A stretch of DNA of 64,000 bases from Marchantia polymorpha subsp. ruderalis (taxonomy: Eukaryota; Streptophyta; Marchantiopsida; Marchantiales; Marchantiaceae): assembly GCA_037833965.1 (NCBI GenBank), contig AP031353.1:18540501-18604500 (forward strand), written 5' to 3'. How positions within the stretch are numbered: position 1 is the first letter of the stretch; each line of letters starts with the position of its first letter. Positions 1 to 64,000 of the stretch are shown piece after piece. Both the position numbers and the translations under genes were made by a program. The notes beneath the pieces are model-generated. The model did no database searches. It was not told the DNA's origin and saw only the letters and a program-made list of their open reading frames with translations.

Positions 1-1648
1 CGCTGCGCCGACTCGGAGTCGGCCAACCAACGAGCCTCACACCCGGCCAAAACAGAGGGCACGCAAAGTGCCAACTAGCACTGAGGAGACCGGGCGTACT
101 CCAGTCCGGTGGAGTATCCTGCCCACGCAGGAGGAGATAATCGCGCAGATTCTGGGGAAGTCGGCGAACACCTCTGCGCAGAAGGCACCGATGCCTTCAG
201 AAGAAGATAGGCGAACTGACAGTCGGCCGACTGCGAGTCGGGCAACTGAAGGTCGGCCAACTGATGTACGGCCAACTGAGCAGCGCGTTGAACCGGATAG
301 CAGGCCAGAAGCAGAAGGCAGTTTGGCTGACGAGCCAACAACCCTCAGAGGGTCGTCTTCGGCAGAAGGCGCTTCTGGGAAAACGCCGCCAGCAAGCAGG
401 CCAAGTGGAGTGAAGACGCGCAGGGTAGATCCGACCGCCAGTCGGACAATTGCTAGTCGGCCGACTGCGAGTCGGTTAACTGAAGGTCGGCCAGATTCGC
501 CGACTGCGAGACGGATAGAGTCGGCGACCATTGTGCAGCCGCCTTCGGCGGACACACCTCCGGCGAAGACACCTTCCGCGCGGATCGCGCCGGAAGAGCA
601 GGCAGCAGAAGCGGGCGGTGCAAAGGTGACAAAAGTCACTGCGGCGTCGACCCCTTCGGGAACCGAAGGGGGAGCCGGAACAGGGGCTCAAGCAGTGGGA
701 TCCCCCACTGCCTTGGATATTTTAGCAGGGAGTGGAGCGGCAGTCGCGGCGGAAGCTGCCGCGCGCCATAGTTCCAGGGAGTCGCCAAGGGATTCGGTGG
801 CGACTGAAATCCTCAAAACGGAGGATGAGACGAGTTCGGAAGAGCAAGAAGCGGACTTTGTGCAGAAAATGCCAACAGGGGTATTGTGCGAGCAGATAGT
901 CCCACTCCTGCGATATTTGGATCGCAAGACATCCAAGTACTCGGGTTCCGGAAAACCGCAGTCTTATGTGGAGATTGTCAAGCACAGGACGAGGAGCAAG
1001 GTGGCCACTTGGGCTTCTAGGTGCCAAACATTGCAGGATAGGTATACTGCCCTCCGACAGCACCTGGCGATCACGCAGAGGCTACACCAAACCCTGCAAC
1101 AACAGAGGGAGGATGCAGCAACGAAAGCCCAGGCAGATGCCGAGCTAATGCGGGCAAAGATCGAGTCGGAATTGCAGGAAGAGCGGAGACAAAACCGCAT
1201 CTTAACAGAGGAGCTTGCGCGCCAGAAGCGCGCATTAGAAGAAAGTCAAAGTACACGCAAGGAGGATGAGGAGTTGTTGCGCAACTTGCAATCCGAGTGC
1301 GCGGATTTGAGGGCGCAGCGCGCAGATGCGGAAATGCAGCTAGCAGAGGTGGAAGGCAGGTGCCGGACGCGAGAAGAGTTGGCGGCGCGGGTGACTCATT
1401 GTCTAAAAGGATACGCCCATTGGGAGGTGGCAGCTTAAGAGAAGATCACACTCAGGGAGTCGAGCATCCTCCGAGTGACCTCCGAGTCGAGCACTGCAGT
1501 ATTTCTGGGAGTGACAGTCGCCTGAGAATTCAAACTCTACAAAAGTCTGTTAAACGTGACACTTTTTACTCTGTGGGTTGCCTCTGTCCTTGTGAGTTTG
1601 ATCTTTTTACCACCATACTGCAGTTTTAGCCTTTGGTGGGTTATTACA
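1..1648 (+). mobile_element. Family X giant LTR, copy 1 (3' part)
   Basis: This is the right-hand part of a giant LTR of subfamily A, cut by the window edge. It carries the C-terminal half of the X protein gene: the P/S/T-rich linker with repeated TASRPT-type units (about 200-540), the acidic patch, and the coiled coil up to about 1435. A shortened 3' region follows, and the unit ends at GTGGGTTATTACA (1636-1648). Its sequence closely matches the complete copies at 3085-7958 and 26825-39556. The 5' end lies outside the window, so no target duplication can be checked. It abuts an oppositely oriented X fragment at 1649, which suggests insertion into another X copy. The copy is incomplete. Confidence 0.8.
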
Positions 1649-2165
1649 ACTGTCCTGTGCGTGGCTGCAAAATGTCTGTGTCCTCTGCAACCATTGTTGC
1701 CCCTGCAGCCTCGCTGCTCCCTGCCAGAATGTCCAAGGCGGTGGGTGAATGCGATTGTGCCAAATTCACTTCGCCCGCCCGCCCGGCTTCTGCTAACTCC
1801 TCATCGCCGCAGGCGTCTACCGCCGAAGGTGATCGTGCGGAATGTGTCTGCGCGGAATGTAATTGTGCATCGCACACACGAATTTCCTCCTTCCGACAGT
1901 CAATCGGCTCCTCCATTAGATCCCGCTCCTTCGATCGGTCCCGCTCCTCCATTAGGTTCTGCGCCCGGGATGCGTCCTGCCTATGCGTAGGCGCAATCGT
2001 CAGCGGCGCTTCTGCCGAGGGCGCAGCGACAAAGGCGGTTGAGCCGAAGGCGGCTCGCCTGATGCCCCTTGGCCCGAAGGCCCTTCCGCCGAAGGCGCAC
2101 CTTCCGGCGGGCTTCCCGCCAAGGGCGCGGTCCCCGCCGGCTCCCTACTTGTAACTCGGTGGCCC
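1649..2165 (-). mobile_element. Family X giant LTR, copy 2 (coding fragment)
   Basis: On the minus strand this segment matches the middle of the X protein gene of subfamily B, between the P/S/T linker and the start of the acidic region. Comparable stretches are 20990-21480 and 52800-53250. It contains many GCCTTCGGC hairpin motifs. The fragment is bounded on the left by the end of copy 1 and on the right by the start of copy 3 at 2166, so it is a remnant of an X copy hit twice by later X insertions. Confidence 0.7.
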
Positions 2166-2569
2166 TGTAATAACCCACTAAAGGCTAAAACACACACACA
2201 CACACACCTAAAACTACAGAAACACAACCCAGAGATCGGTTAGGACCTCTACTTAAGATTTCAGGGGGAAAGTCTCTCGCGAGCACTCAGCAAAGCTGCG
2301 GGTAGTGACTCCCAACTCCGGCTTTTACAACCCTCCCACTAGCTTTCTGCTAGCGTAGGGAACCCGGGTTGGACTTCCTACTTCGGATCGAAGTCACTCA
2401 TACGCGGTGAACAACACTCTCAACTCACAAAACGCGCAGAGAACACAGGCCCGCACAGAAGGACTCACTGAAAAACATTCCAGTAACACACCATAACAGT
2501 CTATTGAAGAGTTTGAATTCTCAAGCACTTGTCATTCCCAGAAATACTACAGGAGTTACCCTGAAGGCT
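2166..2569 (-). mobile_element. Family X giant LTR, copy 3 (3' end)
   Basis: The segment starts with TGTAATAACCCAC, the inverted form of the X 3' terminus, followed by an (AC)n run and the conserved 3' noncoding region. It stops at 2569, where the LTR of G1 begins (TGTCATG). The five bases before it (GGCCC, 2161-2165) would be the target duplication, but the partner end is not in the window. The same stretch appears again, slightly changed, at 18314-18394 on the far side of G1. Confidence 0.7.
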
Positions 2570-3084
2570 GTCATGTAGTTACGAGTCGGCTCACGAAGTT
2601 TAGACACTTACTATATTTAGCCGTGAAGTTAGGGTTCGGGTCACGAGGGGTATACAGTCGGGGACGGCTCGAAGAACGTTAGTTCTTCGAGTCGAGCCTG
2701 GAAGCGTTGGGAGCGTAGAGTGACTTTACCTTTTGCGTCGACCTGGATTCTCCGAGTGTGGAGTGGGTTGGGCTTGACTCATGTTTGTGACGGTGACGGT
2801 TTGTTGCCAGTAGGGTAATTGACCGACGGGAATTCCAGTGGGGAATCTCCCGTTCATTTCACTCGAAGAACTCCCGTTTGCCGAAGTCGTGACAGTTTAC
2901 GGTTTCTACGTGTAGTTTCGGTGTTTTTCTTGAGCCTGCGATTGAATTCATTCGGAGGGGTTTTGGACAGTAGGTCTTGCCGAAGGAGAAGTTCGAATGA
3001 TTTTCGCAGTCAAAGTTTGAGTTGAAGTTTTCAAGATTCTTTTGCGTTTGTGATAGGGTTGACGGGTTTTTATGATTGAGAAAT
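2570..3084 (+). repeat. G1 5' LTR, first part
   Basis: The LTR starts TGTCATG directly after X copy 3. Positions 2720-2812 recur at 18221-18313 beyond integrase, which identifies this as a terminal repeat. A TATATTTAG box lies near 2612. The LTR is interrupted at 3085 by X copy 4 and resumes at 7964. GAAAT at 3080-3084 is the target duplication of that insertion. Confidence 0.75.
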
Positions 3085-4006
3085 TGTAATAACCCACCAA
3101 AGGCTAAAACTGCAGTATGGTGGTAAAAAGATCGAACCCACAGGGACAGAGGCAACACACAGAGTAAAAGTGTCACATTTAACAGACTTTTGTAGAGTTT
3201 GAATTCTAGGCGACTGTCACTCCCAGAAATACTGCAGTGCTCTACTCGGAGGCTCGACTCGGAGGAGGATCTCAACTCGGAGGATGCTCGGAGGATGCAC
3301 GGTACAGCGTGGTCACTCAACACACACACACACACACACACCTGAAACTGGCAAAAAGCACAACTCGGAGGTCGGTCAGGACCTCCGCTTCGGATTTCAG
3401 GAGGAAAGTGTCTCACAAGTTCACTCAGAGGTTCTGCAGGTAGTGCCTCCCACTCCGGCTTTTACTGCCCTTCCGCCAGGAACTAGCGGGGGTACCCGGA
3501 CTGGACTTCCCACTTCGGAACGAAGCCTCTACATACGCCGTGGACGTCACCCTCGACTATCACACCAAACGCAGGGAGTGCAGACCCGACTGAGAACTTA
3601 CTGAAAACACGATCCAGTAACACACACACAACCTGAATTACAAACCAAGGTTTACACGAAGTAATGAAACTTCACATTGGCATTCAGGGGAAACTTCCCG
3701 TAGGAGTACAATCAGGATATGTCACTCGAAGGAGTAAGGGGGAACTGTTCAAGTATCTAACTCGCAGCCGGCTCTGAGCATCAGAAATCACCCGTAGGTG
3801 CAGATCCGCACTACTCAAGTCTCTAACCGGGTGCTAGCTCTGAACATTCAGCCGAAGGCCTTCAACTACAACATACGGTAACTTCGCTATGCTGCAGCTT
3901 CTCTACGTGGTGCCAGGACCAAAATGCACAAACACGCCAAGAAAGTGAGTTCCTGATCTGCACTTCCGAAACTGGAAGAGTCCCAAGGCAAAACGCCTTG
4001 ATCTAC

Positions 4007-4013
4007 TTTATAC
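4007..4013 (-). promoter_or_regulatory. TATA box of X copy 4
   Basis: TATAAAG on the minus strand lies about 0.92 kb before the 3' end of the LTR and just downstream of the X gene. The same box is at the same place in copies 5, 7, 9, 10 and 11. It marks the likely element promoter and places the X gene in U3. Confidence 0.55.
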
Positions 4014-4045
4014 CCTCAAAAGATCCTAACTAGCACTACGCTATC

Positions 4046-6601
4046 CTATCTACCACTCGCAGTATCTGCGCGAAACCAAACTACTCTACTGCACTCAGCA
4101 GATCCGGTGCTGCGCCTCCTGCGCGCCGGACTGCTCCGCGTACTATCTCTACCTTGCCAGTCTTCCGACCGGCTGCGTAACCCCAGGCGTCGGAGCGCTG
4201 TGGTGACTTCCGACTGCAAGTGCGCCATAGTGTCGCGCGCACCCGACAAGAAGGTTTCTAATTTTCTCGCCACTCGCCGCCGACTCCGACTGTCACCTTC
4301 CGTCAATGCCGCCGCCCGAAGCTCGAACTCCCTGAGTGTGATCCTCTCTTGGGCTGCCACCTCCCAATGGGTGTATCCTTTTAGACAACGAGTCACCTGT
4401 GCCGCCAACTCTCCTCGCGCCCTGCAGCTGCTCTCCACCTCGGCCAGCTGCATTTCTAATCCCGCACGTTGTGCCCTCAAATCCGAGCACTCGGATTGCA
4501 AGTTGCACAACAACTCCTCATCCTCCTTGCGGGCTCTTTGACTTTCTTCTAAGGCGCGCGTCTGGCGCGCAAGCTCGGCTGCTAGGACTTTGTTCTGTCT
4601 CCGCTCCTCCTGCAGTTCCAACTCGATCTTTGCCCGTATTAGTTCGGCATCCGCCTGACTTTTCGTCGCCGCATCCTCCTTCTGCTGCTGCAAGGCTTGG
4701 TATAGCTTCTGGGTGACCGCCAGGTGTTGTTGGAGGGCGGTGTTCCTTTCCACATATACTTGGCAACTAGAGGCCCACTTTGCCACCTTGATCCTCGTCC
4801 TTCGCCTGATAGTCTCCACATAAGACTGCGGTTTTAAGGCACTTCCGTATTTGGATGTCTTGCGATCCAGATATCGCAGGAGTGGAACTATCTGTTCGCA
4901 CAGCACCCCTATTGGCGTTTTCTGCACCGAATCCGCTTCCTGCTCTTCCGAGCTCGTATCATCCTCAGTCTCGAGGATTTCAGTCGCCACCGAATCCCTT
5001 GGCGACTCCCTGGAACTGTGGCGCGCAGCAGCTTCTGCTGCGACTGCTGCTCCACTGCCTGCTAAAATATCCAGGGCAGTGGGAGATCCCACTGCTTGAG
5101 CCCCTGTTCCGGCTCGATCTTCGGTTTGTGAAGGGGTCGACGCCGCAGTGACTTTTGTCACTCTTGCACCGCCCGCTTCTGCTGCCTGTCCTTCCGGCGC
5201 AATCTGCGCGGAAGGTGTCCTTGCTAAAGGTGCGTCCGCCGAAGGCGTCCGCACACTGGTCGTTGGCCCCATCCGTCTCGCAGTCGGCGAATCCGGCTGA
5301 CTCTCTGTTGTCCGACTCGCAGTCGGCCGACCAGCAGTTGTCCGACTGGGAGTCGGATACACCCTGCGCGTCTTGACTCCACTTGGCCTGCTTGTTGGGG
5401 GCGTTCTTCCAGAAGTGCCTTCCGCCGAAGACGACCCTTTGAGGATTGTTGGCTCGTCAGCCAAACTCTCTTCTGCTTCCGGCCTGCTGTCCGGTTCAAC
5501 GCGCCGTTCAGTTGGCCTTCCTTCCGCTTGTCGACCTTCAGTCATCCGACTCGCAGTCGGCCGGCTGTCAGTCCGTCCATCTCCTCCCGAAGGCCGTGGT
5601 GCCTTCTGTGCCGAGGTATCTGCCGTCTTCCCTAGAATCTGAGCGATTATCTCTTCCTGTGTGAGATTCCGCCGGGTCGGAGTTCGCCTGGTCTCCTCAG
5701 TAACAGTTGGCATTTTGCGTGCCCTCTGTTTTGGTCGACTGTGAGGCTCGGGGGTGGGCCGACCACGAGTCGGCGCAGCTGGCACTTCCGGCTGCCTGTC
5801 CTCAGGTCTCTCATCCCACTTTCGCTTTCGCGGAATGAGCTCGCTTCGACGTTCTTCTGCTGCTCTTGCTGGGGCCGGAGCCGGAGGCGTACTGGCAGGT
5901 TCCTCGTCCGGATATGTGTCTACTTCGGCCTCCCTCGAATATCTTCCTGGATAAGTCCGGGTCAGCTGCGGAAATCGAGTTTTCTCAGCATTTGTCAAAC
6001 ATCCCATCGCCCGGTAAAACACGATTAAGTAAGGCGATAGATGATTGAGGGTTCCTCCCTTCTCTTCTTGCGCATGTTGGCGCGTCACCTTCCACAGGAG
6101 CCGTGCCCAATGCACCGGAGCTCCTGACAGCACTAGCTCCACGAACTCTACCTGCCAACCATGCATGTAAGCGGTCTTGGTCGGCTGCAATATCTGCAGC
6201 AATGCCGTCGCGACATTTCTCCGCAATCGATCCTTGTAATCCCGTGTCCGGAAACCGTTCTTGGGATGTCTGGCCACTTTGAAGAGCTCATTGTAAGAGA
6301 CTTCTTCCTCCTGGGACACCTTCACGCTATCGGCCTCGAAGAGGAGATCCCCTTCCTCGCCGGCACACCTGCCCAACACCTGCGCCCAATTGCAAATGTC
6401 CCATCTCTCTGGGTGTGGGCGAAATCCGCGAGAAGGCTTGTGTCTCTCCTGCAGATACTCGCGCACCATCTCCGGACATGTCCAATTCCACCCCCATAGG
6501 AGAAAATCGAGCTTCAACCTCAACAGCACATCTTGAAATGCGCGTAGACCGATCTGCGGCACCCTGAGTGGAGACACTCGCAGCTGGGGAACCTTCGACA
6601 T
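4046..6601 (-). CDS. X protein (LTR-encoded coiled-coil protein), subfamily A
   Basis: This open frame of about 851 codons starts at the Met of MSKVPQLRVSPLRVPQ, the point where all subfamilies align; 37 further codons are open upstream. The N-terminal domain (about residues 1-240) has the conserved signatures LDFLLWGWNW, RDYKDRLRRN and GGTLNHLSPYL. A P/S/T-rich linker with TASRxTE-type repeats follows (about 300-490), then an acidic patch (about 570-600), a long coiled coil (about 620-800) and a basic Arg-rich tail. No transposase, RT, protease or integrase motif is visible. I do not recognise the family. A plant transposon-associated domain or a gag-like role is possible but unproven. The gene lies in the U3 part of a giant LTR. 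Confidence 0.7.
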   Translation of the reverse strand: MSKVPQLRVSPLRVPQIGLRAFQDVLLRLKLDFLLWGWNWTCPEMVREYLQERHKPSRGFRPHPERWDICNWAQVLGRCAGEEGDLLFEADSVKVSQEEEVSYNELFKVARHPKNGFRTRDYKDRLRRNVATALLQILQPTKTAYMHGWQVEFVELVLSGAPVHWARLLWKVTRQHAQEEKGGTLNHLSPYLIVFYRAMGCLTNAEKTRFPQLTRTYPGRYSREAEVDTYPDEEPASTPPAPAPARAAEERRSELIPRKRKWDERPEDRQPEVPAAPTRGRPTPEPHSRPKQRARKMPTVTEETRRTPTRRNLTQEEIIAQILGKTADTSAQKAPRPSGGDGRTDSRPTASRMTEGRQAEGRPTERRVEPDSRPEAEESLADEPTILKGSSSAEGTSGRTPPTSRPSGVKTRRVYPTPSRTTAGRPTASRTTESQPDSPTARRMGPTTSVRTPSADAPLARTPSAQIAPEGQAAEAGGARVTKVTAASTPSQTEDRAGTGAQAVGSPTALDILAGSGAAVAAEAAARHSSRESPRDSVATEILETEDDTSSEEQEADSVQKTPIGVLCEQIVPLLRYLDRKTSKYGSALKPQSYVETIRRRTRIKVAKWASSCQVYVERNTALQQHLAVTQKLYQALQQQKEDAATKSQADAELIRAKIELELQEERRQNKVLAAELARQTRALEESQRARKEDEELLCNLQSECSDLRAQRAGLEMQLAEVESSCRARGELAAQVTRCLKGYTHWEVAAQERITLREFELRAAALTEGDSRSRRRVARKLETFLSGARDTMAHLQSEVTTALRRLGLRSRSEDWQGRDSTRSSPARRRRSTGSAECSRVVWFRADTASGR

Positions 6602-7963
6602 TGCGTTGCCTGCACACACACAAACGTTCTCCCTTTCGCTCGCTCTCTCACAATCGCCACTGTGCGTCGGCCACTCAGGCACTGACTGCTCACTCTCTCT
6701 GCGCTCGTTCAAGATCGCTACTCACAATTCTTTCAAGGTCCGCCAAGATCCTTGCGCAACTCGTCTCCGCACTCTCTACTCTCACTGCAGGTCGCTCCGC
6801 CCTTGCGCGTAATCTTGGAACTGGAAATCGCAAAGTCAAGAATGAGAGAATGAGACTGGAGCGCAGTCTTTTCTTCTCCGATTTCAAGAACGTCCAACGT
6901 TCTTACTGGTTGCAACGTACGCAGCCGGCTATACGGCTTAACGGTTCGCCCTTTGCATGCGCGAATTCACGTCTCCGCATTGCGCGCATTCGCATGCTTA
7001 AACGTTGAATTCTCCCGCCGCCGCCACCTTCCGGACTCGAGTCCGCTGCAGGGTATACGTCGGCCCTGTTGTCTTTTCCTAACCCGCCCTTCTCCGGAGG
7101 CGTGTCGCCGCTGGTGCGTTCATTATCCGTCGGCGCCTTGCTGGAGGCGCACATCCAGCCGGAGCGAATTACGCCGGCGCGCAGTCGTACCGCCTATTTT
7201 GTCCTTTATGCCTCGTCCGTTGCTGCCAGCGCATATCCGTCAGCGCAACTCATGCCAGCGCATCCGGCCGTCAGCGCCACATCGGAGGCGTACATCCGAC
7301 CGGCGCTTTCCTTCCATGAACAGCCGCCAAGGGCGCTTCCGACTCTGAGTTGGTTTCCTCCTGTGAGCGCGTGATTCCGCCGAAGGCGCATCGCCGAGGG
7401 CGTACGGGAATCCTTTCCGGCTGTGAACCCTAGCGCGAACGGCGCATGTCCGGCTACGAGTTTTCCGACGCTCATAACTTCTCCATTCCTGATCCATCTC
7501 CGGCGCTCTTGGACTCGTTAGAACGAGCGTCCCGAGCTCTTTCTAATGCAACTTCAACCAACTGGATCTACCGTGTATCCCGATTGTTATGAAGGTTTTC
7601 CCTTTCCGCGCTAGCGGCGCTTCGCCGAAGGCGCACTCATGGTCGGATGCCTTTAGAGGTCCGGGCCCTTCTCCTGACGTCTTTAGCAACACCTCCTCCT
7701 GAGGTGTCTGCGCCGGAAGCGTAGCTTCCTTATACGCTAGAGGCGCGTGAGTAGAGACACCTCAAAAAGGAGCTTTTGCCGAAGGCGCCGAAGACGTTGG
7801 CGTTGGTACATCCGACTACGTGATTCTTTGTGCCCTCGTGACGATCTCATCAATCCACTCTATTTAGCGTACCCTTCTCTAGCTACAAACACTGCTTTGG
7901 TACTAGTTTTCTAAAATTGTTTAAATTCTGCAAAAAAAACAAAAAGTGTGTTACCACAGAAAT

Positions 7964-8847
7964 TGTTCAAAATCGAAGCTGCGAATCGTCGGTCCCTACG
8001 AGGTTTGGCCGGGCTGCAAAGAGTGGAATCACAGGCAGAGAAGGTGATGCGGTCGAAGTCCTCCGCCGAGTTGTTATTGAATTCAACAGCTTCGAACGTT
8101 CGCGGAGACGTATTTAGATGGGAGAGGTAGAAATCCCGAGGACTCCTTAATTCTGCCGACAAGAAGTTAGTGTTCGGAAAGGTCAAGCTGGTGCGGAGAT
8201 CTCAGGAGATGTATTGGCACAGGTCTCGTACAAATTAGAAACCTGAGATCAGCTTGGACGCTGGAAGTGAACTTGAAGGTTTGAATCCTGCTCGGAAATT
8301 GTGTGAATTGGGCGTGCAAAGACGGCAACGGTGATCTTTCAGGGTTTTAAATCGAGAAATATGTGCAGAAAGATTCTCAGATTTGATGTTTGGAAGTAGG
8401 GATTTTGAAGATTGAGTCGGAGTCTGAAAACTGAAGTTTCGGGATTCGCATTTGCCGTCCGGGTGGTCAGCGCGCCGCTGCTCGTTCTGAGCTTCCCGCT
8501 CTGCAGAATTTGTTTTCCCCTTTGATGCTCTGAGCGCTGCAGCTGCTGCCATTTCTGTCGATCGTGGCTGTTAGGGTTGTTGCGCTCGTGTTGATCCGGA
8601 TTGGGACGCGTTTGGGTGCGGATTCGTTCTCCCAGGTGCGGTGATCTGGTGGTGCCAGTCATGGACCGAGTTTGGTGGCCAGATTGGGACTTTCTGTGGG
8701 TTTTGCTCTCGATGATCGGACTGTGAGGAGATCAGGGACGAGAGCGACGATCTTCTGCCCCTTGCAAGGATACGGAGGAAGTCGATTTTGGTTGTCTTCA
8801 CGCGAGGAGAGGAAACGAAAGTAACCTGCTGCCAGGAAAATCGTTCA
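7964..8847 (+). repeat. G1 5' LTR, second part
   Basis: This continues the G1 LTR after X copy 4. The right edge is inferred from a CA dinucleotide a few bases before the primer site at 8851. That gives an LTR of about 1.4 kb without the insertion. The 3' LTR copy is too short to confirm this edge. Confidence 0.5.
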
Positions 8848-8850
8848 ATC

Positions 8851-8865
8851 TGGCGCCAACGCGCG
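8851..8865 (+). other. Probable primer binding site of G1
   Basis: TGGCGCCAACGCGCG lies three bases after the presumed LTR end. Plant LTR retrotransposons commonly start their primer site with TGG, matching the CCA end of a tRNA. I did not assign the tRNA. Confidence 0.5.
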
Positions 8866-11380
8866 AGAGGAGGTTGGATTGCATTTCTTGGTTAAGTCCA
8901 GTATGAATAGATTCAGGACAAGAGTGTGTTCCAGTCGCTCAATGTGGCGTCCGAGATCTGCTGTTTCTGCCAATTCTGAAGCATACTACCGCGACTGCAA
9001 GCACTCGGCGAAACTCACAGAGGGAATTTATTTCATCTCGTCCTAGAAAGAAGATTGAGGAACCAGCGAAGTCGGTAACGGTTACCATTCTTCCAGTGCC
9101 GGTTGCCATGTCTTTTAGACATCGAAACTGCATACGAATTAGTAGGCTGATGTGGATATAGTGGCTAGAATCTTACAGTAAGAGTTTCACGTGTTGCGTA
9201 CTTGTTGCGGTTTATCTTCGCATTTGGAGGACCCAGGCTCGGTCATTTTAGGAGGAAGAAGCCCTGTTGAAGTTTGCCGCAGAGTCAATTCTACATCAGA
9301 AGTACGTACAGATACGGTTCAATTACTTGAGGACAGGCGGGACATACCGTTAATGATGCGCGTATAAGTGGTCTATAATTGGATAATATGGGTCTTGGAA
9401 AATTGTTCCGAGCACAAGAACATGTGTACTTGGAGGCCTGAAGCTAGGATTTCGATGGACGAGTACATTACATGTTTATTATTCAGTAAGTAAGTTACAA
9501 CTCAAAAGTTGAGACACACCACTATTTCACAACTAGAAGAAAGTGGATGTACTGAAATAGAAGGTTATTCTTTTTGAGTTTTCTGAGGTTAAAGAAAAGT
9601 GCAACACTTTTCAGTACCCGGGAAGACTTTATTAGAGTTGCTTGTTGATGGAATTCATAGTTTAACTACTCAAGTTGGACGGGAGAAAAAGTCCGAATCT
9701 GAACCTACAGGTTCAGACCGTACAAGCTCTTCTACTGGATACGGTTATGGACAGAAAGTAGACAGGCAACTTCAGTAGTCCGCCAGCTTGCTAGAGGTTA
9801 TTGCATTAGTTTGCCAGCTATCATTGGAAGCATAGCTTTATTTCTTGTGAAGAAGCATGTGTTTTTCCATGCAAGAGGTTGTTTCTAAGGCATAGGAAAT
9901 AGTTATATAAATGACGATGATGGAGAATTAGAATTCCGTCAGGTGGAGAAATCAAGAGGTGAAGTTGGCCTGTGCAGGTCTTTGAGTGCCTTTCAGTTTT
10001 ATCATATTAGATTTTCAGAGGTAGTTTGCAGCAGGCATTTTCCTGGATTTTTTGAATTCTAGTCAAGAAGTAGTTAGTGAGGTTTTGAATTCAGTAGTTG
10101 AAGAGAATTTGTTCATAAACAGATTTATAAAACTATTAAAACTATCTAGTAGTTTTATAGTTAAATTGGTGTCTAGTTCCCATTTAGTGATCTAGTTTAC
10201 AGATATCCTATGAACGATCCTTGTACACAGTGGAGTTTTGACTTGTGAAGAGAAAATGCCGCTTGGTGCGAAAGTGGGAGACAGTTTACCAGAAATTCAG
10301 ACAGTGGAGGTCGTCAGTAGCGAGGAACGTGATCAGGAGCAAGAGGTGACAGTGCAGCCTCAAGTAGAAGAGAATCTGGTAAACATTGTTGTAGTAGAAG
10401 AAAAAGATTCCGGGTTAGATTGGGACGAGGCACTAGCCGTGGAAAAACTTCTAGAGGAATCCGGCCTAGAGTACAGGGTATGTGAGGACGAGTTACTAGA
10501 CCTTCCGCAGGATATTGTTGACCATTTGAGAGATGTTCAGTATGTTCAAGACTGTCTTTCAGAAGAAATTCTTGTACTAGAGAAATTTCTTGATAGTCTC
10601 CCAAAGGATTGATAGCAAATACTTGTAGCGTTTAGACATGAGGTACTGAAGGGATCAGGAGTTTGCACCCGATCTCACTACCTGTAAACGTGATGTTTTG
10701 AAAGCATTGTAAATATATATATGACGTAGTCAATATATTGAGCTTTCAGTGTGTAGTGTGTTTGTTGAGGGGCAGTGTGACCCCTGTGTGAAGGAGAAAA
10801 AAAAAATAAAAAAAAAAATAAAAAATAATATTTTCAAACAATTTTTGTTTGCAATTTGGTGGGAGAGGGCATCATAGGCACTGGAGTCCCACGTAGATGG
10901 AAGGCGATGGAGATCGAATCGGGATCGCGAAGCGATGCGATGTCCCGTGTGTGTTGTCTTGTTTTGTGCTGTGTTTCCTTTAGACTGGAGAGTCGTTGCT
11001 AGATGGTTGCTTGTGTTTGGATCCTCTCCAGTCTTGCTTCCTGGTGCGCGCCCGTGTAGGGGTGACGCTGATTTCTGGAGTAGTTTTACTCCTCTGTGCT
11101 GGCGATAGGGGGCTGGACTTGATCACCAGCCGGTCTATCTATGTTTCTCTCACGGTGAGACTGGAGTGATGACCAGTAGATCGTGAGAGTTTTCTTGCTG
11201 TGATGACAGGTTAGGTTGCCCATACCCCTTAGCTAGTAGGGCTAGAGTGGCTCAGTGCAGCACGACGTCAAGGCGGATTGGGTTATTGGGTGGAGATCTG
11301 GCAGTGGTGCCAGTTGAGGTCTCGTCATCACGGAGCAGTCTAGTGGTCCTGTTGAGGACCGCGGGGGATTTACGCGGAGT
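8866..11380 (+). other. G1 long untranslated leader
   Basis: About 2.5 kb lies between the primer site and gag. It is AT-richer than the X units around it and has no domain I recognise apart from the small acidic frame at 10238-10612. An A-rich tract (AAAAAAATAAAA type) lies at about 10797-10832. A comparable A-rich tract precedes gag in G3 (about 30666-30690). Nothing else is supported here. Confidence 0.5.
10238..10612 (+). CDS. Small acidic leader ORF in G1, unknown function
   Basis: The frame encodes 124 residues beginning MTCEEKMPLG and very rich in Glu, Asp and Val, with a leucine-rich, probably helical C-terminal half (LLDLPQDIVDHLRDVQ). It has no zinc knuckle and no motif I recognise. 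It sits about 0.8 kb upstream of gag, in the position where G3 carries its own separate leader ORF. It may be an accessory leader protein or a chance frame. Its length and acidic bias make me mildly favour a real coding past. Confidence 0.35.
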   Translation: MTCEEKMPLGAKVGDSLPEIQTVEVVSSEERDQEQEVTVQPQVEENLVNIVVVEEKDSGLDWDEALAVEKLLEESGLEYRVCEDELLDLPQDIVDHLRDVQYVQDCLSEEILVLEKFLDSLPKD

Positions 11381-11383
11381 GGG

Positions 11384-13750
11384 TTGAGGTATCGGCTACC
11401 TTCACCTATTTCGCCAGTTGTTGCGGAGCAGGATCAGAGTATTGCAGACTCAGAGTCTTTGGTGGTGAGATCGTCTAGTGTTCTCACCCCATTGATTTGG
11501 GACATGGACGGGATGTACGGGGCCGCGAAGGGCCCTCGACGTTACTCTGGTGCAGTGGGCACCATCGAGCTTGATGATTTTATTCAGGAGTTCGACACGT
11601 GGTGTGATATGCAGTTTCTGCGTAACCCCACGTTGTTTACACCCTTCTTTGCATGGAAGAGGTTATTCCAGCATTTGGAGGGGCCTCCCATGGACGATTA
11701 TCATGAGTTTGGGAGACAGTATGCTGCAGAGATTGATGCATGGAGACGGCATTCGTCTCCGAACTACTCATCCATTACCCAGGGTGGTGTGGGTACCAGT
11801 GGAGCTGCGAGTATCGGCATCAGTGGAGGTGCGAGTAGTAGCATCAGCGAGGGTACCAGTGGAGCAGTTGGCGCAACTGGTACTAGTACCAGCAGCGGTA
11901 CTGTTAGCATTGCCGGTGGCAGCACGAGGGGCGATGCTAGTGGCGTACCTTCGTTTAGCCCCATTCCTGAGTTCTTCCAGAGATTGAGGAAGAATTATCA
12001 GGGGGTGAAAACGGAGAAGTTGAGGAGCCTCTAGGAGTTTGAGTGGAAGACTGGTGAGAGTCTTCGTGAGGCATACACTCGTATGCGACGGCTCATCTCA
12101 GTTACTCACGGTGTGACTGAGGCACAGGCTGTCCAGTACTGGTATCGGATCCTGGACAGAGAGTTGCGGAGGAGAGTGCGTGATGCTACTCTCATGAGCG
12201 ACTCATCACCCACATTAGCCCATGTGTTTGCTCTTTCTGAGAAGATTGAGCTTAACATGGTGGAGGAGAGGGTGGTGACGTCTACATTTGCGAGGGACAC
12301 GACCACTACCTCGCGTATCCCACATAGCCCAGCACAGTCTCGCTCCATAAGTGGGAGTCGTGGAGGTCATACACGACATCCTTCAGGTCACAGAGAGCCT
12401 AGGGGCGCGGCCACCACTGCCTTCATTTTCGGGCCAGCCACAGGGACCGTCATGTTGGACATGCGGAGGTAGCCATATGAGGAAGGATTGTCCCCAGGAG
12501 CGAGAGGGACAAACTCCACATGCTAGGCCACAGCCGGCACAGGTGACCTGTGATCATTGTCATCGACCGGGTCATCCTCGAGAGCGTTGCTTTGACCTTC
12601 ATTTTGAGTTGAGATCTGGAGGTAGAGGTCGTGGAGGTGATGCTCCGCGAGGCCGAGGTGGTCGAGGTGGTCGAGGTGGTAGAGGTACCGGGGCCATTGA
12701 GCGTACCGCAGCGAGTGCTACTTCCGCCACAGAGAGCGCTATGGCTGCTCGGATTGAGCAGTTGGAGCAGAGGCTTGCTGCTATGGTTGGTCCGGGGGCG
12801 AGCACTTCCACATCTTACGAGGGAGAGGATTTCTCCTATTTGGCTAGTGCAGCACAGGTTGAGGCATCAGTTGCAGTGACCAGAGGTGGTGCTCGCACTT
12901 CAGAGCCACGTGGTGCGACTGTGGAGTTGGACCCTCAGAGGGGTGAGGGTGGACGTCAGTCTAGACTTCCCCAGTCCTTTTTGTTGTCAGAGGTGGGTAG
13001 CAGTTCATCTATGAGACCTGCATCGCCTACTGACACTAGAGTGAGAACTGAGGTTCTTACATCATCTGTTGTGGACGCAGACGTGCCATCTAGTGCAGTG
13101 ATGCGGATGGCCACTTCAGTCTTGCGATCTCCATTGTTTTCAGCCACGGAGTTGATAGACTCTGGTATTGATTTGGCTCGAGTATTTTGGGTAGCAGCCA
13201 CGTCGTGTGAGCATGGGAGAGTTGCTGCTACGAGTGCCGAGATACGTGAGGATACAGTTGAGGACCCATCCTCAACGTCTACATTGTTCGAGGAGACGAC
13301 TTGGCAGGCCGCAGCGGCGAGGATGGAGTCCTTACCAGCTCGCCCAGCCATTGATCGCGAGAGTATTGTTCCTGGTGTATGTATGGTGGACAACCGAAGT
13401 GGTCTATTTCGGTTAGTGAATTCTACGGGACAAGTGTATGTCCCAGCCAGAGTTTTGTTGGATTCTGGTGCACAGCCCTTGATGTTGGGCAAGGCTGCAT
13501 GCATTAGTTTGGGCATTCGGAGGTCAGAGTTGGAACCTTGCCCATTCCAGATCCAGACATCCCTTGGTGGCGCCAGCAACAGGTCTTACTTTATGACCAG
13601 GGAGAGCATAGCGGTGCAGTTGAGGCATGATCACCCTCATGATAGCTCGCAGTTTGGAGTTCGTGCGGTGGTTACATCAGCAGAGTCATATGATGTGCTT
13701 GTTGGTGGAGTGATGTTATACCCGATGGGCTTTCGGATGGACTATTGGAC
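11384..13750 (+). pseudogene. G1 gag and protease region
   Basis: This is the capsid-type gag region of G1. It is followed by two zinc knuckles near 12453-12595, one of them the canonical CX2CX4HX4C type (CDHCHRPGHPRERC), and an RG-rich stretch (GGRGRGG) that is likely to bind RNA. An aspartic protease motif, LLDSGAQPLML, lies near 13452-13485. A Gly/Ser/Thr-rich spacer (about 11780-11950) interrupts the gag portion, which is unusual for a capsid domain. The region belongs to a broken element, so I describe parts only. Confidence 0.75.
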
Positions 13751-14179
13751 GGAGACTGCCGCATATCGTCCTGGTTGGCAGTCCGGAGATGGACGTTTGA
13801 GCGAGCTGCCAGTGAGATTTATTTCTCGGGATCGACCTCTTGGATCTTCATCAGCGGTCTTGGCATCTGTTGCGGGTTTTAGCGGAGTGCTTACCTGGCC
13901 CGATGACTTGTTGGAGGGGAACATGTATGCCGACGATACCTCACTCTACGAGAATGTGGAGGAGGTTGTGAGTTTCACAGCGGCGGTGACTTCATCATTA
14001 GATGTTCCACTGTGGAGTTCGTGCCAGGCACTACAGTTGGAGGCTGATAGGTTGGTGAAAAAGGCTTGGAGTGAAGCCTCTTTACCAGGAGCGCCAGACA
14101 GGGCTTCAGCTGATCGGCTAGTTAGTGGGTCTAGCACATTGTCTCCATTGGTTACTACACCTATTGCATGGGAGTATTC

Positions 14180-15150
14180 CTCAGAGGGTGTTTGTTTGCT
14201 GGATCTTTTTGGTGGAATTAGCACAGGTTTGGCTGCAGTGTTGCAGTTAGGCATTCTCGTACGGAGATACTTGTATGTGGAGAAGGACGAGACTGCACGT
14301 CGAGTCTCTTCACGACATGTTGCACAGTTGATGCGGCGTTTTCCTTCGTTGTTGCCGCGATCAGCTGTCCGAGGATTCCAGAAGGCGTTGCCTGCAGACA
14401 TTTCGTTGCTGGGGGCGCAAGACCTTGACCGCGTTGGCCACATTGATATGATGATTGCGGGCTGGCCATGTCAAGGACACACACGCACTGGACATGGGAC
14501 AAGGTTGCATGATCCCAGATCTTGGATGTTTTGAGAGATGATGCGAGTGTTACGTCATGTCCAAGTGCAGCAGACACGTTCTCCAGCATACATTCTGGAG
14601 AACGTACCATTATTGGGTGACACTCGGGCCCAGTTGATGGCGAGTGTCCATCAAGTCCGAGCATGGATTGGATCAGCAGTACTGTTGGATGCTGCGAAGG
14701 TTGGATCTCGGGCTCATCGTGCACGTTTGTGGTGGACCAACCTTTTGCCACGTGAGATATTGCGTCATGCCTATGATTCGGTGCAGCGTGATCCTACACT
14801 CACCGTTGACAGTATCTTGGATGTTTCCCGACACTCTCAGGTAGTGAGAGTTGCTGACAGGTCACCTATGGCGTTGGTGAATCGCGTAGGTCAGCCTCGG
14901 ATGGCTTTACCTACATTTGTCAATTATCCGGCATCACATGCATATCGTGATGGAGGACCTGGACTACTGTGGGACAGTACCCTACATCAGTTGGTGGAGC
15001 CCAAAGCTGATGAGAGAGAGCGTGCGATGGGGTTTCTTACTGGTGTGACCGCGGCTTCTTCAGTTTCAGAGGCGTCGCGTCGTCAGGTTTTGGGTCAGGC
15101 TATGAACCTGAACTGCTTGACGTGGATTGTGACCTTGGGTTTGGCCGAGC
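14180..15150 (+). pseudogene. DNMT3-like cytosine-C5 DNA methyltransferase domain in G1
   Basis: The ordered motifs of a C5 methyltransferase are visible between protease and RT. The S-adenosylmethionine motif I is LLDLFGGISTGL (about 14190). The catalytic motif IV is GWPCQG (about 14458), and the ENV motif VI is near 14598. AHRARLWWTNLLP near 14710 resembles the AHRARYFWGN motif of DNMT3. ERERAMGFL with a following RRQVLGQAMNL (about 15016-15110) resembles motifs IX and X of DNMT3. Family knowledge: DNMT3 enzymes methylate cytosine de novo. Retrotransposon-borne methyltransferases have been reported in dinoflagellates and charophytes (from memory). The motif wording points to DNMT3 rather than DRM or CMT. 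Placing it inside the G1 polyprotein is seen directly. Any self-methylation role is inference, and the element is broken. Confidence 0.88.
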
Positions 15151-15399
15151 AACGTCGTTTGCGCGCAGATTTGGTGGTTGTTACACCACTTATTAGCTCA
15201 TTGCTTACCGAGACGGTAGTGGCAATGGCTGGGGGCGACAGGCGAGATATTCGTCATCCTTGGAGTTTATAGGACGTGACGAAAGGACTTGCCAGAGTTG
15301 CAGCCCATGCAGTTGGAGAGGATTCTCAGGTGGAGGTGGCTACGAAGGAGGGTACGGAGAACCCTTCTTTGTAGTGTGTAGCGTAGCAACCATTGACAG

Positions 15400-16850
15400 T
15401 GTCGCTTCCCTCTAGTGTGCCTATGGAGGAGGAATGGGAGCCATTGATTGGTTCCCAGATCACAGGAGGAGAGAGGCGACACTTGACACAATTCCTACGG
15501 GACTATAGGAGTTGTTTTGCTTTCAGTATGAAGGAGTTGGGTGCGTTGATTGGACCCGGTATACGGATAGAATTGGCTAGTGATACGCCAATCTTCCGTC
15601 GTCCTTATCGATACAGTGAGATGGAGAGAGATTTGATTCGGAGTAGGACGTTGGACCTACTGGAGGCTGGACTAGTGGAGTTATCGCATGGTGAGTATGC
15701 GTCAGCCACTGTCATGCCGGTGAAGAAGGATGTACATGGCAACTACACGGATAGGCGCATGTGTGGAGACTACCGTCCTATCAATTGGCAGACGAAGTCC
15801 GATAAGTATGCCATGCCTACACTTGAAGAGATCTTCGATGTGGTGGGACATGCGAGGATTTTTAGTACTTTGGATCTTCGGGCAGGATACCATCAGTTGC
15901 CAATTCGGGAGGAGGACAAAACCAAGACAGCGTTTTGGGGCGTCAACTCCCACGGCAAGGATTGTTTGTATCAGTGGCGATTCTTACCCTTTGGGTTGAA
16001 GAATGCACCTGCCGAGTTTCAGAGGGTTATGGACAGAATCCTGGCGGGGCTGGATTTTGTCAGATGTTACATTGATGATATCTTGGTGTTTAGTGACACT
16101 TTGGAGCAACACCAGATACACTTGCAGATTGTGTTTGAGCGATTGAGGGCTCATGGTTTGAGATTACATCCTGGGAAGTGTAAGTTCTTCCAGGAGAAGG
16201 TTGAGTACTTGGATCATGTGATATACCCAGGTGGTTTAGGAGTTCAGCAAGCAAAGGTGGAGGCTATTGCACGCATCCCTCGTCCCACGGATGTGAGTAG
16301 AGTTCGTGCATTTATGGGTTTAGCGAACTACTACCGGAGGTATGTGAAGGGGTTCAGTGCTATAGCCAAGCCTTTGAACCAGTTGCTGAAGTCAAATCAG
16401 GAGTGGCAATGGGGAGATGAGCAGGAGAGAGCTTTTGTTGAGCTCAAGGCCAGGTTGGTGGCCGCTCCCATCTTGAGGAGACCTATCAGAGGTCGTCCAT
16501 ACCAATTGCACACTGATTGGAGTATGTTGGAACTTGGAGCGGTGTTGACGCATCGTGATGATGAGGGCAAGGAGTTTGTGGTTGCGTACGCTAGTCGTTC
16601 GAACAATGCAGCGGAATCGCGGTATAGTTCGTACAAGGGAGAGTGCTTGGCAGCGGTGTGGGCTGTGGCGCACTTCAGGTGTTACTTGTTTGGTACGCAG
16701 TTCACCCTTGTTACTGATCATCAACCGCTCAAGTGGTTGATGGAGTCCGACAAGCTTACAGGAAAGCTTGCACGGTGGGCTCTCATCTTACAGGAGTACG
16801 ACTTTCAGGTGGTGCATAGACTTTCAGAGTTGCGAACCTAGATGCCGATG
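15400..16850 (+). pseudogene. G1 reverse transcriptase and RNase H region
   Basis: The RT fingers and palm are clear: CGDYRPIN, FSTLDLRAGYHQ, LPFGLKNAPAEFQR and the catalytic YIDD near 16068-16079. The connection domain and RNase H follow (QLHTDWS, SSYKGECLAAVWA, LVTDHQPLKWL). The sequence is a typical Ty3/gypsy RT. It lies immediately downstream of the methyltransferase and upstream of integrase, which fixes the element class. Confidence 0.88.
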
Positions 16851-16989
16851 GTTTGAGTCGAAACCCATGCACTAGCCAGGAGGATGACACTGGAGCTAGA
16901 TGGCATGGTGAGGTTGACGAGGAGATGGTGCCTGGTTGGCATGCATCTGCCTTCATGTGTTGGTTACGTGGGAACTCCAGCAGAGAGGA

Positions 16990-18215
16990 TCATCTGACAT
17001 CTTACTCTAGTCAGAGAGTAGATGGTCGATCTTCAGATCCCGAGGTTGAGGATGGTGATGTGGATCAGCGTGATGTACACAATGATGCATTGGTGTTGGA
17101 GTTCCTACGGACCAGCATGGTGCCAGGCACAGTGGGTGCCAAGGAGCGAGATCGTGTTCTCCAACGGGCCAAGAGGTACCGATTGGAGGGATCACATGTT
17201 CTCCGAGTGTGGGAGGACGGTAGGGTACGAGTAGTACCACATCCAGCCCAGAGAGCACGCATTGTGAGGCATGCTCATGAGGAGTTGGAACATTTTGGAG
17301 TGAAGCGTACCTACAGCTTACTCCTTGGTCAGTATTGGTGGCGTGGTATGCATACTCAGGTACAGCAGTTGGTATCACGTTGCATGGTTTGTGATCGAGT
17401 GAGGGCATCATTCAATGCCCCGACACCAGTGTTACATCCATTACCCATCATGGGGTTGGGTTACCGTTGGAGTTTGGACTTTGCTGAACCACTACCTTTG
17501 ACTGTACGACATCATCGGTATGTGTTGGTGATGGTGGAGCATTTCTCCAAGTGGATTGAGTTGGTGGCATTACCTGACAAGGAAAGTGAGGGAGTAGCGT
17601 ATGCTTTTCTTGACAGAGTGCTTAGTCACTATGGTGCACCAGCTGAGGTGTTGACCGATCAGGGAACGGAGTTTCAAGGTGAGTTTCAGGTCTTGTGCGA
17701 CAAGGCACTGATTGATCATCGGATCACGTCGCGAGATCATCCAGAGGCGGATGGTTTAGTTGAACGTGTTGTATAGACGGTGAAGAGGGCGTTGCGCAAG
17801 TATGGCCTGCAGAAAGGTCATCTTGGGGACTGGGATATCCAGTTACCGTGGTTGGCCATGGGATATCGGTTCAGTCGGCAGGCATCCTTGGCTTCCTTCT
17901 CACCATATTTTCTATTGTACGGCCGAGATCCAGACTTGCCAACATCGATTCGTCGTGAGTCTAGCAAGGTGGTGAACCTTGATGACCCGAATATGTGGGT
18001 GAGAGTATGTTCTCAACGTGCAGAGCTCTTTCGGAGAGTTATGCCTGCAGCGTTTGAGAATCTTACGATTGCTCAACATAGAGATACTTTGCGGTATGCA
18101 ACCATTCGGGGAGGAGGTTATCGACCATCAATTCGTAGATTCCATGTGGGAGACTACGTCTATCTACAGCAGATTGCACCGACGACATTGGATGTGACGG
18201 CGGGACGCACAATCT
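16990..18215 (+). pseudogene. G1 integrase region
   Basis: A zinc-binding HHCC domain (HEELEHFGVKRTYSLL ... CMVCDRV, about 17275-17395) is followed by the DDE core with SLDFAEP and LTDQGTEF (about 17470-17670). A C-terminal portion ends near 18215, next to the 3' LTR remnant. No chromodomain is visible, so I cannot assign the clade firmly. The integrase joins element DNA to the host chromosome. Confidence 0.82.
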
Positions 18216-18220
18216 TGCGG

Positions 18221-18313
18221 GTGACTTTTCCTTTTGCGTCGACCTGGATTCTCCGAGTGTAAAGTGGGTTGGGCTTGACTCATGTTTGTGACGGTGACGG
18301 TTTGTTGCCAGTA
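18221..18313 (+). repeat. G1 3' LTR remnant
   Basis: These 93 bases match 2720-2812 of the 5' LTR with about three differences. The match ends at CCAGTA, where sequence of X copy 5 begins. CCAGTA is also present at that point in X copy 3 (2480-2485), so the junction has microhomology. Confidence 0.8.
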
Positions 18314-18603
18314 ACACACCATAACAGTCTATTGAAGAGTTTGAATTCTTAGGCACTTGTCATTCCCAGAAATACTACAGGGGTTACCCTGAAGGCACCT
18401 GCTGCAGCGTAACCTGAATTACAACCAAGGCTTACTCGAAGTAGCAAAACTTCACTTTGGCATTCAGGGAAAAAATCACAAACACGCAGAGAAAATGAGT
18501 TCCTGATCTGCACTTCCGAAACTGGAAAAATCCCAAGGCAAGACGCCTTGAACTATTTTATACCTTCTAAGTCCTAACTAGCACTACACTGCACTGCCAT
18601 GGT

Positions 18604-18895
18604 GCGAGCCGCAACAGATCCTAGACCTAAGGAGTCGGCGGCTGCCTTCCCCTCTATCTCACAACCTAAATCTAACCCTAACCCTAAATCTGAATCCTAA
18701 GCCTACTGTACAGAGCCGCCAGCGCCTTTCCATCCAAGATCTGAGGCTGAAAATTTGCAAGCATGCGTGGCCGGCCGAGATCAACGGCCCCACAAAATTT
18801 CAGATCCATCCAACCGTCCATCGCAAAGATATGAGCCCCGCCGTTCTGCGTCCCACACTTGACATAATCCCGCCAACTTCCGCCATCGGGAATCT
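18604..18895. other. Unassigned stretch inside X copy 5
   Basis: About 290 bp has no match to other X copies in this window. It contains degenerate telomere-like CCTAAA/CCCTAA units near 18664-18700 and otherwise no feature I can name. It replaces most of the X coding region in this copy. Confidence 0.4.
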
Positions 18896-19065
18896 TCTGC
18901 CACGTGGCACCGAAGGCCCTTGAGCCGAAGGCGGATCTTCCACCGGCTCCTTTCCTTTCCTGCTCTGCACCGGAGGTGAGTCTCGCCTATGCGTAGGCGC
19001 TCGCCTATGCGCAAGCAGTCTCCCGTCTGCATGGAGTCGCCTATCTATAACAGTCACCCCCGTTG

Positions 19066-20123
19066 CTCATAACTCACAGGTCCTTGCTTCGTTCGAAACG
19101 TTCTTGGGTTCGTTGGAACAAGAGTGTTGTGGTCTTTCCAACAAGACCCTAACTAAGTCAAACCGTTAAGAATTGAGAAAGTTATGACGGTTTTACTCTT
19201 CTGCCGAAGTCGTTTGCCTATGCACTCGGAGGCGTCCGCGTACGTCCGCGTCTGCGTCGTAAGCCGCCTACTCGCAGGCGTCCGCGTCCGCGTCGCAAGC
19301 CGCCCACTAGCAGGCCGCCTTGGGCCGAAGGCCCCTCTATATGTTAACGCCGAAGGGCTTTCTCCTAACCTTGACAGCCGCTTTAGACGCTCTTAACTCA
19401 GTGACGCCTTATCCGTTTGAAAAGTTCTTGGTGTCGTTGGAACGAGCGTTGCGAGTTCTTTCCAACAAGACCCCAACTGAGTCAAGGCGTTACGAATTGA
19501 GAAAGTTATGAGGGATTCACTCTTCCGCCGAATGCACTCTCCCGCATCGCCGAAGGCGTTGACCCAAAGACGTCTGTCGCCGAAGGCGAACATCTAGGGC
19601 CGAAGGCGGATATTCCGCCGATGGCGAAGTGCCTACGCGCAGGCGAATTCCTTCTGCCAAAGGCGGATCTCCCGGCGGACTTCCCGCCGACCACGAACTC
19701 CTTCCGCTTATCCGTAGGCGCTCTCCTTCGCATCTTTCAACAGTCACAACTCCCTGAGTCCTCATCCGTTCCAGGCGTTCTTAGGCTCGTTAGAACGAGC
19801 GTGTCAAGGTCTTTCCAACAAGACCCTAATCAAGTCAAGGCTGTGTGAATTGAGAAAGTTATGGGGGATTCACTTTGCCGCCAAAGGCGTACCGCCGAAC
19901 GCCCTTGCCCCGAAGGCGCATCTTCCGGCAGTTCTTCCGCCGAAGGCGTACTGCCAAAGTCGCTCTACCGCCGAAGCCCCCCCATCAGTAAATTCCGACA
20001 CTCATAACTCAGTGAGCTCTCATCTGTTTCACAAGTTCTTGAGCTTGTTAGAACCAGCGCGTCGAGCTCTTTCCAACAAGACCCGAAGCAACTCAAAGTG
20101 TTACGAATTGAAAAAGTTATGAG
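19066..20123. repeat. Four spaced 122-125-bp units with inverted ends
   Basis: Units lie at about 19066-19187, 19390-19512, 19740-19864 and 20001-20123. Each starts with a CTCATAACT-type motif (weaker in the third) and ends AAGTTATGA, so the ends are inverted repeats. The core contains a GTTCTTGG..CGTTGGAACGAGCG-type block and a CTTTCCAACAAGACCC block. Single copies sit in the leaders of X copy 4 (about 7470-7595), copy 6 (about 23898-24025) and copy 10 (about 44876-44985). The amplification to four is specific to copy 5. Confidence 0.7.
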
Positions 20124-20342
20124 TGATTTACCGCCGAAGGTGCTCAAAGCGGATCCTGCAGCATGAACCGCCTGTTCCGTCCCAAGCGTCCCACTGTGGC
20201 CTAAGCCCAAAACCCCTTGACTGTCCTCGATCCTCTTTTTACTCTGGTTTTGCGTACCAATTACTATTTACCGCTGCTGCCGCGGTACTTACTATTCAAA
20301 AATGTTTTAGTTCCGACAAAACACAAAAAGTGGGTTACCACA

Positions 20343-23300
20343 GCCTCCCGTCGGCGATCGCCTTCAACCACAACTAACTGCAATTCGGCCTCCGCACGCT
20401 GTGCTCTCACTTCTCCGCACTCAGATTGTTGTTTGCGAATTAATTCTTCATCCGCCTGCCGTGCGAGCTGACACTACTCTAACAACCGCGTCTGTCGCAC
20501 GAGCTCCTCTAACAAAATTCGATTCTGAGCTTGCTCAGAATCCAGCGCTTCCTTGAGCTTTGCCTGCTCCTGGGCGAGCTCTCCAGCCTCCCATCCTTCA
20601 CCCTGTCGAAGTGTTTGTACACCTTCTTATTGAGGGTGTACTGACCCCACACGCATTCATGCTTTTCCCGCAGAGCCTTAAGTTCCTGGTCCACCCGGGC
20701 TAGCAACTTGCTGGTGTGGACTTTAGTGCAAGTTCGCCTGCGCACTAACTCGACGTAGGACCCAGGCTGGCGAGGGTCCGCGTACTTCTCCATCTTGCGA
20801 TACAAGTACCTCAGCAGAGGTACTACCTGCTCACAGAGCGCCGCCGCCGGCGCACCTACCAATTCCTCCTCCTCCTCGGTGGATCCCAATCCCGACACTG
20901 ATTCCGTGGATCCTCCTTCTTCGTCATCCTCCAAATTGAGGATTTCGGTCGCCATTGAATGCGTCAGCGACTGGCCTGGCTGGAGTTTCGAGATGTCTGC
21001 GTGTTTTGCCGCCGCTAGCGCTCCTGCAGCATCGCTGCTCCCTGCTAAAATGTCCAAGGCGGTGGGTGAATGCGGCCTTGCCACATCCCCATCGTCCGCC
21101 TGTCGTGCCGTGACTGTAACTTCTTCGCCTTAATTTAGTTATTAAGGCGAAGAAGTTCTGCACGACCGCCGAAGGCGATCGTGCGGAATGTACATGCGCG
21201 GGGTGTAATTGTGCATCGTGCGCACGAATTTCACCCTGCGGACAGTTAGTTCGCTCCACCGATCGGTCCTGCTCCACCCTTAGGTCCTGCGCCAGGGATG
21301 CGTTCGGCCTACGCGTAGGCGCAAATCCCGGCGCTCCTTCCGCTGAGCGCGCAGTGCCGAAGGCGGCCCGCCCGATGCCCCTTGGCCCGAAGGCCCTTCC
21401 GCCGAAGGCGCATCTTCCGGCGGATTTCCCGCCGAAGGCGCGGCTTCCGCCAGCTCTCTGGTTGTAACTCGCTGGCTCAAAGGCCCTGGCGCTGAAGGCG
21501 CATATCCCGGCGCTCTTTCCGCCGGAGGGCCTTGTCCCTAAGGCCCTTGAGCCGAAGGCGGATCTTCCGCCGACTCCTTCCCCTTCCTGCGTTGTACCGG
21601 GGGTGAGTCCTGCCTATGCGTAGGCACCCGCCTATGCGTAGGCACAAATCCACGTCCGCAAGGGGTTGCCTATCCACAGGGAGTCGCCTATGCGTAGGCG
21701 GCACACTCATCCGCGCCGCACGTGGTAACTCCTGACCCAAAGGCCGTCTCTCCTCCGCCGAAGGCGTAGAGTGGTCTACTGCCCCTTCGGCCGTCCTCGT
21801 AGTCCCATCCTTCTCCGGGGACGGACTTCCCTTCTCTGTGGCGATCGTCGCCGTTTCCGCGCTGCTGGCCGGTAACAAAAGCCTGCGCGCCTTCTGCTTC
21901 GGCCGGCTGCAGACCTCGTGCAATGGCCGCTTCCGGGTGAGAGCAGCTGATTCTTGATGTCGCTCCTTCTCCGGTTCCTCTCTCCATCTTCGCTTCCGCG
22001 GTACTCACGCTGCAGATGCGTCTCTCCCCGCATCCTGTTGACCCGGTGGAGTGGAAGTCGGTGAATCCTCCGCGTCGGTGTCTACCTCGTTATCCCGCAC
22101 ATACCTCCCGGGATGATCGACTGACAATGGCGGAAATCGAGCACGCTCGGCCGCGGTTAAACAATTCATCGAACGATAAAAATTTATCAAGAAGGGGGAG
22201 AGGTGATTGAGAGTTCCTCCCCGCTCCTCAAACGCATGCTGTCGCATCACCCTATGCAGGATACGCGATTAATGAACTGGAGCTCCAGCCAATGTGAGCT
22301 CCACGAAGGACACCTGCCACAACGTGATGTACGTAGTGCGGTGCGGCTGCAACAATTGCAGCAGCGCCATCGCTATGGTCCTGCGGAAACGATCTTTGTA
22401 GTTGCGGGTCCTGTACCCGATCTTGGAAGACCTCTCCTGCTTGAACAATTCCACGAAGGAGGCTTCGTCCGCCTTCGTCACCTTGACGCTTTCACTGTCG
22501 AACAAGAGGTACCCGTCCTCACTTGCGCACCTCCCCAATGCCTGTCCCCAATCGCGGACAGTCCATCTATCTACGTGCGGACGGAATCTGCGCATAGGTT
22601 GTCGTTCCTCGTCCAGCCATTCGCGCACCATGTCTGCGCACACGTAATTCCATCCCCACAGCAAGAATTTGAGTTTCCTTGCAATCAGCCGGTCCTCAAA
22701 GGCACGCAACCCATTCTGCGGGAGCTTGACTGGCACCATCCGCAGCCTCACCGATGTCGACATCGCGTTCTTGAAATTGGTTTGCGCAACTCTCTCTCTG
22801 CTATGCTCGAGACTCTTGCTCGCGATTCTGTTTCCTCTGCAAACTCTAATCTCTCTCAATTCCAAATGGCGCGCACTCAATTCTCTCCCAGCCACCGAGT
22901 AACTCTCCGCGCGGTGATGTCTAGAACGTCTCTCAGCTAGAAGGTGAACGCGCGCAGCTCGCACCAGAAATTTTAATCGCAAATTCAAGAATGGGGCGTC
23001 CTTTGTCCTCTCGTAGGAGGTCATGGTCGGCTCTCGGTTGTGAAAGTCGAATCACTTGATGGCCGCGCCGGCTCCGCGGTATAACGGCCTTCTCTCTCAC
23101 GCGCGGCTTCACGCTCCGCCAACGCCGACTTCACTCACACGCTCGAATTGGTAATTTGAACTCCGCCAGCGTACCACGCCTCGGCCATGGTCGCGCAAAG
23201 CCGAAGGCGGATTTCTCGCCGACGCGCTACACTCATCCGTACTTCAACTTGGCTAGTCCCGCTCTGCCGAAGGCGTTCGTCCGCGCATAGGACAAAAGTC

Positions 23301-24285
23301 GAACTCCCTTATGCGTAGGCGGAATCCCCGGCGGAGTTTCCGCCGGCGCCGAACTTCATCTTCCTGTGCGTAGGCACTCGCCTATGCGTGGGCGAATTTC
23401 GTCCGCACACAGAACGTTCGTCCGCGCAGGTCCCTCGCCGTAAACGCAGCGCCGAAGGCGGCTGTGCCGAAGGTGTTGACCCCGGTCAACGGACTCCGTC
23501 CAGTCTGTCCATCTCTCTCGCCTCTCCGTCGGCACTCTTGTCTCCGGAACCCTGACCGGCCGAAGGCGCACTCGTTTGTTCCGTCCGTACAGTCCGTATA
23601 GTCCGTACGGATTTTGCTACTCCGTTGGGTCCTCACCCAACCGTGATGCGCTGGCGCCAAAGGCGCCGTACAAGTTCCAACCCCGAAGGCGGATTTCTAG
23701 GGCCGAAGGCGGACTTCCCGCCGACGCTGAAGCGCCTATGCGTAGGAGTTTTCCGTTTGCCTATGCGTAGGTGCAAGTCCTCTCCGCCTATGTGTAGACG
23801 GCATTCTCGGCGGACTTCCCGCCGACGTCAAACCCTATTTCGCCTATGCGTAGGTGAACTTCCCTCGCCTATGCGTAGGCGAAGGTCTTCGTATCTTTCG
23901 ACCGTCACAACTCCCTGAGTCCTGATCCGTTCCGGGCGTTCTTGAGCTCGTCAGAACCAGCGCGTCAAGGTCTTTTCAACGAAACCCTAACCAAGTCAAG
24001 GCGTTTGGAAATTGCTTAGATTCTGAGGAATTCCTCTAGCGCCAAAGGCGTAGCGCCGAAGGCGGATTATGCGCCTTGCGCCGAAGGGATACTCCTTCAG
24101 AGCCCGTCGTTTAGGGCGGCGTCTGTTCCAGACGTTGCACCCAACTCCTGGATTCTACGAGATTCTACGAGATCATCCAGTTTCACTCTATTTTGGTGCA
24201 CCGATGGCTATTTACACTGCTGCCGCGGTAAAGTTTTCCAAAAATGTTTTAAATTCCGCAAAAATACCAAAAGTGGGGTACCACA
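20343..24285 (-). mobile_element. Family X giant LTR, copy 6: 3' LTR of G2 (subfamily B)
   Basis: The LTR starts TGTGGTACCCCAC at 24285 (minus orientation), directly after the end of the G2 pol gene and a purine-rich tract. It contains the leader (about 23025-24285), the N-terminal X domain (about 22005-23024; MSTSVRLRMVPVKLPQ, KFLLWGWNYV), the linker with CGCCTATGCGTAGGCG palindromes, and the start of the coiled coil. It is cut at 20343 by copy 5, and the rest is not in the window. It shows that X is the LTR of a gypsy element. The copy is broken. Confidence 0.8.
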
Positions 24286-24300
24286 TGCTTCCCTCCTCAA
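24286..24300 (-). other. Polypurine tract of G2
   Basis: On the minus strand TTGAGGAGGGAAGCA stands directly before the LTR start TGTGG. A polypurine tract at this place primes plus-strand DNA in LTR retrotransposons. It lies about 25 bp beyond the end of pol and links G2 to the X-type LTR. Confidence 0.7.
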
Positions 24301-24322
24301 TTGTGAGCGCCCACGCGAACAC

Positions 24323-26819
24323 TCATACGTGGTATTTCTTCAAACGCCACCCGTTCACTCGGGTGCCTAGTAATTCTCCGGTCAAGTCCGCAAGTTGGAT
24401 GGATCCGTTCGGAAAGATCTCGATGACTCTGTAGGGTCCCATCCATCTCAGGTGCAGCTTGCCTGGGAATCGGGCATGCCTACTATCGTAGAGCAACGCC
24501 AAATCACCTTTCTGGAGGAGCACTGGTTTGATCCTCTGATCATACCTCTCCTTTCTGCGAAGCTGAATACGCCTGGTGCGTTCTTCGGCTTCTCGTCTTC
24601 TTTCCTCCAGTACCATGACTTCCTGCAACCTGTAGAGTTGACTCCCTTCTGCACTCACCCGTCTTAAGTCCAATGTTTGTTGGGTGGGTACTTCGAATTC
24701 GATTGGCAGGATCAGATGTTGACCGTACACCAAAAAGTATGGTTTTTGCTTTGTGGTAATCTTCTCGGTTGTCCGGTATGCCCATAATGCGGCTGCTAAC
24801 TTCGTGTCCCAGTCGTGTGCGTGGTTTACCGTGACCTTGAGCAGGATTTTGCACAGCAGACCATTGGACTTCTACGTCAATCCATTTGCCTTGGGGTTGT
24901 ATGGTGTACTCTTCCGGTGCTTGATGTGAAAATGCCGTGTCAGATCTTCGATTATCTGGTTCAAAAAGTCAGTGCCTCGGTCGCTGACTAGTTCTAAAGG
25001 ACAACCGTAGTGCGTGATGATCAATTCAAACAGGAAGGTCGCCACCGTGACTGCATCATCCCTTTGAGTGGCCTTGGCCTCCACCATCTTGGTTGCGTAA
25101 TCCGTCGCTACCAGGATGTAGCGCCTTCGTGTGTTCCTAGTCATTGGCCCTACGAAGTCAATGCCCCACTTCTCAAAAGGTGCTGAAGGCATGATGGGAG
25201 TCAGGGGCCACCGCGTTGTAGGCGTTGGTCTCCCTGTCCTTTGGCAACTGTCGCACTTTCGAATGTAGTCGAGAACATCCTTAAACATGGTCGGCCACCA
25301 ATATCCTGCATTCACAATCTTCGTGACCGTATTCCGGGTGGCATAGTGACCACCCGCATCTTCTGTGTGCATCGCGCTTACTACCCGTGGAACCTCCGAT
25401 TCCTCCAGGCATCTGCACAATCGTTCGTCCGCCATCTTCTTGAACAAAACTCCTTGTTGAAGTTGATACGGGCTAGCCTTATGTACAAAGACAGTCCTTT
25501 GCTCAACGTCCATGCCCTCGGGACATTGAAGCGTGAGCAGGTACCGGTACAACTCTGCATATCGGGACTCATGGCCAGCGGACAACTGAAAAAGTTGTTC
25601 GTCCGGGAAGTCATCCACTAGTTCCTCCTCTGTAGGCTGGGTTCACAATCTGGATAAGTAATCTGCGTTTTTGTGGTGCACTCCCTTCCTGGTCTGTACT
25701 GTGTAGGTAAACTCATGCAGCAACAGCACCCATCTGGCTATCCGGCCAGACAGATATGCTTTCTTTACTAGATGCTGCAAGGCATAGTGATCCACATGGA
25801 ACACAAACTCGTAGCAGATTAGGTAATGTCTAAACTTCTTGCAGGAATACACCATTCCAACGCCTCTCTCTTCGTCGTGGTGTACTTGCTTTCTGCTAGC
25901 GATAGCTGACGGCTCGCAAAATAAATCGGGTAGCCCTTTTTGTTGTCATCCTTCTGACTTAAGACGACACCGATGGCGAATGCCGATGTGTCGACGTAGA
26001 CGTGGAAAGGCCGGTCCCAGTCTGGACTCCTTAGTACCGGAGCGGTCGTCAGTTTAGCTTTGAGAGCCTCGAACGCTGACTGCTGCTTCTCACCCCATTC
26101 ATAGGGCTCGTCCTTCTTTAGCAACTTGGTCAGGTTGGCCGTCAAGATCGCATACATGTGTATGAATCTTTGGTAGTATCCCACATGACCAAGAAATGCG
26201 CGCAGCTCCCTCAGATTCGTTGGTGGCTCTAGTTCGAGGATGACCTTAACCTTCTCGGTGTCTACTGCAATGCCATTCGACGAAACTCGATGACCCAACA
26301 AGATTCCGCTGGTCATGAAGAAAAAACATTTCTCGGGGTGCAGCGATAAACTTCTCTCCCTGCATCTATCAAAGGTCTGTCTCAGGTGCGCCTGGTGTTC
26401 TAACCGTTTTCCAAAGACGCAGAAGTCGTCTATGAATATTTCTAAGAACTTCCGCAACTGCTCCTAGAAAATGTTGGTCATCATTCGCTGGAAGGTGGCA
26501 GGTGCATTGCATAGACCAAAGGGCATCTTGTGGTACGCGTAGGTTCCCCAATCGGTTGTGAATGTTGTCTTATCCTTGTCCTGCTCCCGGATAGACACCT
26601 GATTGTAACCCGAGAACCCGTCTAGAAAACTGTAGCACTCATGTCCCGCGACATGGTCTAAAATGGCATCTGTGAATGGAAGAGGGTGATGATCCTTACG
26701 CGTTGCCGCGTTCAACTTTCTGAAATTCTGACACACCCTTATCTTACCCGTCAATTTCTTGGGTACGATGACAATTGGAGATACCCATTCACTGCTAAGC
26801 ATTGGGTATATAATACCTG
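24323..26819 (-). pseudogene. G2 pol region (RT, RNase H, integrase)
   Basis: From right to left on the minus strand, RT has EWVSPIVIVPKK, FLDGFSGYNQV, MPFGLCNAPATFQRM and the catalytic FIDDFCVFGKR. RNase H has PFHVYVDTSAF, FASRQLSLAESKY and HKNADYLSRL. Integrase has an HHCC-type domain ending CDSCQRTGRP, and its core has KWGIDFVGPM and ELVSDRGTDF. The C-terminal part (GDLALLYDSR, RWMGPYRVIEI) reads up to about 24323. RT continues beyond copy 7 at 39562-39605. It is close in style to G3 pol, so both probably belong to the same broad plant gypsy lineage. Confidence 0.85.
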
Positions 26820-26984
26820 CGCTCTGTAATAACCCACCAAAGGCTAAAACTGCAGTATGGTGGTAAAAAGATCAAACCCACAGGGACAGAGGCAACACAC
26901 AGAGTACAAAGTGTCACGTTTAACAAACTTTTGTAGAGTTTGAATTCTCAGGTGACTGTCACTCCCAGAAATACTGCAGTGCTC

Positions 26985-27066
26985 GACTCGGAGGCCACTC
27001 GGAGGATGCTCGACTCGGAGGTCACTCGGAGGATGCTCGACTCGGAGGATGCTCGGAGGATGCACA
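26985..27066. repeat. Short GAGTCGAGCATCCTCC minisatellite in X copy 7
   Basis: Near-tandem units of CTCGACTCGGAGGATG and CCACTCGGAGGATG type repeat several times. Shorter versions lie at the same place in copy 4 (about 3240-3300) and copy 1 (about 1459-1496). It is a subfamily A feature of the 3' noncoding region. Confidence 0.6.
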
Positions 27067-28526
27067 GTGCAGCGTAGGTCACTCAACACACACACACACA
27101 CACACCTGAAACTGGCAAAAGCACAACTCGGAGGTCGGTCAGGACCTCCGCTTCGGATTTCAGGGGGAAAGTAGCTCAAAGGTTCACTCAGAGGCTCTGC
27201 AGGTAGTGACTCCCACTCCAACTTTTACTGCCCTTCCGCCAGGAACTAGCGTAGGGAATCCGGACTGGACTTCCCACTTCGGATCGAAGTCCCTCATACG
27301 CCGGGTACGTCACCCTCGACTCACACCAAACGCAGAGAGTACAGGCCCGACTGAGAACTCAACTGAGACACAATCCAGTAACACACACACACAACCTGAA
27401 TTGCAAACCAAGGCTTACACGAAGTAATAAAACTTCACTTTGGCATTCAGGGGAAACTTCCCGTAGGATTACAATCAGGATATGTCACTCGAAGGAGTAA
27501 GGGGGAATTGTTCAAGTCTCTAACTCGCAGCCGGCTCTGAGCATCAGAAATCACCCGGAGGTGCAGATCCGCACTACTCAAGTCTCTAACCGGGTACTAG
27601 CTCTGAACATTCAGCCGAAGGCCTTCAACTACAACATACGGTAACTTCGCTATGCTGCAGCTTCTCTACGTGGTGCCAGGACCAAATGCACAAACACGCC
27701 AAGAAAGTGAGTTCCTGATCTGCACTTCCGAAACTGGAAGAGTCCCAAGGCAAAACGCCTTGATTTACTTTATACCCTCTAAGGTCCTAACTAACACTAC
27801 GCTATCCTATCTGCTACTCGCAACACCTGCACGAAACCAAACTACGCTACTGCACTCTGCAGATCCGGTGCTGCGCCTCCTGCGCGCCGGACTGCCTCGC
27901 TCTCTATCTCTACCTTGCCAATCTTCCGACCGGCTGCGCAATCCCAAACGCCAAAGGGCTGCAGTCACTTCCGACTCTAAGTGCGCCATAGTGTCGCGCG
28001 CACCCGACAAGAAGATTTCTAATTTCCTTGCTACTCGCCGCCGACTCCGACTGTCACCCTCCGTCAATGCCGCCGCCCGAAGCTCAAACTCCCTGAGTGT
28101 GATCTTCTCTTGAGCTGCCACCTCCCAATGGGCGTATCCTTTTAGACAGTGAGTCACCCGCGTCGCCAACTCTTCTCGCGTCCGGCAGCTGCCTTCCACC
28201 TCTGCTAGCTGCATTTCCGCATCTGCGCGCTGCGCCCTCAAATCCGCGCACTCGGATTGCAAGTTGCGCAACAACTCCTCATCCTCCTTGCGTGTACTTT
28301 GACTTTCTTCTAATGCGCGCTTCTGGCGCGCAAGCTCTTCTGTTAAGATGCGGTTTTGTCTCCGCTCTTCCTGCAATTCCGACTCGATCTTTGCCCGCAT
28401 TAGCTCGACATCCGCCTGGTCTTTTGTCGCCGCATCCTCCCTCTGTTGTTGCAGGGTTTGGTATAGCCTCTGTGTGACCGCCAGGTGCTGTCGGAGGGCA
28501 GTGTTCCTATCCTGCAATGTTTGGCA

Positions 28527-29356
28527 TGTAAGACCGGGTGTTGCACATATGTACTAAGTCTTAGAAGTGGTCAAGGGAATAAGGATGATTAGCCAAGGCA
28601 TAGCTAAGACTAGCTAGTTATGACTAAACTAGTTAGTTATAACTAAGTTTATCTAGTCATGACTAAGTTTAGCTACAATGTCTATAGTTGGCGGAGTAAT
28701 TAGCGGAGTTCTAGAAGAATGGAGTGAGCACTTCTATTTTGTCTTATACAAAAGTTCTAGATTCCAAGGGATTAGATATTTGACTAGAAGCTTGGATTTG
28801 ATTGGTTTGACTAAATGTATGAAAGATGATTGGCTAGACTAAGTCTAATGTTGACTTAGTGGCTAGGAAGCTTGTAGAAGTTTAAAAGCTTCAAATGGCA
28901 TGTCGCCACCTCAACCTTGGATTCCGGAAGCTTCTAGAAGGTTTAGGTAGGCCAATGGCATGTTGCCACGTAGAGAAGGTTAGTCAAACTTACCTAGGTA
29001 AATGTAAGTTAGGAGAAATTACCACATGTTACTATGGTAACTTCTCAAGTAGTATAAATAGAGAGGTAGAGTAGCACCTCTCAAGCAAGTTTGGAGAGTC
29101 ATGTGTGAGGACTTGTTTCAGTAATGAAGGAGTGAAGTTTTTGAGTATCTTGGAGTATCGACGTGTGTTTGCGTTTATGTGAAGAGGGTGATGTGAGGAG
29201 AGTTTGTGTGTGAGTTAGAGTGATACATGAGAGTTTATGAGAGAGAAGGTGTTTGGGACATGAGTGAGAGTATGAATCCTAGTCTTCTAGAATCATGATG
29301 AGCTACCAAAAAGCCATCTGAGGTAAACCTGAGTGAGAGTCAGCCCGGAGGTTGCA
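28527..29356 (+). repeat. G3 5' LTR
   Basis: The 830-bp LTR begins TGTAAGACCGGG and ends CGGAGGTTGCA. It has a TATA box (TATAAATA) at 29053-29060. It is nearly identical to 35492-36321. Confidence 0.95.
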
Positions 29357-29360
29357 TTTT

Positions 29361-29379
29361 TGGTTCCGTTGCCGGGACC
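29361..29379 (+). other. G3 primer binding site
   Basis: TGGTTCCGTTGCCGGGACC begins four bases after the LTR. It has the TGGNNCCGTTGCCGGG form common in plant gypsy elements. Confidence 0.75.
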
Positions 29380-30034
29380 TCAATCTAGAAGGCGGAATGT
29401 TTAGGATTCGATTTCTAGCTCCAGAGAAAATATCCATGAGGGATCACTTGGTGTTAACATTGGGGAATGAAAGAGCGGAGAGTGTGCTTGAGAGCGAAAT
29501 TCCTTTTGTGTATCCCATAGTCTCATATGATAGCCTAGAAGTGATTTTGTATGTTTTGTTCACGTAAACATGTCTTTTTGAGAGAAAAGTGATCTTAGAC
29601 ACCGAAAAAGTATTTTTGAAGGTATTCTTTCAAAGTTTTATTGATTTTAGAGTAGAAGATAGAGAACATTTACGTTTTTGTTTCAGGTCCAGATCATGTG
29701 TTAACAGAAAGATATGAGAATTAGAAGTTGAGTGGGTTTTCACGGGTATCAAAAGTCTGCTCTCTGGAAAGTTTGTACAGAGTTGATTACTTTTTCTGTA
29801 TTTTGAATTAGGCTTTGAAACTTCGTACGAGTGTGTATTGGAAGATAAGCTACGTTTGAGTGAAAATTTCACTGAGAGATCACGTCTAGAGACGAAGTTA
29901 TGTTGATTTGAAGTTGAGGGGGTACAAAAGCAAGATAACAAAGCAAAAGTTTTTGATTTCTTTATTCACAGTTTTCGTCAAGTAGATAGCGTTTCTGGGA
30001 GAGGTCTTTTGAGTGGTTTCTACCTTATGGGAAA
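29380..30034 (+). other. G3 leader, noncoding
   Basis: About 650 bp lies between the primer site and the first ORF. I see no domain or strong secondary signal in it. Confidence 0.5.
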
Positions 30035-30478
30035 ATGAGTGAACAAGAAGGTTGGAAGGTTAGGTTATCCAAAGTACCTCAAGGCTTGGATGTTATAGTG
30101 TCTTTAGACTTCAATACAAGAGAATTCAAGGTGGAGTTTGAAGAAAGAGTAGTGAGTCAATCTCCAAGAGTCAAACGTGAAACTTGTTTTTATTGTGGAG
30201 AGGAGGGCCATAAGGTTGTCAATTGTTCCCTGCGGAACAAAGATAGAAGATTGAGGAGCAAGAGGAACTTGGGAGATTTGAAACTTCACTTGGGACCATC
30301 ATCGCCACATGAATCCCAAAGCGCGACCTTCTGTGACAATTGCGGAGTGATTGGGCTACCAGCGGGACACGAATGCAGCGGAGTGAAGGCACTTCTGGAA
30401 TCACTTGTAGAAGGGTTTGACGGCAAGCTAAGTGCTGAAACAGAGAAAGTGACCTCAGCGGGTTCAAGCTCCAACTGA
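30035..30478 (+). CDS. G3 leader ORF, zinc-knuckle protein
   Basis: This frame of 147 codons lies upstream of gag. It begins MSEQEGWKVRLSKVPQGLD. It has one canonical CX2CX4HX4C knuckle, CFYCGEEGHKVVNC (about residues 51-64), and a second Cys/His cluster, FCDNCGVIGLPAGHEC. A knuckle upstream of, and separate from, the capsid frame is unusual, because the knuckle normally follows the capsid domain, as it also does in this element. It may bind nucleic acid as an accessory protein, which is inference. Confidence 0.6.
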   Translation: MSEQEGWKVRLSKVPQGLDVIVSLDFNTREFKVEFEERVVSQSPRVKRETCFYCGEEGHKVVNCSLRNKDRRLRSKRNLGDLKLHLGPSSPHESQSATFCDNCGVIGLPAGHECSGVKALLESLVEGFDGKLSAETEKVTSAGSSSN

Positions 30479-30701
30479 AGATGGAGATCATCATTCGAAT
30501 GATGGAGAAGATGATGATGAGGGTAAGACTCATCGTATGCCTAGGAGAGGAGAGAGCTTTGGCTATCTTGGAACAACCAATTCCTTTTGTGTTTCCTTTG
30601 ATGAATTACTCAAGGATGGAGTTAGTGTTGTTTATATTGTATTAGGAAGCCCCATATAAATTTCCAATAGAAAAGAAAAAAAAATAAAAAATTAGTGGGA
30701 A

Positions 30702-31560
30702 ATGGGCAAGCTTCCGGTATTTTATGGGAGGGAGAATGAGGATGTAGAAGCTTTTGTTAGGGACTTCAAGAGGGCTTGCATAGGAAACAATGAGAGGAAG
30801 AAGGACAAGTGGGCTATGCTTTTGCCGGATTTCTTGGAAGATTCTGCTCTCAAGTGGTACAAGGAGTACAAGAGGGAGCATTCAGAGGACGACACGTGGG
30901 AGACATTAACGGAGAACCTGATCGAAAACTTTCTTCCTAGTGAAAGTTATGAAAAGTTGATGTGTGAGGTCACCTTCTTGAAACAAGGAGAGAACGAGAA
31001 GGTGAGGACCTATGTGGAGAGAACCGAGAAGTTGGAATCTAGATTCCACATGGTGTTGAGGAAGGGCGGAGATGAAGTGGATGCTACAATGGTGGGGATA
31101 AGGGCGATGCTCATGAAGAACTTCGTTGGAGGTTTGAGACCTGAGATTTGAAGTAAGGTGAGATACGAGAAGCCCTCTTCTAAGGCTGAAGCCATTCGAA
31201 TTGCTATTAGAATGGAGGAGAGCTTAGAAGATGATGATTCTAGCTTGGTGGCTAAAGAAGTAGCTCCACCGGTTGTAGGAAGGTCCATTGTTTCAAACCC
31301 TTCTACTTCATCCACGATAGCGAATCCTAGTGTGGATTTTCAAAATGAGTTGAAATCTATCACGGAGACTCTAGCAGACCTCAAGATCAATGTAGTACAG
31401 TTGTGGGAGAAGAGGAATCAGAACGTAGGAGGAGGCTCTAGGGGTTATGGAAATTATCCTCCAAGAGGAAATCCACCTTCAGGAAACTTTGCGGTTTCTT
31501 GCTTTTCTTGTGGAGGTCCTCATTTTCAGAGGAATTGTCCTAACCCTCGACAACATGATG
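30702..31560 (+). CDS. G3 gag region
   Basis: The capsid-type domain reads YGRENEDVEAFVRDFKRAC ... ALKWYKEYKREH ... DDTWETLTENLIENFLP, a classic retrotransposon gag core. A helical segment and a zinc knuckle (CFSCGGPHFQRNC near 31500) follow. It would package element RNA in a virus-like particle. It lies directly upstream of protease and pol. Confidence 0.85.
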
Positions 31561-31989
31561 GAGTTCGGCACAACAACAATGCACCGGCCACGCAACAAGC
31601 CAAGGATAAGGGAGTAGCATCCATTGATGTATTCCCTCATCAATGCACTTTTGAGAAAGGGGAGAGCTCAAAATCGAAAGTGGATATCCTTGCCCATGAG
31701 AAGAAGCGTGCCCGATTTGCGGACGAGTCAATTTTCATGGAGGACACGCCAAGTCGAAGTACACGGTCAAGTGGAGTGAGTCAACCAAGAGTACCAAGGA
31801 AGAAGTTGGGCATGGATGACTTTTCCATTTCATCTTCTCAAGCTAAGTATGACGTGGTGGAGGATGTAGGAAATCAGAAGGCCAATATAACAGTTGGTCA
31901 GCTGATTGCCTTGAATCCAGCCATTCGGAAGGAGTTAAGAGGAGGTCTTAGCTCCACAAGGACCAAGAAGCGGAAATCTAAGGGGAAGG

Positions 31990-34900
31990 CTCACATGACC
32001 AATGTGGGAGTTGGGGTGGTGGATGCGGCTGCTTCGGAGGTATGTACACATGCTTCAAAGATCGAAGTGAGGATCAATGGACATGATGTATCAGATGTGT
32101 TGGTTGATGGTGGATCGGCTGTGAATGCCATGTCTGAGAGGTTGATGCAGAAGTTGGGTATGCAACCTTCTAGACCTTCTAGCATAATTGTTGGTATGGC
32201 CAACAAACAGAAGGTAAGACCACTGGGGGTGGTAGACAAAGTTGTGGTTAGTGTGAGGGGAGTGCAAACTTTGCTTTCCTTCCAAATTCTCAAGGAAGCT
32301 AGCTACGACTTGCTGTTGGGACGTCCTTGGTTGAGGGCAGTAAGGACTACGGACCGATGGCACAAGGGCTATTTAAGGATAGGCCCAAAGAACCATCGAG
32401 TTAAGGTTCCTTTGACGAGAGGAGGGGAATCCACCACTGACTCAGATAGACCAACTGACGAGTATTGGGAATCTGAGAGTGAAGAGAGTGGTAGCTTTTC
32501 AGAAGTTGACACAGACATCTCAACTTCTGATCAAGAAACATCATCAGAGTACTCTTCTGATGATAATGTTCAAGTACAAGTCATTGCTGCCATGGAGTTG
32601 TTGCCTAGGCCTGGAGTGAAGAAAGATCCTGACAAAGTGGAGATGAGCGAAGAGGAGGTGTGTCGACGACTGTCCACTCTCAGGTTTGGTCCCAAGGTTA
32701 TCAAGGAGGAAAAGGCAAAGTTTCTGGATATATTTCGCAAATATATTCATGTTTTTGCCTTTAGTTACAAGGATCTTAAGCATGTGACGTTGGAGACTCA
32801 TCGCATCGAGTTGGAGGAGAAAGCTCGTCCTATTCGGCAAAAGCAACGCCGAATAAATCCACCTACGGCTCTTGTGGTGAAGGAGGAGATCGACAAGCTC
32901 AAGGAGGCTGGCTTCATCTACGAGGTAGAAAATTCTCAATGGGTGTCTCCAATTGTGATAGTGAAGAAGAAGAATGGTAAGCTACGAGTGTGCGTAGATT
33001 ACAAAAAGTTGAATGCTGTCACAAAGAAAGACTACTATCCCTTGCCTTTCATAGATGAGATTCTAGAGGAGGTTGCTGGCCATGAGTGGTATAGTTTTGG
33101 AGATGGTTATAGTGGCTATAACCAAATCCAAATTGCCTTAGAAGACCAACTCAAAACAAATTTTACCACTCCATGGGGAACCTTCGCTTTTAGAGTGATG
33201 CCGTTTGGTCTATGTAATGCTCCTGCCACTTTTCAAAGGTTCATGAATAGAGTGTTCGAACCTTTCATTGGAAAGTTTGTAAGGGATTTCATAGATGATT
33301 TTTGTGTTTACGGGAGGAAAGCGGATCATTTTGATCATTTGATCAAAATACTTCAACGGCTGGAGGAAGCTAAGGCTTCACTCAATCCAGAAAAATGCAT
33401 TTTTGGATGTGAGGAAGGCCTATTGTTGGGGCATATCATCTCCAAGAATGGTATAGCGGTGGACCCAGAGAAGGTGACACGGATCATGGAGTTACCTTTT
33501 CCGGCGACTTTAACCAAGTTGAGGCAATTCCTTGGTATGGTGGGGTACTATCGACGGTTCATCTTGTCCTTCTCCAACAAAGCTCATGCCTTGACAAATT
33601 ACATGAAGAAGGGAGTGGAGTACGAACTCATTTTCAAGGATGAAGCTGCAAAGACGGCGTTCGAAGTTCTCAAAAAGGCGTTGGTGACGGCTCCAATTTT
33701 GGCGAAACCGGATTGGGGTAAACCTTTCATTCTCTACACAGATGCATCAAATATTGCTGTAGGATGCACCTTGAGTCAATTAGATGATGAAAAGCATGAT
33801 CATCCAATTGCCTATGCTAGTAGACAAATGGTTCAAGCGGAGAAGAACTACTTAGTGACAGAGAGAGAGGCCTTAGCTGTAATCTTCTCACTTAAGAAGT
33901 TTCGACATTATTTGTTGGGTGGGTGATTCACTATAGTGACTGATCATAAGGCTTTGAAATACATTTTCAACAAGCCTAATGCTGAAGGGAGGATAGCTAG
34001 ATGGAAGCTACTACTAGCAGAGTTTGATTATACCATTGAGGATAGACCTGGAAAGAAGCATGCTAATGCGGATTTGATGTCGAGAGCATATGATGATGGA
34101 GGAGATCAGTCAGTAGATGACACCTTTCCGGATGAGGACTTGCTAGTCATGGACACGGCGACAACAGTACCGGAGGAGTACAAGGAAATTTGGGATTTCA
34201 TTTCTAGAGGAGAGTTTCCTCAAGGAATGCATCAAAGGGAGAAAAATGCATTAGTGAAGAGATGTCAACCTTATATGATCATGGAGAAGGTACTTTTTCA
34301 TCAAGGAGCTGACGGACTTCTACGAAGGGCGGTTGGGAGGGGAGAGGCACTACAACTCATGAAGGAGTTTCATGATGGTGCAGTATGTGGAGGACATTTT
34401 GCGGGGAAGGTAACTGCCTTCAAAATTCTTGATGCTGGTTATCATTGGAAGGGTATTTTTAAGGATTGTGTGGAATATTGCAAAAGTTGTGATGTGTGTC
34501 AAGCTTTTGCTAAAAAGTCCATGAAAACCCCTCCTATGATTTCTGTACCAGTGTTAGGTCCTTTTGAAAAGTGGGGAATAGATTTTGTAGGTCCTTTGAA
34601 TCTTACTCCTCGAGGGAATAAGTTCATTGTGATAGCTACAGATTATCTTACGAAGTGGGTAGAGGCAAGATCACTTAAATCTACTAATGAGAAGGAGGTT
34701 GGTAGATTTTTGTATGAGAGAATCATTACTCGATTTGGTTGTCCATTGGAGTTAGTATCAGATAGAGGAGGAGAATTTGTGGGAAGTATGATTCAAGCCA
34801 TGTTGGAGCACTTTTCCATCAAGGCTCGAGTGACCACTTCCTACAAACCTAACGCTAACGGGTTGGCGGAGCGGACCAACTACACTTTCTGTATGATGTT

Positions 34901-35468
34901 GGCCAAGAATGCAGACATGGACGTGAGTAAACACAATTGGGACAAGAGGCTCCATGCTATCTTATGGGAGTATCGCACAACATGGAAGACATCTACCGGA
35001 TACTCACCTTTTCGGATGGTGTATGGAGTTGAGTCAAAACTTCCCATACAGTTTGACTTGACAACATTCACAACAATCCAGCAAAGGTTGAAGAAATCAA
35101 ATGGAGCAGAAGCCATCAAGTCTCGCCAACAACAATTGATGGAGTTGGAGGAAGCTCGAGCACTAGCCATGATACGAGTGGAGCGGGCTCAACAGTTGCA
35201 GAAGAAGTATCACGACAAACGAAGTGGAAACCAGAACTTGAAGCCGTTCAAGGAAGGTGATTGGGTGATGCTCTTTGATGCAATTAGATACAAGAGAGCT
35301 AGGAAAAAGTTTCTTCCTAAGTATTTTGGACCTTTCATAGTAAGTAAGGTGTGGGGAAATTTCACTTATGACATCAAGGAGTTAGAGGGACGTCACTTCG
35401 ATCGAGTCAACCACGACAAGTTGAAGTTATTCCATCGAAGATCAGATTCTTTCACTCCGAGGGCGTAG
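31990..35468 (+). CDS. G3 protease, RT, RNase H and integrase region
   Basis: The protease motif is VLVDGGSAVNAMSERLM (about 32098). RT has SQWVSPIVIVKKKNGKLRVC, FGDGYSGYNQIQ, MPFGLCNAPATFQRF and the catalytic FIDDFCVYG (about 33288). RNase H has FILYTDASN, YASRQMVQAEKNY and IVTDHKALKYIF. Integrase has the zinc domain (GHFAGKVTAFKIL ... CKSCDVCQAF) and the core (KWGIDFVGPL, ELVSDRGGEF, NANGLAERTN). The C-terminal tail has FGPFIVSKVWGNFTYDIKEL, and coding ends just before the polypurine tract. The layout and motifs are those of plant non-chromodomain gypsy elements. Confidence 0.88.
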
Positions 35469-35482
35469 TGAAATCTTGGTCC

Positions 35483-35491
35483 GGGGGTAAA
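35483..35491 (+). other. G3 polypurine tract
   Basis: GGGGGTAAA lies immediately before the right LTR (TGTAAGACC at 35492), the expected place for plus-strand priming. Confidence 0.65.
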
Positions 35492-36321
35492 TGTAAGACC
35501 GGGTGTTGCACATATGTACTAAGTCTTAGAAGTGGTCAAGGGAATAAGGATGATTAGCCAAGGCATAGCTAAGACTAGCTAGTTATGACTAAACTAGTTA
35601 GTTATAACTAAGTTTATCTAGTCATGACTAAGTTTAGCTACAATGTCTATAGTTGGCGGAGTAATTAGCGGAGTTCTAGAAGAATGGAGTGAGCATTTCT
35701 ATTTTGTCTTATACAAAAGTTCTAGATTCCAAGGGATTAGATATTTGACTAGAAGCTTGGATTTGATTGGTTTGACTAAATGTATGAAAGATGATTGGCT
35801 AGACTAAGTCTAATGTTGACTTAGTGGCTAGGAAGCTTGTAGAAGTTTAAAAGCTTCAAATGGCATGTCGCCACCTCAACCTTGGATTCTGGAAGCTTCT
35901 AGAAGGTTTAGGTAGGCCAATGGCATGTTGCCACGTAGAGAAGGTTAGTCAAACTTACCTAGGTAAAAGTAAGTTAGGAGAAATTACAACATGTTACTAT
36001 GGTAACTTCTCAAGTAGTATAAATAGAGAGGTAGAGTAGCACCTCTCAAGCAAGTTTGGAGAGTCATGTGTGAGGACTTGTTTCAGTAATGAAGGAGTGA
36101 AGTTTTTGAGTATCTTGGAGTATCGACGTGTGTTTGCGTTTATGTGAAGAGGGTGATGTGAGGAGAGTTTGTGTGTGAGTTAGAATGATACATGAGAGTT
36201 TATGAGAGAGAAGGTGTTTGGGACATGAGTGAGAGTATGAATCCTAGTCTTCTAGAATCATGATGAGCTACCGAAAAGCCATCTGAGGTAAACCTGAGTG
36301 AGAGTCAGCCCGGAGGTTGCA
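35492..36321 (+). repeat. G3 3' LTR
   Basis: The 830-bp LTR has a TATA box at 36018-36025. It differs from the 5' LTR at about six positions by eye. It is followed by the duplication GGCA (36322-36325) and then the X gene of copy 7. Confidence 0.95.
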
Positions 36322-39300
36322 GGCACCTAGAGGCCCAAGTGGCCACCTTGCTTCTCGTCCTGCGCTTGACAGTCTCCACGTACGACTGCGGCTTTCCGGA
36401 ACCCGAGTACTTGGATGTCTTGCGATCCAGATATCGCAGAAGTGGAACTATATGCTCGCACAATACCCCTGTTGGCGTTTTCTGCACAAAGTCCGCTTCC
36501 TGCTCTTCCGAACTCGTCTCACCCTCCGTTTCGAGGATTTCAGTCGCCACCAAATCCCTTGGCGACTCCCTGGAACTGTGGCGCGCGGCAGCTTCCGCCG
36601 CGACTGCGGCTCCACTCCCTACTAAAATATCCAAGGCAGTGGGGGATCCCACTGCTTGAGCCCCTGTTCCGGCTCGATCTTCGGTTTCCGAAGGGGTCGA
36701 CGCCGCAATGACTTTTGTCACCTTTACACCGCCCGCTTCTGCTGCCTGCCCTTCCGGCGCGATCTGCGCGGAAGGTGTCTTCGCTGGAGGTGCGTCCGCC
36801 GAAGGCGCCCGCACAATGGTCGCCGGCCCTGTCCGTCTTGCAGTCGGCGAATCTGGCCGACTCTCTGTTGACCGACTCTCAGTCGGCCGACTAGCAGTTG
36901 TCCGACTGGCAGTCGGATCTACCCTGCGCGTCTTCACCCCACTTGGCCTGCTTGCTGGCGGCGTTTTCCCAGAAGCGCCTTCTGCCAGAGACGACCTTCT
37001 GAGGGTTGTTGGCTCGTCAGCCAAACTCCCTTCCGCTTCCGGCCTGCTGTCCGGTTCAACGCGCTGCTCACTCGGCCTTCCTTCCGTTTGCCGACCTTCA
37101 GTCGCCCGACTCGCAGTCGGCCGACTGTCAGTCCGCCTGTCTTCTTCTGGAGGCATCGGTGCCTTCTGCGCAGAGGTGTTCGCCGACTTCCCCAGAATCT
37201 GCGCGATTATCTCCTCCTGCGTGGGCAGGATACTCCGCCGGACCGGAGTACGCCCGGTTTCCTCAGTACTAGTTGGCACTTTGCGTGCCCTCTGTTTCGG
37301 CCGGCTGTGAGGCTCGTTGGTTGGCCGACTCCGAGTCGGCGCAGCTGGAGCTTCCGGCAGCCTGTCCTAAGGGTTCTCATCCCATTTCCGCTTTCGCGAA
37401 GCGCGCTCACTTCGACGTTCTTCTGCTGCTCTTGCTGGAGGCGGAGCCGGAGTTGGACTGGCAGGTGCCTCGTCCGGATCCGTGTCTACTTCGGCCTCCC
37501 GCAAGTATCTACCTGGATAACTCCGGGTCAGCAGCGGAAACCGTGTCCGCTCTGAATTTGTCAAACATCCCATCGCCCGATAAAACACAATCAGGTAAGG
37601 CGAAAGATGATTGAGGGTTCCTCCTCTCTCTTCTTGCGCATGTTGGCGCGTCACCTTCCACAGGAGCCGTGCCCAATGAACTGGAGCTCCTGACAACACT
37701 AGCTCCACAAATCCTACTTGCCAACCATGCATGTAAGTGGTCTTGGTCGGCTGCAATATCTGCAGCAATGCAGTCGCGACATTTCTCCGCAATCGATCTT
37801 TGTAATCCCGTGTCCGGAAACCGTTCTTGGGATGCCTGGCAACTTTGAAAAGTTCATTGTAGGAGATTTCTTCCTCCTTGGACACCTTCACGCTATCGGC
37901 CTCGAAGAGGAGAAACCCTTCCTCGCCGGCACACCTACCCAACACCTGCGCCCAGTCACAAATGTCCCACCTCTCTGGATGTGGGCGGAATCCGCGCGAG
38001 GGCTTGTGTCTCTCCTGCAGATACTCGCGCACCATCTCCGGACATGTCCAGTTCCATCCCCACAGGAGGAAATCGAGCTTCAGCCCTGTTAGCACATCTT
38101 GGAATGCGCGCAGACCGATCTGCGGCACTCTGAGTGGAGACACTCGCAGCTGGGGGACTTTCGACATTGCGTTTCCTGCACACACAGACGTTCTCCCTTC
38201 CGCTCGCTCTCTCACAATCGCCGCTGCGCGTCGGCCGCTCAAACACTGACTGCAATCGCTCTCTCTTCTCTTGCGCGCTCAAGTTCGCTACTCGCAAATT
38301 CTCTGCAAGGTCTGTCAAGATCCTTGCGCAACTCGTCTCCGCACTCTCTCCTCTCACTGCAGGTCTCTCCGCCCTTGCGCGTAATCTTGGAAGCTGGAAA
38401 TCGCAAAATCAAGAATGAGAGAATGAGACTGGAGAGCAGTCTTTTCTTCTCCGAATTCAAGACCGTCCAACGTTCTTACTGGTTACAATTACGCAGCCGG
38501 CTATACGGCCTAACGGTTCGCCCTCGCATGCTCGAATTCACGTCTCCGCACTACGCGCATTCGCATGCGTGAATGTTGAATTCTCCCGCCGCCATCGTCT
38601 TCCGGACTCGAGTTTCGGCGCCGTCTTCCGGACTCGAGTTCGCCGCAGTGTATGCGTCGGCTATGTTGTCTTTTCCTAACCTTACCATCGCCGGAGGCGT
38701 ATCGCCGCTGGCGTATTCCTTCTCCGTCGGCGCCTCGCTGGAGGCGCACATCAAGTCGGCGCGAATTACGCCGGCGCGTAATCGTACCACTTGTTTTGTC
38801 CGTTCTGCCCCGTCTATTGCTGACGGCGCATATCCCGCCGGCGCAAATCATGCCAGCGCATCCGCCTATCCGCGCCACGTCGGAGGCGTACATCCGGCCG
38901 GCGCTTCTCTTCCGTTGCGCAGCCGCCAAAGGCGCTTCCGCCTCTGAGTTGATTTCCTCCCCTAAGCGCGTGATTCCGCCGAAGGCGCATCGCCGAAGGC
39001 GTACGGGAGTCCTTTCCGACGGGGAACCCTAGCGCGAACGGCGCATGTCCGGATACGAGTTTTCCGATGCTCATAACTTCTTTGTCCCTGATCCATCTCC
39101 GGCGCTCTTGGGCTCGTTAGAACAAGCGTCCCGAGCTCTTTCCAATGCAACCTCAACCAACTAGAACTACCGTGTATCCTGATCGTTATGAAGGTTTCCC
39201 TCCCGCGCTAGCGGCGCATCGCCGAAGGCGCACTTATGGTCGGAAGCCTTCAGAGGTCCTTGCCAGCTTCTGCCGTCTTTAGCGAGATCTCCTCCGGAGG

Positions 39301-39605
39301 TGTCTGCGCCGGAAGCGTACCTTATCTAAACTCTGGAAGCGCGTGAGTAGAGACACCTAAGCAAAGGAGATCTTGCTGAAGGCGCCGAAGACATTTGGCG
39401 CTGGTACGTCCAACTTCGCGCTTCTTCGTTACCTCGTGACGATCTCCTCAATCCACTCCATTTAACGTACCATTTCCTAACTACAAACACTTCTTCGGTA
39501 CTTGTTTTCTAAAATTGTTTAAATTCTGCAAAAAAAACAAAAAGTGTGTTACCACACGCTCAGATACTTATCTATTTCCTCCTTAACTAGTAAGGAGTAT
39601 TTGGG

Positions 39606-39756
39606 TGTAATAACCCACCAAAGGCTAAAACTGCAGTATGGTGGTAAAAAGGTCAAACCCACAGGGACAGAGGCAACACACAGAGTACAAAGTGTCACGT
39701 TTAACAGATTTTTGGAGAGTTTGAATTCTCAGGCAACTGTCACTCCCAGAAGATAC
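39606..39756 (-). mobile_element. Family X giant LTR, copy 8 (3' terminal fragment)
   Basis: The fragment starts TGTAATAACCCAC at 39606 inside G2 RT. Only the terminal 151 bp remain before an abrupt switch at about 39756 to a plus-oriented X leader (copy 9). TTGGG at 39601-39605 would be its target duplication, but the partner end is not in the window. Confidence 0.7.
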
Positions 39757-42700
39757 GAAGACTTTCGCCTATGCATAAGCGAGGGAAATTCGCCTACGCA
39801 TAGGCGAAATGAGTTTGACGCCAGTGGAAAGTCCGCCAAGAATGCCGCCTACGCATAGGCGGGAGGACTTGCACCTACGCATAGGCGGACGGATTTCGCC
39901 TGCGCATAGGCACTTCGCCTTCGGCGGGAAATCCGCCTTCGGCCCTAGAAATCCGCCTTCGGGGTTGGAACTTGTACGGCGCCTTCAGCGCCAGCGCATC
40001 ACGGTTAGGTGAGGACCCAACGGAGTAGCGAATCCATACGAACCGTACGGACTGTACGGACGGAACGGACGAGTGCGCCCTCGGAGACAAGAGCGCCGAT
40101 AGAGAGGCGAGAGAGATGGACAGACTGGACGGAGTCCATTGACCGCGGTCAACGCCTTCGGCACAGCCGCCTTTGGCGCTGCGCCTACGGCGAGGACCTG
40201 CACGGACGAGCGTCTTGCGTGCGGACGGTCATGGCCTACGCATAGGCGAGCGCCTACGCACAGGCGGATGGAGTTTGACGCCGGTGGAAACTCCGCCGGG
40301 AATTCCGCCTACGGAGAAGGGAGTTCGGCTTTGGACCTGAGCGCGGACGAACGCCTTCGGCGGAGCGGGACTAGCCAAGTCGAAGTACGGATGAGTGTAG
40401 CGCGTCGGCGAGAAATCCGCCTTCGGCGCTACGCGACCATGGCCGCGGCGTAGTACGCTAGCGGAGTTCAAATTGCCAATTCGAGCGTGTGAGTGAAGGC
40501 GCGTCGGCGGAGCGTGAAGCCGCGCGTGAGAAAGAAGGCCGTTATACCTCCGAGCCGGCGCAGCCATCAAGTGATTCGACTTTCACGACCGAGAGCCGAC
40601 CATGACACCCTGCGAGCGGACAGAGGACACCCCATTCTTGAATTTGCGATTTCAATTCCTTGTGCGAGCTGCGCGCGTCCACCTTCTAGCTGAGAGACGT
40701 TCTAGACACCACCGTGCAGAGAGTTACCCGGTGGCAGAGAGAGAATTGATTGCGCGGCATTTGGAATTGAGAGAGATTAGAGTTTGCAAAGGAAACAGAA
40801 CCGCGAGCAAGAGGCTCGGGCATAGCAGAGAGAGAGGTGCGCAATCCAATTTCAAGAACGCAATGTCGACATTGGTTAAGCTGCGGATGGTTCCACTCAA
40901 GCTCCCGCAGAATGGGTTGCGTGCTTTTCAAGACCGGCTGATTGCGAGGAAACTCGATTTCTTGCTGTGAGGATGGAATTACATGTGAGGAGACATGGTG
41001 CGCGAATGGCTGATCGAGGAACAGCAACCTACGCGCGGATTCCATCCGCACGTAGATTGATGGACTGTCCACGATTGGGGACAGGCATCGGGAAGGTGTG
41101 CGGGCGAGGACGGGTACCTCCTGTTTGACAGTGAGAGCGTCAAGGTGTCAAAGGCGGACGGAGCCTCCTTTGTGGAATTGTTCAAGCGGGAGAGGTCCTC
41201 CAAGAACGGGTACAGGACCCGGGACTACAAAGATCGTTTCCGCAAAACCGTAGCGATGGCACTGCTACAACTCTTGCAGCCGCATCGCACTACTTACATC
41301 ACTTTGTGGCAAGTGTCCCTCGTGGAGCTCACATTGGCCGGAGCTCCAGTTCAATGGTCGCGTATCCTGCATAGGGTAATGCGACAGCATGCGTTTGAGG
41401 AGCGGGGAGGAACGCTCAATCACCTCTCCCCCTTCTTGATAAACTTTTATCAGTCGATGGGTTGCTTAACCGCGGCCGAGCGTGTTCGATTTCCGCCATT
41501 GTCAGTCGACCATCCCGGGAGGTATGTGCGGGATAACGAAGTCGACACCGACGCGGAGGACTCTCCGACTTCCACTCCACCGGGTCAACAGGATGCGGGG
41601 AGGATAGCAGCACGAGTGCCGCGGAAGCGGAGATGGAGAGAGGAACCGGAGAAGGAGCAACAGCAAGAATCAGCTGCTCTCACCCGGAAGCGGCCACTGC
41701 ACAAGATCTGCAGCCGGCCAAAGCAGAAGGCGCGTAGGCTTATGTTACCTGCCAGCAGCGCGGAAACGGCGATGATCGCCACAGAGAAGGGAAGTCCATC
41801 CCTGGAGGAGGATGGGACTGCGCGGACGACCAAGGGGTCAGTGGATCACCCAACGCCCTCGGCGGAGGTGAAACGACCTTCGGGTCAGGAACAACATCGT
41901 GCGGCATGGATGAGTGTGCCGCCTACGCATAGGCGACTCCCTGTGGATAGGCGACCCCTTGCGGACGAAGACTTTCGCCTACGCATAGGCAGGACTCACC
42001 CCCGGTGCAACGCAGGAAAGGGAAGGAGCCGGCGGAAGATCCGCCTTTAGTTCAAGTGCCTTCGGGGCAAGGCCCTTCGGCGGTGAAATCGCCGGGATAT
42101 GCGCCTTCGGCGCCAGAGCCTTCGGGCCACCGCGTTACGAATGGAGAGCCGGCGGGAGCCACGCCTTCGGCGGGAAATCCGCCGGAAGGTGCGCCTTCGG
42201 CGGAAGGGCCTTCGGGTCAAGGGATATCGGGCGGGCCGCCTTCGGCGCTGCGCCCTCAGCGGAAGCGCCGCTGGGAATTGCGCCTACGCATAGGCCGGAC
42301 GCATCCCTGGCGCAGGACCTAATGGTGGAGCGGGACCTAACGGAGGAGCGGATTGACTGTCCGCAGGGTGAAATTTGTGCTCGCGATGCACAATTACACT
42401 CCGCGCATGTACATCCCGCACGACCGCCTTCGGCGGTAGAAGCCGGCGGCGAGGAGGTTACAGTCACGGCAGGACAGGCAGACGATGTGAATTCGACACG
42501 ACCACATTCACCCACCGCCTTGGACATTTTAGCAGGGAGCAGCGAGGCTACAGGAGCGCCAGCGGCGGCAGAGGACAAAGACATCTCGTAGCCCCGCACA
42601 GGCCAGTCGCCGACGAATTCAATGGCGACCGAAATCCTCGAGTCGACGGATGACGAAGAAGGAGGATCCACGGATCAGTGTCGGGATCGGAATCCACCAA

Positions 42701-44600
42701 GGAGGAGGAGCAGGAAATGGTAGGCGCGCCGACGGCGGAGCTCTGTGAGCAGGTAGTACCTCTGTTGAGGTACCTGGATCGCAAGGTAGAGAAGTACGCA
42801 GACCCTCGCCAGCCTAGGTCCTACGTCGAGCTAGTGAGGAGGCGAACCCCCACTAAAGTCCACACCAGCAAGTTGTTGAGCCGATTGGACCAAGAACTTA
42901 AGGATCTGCGGGAGAAGCATGCGTGCCTATGGGGTCAGTACAACCTCAATAGGAAGTTGTACAAAGCCTTCGACAAGAGGAAGGACGAGAAGCTGGAAGA
43001 GTTTGCCAAGGAGAAGGCGAAGCTCGAAGAGGAGCTGGATTCTGAGCAGGCTCAAAATTGAATTTTGTTAGAGGAGCTCCTGCGACAGACACGGTTGTTA
43101 GAGCAGTGTCAGCTCGCACGACAGGCGGATGAGGAATTAGTCCGCAAACTGCAATCCGAGTGCGGGGAATTGAGAGCGCAACGTGCGGAGGCCAAATTGC
43201 AGTTGGTTGTTGTTGAAGACGATCGCCGGCGGGAGGCAGATCGCACGAAGGAAGAGATGGCGAGGCGAGTCACCCACTGTCTCAGGGGCTACGCCCACGG
43301 AGAAGTGAAGGCGTAGGAGAAACTCACACTGTGTGAGTTAGAGCTTCTTGCAGCGGGGTTGTTGACAGGTGACAGTCGGAGTCGGCGGCGAGTGGCGAAG
43401 AAGCTGGACTCTTTTCTGTCGAGATCGCGGGACACCATGGCCACCCTCGAGTCGGAGGTTTCCGCGGTGTTGCGGCGATTGGGACTGCGCAGTCGAGCTG
43501 AAGACTGGCAGGGTAGGGAGTTAGTGCGCGGCAGTCAGTCGCGCAGAAGGCAAAGCACAGGTTCTGTGGAGTGTAGTGTAGCGTGGTTCCGTGCAGGCGC
43601 ATAGCATAGTGCAGTGTCGTGCTAGTTAGCACTTAGAAGGTATAAAGTAGTTCAAGGCGTCTTGCCTTGGGATTTTTCTAGTTTCGGAAGTGCAGATCAG
43701 GAACTCATTTTCTCTGCGTGTTTGTGTCTTTAGTTCAGTCACCACGGAAGAGGAGCTACACCTTGGCGGTCCGCATTGTGTAGCTGAAGGCCTTCGGCCG
43801 AAGGTTCAGAGCTAGTACAGTGGTTAGAGACTTGAGTAGTTTGGATCTACACCTGCGGGTGATTGCCGATGCTAAGAGCCAGTGACGAGTTAGATACTTG
43901 AACAGTTTCCCCCTTACACCTTCGAGTGACTGTTTCTGATTGTACTCCTTCGGGATTTTTCCCCTGAATGCCAAAGTGAAGTTTTGCTACTTTGTGTAAG
44001 CCTTGGTTGTAAATTCAGGTTACGCTGCAACAGGTGCCTTCAGGGTAACCTCTGTAGTATTTTTGGGAATGACAAGTGCCTAAGAATTCAAACTCTTCAA
44101 TAGATTGTTATTGTGTGTTACTGGAACGTTTCTCAGTTGAGTCCCTCCGTGCGGACCTGTGTTCTCTGCGCGTTTTGTGAGTTGAGCGTGTTGTTCACCG
44201 CGTGTGAGTGACTTCGATCCAAAGTAGGAAGTCCAACCCGGGTTCCCTACGCTAGCAGAAAGCTATTGGAAGGGTTGTAAAAGCCGGAGTTGGGAGTCAC
44301 TACCCGCAGATTTGCTGAGTGTACTCGCGAGAGACTTTCCCCTCTGAAATCTTAAGTAGAGGTCCTAACCAATCTCTGGATTGTGTTTCTGTAGTTTCAG
44401 GTGTGTGTGTGTGTGTGTGTTGAGTGAACTACGCTGCACTGTGCGACCTCCGAGTGAGCTCCGAGTGAACACTTGCAGTATTTCTGGGAGTGACAGTCGC
44501 ATGAGAATTCAAACTCCTCAATAGTCTGTTAAATGTGACACTTTGTACCCTGTGTGTTCCTCTGTCCCTGTGGGTTTGACCTTTCTACCACTATATTGCA
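39757..44600 (+). mobile_element. Family X giant LTR, copy 9 (subfamily B)
   Basis: This plus-oriented X unit lacks its extreme 5' end. It has the leader with many CGCCTACGCATAGGCG palindromes (39757-40600), the X gene region (about 40602-43604) with N-terminal domain, linker, acidic patch, coiled coil and tail, a TATA box at 43641-43647, a (GT)n run near 44402, and the 3' region up to 44600, where copy 10 begins. The gene in this copy is broken at several points. Its start matches copy 10 (MTPCERTEDTPFLNLRF), and the conserved Met is at MSTLVKLRMVPLKLPQ. Confidence 0.8.
43641..43647 (+). promoter_or_regulatory. TATA box of X copy 9
   Basis: TATAAAG lies just 3' of the X gene and about 1 kb before the LTR end, as in the other copies. 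Confidence 0.5.
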
Positions 44601-47600
44601 TGTGGTACCCCACTTTTGGTATTTTTGCGGAATTTAAAACATTTTTGGAAAACTGTACCGTGGCAGCAGTGTAAATAGCCATCGGTGCATCAAAATAGAG
44701 TGAAACTGGATGATCTCGGAGAATCTCATAGAATCCAGGAGTTGGGCGCAACGTCTGGGACAGAGGCCGCCCTAAACGACGGGCTCTGAAGGAGTACCCC
44801 TTCGGCGCAAGGCGCATAATTCGCCTTCGGCGCTACGCCTTCGGAATCCCTCACGCTAGAGGAATCCCTCAGAATCTAAGCAATTCCCAAACGCCTTGAC
44901 TTGGTTAGGATTTCGTTGGAAAGAGCTTGACGCGGTGGTTCTAACGAGCCCAAGAACGGATCAGGACTTAGGGAGTTGTGGCGGTCGAAAGATACGAAGA
45001 CCTTCGCCTACGCATAGGCGAGGGAAGTTTGCCTACGCATAGGCGAAATAGGGTTTGACGTCGGCGGGAAGTCCGCCGAGAATGCCGCCTACGCATAGGC
45101 GAGGAGGACTTGCACCTACGCATAGGCGAACGGAAACGGCCTACGCATAGGCGCTTCGGCGTCGGCGGGAAGTCCGCCTTTGGCCTTAGGAATCCGCTTT
45201 CGGGGTTGGAACTTGTACAGCGCCTTCGGCGCCAGCGCATCACAGTTGGGTGAGGACCCAACGGAGTAGCAAAATCCGTACGGACTGTACGGACGGAACG
45301 AACGAGTGCGCCTTTGGCCGGTCGGGGTTCCGGAGACAAGAGCGCCGACGGAGAGGCGAGAGAGATGGACAGACTGGACGGAGTCCGTTGACCGCGGTCA
45401 ACGCCTTCGGCACAGCCGCCTTCGGCGCTGCGCCTACGGTGAGGGACCTGCGCGGACGAACGTCTTGTGTGCGGACGGAATTTGCCTACGCATAGGCGAG
45501 CGCCTACGCACAGGCGGATGAAGTTCGATGCCGGCGGAAACTCCGCCGGGGATTTCGCCTACGAGGAAGGGAGTTCAACTTTTGTCCTATGCACGGACGA
45601 ACGCCTTCGGCAGAGCGGGACTAGCCAAGTTGAAGTACGGATGAGTGTAGCGCGTCGGCGTGAAATCCGCCTTCGGCGCTGCGCGACCATGGCTGCGGCG
45701 TGGTACGCTGGCGGAGTTCAAATTACCAATTCGAGCGTGTGAGTGAAGTCGGCGTCGGCGGAGCGTGAAGCCGCGCGTGAGAGAGAAGGCCGTTATACCG
45801 CGGAGCCGGCGCGGCCATCAAATGATTCGACTTTCACGACCGAGAGCCGACCATGACCTCCTGCGAGCGGACAGAGGACGCCCCATTCTTGAATTTGCGA
45901 TTTCAATTTCTGGTGCGACCTGCGCGCGTCCACCTTCTAGCTGAGAGACATTCTAGACATCACCGCGCGGAGAGTTACTCGGTGGCTGGGAAAGAATTGA
46001 GTGCGCGACATTTGGAATTGAGAGAAATTAGAGTTTGCATAGGAAACAAAATCGCGAGCAAGAGGCTCGGGCGTAGCAGAGAGAGAGTTGCGCGAACCAA
46101 TTTCAAGAACGCAATGTCGACATCGGTGAAGCTGCGGATGGTGCCACTCAAGCTCCCGTAGAATGGATTGCGTGCCTTTGAGGACCGGCTGATTGCAAGG
46201 AAACTCGAATTCTTGCTGTGGGGATGGAATTACGTGTGCGCAGACATGGTGCGCTAATGGCTGGATGAGGAACGACAACCTATGCGCGGATTCCGTCCGC
46301 ACGTAGATAGATGGACTGTCCGCGATTGGGAACAGGCATTGGGGAAGTGCGCAGGTGAGGACGGGTACCTCCTGTTCAACAGAGAAAGCGTCAAGGTAAC
46401 GAAGGCTATGGTACCCCACTTTTGGCAATTTTGAGGAAATTAAAACATTTTTGGAAAACTGTACCCTGGCAGCCTTGTAAATAGCCTTCGGTACATCAAA
46501 ACAGAGTGAATCCGGAAGATCGCGGGGATTCTCGAGGGATCTTGTAGAATCTGGGATTTGGGGTGCCGCAGTAAGGACGAGCACCACCCTCCCTGTGCGC
46601 TCTGCAGTTAGGATCTCTACGGCGCAAGGCGCAAAACCCGCCTTCGGAGGTTGCGTCCGCGGCTGTAGGGAAACCCCCGTAATTAGGTCAACCCTCGGGC
46701 GCCTTGACCGAGTTAGGGGCACGTTGGAAAGAGCTCGACGCGCTGATTCTAACGAGCCCAAGAACGTTTGGAACGGACGAGGACTTAGGGAGTTATCGCT
46801 ACTGGAAGAAAAGGAGGCGGTCGCCTACGGCGGAAGGAGTTCGCCACCGGCGCGGATTCCGCCTACGCGGAAGGGGGATTCAAGTTTTGTCCTATGCACG
46901 GACGAAGGCGTTCGCCTGTGCACAGGCGAAGTAGGGTTAGGGAAGGCGCGAAGTCCGCCTACGCACAGACGCTCGCCTGTGCACAGGCACTTCGGCGTCG
47001 GCGGAAAATCCGCCTTGGGCCCTAGAAATGCGCCTTGTGAGGTAGAAAGTGTACGGCGCCTCCCGCGCCAGCGCAGCGCCGCGTACGTCGGAAGAGCCGC
47101 CAGAGTAATCCAATAGGTACGGACCGTGCGGACGGCGCGGGTGGATGCGCTCTTGGACGGACGGAGTTGCGGCGGCGGAAGCGCCGACGGAGAGACAAGG
47201 AACGGACAGACTGGACGGAGACGGCTGACCACGGTCAACGCCTTCCGCGCCAGCGCAGCGCCGCGGACGGAATTCGCCTGCGCACAGGCGAACGCCTGTG
47301 CACAGGAGGATGTTCAAGTTCCGCGCCGGCGGAGAATCCGCCGTGGCCCCTGCCTGCGCACAGGCAGGAGTTGAATTTTTGTCCGACATGCGGACACACG
47401 CGTCAAGGCAGCGGGAGATTGGCCGAGGGGCGGTACGAACAAGTGTACCGCGCAAGGCGGAAAACTCGCCTTCGGCGCTACGCCCCCATGTCCGCAGGGC
47501 GACACGCTCGCGGAGTTCAAATCCGCCAATTCGAGCGTGAGAGTTTAATCGACGACGGCGGAGCGTGAAGCCGCGCGTGAGAGCGAAGACCGTTCCAGCG

Positions 47601-47652
47601 TACAGCCGGCGCGGCCATCAAGTGAGACGTTCTTCACGACCAAGAGCCGACC

Positions 47653-50600
47653 ATGACCTTCGACCGGGCGGCGGAGAACGTCCCATTCTTGAATTCGCGA
47701 TTCCAATCTCTTGTGCGCGCTGCGCGCATCCATCTGCTGGCTGCGGACCATTCTCGACGTCGTCACACAGGAGAATTCTTGTTGATTGAGGGAGAAGTGA
47801 GTGCGCGTGATTTGGAATTGAGAGCGATTAGAGTTTGCCGAGGGAGAAAGAAACGCGGACAGTGCGGAAGTAGAATGAGCGGGCGAGCGAACCCCAGGAA
47901 CGCAATGACGAGACCGAGCAGATTGCGGATGGTGCCACTTCGCCGGCCGCAGAACGGGCTGCGCGCTTTCGAGGAGCGCTTAATAGCAAGAAAGCTCGAT
48001 TTCTTGCTATGGGGATGGAATTACATCTGTGCGAATATGGTGCGCGAGTGGCTAGAGCCACAGGGACCACCCTCGCGCGGATTGCGTCCGCATGTTGATC
48101 GGTGGACAGTCCAAGATTGGGCGCAGGCGTTGGGAAGATGTGCTGGCATGCCAGGACATCTCCTTTTCGACAGTGAGAGCATCAAGGTGACCAAACAAGA
48201 AGAGGCGCAATTTGTGGAGCTGTTCAAGACCGGGAGGTCTACCAAGAATGGGTACAGGACCCGTGATTACAAGGATCGATTTCGCCGGACTTTGTCCGCG
48301 GCGCTGATGCAATTACTGCAGCCGCACCGCGCCTGCTACATCACATTGTGGCAGGTCTCTTTTGTGGAGTGCGTCATCGAGGGAACTCCAATTCACTGGG
48401 CGAGCATCCTGCACAGGGTGATGCGACAGCACGCGTTTGAGGAGAAGGGGGGAACTCTAAACCATCTTTCTCCTTTCCTCATCAATTTTTATCGACAGCG
48501 AAATTGTTTGACAGCGGCGGAGCTTGAACATTTTCCGCCATTGTCCATCGACCATCCCGGGAAGTATGTGCGGGAGAACGAGGTCGACACTGATGCGGAG
48601 GAGTCACCGACTTCTACCCCATCAAGACGGAGGGACGAAGGGAGACACACTCCTGCAGCGCGAGTGCCGCGGAAGCGGCGATGGAGGGAAGAGTCCGAAG
48701 AGGAGCAGCATCAAGAACCCTCTGCTCCCATTCGACCGCGGCCGCTGTGCGAGCCATACAGCCGGCCGAAGCAGAAGGCACGCAGACTGGTGTTGCCAGC
48801 TGACAGTGCAGACACGGCGACGATTGCGACGGAGATAGGAAGTGCGTCGCCAGAGAGGCGAGAAGAAGCGCGGACGACCGCAGGAGCAACGGGCCACGCT
48901 GCAACCTCGTCGGGAGAGAGGCCGCCTACGGGCCAGGGGCCTCCGGAGTTACCACGTGCGATGCGGACAGATGTTCCGTTTGCGCACAGGCGAACCTCCG
49001 CGGACGGACGAGCCTCCGCGGACCGGCGAACACAAGTGGACGTGGATCTACGCTTACGCGTGGGAAGGAGCAGTCCGCCTGTGCACAGGCGCTCGCCTGT
49101 GCACAGGTCACCTGTGCACAGGTCGCCTGTGCACAGAACACCTCCGCACGTGCCGCCTGTGCACAGGCAAGAATCACCCCCGTTCCAACGTAGGAAGGGG
49201 AAGGAGCCGGCGGAAGAACCGCCTACGAGACACCGGCCCTCGGGGCCAGACCCTCCGGCGCACCACGCGCCGCAATTTGCGCCTTCGGCGCCAGGGCCTT
49301 CGAGCCGAGGAGATACGAGCAGAGAGCGTGCGGAGGCCGCACCATCGGCGGGAAGTCCGCCGATAGATGCGCCTTCGGCGGTAGGGCCTATAGGCCAAGG
49401 AACATCGGGCGTGCGGCCCCCGGCCATGTCGCCTTCGGCGATAGATGTCCGCGGCGCTACGCCTGCGGCGGACAAGGCGCCGGCAAATGCGCCTGCGCAC
49501 GGGCCGGGCACGGCCCCCACGGACCGATCAAGGGAGCAGCAGACGGAGGAGCGGAGTGACTGTCCGCGGGATGAAATCTCGATGCGCGATGCGCAATCCA
49601 ACCCCGCGCAGCCACCCTCCGCTCAATCGCCTTCGGCGACGGACGACGGCGACAGAGAGAATGCGGTAGGCAATCAACAAGCGAGCGACGGGGATGCCGC
49701 TCGGGTACATTCGCCTTCCGCCTTAGACATTTTGGCGACGAGCAGCGAGGCTGCAGCCGTGCCTTCACAGGCAGCACACGTCGAGGACGTGCAGCCCCAC
49801 TCGGGGCAGTCGCCGACGCAATCAATGGCGACTGAAATTCTCCACTCGGATGATGACGACGGAGGCTCCACGGAAGAAATGTCAGGAGCAGAAGACACCG
49901 AGGAGGAGGAGGAGGAAATTGTTGGAGCGCCGGCGGCGGCGCTCTCTGAGCAGGTGATTCCGTTGCTGCGGTACTTGGATCGCAAGGTCGATAAATACGC
50001 CGACCCACTCCAGCCGGGATCTTACATCGAGTTAGTGCGCAGGCGGACTCGCACTAAAGTCCACACCAGCAAGCTATTAGCTAGAGTGGACCAGGAGTTG
50101 AGGGACTTGAAGGAGAAGCATGAGTGCTTGTGGGGTCAGTACAAGCTTAATCAGAAATTCTACAAGCACTCCGAGAAGATGAAGGATGAGAAACTGGGCG
50201 AGCTCACCAAGGAGCAGGTGAAGGTCAAGGAAGCACTCGATTCTGAGCAGGCCCAGAATCGGATTTTGTCAGAGGAGCTCGTGCGACAGACGCGGTTGTT
50301 GGAACAATGTCAGCTCGCACGGCAGGCGGATGAAGAATTAATCCGCAGGTTACAGTCAGAGTGTGGCGAATTGAGGGCGCAACGTGCTGAAGCCGAATCG
50401 CAATTAGTGATAATTGAAGAGGATCGCAGGAAGGAGGCGGATCGCACGAAGGTGGAGACGGCGAGGCGAGTCGCCCACTGCCTCAAGGGCTACGCCCACT
50501 GGGAAGTGAAGGCGCAGGAGAAACTCACACTGCGTGAGTTTGAATTGCGCGCAGCCGGGTTGTTGTCAGGCGACAGTAGGAGTCGGCGGAAGGTAGCAAA

Positions 50601-50805
50601 GAAGCTCGAAGCCTTTCTGTCGAAGGCACAGGATACCATGTCCGCCCTCGAGGGGGAGGTGTCCGCGGCGTTGCAGCGGTTGGGACTGCGCAGTCGAGCG
50701 GAAGAGTGGCAGGGTAGGGAGTTAGTGCGCGGCAGTCGGCCGCGCAGGAGACGTAGTACAGGTTCCGCGGAGTGTAGTGTAGCGTGGTTCCGTGCAGGCG
50801 TGTAG
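47653..50805 (+). CDS. X protein (LTR-encoded coiled-coil protein), longest open copy
   Basis: This is one frame of 1,050 codons. The first Met (MTFDRAAENVPFLNSRF) has counterparts in copies 6, 9 and 10. An alternative start is Met85 (47905), where all subfamilies align. The conserved N-terminal domain spans about residues 86-330 (DFLLWGWNYI, RDYKDRFRRT, GGTLNHLSPFLINFYR). A P/S/T-rich linker follows (about 330-700), with PVHR repeats encoded by DNA palindromes. An acidic patch (about 725-760), a coiled coil (about 800-950) and an Arg-rich tail ending WFRAGV complete it. No enzyme motif is visible. The domain order suggests a binding or scaffold protein, which is inference. Upkeep of an open frame this long in an LTR suggests selection or youth. 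Confidence 0.78.
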   Translation: MTFDRAAENVPFLNSRFQSLVRAARIHLLAADHSRRRHTGEFLLIEGEVSARDLELRAIRVCRGRKKRGQCGSRMSGRANPRNAMTRPSRLRMVPLRRPQNGLRAFEERLIARKLDFLLWGWNYICANMVREWLEPQGPPSRGLRPHVDRWTVQDWAQALGRCAGMPGHLLFDSESIKVTKQEEAQFVELFKTGRSTKNGYRTRDYKDRFRRTLSAALMQLLQPHRACYITLWQVSFVECVIEGTPIHWASILHRVMRQHAFEEKGGTLNHLSPFLINFYRQRNCLTAAELEHFPPLSIDHPGKYVRENEVDTDAEESPTSTPSRRRDEGRHTPAARVPRKRRWREESEEEQHQEPSAPIRPRPLCEPYSRPKQKARRLVLPADSADTATIATEIGSASPERREEARTTAGATGHAATSSGERPPTGQGPPELPRAMRTDVPFAHRRTSADGRASADRRTQVDVDLRLRVGRSSPPVHRRSPVHRSPVHRSPVHRTPPHVPPVHRQESPPFQRRKGKEPAEEPPTRHRPSGPDPPAHHAPQFAPSAPGPSSRGDTSRERAEAAPSAGSPPIDAPSAVGPIGQGTSGVRPPAMSPSAIDVRGATPAADKAPANAPAHGPGTAPTDRSREQQTEERSDCPRDEISMRDAQSNPAQPPSAQSPSATDDGDRENAVGNQQASDGDAARVHSPSALDILATSSEAAAVPSQAAHVEDVQPHSGQSPTQSMATEILHSDDDDGGSTEEMSGAEDTEEEEEEIVGAPAAALSEQVIPLLRYLDRKVDKYADPLQPGSYIELVRRRTRTKVHTSKLLARVDQELRDLKEKHECLWGQYKLNQKFYKHSEKMKDEKLGELTKEQVKVKEALDSEQAQNRILSEELVRQTRLLEQCQLARQADEELIRRLQSECGELRAQRAEAESQLVIIEEDRRKEADRTKVETARRVAHCLKGYAHWEVKAQEKLTLREFELRAAGLLSGDSRSRRKVAKKLEAFLSKAQDTMSALEGEVSAALQRLGLRSRAEEWQGRELVRGSRPRRRRSTGSAECSVAWFRAGV

Positions 50806-50841
50806 CGTAGTGCAGTGTAGTGTTAGGTAGGACTTAGAAGG

Positions 50842-50850
50842 TATAAAATA
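50842..50850 (+). promoter_or_regulatory. TATA box of X copy 11
   Basis: TATAAAATA lies 37 bp after the X gene stop and about 0.97 kb before the LTR end. If it is the element promoter, the X gene is wholly in U3 and would be read only from the 3' end of a full-length element transcript or from an upstream promoter. Confidence 0.55.
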
Positions 50851-51599
50851 GTTCCAGGCGTTTTGCCTGGGGTTCTTTCCCAAACTCAGAAGTATAGATC
50901 AGGAACCCATTTCCTTTGCGTGTTTGTGTCTTTAAGTTCTGTCACCACGCACGAGGAGTTACAACTTAGCGTTCCGCATTTTGTAGCTGAAGGTCTTCGG
51001 CCGAATGTTCAGAGCTAGTACATTGGTTAGAGACTTGAGTAGTTCGGATCTGCACCTGCGGGTGACTGCCGATGCTCAGAGCCAGTGACTAGTTAGATAC
51101 TTGAACAATTTCGCCCCTACACCTTCGAGTGTTTCTTTCTGATTGTACTCCTTTGGGATTTTTCCCCTGAATGCCAAAGTGAAGTTTTGCTACTTCGTGT
51201 AAGCCTTGGTTGTAAATTCAGGTTACGCTGCAGCAGGTGCCTTGAGGGTAACCCCTGTAGTATTTCTGGGAATGACAAGTGCCTGAGAATTCAAACTCTT
51301 CAATAGACTGTTGTTGTGTTACTGGAATGTTTCTCAGTGAGTCCTTCAGTGCGGACCTGTGTTCTCTGCGCGTTTTGTGAGTTGAGAGTGTTGTTCACCG
51401 CGTCTGAGTGACTTCGATCCGAAGTAGGTAGTCCAAACCGGGTTTCCTACACTAGCAGCAAGCTAGTGGAAGCGTTGTAAAAGCCGGAGTTGGAAGTCAC
51501 TGCCCGCAGCTTTGCCGAGTGTGCTCGTGAGAGACTTTCCCCCTGAAATCTTGAAGTAGAGGTCCTAACGGATCTCTGGGTTGTGTTTCTGTAGTTTCA

Positions 51600-51620
51600 G
51601 GTGTGTGTGTGTGTGTGTGT
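51600..51620 (+). repeat. (GT)n run at a fixed place in the X 3' region
   Basis: A GT dinucleotide run follows GTAGTTTCAG. Equivalent runs are at about 2189-2206, 3320-3340 and 27087-27105 as (AC)n on the plus strand, and at 44402-44420 and 55097-55130. Its shared place shows it belonged to the ancestral LTR. Confidence 0.75.
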
Positions 51621-54600
51621 TACGCTGCACTGTGCGACCTCCGAGTGCGCTCCGAGTGGACACTTGCAGTTTTTCTGGGAGTGACAGTCGCCTGAGAATT
51701 CAAACTCCTCAATAGTCTGTTAAAACGTGACACTTTGTACCCTGTGTGTTCCTCTGTCCCTGTGGGTTCGACCTTTCTACCACTATATTGCAGTTTTAGC
51801 CTTTAGTGGGTTATTACAAAGGCGGACGAGGCCTCCTTCGTGGAATTGTTCAAGCAGGAGAGGTCTTCCAAGAACGGGTACAGGACCCGTGACTACAAAG
51901 ATCGTTTCCGCAGGTCCGTAGCGATGGCGCTGCTGCAATTGTTGCAGCCGCACCGCACTACGTACATCACGTTGTGGCAGGTGTCCTTCGTGGAGCTAAC
52001 GTTGGTTGGAGCTTCAGTTCACTGGTCGCGTATCCTGCATAGGGTAATGCGACAGCATGCGTTCGAGGAGCGGGGAGGAACTCTCAATCACCTCTCCCCC
52101 TTCTTGATAAATTTTTATCGGTCGATGAATTGTTTAACCGCGGCCGAGCGTGCTCGATTTCCGCCATTGTCTGTCGACCATCCCGGGAGGTATGTGCGGG
52201 ATAACGAGGTAGACACCGACGCGGAGTATTCGCCGACTTCCACTCCACCGACTCAGCAGGCATCGGGGAGAGACGCATCCGCAGCCCGAATACCGCGGAA
52301 GCGAAGATGGAGAGAGGAACCGGAGAAGGAGCGACATCAAGAATCAGCTGCTCTCACTCGGAAGCGGCCACTGCACGAGGTCTGCAGCCGGCCCAAGCAG
52401 AAGGCGCGCAGGCTTTTGTTACCAGCCAGCAGCGCAGAAACGGCGACGATCGCCACAGAGAAGGGAAGTCCGTCCCCGGAGAAGGATGGGACTACGCGGA
52501 CGGCCGAAGGGGCAGTAGACCACCCTACGCCTTCGGCGGAGGAGAGACGACCTTCGGGTCAGGAGTTACCACGTGCGGCGCGGATGAGTGTGCCGCCTAC
52601 GCATAGGCGACTCCCTATGAATAGGCGCCCCCTTGCGGACGTGGATTTGTGCCTACGCATAGGCAGAGAAAGTTCGCCTACGCATAGGCAGGACTCACCC
52701 CCGGTACAACGCAGGAAGGGGAAGGAGCCGGCGGAAGATCCGCCTTCAGCTCAATGGCCTTCGGGACAAGGCCCTCCTGCGGAAAGAGCGCCGGGATATG
52801 CGCCTTCGGCGCCACGGCCTTCGAGCCAGCGAGTTACAACCAGAGAGCCGGCGGAAGCCGCGCCTTCGGCGGGAAATCCGCCGGAAGATGCGCCTTCGGC
52901 GGAAGGGCCTTCGGGCCAAGGGACATCGGGCGGGCCGCCTTCGGCACTGCGCCCTCGGCGGAAGAAGCGCCGGGATTTGCGCCTACGCGTAGTCCGGACG
53001 CATCCCTGGCGCAGGACCTAAGGGTGGAGCAGGACCGATCGGTGGAGCGGATTGTCTGTCCGCAAGGTGAAATTTGTGCGCGCGATGCACAATTACACCC
53101 CGCGCAGGTACATTCCGCACGATCGCCTTCGGCGGTAGACGCCGGCGGCGAAGAAGTTACATTCGCGGCACGACAGGCGGACGATGGGGATGTGGCACGG
53201 CCGCATTCACCCATCGCCTTGGACATTTTAGCAGGGAGCAGCGAGGCTACAGGAGCGCCAACAGCGGCAGAACACGCAGACATCTCGCAGCCCCACCCAG
53301 GCCAGTCGCCGACGCATTCAATGGCGACCGAAATCCTCAATTCGGAGGATGACGAAGAAGGAGGATCCACGGAATCAGTGTCGGGATCGGGATCCACCGA
53401 GGAGGAGGAGGAGGAATTGGTAGGTGTGCCGGCGGCGGCGCTCTGTGAGCAGGTAGTACCTCTGCTGAGGTACTTGGATCGCAAGATGGAGAAGTACGCG
53501 GACCCTCGCCAGCCTGGGTCCTACGTCGAGTTAGTGCGCAGGCGAACTCGTACTTAAGTCCACACCAGCAAGTTGCTAGCCCGGGTGGACCAGGAACTTA
53601 AGGCTTTGCGGGTGAAGCATGAATGCCTGTGGGGTCAGTACACCCTCAATAAGAAGGTGTACAAACACTTCGACAGGGTGAAGGATGGGAGGCTATAGAG
53701 TTCGCCAAGGAGCAGGCGAAGCTCATAGAGGCGCTGGATTCGGAGCAGGCTCAGAATCAAATTTTGTCAGAGGAGCTCGTGCGACAGACGCGGTTGTTAG
53801 AGCAGTGTCAGCTCGCACGGCAAGCGGATGAAGAATTAATTCGCAAACTGCAATCTGAGTGCGGAGAATTGAGAGCACAGCGTGCAAAGGCCGAATTGCA
53901 GTTAGTTGTGGTTGAAAACGATCGCCGACTGGAGGCAGATCGCACGAAGGAAGAGATGGTGAAGCGAGTCACCCACTGCCTCAGGGGCTATGCCCACTGG
54001 GAAGTGGCGGCGCAGGAGAAACTCACCCTGCATGAGTTAGAGCTTCGTGCGGCCGGGTTGTTGACAGGTGACAGTCGGAGTCGGCGGCGAGTGGCGAAGA
54101 AGCTGGATTCTTTTCTGTCGAAGTCACGGGACACCATGGCCACCCTTGAGACAGAGGTTTCCGCGGTGTTGCGGCGTTTGGGACTGCGCAGTCGAGCGGA
54201 AGACTGGCAGGGTAGGGAGTTAGTGTGCGGCAGTCCGTCGCGCAGGAGGCGAAGCACAGGTTCTGCAGAGTGTAGTGTAGCATGGTTCCGTGCAGGCGCG
54301 TAGCATAGTGCAGTGTAGTGTTAGTTAGGACTTAGAAGATATAAAGTAGTTCAAGGCGTCTTGCCTTGGAATTTTTCTAGTTTCGGAATTGCAGATCAGG
54401 AACTTATTTTCTCTGCGTGTTTGTGTCCTCGTTCTGTCACCACGCATGAGGAGCTACACCTTAGCAATCCGCATTGTGTAGCTGAAGGCCTTCGGCCGAA
54501 TGTTCAGAGCTAGTACATTGGTTAGAGACTTGAGTAGTTCGGATCTACACCTGCGGGTGATTGCCGATGCTCAGAGCCAGTGACGAGTTAGATACTTGAA

Positions 54601-55096
54601 CAGTTTCCCCCTTACCCTTTCGAGTGACTGTTCCTGATTGTACTCCTTCGGGATTTTTCCCCTGAATGCCAAAGTGAAGTTTTGCTACTTCGTGTAAACC
54701 TTGGTTGTAAATTCAGGTTACGTTGCAGCAGGTGCCTTCAGGGGAACCCCTATAGTATTTCTGGGAATGACAAGTGCCTAAGAATTCAAACTCTTCAATA
54801 GACTGTTATGATGTGTTATTGGAACGTTTCTCACTGAGTCCTTCCGTGCGGACTTGTGTTCTCTGCGCGTTTTGTGAGTTGAGAGTGTTGTTCACCGCGT
54901 GTGAGTGACTTCGATCCGAAGTAGGAAGTCCAACCCGGGTTCCCTATGCTAGCAGAAAGCTAGTGGAAGGGTTGTAAAAGCCGGAGTTGGGAGTCACTAC
55001 CCGCAGCTTCGCTGAGTGTACTCGCAAGAGACTTTCCCCCTGAAATCTTGAGTAGAGGTCCTAACCGATCTCTGGGTTGTGTTTCTGTAGTTTCAG

Positions 55097-55131
<35 letters not shown>

Positions 55132-55346
55132 TGTTGAGTGAACTACGCTGCACTGTGCGACCTCCGAGTGAGCTCCGAGTGAAGGGATTCTGGGAGTGAC
55201 AGTCAAACTCAAATTTAGTGACAGTCAATTCAAACTCCTCAATAGTCTGTTAAATGTGACACTTTGTACCCTGTGTGTTCCTCTGTCCCTGTGGGTTCGA
55301 CCTTTCTACCACTATATTGCAGTTTTAGCCTTCAGTGGGTTATACA

Positions 55347-56613
55347 GCCACTCGCGTACCATCTCCGGACACAGCCAATTCCATCCCCATAGGAGGAAAT
55401 TGAGCTTCACCGCCGTCAGCTTGTTCTGAAATGCGCGCAGACCAATCTGTGGCACTTTCAGCGGAACCATCCGCAGCTGAGTGTCACGGGCCATCTTCTT
55501 GCAAGTTTGTGCGCGCTCAATTCAATGCTTACGCGAGCTTCTTGCAACTCCTCTGCACTCGCTACTGCGCGCCGGGAGCTCGGGTGAACTCGCTGCAATC
55601 TCTCTCTACACTTTTTGCGTACTTACTCAATCGTTCCGCGAGCTCTCCGCGAATTCTCTACAAGACTCCTGCAAAATTCTACTGCTGCGCACTCTACTGC
55701 TGCGCACCCTGCACTCTCAAAAATTGCACTCTCCTCACACTCATAAATCTCTCCGCAAGATTGCTGCGAATTACACTGCTGCGCGTCGCAAGCTCCGGCG
55801 GATGTGAAATCGAAAATGCGAGAGTGCGAGTGCGGGCGAGGTCTTTACTTCCTTCGGCGATTAAGATTGCCCAACGTTCGACACTTGGACTGGCCGCGGC
55901 CAGCTTGAATACGATGCCGGCGTGGAGGCGTAACGGCCCAATTCGCACGCTCGAATTCACGCTCCGCCGTTGCGCGGACTCCCACGCGTGTGCGTTCAAT
56001 CTTGATTCCACCGACGCTGTTCTCCGCTCGTCTACCGCCGAAGGCGCTTGCGGCGAAGGTACGACTTCCGCCGACTCCTTTGTCTTTTCTTCTTCCGCCG
56101 AAGGCGCATCTTTCCACCGAAGGAGAATCCTAGAGGCGAAGGCCTTCCTTACGCCAAAGGCAAAATCTATCGACGAAGGAGACGCTAGTGCCAAAGGTGT
56201 TGGGACCAAGGAACTTACCGCCGAAGGCGGACAAAATGACGAGGTCGTATTCCCTGTGACAAATATGTCTGTCCCGCATGCTTCGTACGTCTTCAGCGAC
56301 ATCTCCTCTGAAGGCATCCGCGCCGAAGGCGCTTGCTTTCTGCTTGCGCCGAAGGCGCATCGCCGAAGACACCTCAGCAAAGGAGATGTTGTCAAAGGCT
56401 CCAAAGGCGCTCTCCCTAGTAGGAACCGTCTGCGCCGACCAAGGCGCTGGACCTCGGTCTTAGCCCCTCCCAACACCTGGATTCTCCGTGACCCGCGATC
56501 CTCCCTTTTCACTCTATTTTATGTACCGAATACTATTTACAGTTGCTGCCGCAGTACTTGTTTTCCAAAAAAATGTTTTAATTCCGCACAAAAACAAAAA
56601 GTGGGTTACCACA
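55347..56613 (-). mobile_element. Family X giant LTR, copy 12 (5' part, subfamily C)
   Basis: In minus orientation the LTR starts TGTGGTAACCCAC at 56613. The leader (about 55495-56613) precedes the first codons of an X gene of subfamily C (start MARDTQLRMVPLKVPQ at 55494; NFLLWGWNWLCPEMVREW). The unit is cut at 55347 by the end of copy 10. The leader has GCCGAAGGC motifs but not the 16-bp palindromes. It is an incomplete copy. Confidence 0.75.
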
Positions 56614-57445
56614 GCTCCGCTCTCGAAGCTAATTGCAGTACTCCAATTCTTCAATAGCGTACTTGCCTGCTGATTGCCTCACTCGCCTCTTGTATTTCTT
56701 TCTCCGAGACGGGTTGAAAGAAGTATCACCTCTCTCTCAGGTAGAATTATGTTCCCAGCTCTCTCCTTTCTGTCTCTCTATTTTCTCTTCACTAAACCTT
56801 AGCACTCTATTATTTATCACCACACTCTTCCCGTGTAATGGGAGGCGCTGGTGAAATGCCATCGAAAGGTTTTGCTTGTGACTACCATAAGAAGCAAATT
56901 CAACTCCACATGTGAAAATATTTCAACGCCACCGATTCTCCTCCTTCACTGCAGAAACAATGCTTCGGCCAAATAACTTCCTCTGTGACGTGATGGTTTG
57001 GGTAAGAATCAGCCGTTCAGAAATGTGAGGAGATGTGGCGGAGTACGTGACCGCTTGAGCACAATCATGGCCATAGCATCAATGCATTGATTTCCTAGAT
57101 GGCTCAAGGATGGATGTTTGTTACTCCCTTTAGCCATCCTTCTACTGGGGAATTGATCGCTGCTCCTGCAAAATATTCTTGACAATCTCCTCAACATCTT
57201 TGGAACCTCTTTCCCGTCGCCTCCTCTTCGACAGTTTTCTGAAAAATTTACTTGAAAGTTTTCGATCCTCCCAAGTGCCTTGCTGTTTTCCTCACTTCGA
57301 CATCAGAGTAATCAAAAAACCAAGGAGACTCAAATCATAGTCAGATGGTAAAACTAACCATCTTTCAACTCAGAAAAAACTGTCAACTGAAAAAAATTCA
57401 CGTTCTTACAAATACTCCGAACTGAAACTTGGCTCTGATAATATT
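56614..57445. other. Unassigned stretch between X copy 12 and a Copia LTR
   Basis: This is AT-richer sequence with CT-rich patches (about 56690-56790) and no long frame or domain I can recognise. The last 100-150 bp, next to the Copia LTR, may be Copia internal sequence in minus orientation. It could include unique host DNA. Confidence 0.4.
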
Positions 57446-57672
57446 TGTAACGGTAAAACCTGAGAAATAAACAAACACCAAAATAACGTGATTCACCCTT
57501 GGGGAAAAGGGCTACGTCCACCAAGAGCACGAGCAACTTTACTCCACGTCTTGTCAGAAAATACTCACTTTACAAGGTGAGACCCGAGGTATTTATCCCC
57601 AGTCTAGACGACCGTCCTAGCTATAAATAGCTAGAACCTGAAGTTACTCCTTAACTGGAGTTAACCTCAACA
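57446..57672 (-). repeat. Copia-type LTR
   Basis: On the minus strand the segment starts TGTTGAGGTTAAC and ends TTACCGTTACA, followed by TATCAGAGCCAAG, close to the initiator-Met primer site of plant Copia elements (TGGTATCAGAGC). It contains GTGGACGTAGCCC and GGGTGAATCACGT, landmarks of Tork/Angela-type plant LTRs, and TATA-like motifs. No Copia pol is seen here, so this is a fragment of an element. Confidence 0.75.
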
Positions 57673-58436
57673 AAGTGGATGTCGTTAGAGAATCATCAGA
57701 GAGGAGATCGGCCAAGAGACGGAGTATAATCGCAGACATTGAGGAAGACCAAAGACCGGAGTCGCGGATGGCGGAAACCCAAGTAACGGGAATTAGGTCG
57801 TTGAAGACCCGGGCCAGGCCGAAGAAGAAGGCAAATCGTGAGAGAGTTGTGTCCGACTCTTCGGATAGCAGTGTAGTGAAGACGGATGCAGCTGCCTCGA
57901 CGACAAACGAAGAGAAGAGGGAGGAGCCTACTTTTTGAGTAGTGGAAGGAGGACCTTCGGCGGTACAAGCTGAAGTTCCGATGGAAGTAACAATGAAACC
58001 TTTGGAGGAAAGGACGGAGACTGTGGTGCTTAGTTTTTTGTTTTTCTTTAAAAATTAGTAAAAACGTAAACATTTTTGTGTAGAGCGTAGGCATATTAGT
58101 AAAAAATGATAGAAGTGGGAGACTTATGAGAGATTTAGTTAGATTACGTCTTAGGCCAAAGATCTTCGGATCTTCGGATCTTTGGCGCAGTCTTTGTGGA
58201 GGATGCAATAGCTGGATCTTCGGCGAAGACATGAAGATCAATTTGAAATTCGCCAAAGGACCGGACAACGTTCGCACGCGTCAAGGACATCAATGGGCGC
58301 GGTAGGGGAGAACGCTAGGGCATCAAGGGTAAGGGCAGCGCGAGTAGCATTCGCACCGACATTACGATACCGAGCGGGAACGAACAAGGAGAGAGAGAAA
58401 GAAATCGATTGATAGTGCTAGCATTGACGACGCAAA
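57673..58436 (+). mobile_element. Family Z fragment (distant X relative), copy a
   Basis: Positions 57695-58030 match 59195-59530 at low to moderate identity, including RARPKKKA, DSSDSSV and a GGPSAV stretch, so this is part of the linker of a Z gene. From about 58030 to 58436 the sequence is AT-rich and then GA-rich, with a repeated GATCTTCG motif near 58158-58182. It leads into the next Z gene at 58445. It is a fragment with no ends identified. Confidence 0.5.
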
Positions 58437-58444
58437 TTGGAGAG

Positions 58445-59654
58445 ATGGCGCCGCCCAAGACGAATGACAAAGTGCGGAAATTGGTCTCGCTGAAGGTGCC
58501 TTACGAAGAATTGCGATCCTATAGGCGCGAGCTCAGCGAAGTGCACCTTGATTTCCTCCTATGGAATTGAAACTGCATATCGGCGAGCATTTGCAAGGAG
58601 CTCATGAACAAGAACCGGAACGAGGGTGAGGACCGCCGAGGCAATCCAATGCTCTGGATGATTGAACATTGGGCTAGCGTGATGGGGCCGTGTGCAGGCA
58701 GCGATGGAGATCTCATGTTCGAGAAGGATATCGTGAAGATAACTCGTGCGGAAGAGTTCACCTTTGGTCCACTTTTCAAGAACGGAATATCGGGGACAAA
58801 TGGGTGGAAGACCGCCGACTATAAGGATCCAAAAAGGCGCGCAATTGCGTTGGGCATCATGCATATCTTGCGACCGTAGCGAACGACCTATGTTACGGCT
58901 TGGCAACAGCGAGTTATGAAGGCTCAGCGGGTGCACTAGGCAAGGATCTTCTACGATCTTGTCTGGATGAATGCGAGCGTCCAGTGGGCAAGACCTTTGG
59001 CGAATCATTTGACTCCTTACCTCGGAAACTTCTATTGAGATATGGGACTACTTACAAAGGAGGAGGAGAAGCGATTTCTGAAGGAGCCGGAATTATTAGC
59101 AGTTGAGTCCAGTGAAGGAACCGAAGATAAAGATAATAGTCGACCCCGAACTGTGCAAGTGGATGTTCTGCCAACACGAGAGAAAACAGAACGGCGATTG
59201 GCGAAGAGGCGGAAGGTCGTGACTGATGACGAAGAGCACCTGATGTTAGAATCACGACGGGCGGAAATTGAGATAATGGGAATTTGGTAGTCGAGAACTC
59301 GAGCTAGGCCAAAGAAGAAGGCGAGTCGCGGGTTGGTAATGACCGAAGTTTTGGACAGCAGTGTGGAGATCACAGTTGCTGCAGCCAATGTCTTAGTCAA
59401 AGAGGCAACTATCAAGCCGACACAACCAATGGTGACAGGGGGACCTTCGGCGGTAACAGTTGAAGTTCCAACAGACGTAGCAGTGGAACCTTTAGAGGAG
59501 AGAACAAAGACAGCTAGTTCGAGTTTTCTGTCTTTGAAGCAGACGCGGTCTGTGGGGAGTGAGGACGTGCCTCAGCCGAAGTCCGGCAAAGAAGTAGCAA
59601 AGGAGCTCACTTTGAGTGAGGCAATTTTGAAGCAGATCGTTGCAGAGGTTGGTG
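58445..59654 (+). pseudogene. Family Z gene remnant, distant homologue of the X protein
   Basis: It begins MAPPKTNDKVRKLVSLKVP and keeps the order of the X N-terminal domain: LDFLLW near the start, then MLWMIEHWASVMGPCAG (compare the X pattern ERWDICNWAQVLGRCAG), DGDLMFEKDIVKITRAEEF, TADYKDPKRRA and LTPYLGNFYWDMGLLTKEE. A Lys/Glu-rich linker (RARPKKKA) follows. It lacks the palindromes of X. It is a broken gene, cut at 59655 by X copy 13. It indicates that the X domain is an old family with several branches. Confidence 0.6.
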
Positions 59655-62225
59655 TGTGGTAATGCAATTTTTGATTTTTTTTTGGAATTAAAACATTTTG
59701 GAATAGTAAGTACCGCGGCAGTAGTTGTATATAATAATCGGTATGCGAAAAGAAGGTAAAAGGGGTCTAGGGAAACACAGGCCGGTCTAAGGGTTTTTGG
59801 GCTTAGGCCACGGTCAGTCGCCTGGGACGGAACAGACGGTTCATGCTAAAGGACTCGCCTTCGGCACCTTTGGCAAAAGCTCCTTTGCTGAGGTGTCTTC
59901 GGAAGGAGGGGCCTTTGGCGCAAGCAGATGGATGCCCCTTCGGCTCAGACGCATGTGGAGGAGCTTTCGCTGAAGACGTACGAAGCATGTGACACGAAGA
60001 CGCCTTCGTCGTGGAAAACGACCTCGTCACTAAACACGCGCCTTTGGCGGTAGATTCCTTCGTTGCTAGCGCCGTCTTCGCCATTAGGTTTTTGTTTTTG
60101 CCATTAGGTTCGCCTGCAGCGAACGGCAGTGCCTTCGCCTCTAGGGTACATCTTCGGTGAAAGGATGCGCCTTCGGCGGAAGCGGAAAAGGAAGGAAACA
60201 CGATTGAAGCGAACGCCTTCGGTGGTAGACGCCTTCGGCACAAGCACCTTCGGCGGTACGCGGGTGGAGAGCTACGCCGGCGGAAGGCGGCAAGATTAAA
60301 TCAAATTGCAAGCGTGGGAGTTCGCGCAACGGCAGAGCGTGAATTCGCACGTGCGAATCAGATCGTTGCACCTCAACTTTGACAAGGCATTCAAACGGAA
60401 AGTTGCCAGCTCATGTGTCGAGCTAGAGGAGTTCTTTATCGTCGAAGGAGGAGGCTCACTCCCGCATTTCTAATTTTGCACTCCTCCGCAGCAGCAGAAT
60501 TTGCAGAGCGCGCAGTAGGAGAACCCGCGGACAGTTTGCGGAGAGTTTGTCGAGGACGCGCGAGAGAGAGTTGGTTGCGGAAATTCGCGGAGAGCTTGCG
60601 GAGAGAATTGCAGAGAGAGTTCAATGGCCAAGTCAATTCCGCTGCGGATGGTCCCACTGCGAGTGCCGCAGGTCGGATTGCGCGCATTTCAAGATGAGTT
60701 GATGGCGGTGAAGCTCGACTTTCTTCTGTGGGGATGGAATTGGGTGTGCCCGGCGATGGTCCGGGAGTGGTTGCGCGAGAAGAACCAACCTCCGCGAGGG
60801 TATCGACCACACCCAGAGAGATGGCAAGTGAACGATTGGGAGCAGGTCTTGGGACGATGCGCGGGAGAGGAGGGCGACCTCCTGTTCGAATGCGAGAGTG
60901 TGCATGTCACGAAGGAAGAAGAAATTTCCTTTGGTGCACTTTTCAAGAACTGCAAGTCGAGCAAGAACGGGTACAAGACCCGTGACTACAAAGACCGCAA
61001 GCGGAGGAATGTCGCGGTGGCACTCCTCCAAATTTTACAACCGCACCGGACCACCTACATGACATCTTGGCAGGTGGAATTTGTGGAGCTGGCGTTGGCA
61101 GGAACTCCGATTCATTGGGCTCGGATCTTGTGGAAGGCCACGCGACAGCATGCAGGAGAAGAGAAGGGAGGATCAATTAATCACCTGTCCCCTTTCTTGA
61201 TCAATTTCTATCGGTTGATGGGATGCTTGACAGCAGAGGAGAGAGTGCAATTTCCCTTGCTGTTTCGGGCAAATCTGGAAAGGTTTGTGCGGGACGTCGA
61301 AGTTGATACAGACTTCAACGAATTGCCCGCCAGCACACCACCAGCTCGATCAAGAGCGGATGACGAACAGAGGGGATGGAGATGCGGACTTGAGTCGGCG
61401 GAAAGTGCCGACTGCTCCAGTCAGGCGTCGGGCGAACAACGAGCCCGCAAGCCGCCCGAAGCAGAAGGCACGCAAGCTAGTTCTGCCGGCGGACAGCAGC
61501 GCGGACACAGGGCGAGCCGCGGTTACAAGAAACTCGCCATCCTCGAAGGAGGATGTGAGTGAAGAAGTTCTTGGGCGGTCAGCTGACCTCCCTACACCAA
61601 AGTCACGAGTGCTTTCGGAGGAAGCACGCAGGCCTTTGGGCCACAGAGAAAGGCATGCGTCTACGGCCATAATGCCTGCATTGGAGAGATGCTTGCCTTC
61701 CGAGCAAGTACCATTCGATGTCTCGCCTTCGGGTCAAGGGGTGTCGGGTCAAGGGCCTTCGGCTCAAGCGCCTTCTACGCAGGAGAAGTTACGGGTGCGC
61801 CTTCGGCGCAGGATCGATTCAGGGAGGAGCCTTCGGCTCAACGGACTTCGGGTCAAGCGCCTTCGGCGAAGATGCCTTCGGCTTAGGAACCTCTAGAGCC
61901 AGTTGCAGCGGGCGAAGGCGGGGATGGTGAGACACGTGTGCCTTCAACACAAACGCCTTCGGCGGTAGCAATACGGGCAGATGTAGCAAGCCCATTGGGA
62001 GTGAGTTCTCCCACTCCTTTGGAAGTATTGGCTACACATGGTGTGGAGGCCGCAACAGAAGAAGCTGCGCAACCCAGCTCGAGAGAATCGCCGAGGATTT
62101 CTGCGGCGACAGAGATCCTCGAGACCGAAGACGACACGCCTTCGGAGGATGAGGAAGTGGAGTCTGTGCGAGGTACCCCGACTGGAGTGCTCTGCGAGCA
62201 AGTGGTACCGCTGCTCCGGTACCTT
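59655..62225 (+). mobile_element. Family X giant LTR, copy 13 (5' part, subfamily C)
   Basis: The left end is a diverged form of the X terminus, TGTGGTAATGCAATTTTTG, at 59655. A leader with GCCTTCGGC motifs runs to about 60620. The X gene starts at 60624 (MAKSIPLRMVPLRVPQ). The N-terminal domain is well kept (DFLLWGWNWV, RDYKDRKRRN, GGSINHLSPFLINFYR), and the linker and acidic patch follow to about 62225. Gag sequence of G4 then begins on the other strand. The direct start at MAKS supports the inner Met as the ancestral start. The copy is broken and lacks its 3' end. Confidence 0.75.
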
Positions 62226-63485
62226 GATTTTTGCTCTTCTTGTACCCGGCCTTTTGGACGCTTGTTCAAGGTAGATGTCTCATAGGCTTCGGCGGAGGTA
62301 ATCACCTTGTCAATGATATCACACCTACAGCGTCGCCAGTAGGTCTCCATTTCCATTGGCAAGCCCGTTACATACCAGTCGATGGCTTGCTGAGTGGAGT
62401 AAGGCACTCCTTTTTCAATTTTTGGGATGCGGTCCAAGAGATCTTGAAATCTCTCAGTGTAGTCTCTCAGATTTTCCTTGCGCTCCCTTTGCAGGTTTTG
62501 CAATTTTGTTAACACTCGACTATCAAATTCCAGTTCCCGGAACCTCTTTAAGATCTTCTCTCGGAGTTTAGCCTAAATGTCAATTCCCGTGGGAATCGTG
62601 CTCTCGTGGTTGTACCAACTTCGGGCTTTGTTCCGGAGCATGCTGGGAAAAATGCGCAGTCTATCATTATCTTCTCATTCTCAGTGCGCAGTCTATCATG
62701 CGCAGTCTATCATTATCAAGCGCAGCTTCATTATCTTCTTTATTGGTGATGGAGACCGACTCGAATTATTTGATGTAAGCGTTTGCATCGTCATATCCTC
62801 TACCCTTATACTTGGGGTAGGAGTGTTTAGTAAAGGAGTGACGATTTTCCTACTGGTCTCCCATCGATCGATCTGATGGACCTACTCCTCCGCCTCCTCT
62901 TGGTGGATTTGGGGGAAAGGGTGGTACCTCCTCTTGGCGATCCCGGTGGAGATGGGGAGTCTCCTCCTCCTCCTCCTCTAGATGGTCCTCCCGAAGAGCT
63001 TACGGGATTCGGGTCTCTAAACAAGGTCGTAGGCCAAATGGGTGATGAAGATGAACTCTCAAATCGCCCTTCAAAGTTATGCACCACCGTTTGCACTCGT
63101 CCTTCTGTATCATTCGGCAACTCCAACACCGTATGAAAGGATCTGGAATAACCAGGTATCTAGAAATACGGTGAGGAGAAAAGTCGTGACGAGGTTGGGT
63201 TAATGAAGTTGTCAACTCCTCAAGGGGTTGAAGATATGCGTTGATCGGGGTTGACGCCAACTTCTCCCGTACGTAGGCTTCATGCGTGGGTGGGGATTCC
63301 GCAGGTCGCCTTGTTTGCGGAGGTGCAACCACGGGTAGAAGGGGGACTTGTTTCTTCCCTTTTCCTTTGCCTTTCTTTTGATCTTGTTCAGAGGGATCGT
63401 CAAGTTGATCCTCCTTCTTGTCTACGCGACGCTTATAGCGCACAGATCGGTCACTTATCTTTTTGGGATCGTCGCGCGTCGACAT
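62226..63485 (-). pseudogene. G4 gag region
   Basis: From 63485 leftwards there is a basic, Lys-rich N-terminal part (KKGKGKGKKQ), then a Gly/Pro/Ser-rich segment (GGPSRGGGGGDSPSPPGSP, about 62930-63020), and then the helical gag core with RKENLRDYTERFQDLLDRIP and QAIDWYVTGLPMEM (about 62320-62490). This is a retrotransposon gag domain. The zinc knuckle and pol would lie further left but are not present beyond 62226. Confidence 0.7.
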
Positions 63486-63530
63486 TCATCGTGCATTGCT
63501 GCACACGCAACCTTTGTGTTTGACGCTCTG

Positions 63531-63550
63531 TCCCCGACAGCGGCGCCAAA
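63531..63550 (-). other. G4 primer binding site
   Basis: On the minus strand TTTGGCGCCGCTGTCGGGGA matches the TGGCGCCGTTGCCGGGGA type of plant gypsy elements. It lies about 17 bp after the presumed LTR end. Confidence 0.65.
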
Positions 63551-63565
63551 AGAAAAATTTATCTA

Positions 63566-64000
63566 TGTAATGACAGATAAATACCAAAATGGAGCATAAT
63601 GGTATAGATCCGATCCCACGAGGACAGAAACAAACACAAAAGTCACGATTTGTCACAAAATAGCATTCTATTGCGAAGTTTTACTTCTTAGGCCAATGCT
63701 ACTCCCAGAAGACACTACTCAGCTAGAGCCGAAGACTCACAGGGTAGTGCAAAACCGTACTCATAACCTGAACCTTTTCCAAACACAACCTGTGAGAATT
63801 GCAGGCGATCCCACACTCATATTTTAGGGGAAAAACTTCCCTGCATTGCATACATCTTCAACACATTGACCCGAATACTCAGTCCCGAACTTGATTAAAT
63901 TCCGTAGTAACCCCAGGCTACCCAAGACATCCAGGCTGAATATTCACAACTCCCAATGCGGTAACTTTGACAAACCGGAGCGCACTGTGCTCAATGTCTG
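63566..64000 (-). repeat. G4 5' LTR, 3' part
   Basis: On the plus strand the terminal bases are TGTAATGACAG, the inverted LTR end. The LTR runs past the window edge, so its length is at least 435 bp. No coding frame is visible in the portion seen. Confidence 0.6.

Follow-up and report, generated by a model that had tools for sequence, protein, structure and literature searches.

The locus examined here raises the question of why a Ty3/gypsy retrotransposon should hold a cytosine methyltransferase of DNMT3 type (hereafter DNMT) between its protease and its reverse transcriptase (RT), whether that enzyme belongs to the element, what it may do there and where it came from. The element lies in a stretch of 64,000 nucleotides (contig C4, 18540501-18604500), which we call the window, and the genome searched comprises 241.5 Mb in 9 contigs.

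The domain in the window follows the canonical, unpermuted order of motifs I, IV, VI and VIII and the C-terminal region: motif I (DLFGGISTGL) lies at 14202-14231, motif IV (AGWPCQG) at 14457-14477, ILENV at 14592-14606 and RAHRARLWW at 14709-14735, followed by the C-terminal motifs EPKADERERAMGF (14997-15035) and RRQVLGQAMNLN (15078-15113). An earlier note on this DNA had described DNMT3 motifs in DNMT3 order, flanked by protease and RT on the same strand; every motif it named was found in its place, a protease motif lies upstream and RT, RNase H and integrase lie downstream. The profile search that it proposed returned a match to PF00145 (Pfam, E 6.9e-9), with the single internal stop of the domain, at 14532-14534, read through. 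DNMT3 is the nearest solved relative both by sequence and by fold: DNMT3A was the top match in a phmmer search of PDB sequences (E 2.3e-9) and in a Foldseek search (E 4.5e-17), where the 50 matches listed were DNMT3-family entries. The model used for the latter, predicted from a 30-row alignment, has a pLDDT of 77 and a pTM of 0.82, with residues 107-119, 231-269 and 342-349 below a pLDDT of 50. A DRM identity was rejected, because the motif order of DRM is rearranged and that of the window domain is canonical. Viral contigs contain 28 matching loci, all of them matching parts of the domain at a best-segment identity of 27-38%, and phage records gave no match to its C-terminal half. Taking the identity of the domain and of the family together, we consider it nearly certain that this is a DNMT3-like C5-methyltransferase inside a Ty3/gypsy family.

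Features of the element copy in the window, numbered from the first base of the window
Feature	Position	Strand	Basis or remark
5' repeat A1, 293 bp, TG..CA	2569..2861	+	96% to A2 of L020 over 293 bp
Candidate self-primer binding site CTCGAAGAACT	2862..2872	+	exact reverse complement in A1 at 2681-2691
Leader cargo, start	2873..3087	+	matches cargo of L036 and L039; found in L036 cargo search
Insert breaking the cargo, foreign to the element, approximate ends	3088..7958	.	gap in L036/L039 match
Leader cargo containing two pairs of spliced exons (8035-8345; 8441-9335)	7959..10100	+	exons match C9:11257788-11258586 and C6:7217910-7219406
Family leader blocks U1-U5	10137..11317	+	86-97% to L020
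Small ORF within leader blocks	10214..10612	+	ORF list
ORF1 region: gag, protease motif, DNMT domain	11318..15383	+	frame broken in window copy
DNMT3-like C5-methyltransferase domain	14184..15140	+	Pfam, PDB sequence match, fold match, motifs
ORF1 stop in readthrough context, TAG CAA CCA	15384..15392	+	same context type in 21/21 copies
ORF2: RT, RNase H, integrase (H2C2, rve)	15387..18223	+	frame broken; C-terminal PHD finger absent
3' repeat A2 fragment, fused to ORF2 by deletion	18221..18313	+	97% to positions 152-244 of A

The copy in the window is defective: its ORF1 contains premature stops and a frameshift, its ORF2 has breaks in the frame, and part of its 3' end is deleted. Its gag portion includes CCHC-type knuckles (12453-12590), and its protease motif, LLDSGAQPLMLG, falls within 13452-13517, upstream of the DNMT domain and on the same strand. 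No Pfam match to the protease was found up to E 0.1 in the window copy or in an intact copy (P0121), and the protease of the intact copy matched neither Pfam nor NCBIfam; it is therefore named by its motif and by a relative (P0153) that has a PF13650 match N-terminal of its DNMT. The last 1.2 kb of the insert that breaks the cargo (6750-7959) recurs in at least 39 other places at 100% rounded identity. This insert also holds an ORF of 891 aa on the minus strand (4046-6721), which other ORFs in the window, e.g. 47626-50805, resemble by eye. A second gypsy-type element occupies 31152-35468; its first ORF extends from protease to RT and, by eye, has no DNMT.

Genome-wide, at least 123 PF00145 matches were found (123 of 290 candidates scored), and 24 of these fall within open frames 1351-1365 aa long. 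Host genes account for at least two of the 123, namely a DNMT3-like locus (L001; DNMT3B top match, E 1.2e-14 with a 147-aa query) and a locus with, by eye, a rearranged DRM-type motif order (L002). Twenty copies were fetched for their long frames, comprising 19 of the 24 and L023 (1324 aa); 19 of the 20 have a single-frame ORF1 of 1351-1365 aa, accompanied in 14 of these 19 by an ORF2 of 1042 aa. As a sample independent of this choice, we used the 40 best matches to an RT stretch (40 of 412 candidates scored), and found the DNMT domain in place in 39. In 36 of these, judged by the profile match alone rather than by the whole domain, a DNMT match in the same orientation is listed 1272-3987 bp further upstream (within 1272-1314 bp of RT in 34); three more carry the entire 1110-bp domain at 97-98%, and the remaining copy shows just the last 192 bp of the domain within the 2 kb read.

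Substitution patterns point the same way. Between two subfamilies (17 copies against two, L024 and L028), the DNMT domain has a dN/dS of 0.13, compared with 0.11 in the protease, 0.16 in gag, 0.28 in the linker and 0.21 in ORF1 as a whole, and within the 17 copies the DNMT domain gives 0.19. Constraint is weaker immediately N-terminal of the domain (0.24 and 0.47), and the loosest part of ORF2 is its PHD finger (0.44, within 14 copies). Judged by these ratios, the domain is under purifying selection, with values like those of protease and gag. The search for further copies with the same domain order, suggested in the earlier note, thus uncovered a family, and the data support the view that the DNMT-like enzyme is a standing part of it rather than a chance insert; the window copy is best explained as a defective representative of a Ty3/gypsy family that is young and present in many copies.

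The coding strategy of the family bears on how the enzyme might be made. In 21 copies, including that of the window, the ORF1 stop reads TAG CAA CCA (20 copies) or TAG CAA CTA (one copy), so that the TAG CAA YYA context is constant although flanking bases vary between subfamilies; UAG CAR YYA is described as a type I readthrough motif (PMC11166343), and our literature search found no paper linking this motif with a retrotransposon. Since the DNMT domain lies on the Gag side of this leaky-type stop in all 21 copies, with ORF2 in frame behind it, DNMT would be synthesised together with Gag, and RT-integrase at a lower level. ORF2 follows the order RT-RNase H-integrase, with an rve and H2C2 integrase, in both the window copy and the intact copy (L012), and neither gave a match to a phage-integrase (tyrosine recombinase) up to E 0.1. 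In the intact copy, ORF2 (P0122) terminates in a PHD finger (E 9.5e-11).

The true ends of the element, located through two repeats named A and B, are unusual in arrangement. Repeat A (293 bp, TG..CA) stands at the left, and the right end reads AGGGGGGCGA - B (118 bp) - GC - A - B, so the outer ends differ (A at left, B at right, the second A internal) and share no full LTR. The left-end A measures 293 bp and ends TGTCAT..TTTCA in all ten left ends read. Split direct repeats of the form A..B-A-B, as in DIRS elements, are present, together with perfect 4-bp target-site duplications in all ten copies with both ends read, one of which has a single B. The two A repeats differ at 0, 2, 1, 0, 3, 1, 0 and 0 of 293 sites in eight copies. 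A search with the exact first 19 bases of B, which overlooks diverged pairs, recovered both B repeats in 11 loci, and in each of these the two are identical. The B-GC-A junction forms the palindrome GACAGCTGTC in 15 of 20 loci and is absent from the stretch read in the other five. The junction of the polypurine tract with the first B occurs 162 times at up to 3 mismatches (0 in a reversed control), a figure that counts 3' ends rather than whole elements. Three 3' ends carry a single B (L009, L012, L024) and one a triple B (L014); in L020 the permuted-repeat 3' end spans 8263-8804. A long end repeat was also sought in the 9.5-kb loci: the only one, of 784 bp in L018, is part of another copy in tandem, and L023 showed internal duplications.

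Directly after the first A, nine of ten left ends carry the 11-nt candidate primer site listed in the table, whose reverse complement lies at position 113 of A in all ten. Tf1 is described as pairing the 11 bases at the start of its RNA with the primer site in order to prime (PMC7175516), and an 11-nt site after the 5' repeat that is complementary to another part of the same element is likewise reported for Tf1/Sushi and Tcn1 elements (PMC7175516, PMC6317226). One reading of these ends is that reverse transcription would produce LTRs of 413 bp (B-GC-A), preceded by the polypurine tract and followed by the primer site, and that integrated copies would stem from circular DNA cleaved within an LTR; the cut circle would explain a DIRS-like repeat order beside an rve integrase. 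Single-B 3' ends fit a one-LTR circle and equally a recombination between the two B repeats, which gives the same end with the duplication kept.

Behind the primer-like site the family carries cargo. Ten leaders were compared, nine of them from the first A onward, and the A repeat gives way to about 2.3-3.3 kb that differ between copies except close kin, the share that the window has of its kin's cargo being interrupted by the insert. At an eleventh left end, that of L023, a long poly-A tract and a short leader follow A in place of primer site and cargo, and its ORF1 has internal duplications. When four leaders were searched against the genome, many of their pieces proved 90-100% identical to sequence elsewhere, in several cases strung together as chains of exons; the hits listed also include weaker ones and other members of the family, and the window leader was searched without its nested repeat. 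Mosaic leaders were found in L029, L031, L033-L039 and the window (7959-10100). Their spliced pieces come from at least six other loci, in both orientations, and 12 of the 13 exon junctions examined fall on GT-AG introns absent from the cargo, ten of them with at most one mismatch in 24 flanking bases; the thirteenth, in L044, has 9 mismatches in 24 bases. An ORF of 130-133 aa in the leader blocks, corresponding to the small ORF of the window, is conserved across the leaders of several copies.

Cargo moves with the element, since that of L020 recurs at 100% in a copy on C8 and at 98% in a copy on C2. The donors, which are without annotation, are called host genes on account of their exon structure, and template switching onto host mRNA is their likely route into the leaders; it could also be the route by which DNMT once entered the element. 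A rule of capture by jumping in plus-strand synthesis, suggested by nine antisense junctions among the first ten, was dropped on the full count of nine antisense (three donor loci) and three sense (three donor loci). Maize Bs1, a retroelement with pieces of three host genes, is comparable and is treated together with further captures in plants in a review (PMC13317346); in the liverwort family, in contrast to Bs1, the cargo varies between copies and begins directly after the primer-like site.

This kind of element is already known, because KnitGypsy-Dnmt3 of Klebsormidium nitens, with a Dnmt3 in a gypsy Pol and DIRS-like repeats, was described in 2018 (de Mendoza et al. 2018, PMC5890265). Captured C5 methyltransferases in retrotransposons of dinoflagellates and charophytes, mentioned in the earlier note, are indeed in print there. 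The family described here, from a different host lineage, agrees with that definition: as compared with the paper's description, both have an intronless, unrearranged Dnmt3 under purifying selection in a gypsy polyprotein and a DIRS-like repeat arrangement, and unequal outer ends are mentioned there as an oddity too (PMC5890265). The available parts of that description do not note a DNMT in ORF1 before a leaky-type stop, a PHD-ended integrase or host-mosaic leaders. SymbioDIRS-Dnmt3 similarly combines a retrotransposon Pol carrying Dnmt3 with split direct repeats, but has a tyrosine recombinase where the liverwort family has an rve integrase and 4-bp target duplications (PMC5890265). A 2025 survey of DNMTs, in the parts available, again names streptophytes and dinoflagellates (PMC12344493), and the words PHD and methyltransferase are absent from the main text of a survey of plant LTR elements (PMC6317226).

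A partial literature search found no paper on bryophyte gypsy-DNMT3 elements beyond the 2018 paper. As read from the sequence, what is new is in the detail: a DNMT on the Gag side of a leaky-type stop, a PHD-ended integrase, permuted ends with 4-bp duplications, an 11-nt self-primer-like site and leaders spliced from host loci. Neither a DNMT nor permuted repeats are known from Tf1/Sushi or Tcn1 elements.

The explanation that we favour overall, and hold to be probable, is an element with a Gag-protease-DNMT ORF1 and an RT-RNase H-integrase-PHD ORF2 whose DNMT may methylate the element's own DNA. Taken by itself, the proposed role of methylating the element's own new DNA is put forward tentatively, as a serious candidate. 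The enzyme would be produced at Gag level with the ORF1 polyprotein and packed in the particle, where freshly made double-stranded element DNA would be methylated before integration, and the new copy would arrive methylated. For DIRS forms, the 2018 authors think such methylation before integration likely; two SymbioDIRS-Dnmt3 enzymes are reported to have given de novo CG methylation in yeast, and the KnitGypsy DNMT3, the sole gypsy enzyme tried there, gave no activity, a result its authors call inconclusive (PMC5890265).

An enzyme that acts instead on the host, methylating silencing loci or competing elements and shifting host methylation in the element's favour, seems to us rather unlikely. 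A DNMT3-type fold and a PHD finger of histone-reader type in the same element would suit such a role, but the present data do not separate it from self-action, and the Klebsormidium methylome is reported to be land-plant-like despite such elements (PMC5890265). Somewhat more doubtful is a domain serving as a nucleic-acid-binding or RNA-methylating part of the particle and methylating no DNA. Its position on the Gag side of the stop would agree with this, as would the RNA methylation that the 2018 authors raise for LINE forms (PMC5890265), but the catalytic motifs speak against it: all 19 open ORF1 copies preserve motifs I, IV (PCQ), VI (ENV) and VIII as well as a further two at the C-terminal end, a figure biased upward because these copies were chosen for long open frames, and across 30 aligned rows the P and Q of PCQ are invariant while its C and ENV are kept in at least 90%.

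The origin of the domain can be sought among its relatives. A first search gave 154 homologous proteins, the matches listed including Marchantia, Calypogeia, Sphagnum and Riccia and many unlabelled, mostly metagenome proteins, and a second search gave 51. One is labelled Chrzof1, which we take to be Chromochloris zofingiensis; among the homologues listed for the domain (120 of 154 and all 51) and for the host DNMT3 (120 of 912), most of them unlabelled, no row is named K. nitens. Marchantia polymorpha entries are nearest among the element proteins, P0123 having 94% identity to the intact domain and 95% to that of the window, and for the genome's spliced host DNMT3 the top match among those listed is Riccia fluitans at 60%. 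The host is accordingly taken to be a liverwort, probably near Marchantia. Two layouts recur. In the first, the order is protease-DNMT-RT (P0153, from a liverwort) or DNMT-RT (P0173); in the second, DNMT lies between RNase H and integrase (P0157, P0165, P0166; one labelled green alga). A PHD finger is matched in all five, though weakly in P0173 (E 0.006), and no precomputed PHD match exists for P0154 and P0169. By eye, a second methyltransferase-like stretch (DPWxG...PWF or PPL) without a Pfam match follows the PHD finger in P0157, P0166 and P0173.

In an RT tree rooted with the RT of the second gypsy-type element of the window, the second layout forms a single clade (100/99) that holds 12 of the 20 element rows; P0173 sits on a long branch of that tree. 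The DNMT tree unites 13 rows of this layout in one group (91/95), and since both trees agree on this split, one acquisition and one move fit. In the DNMT tree, 39 element domains form one clade (100/100) and seven plant host DNMT3s, including L001, another (100/100), neither nested in the other. A branch of 1.53 divides the 39 element rows from 24 host, animal and other rows, the animal sequences being one row assembled from two stretches, and there is no clear outgroup. Because the two clades are separate, the acquisition looks old. The phylogeny that the earlier note proposed thus brought out a distinct element clade and gave no support to its idea of capture from a host methyltransferase, as far as the present host DNMT3 is concerned; even for a family that does take up spliced host pieces, a recent capture from that gene is very improbable. 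The other alternative raised there, a chance insertion of a host gene fragment into one copy, to which the broken state of the window copy might have pointed, is refuted for practical purposes by the domain's presence in nearly all RT-selected copies, its low dN/dS between subfamilies and its occurrence at the same site in other species.

These parts may be joined into a bolder picture, which we consider speculative and rather improbable as a whole: an ancient green-lineage family with a DNMT3 writer and a PHD finger of reader type that would prime itself, integrate from a circle cut at the repeat palindrome, methylate its DNA first and repeatedly copy spliced host mRNAs beside the primer site. 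If true, it would be a continuing factory of host-gene mosaics. DNMT-bearing gypsy elements are not a Klebsormidium oddity, the same parts being found in liverworts, Sphagnum and a green alga. The uptake of host sequence by such an element has left its record in the host mosaics beside the primer-like site, and with many near-identical copies and transformable laboratory species in the lineage, the benefit that a transposon may draw from its own de novo methylase would become testable.
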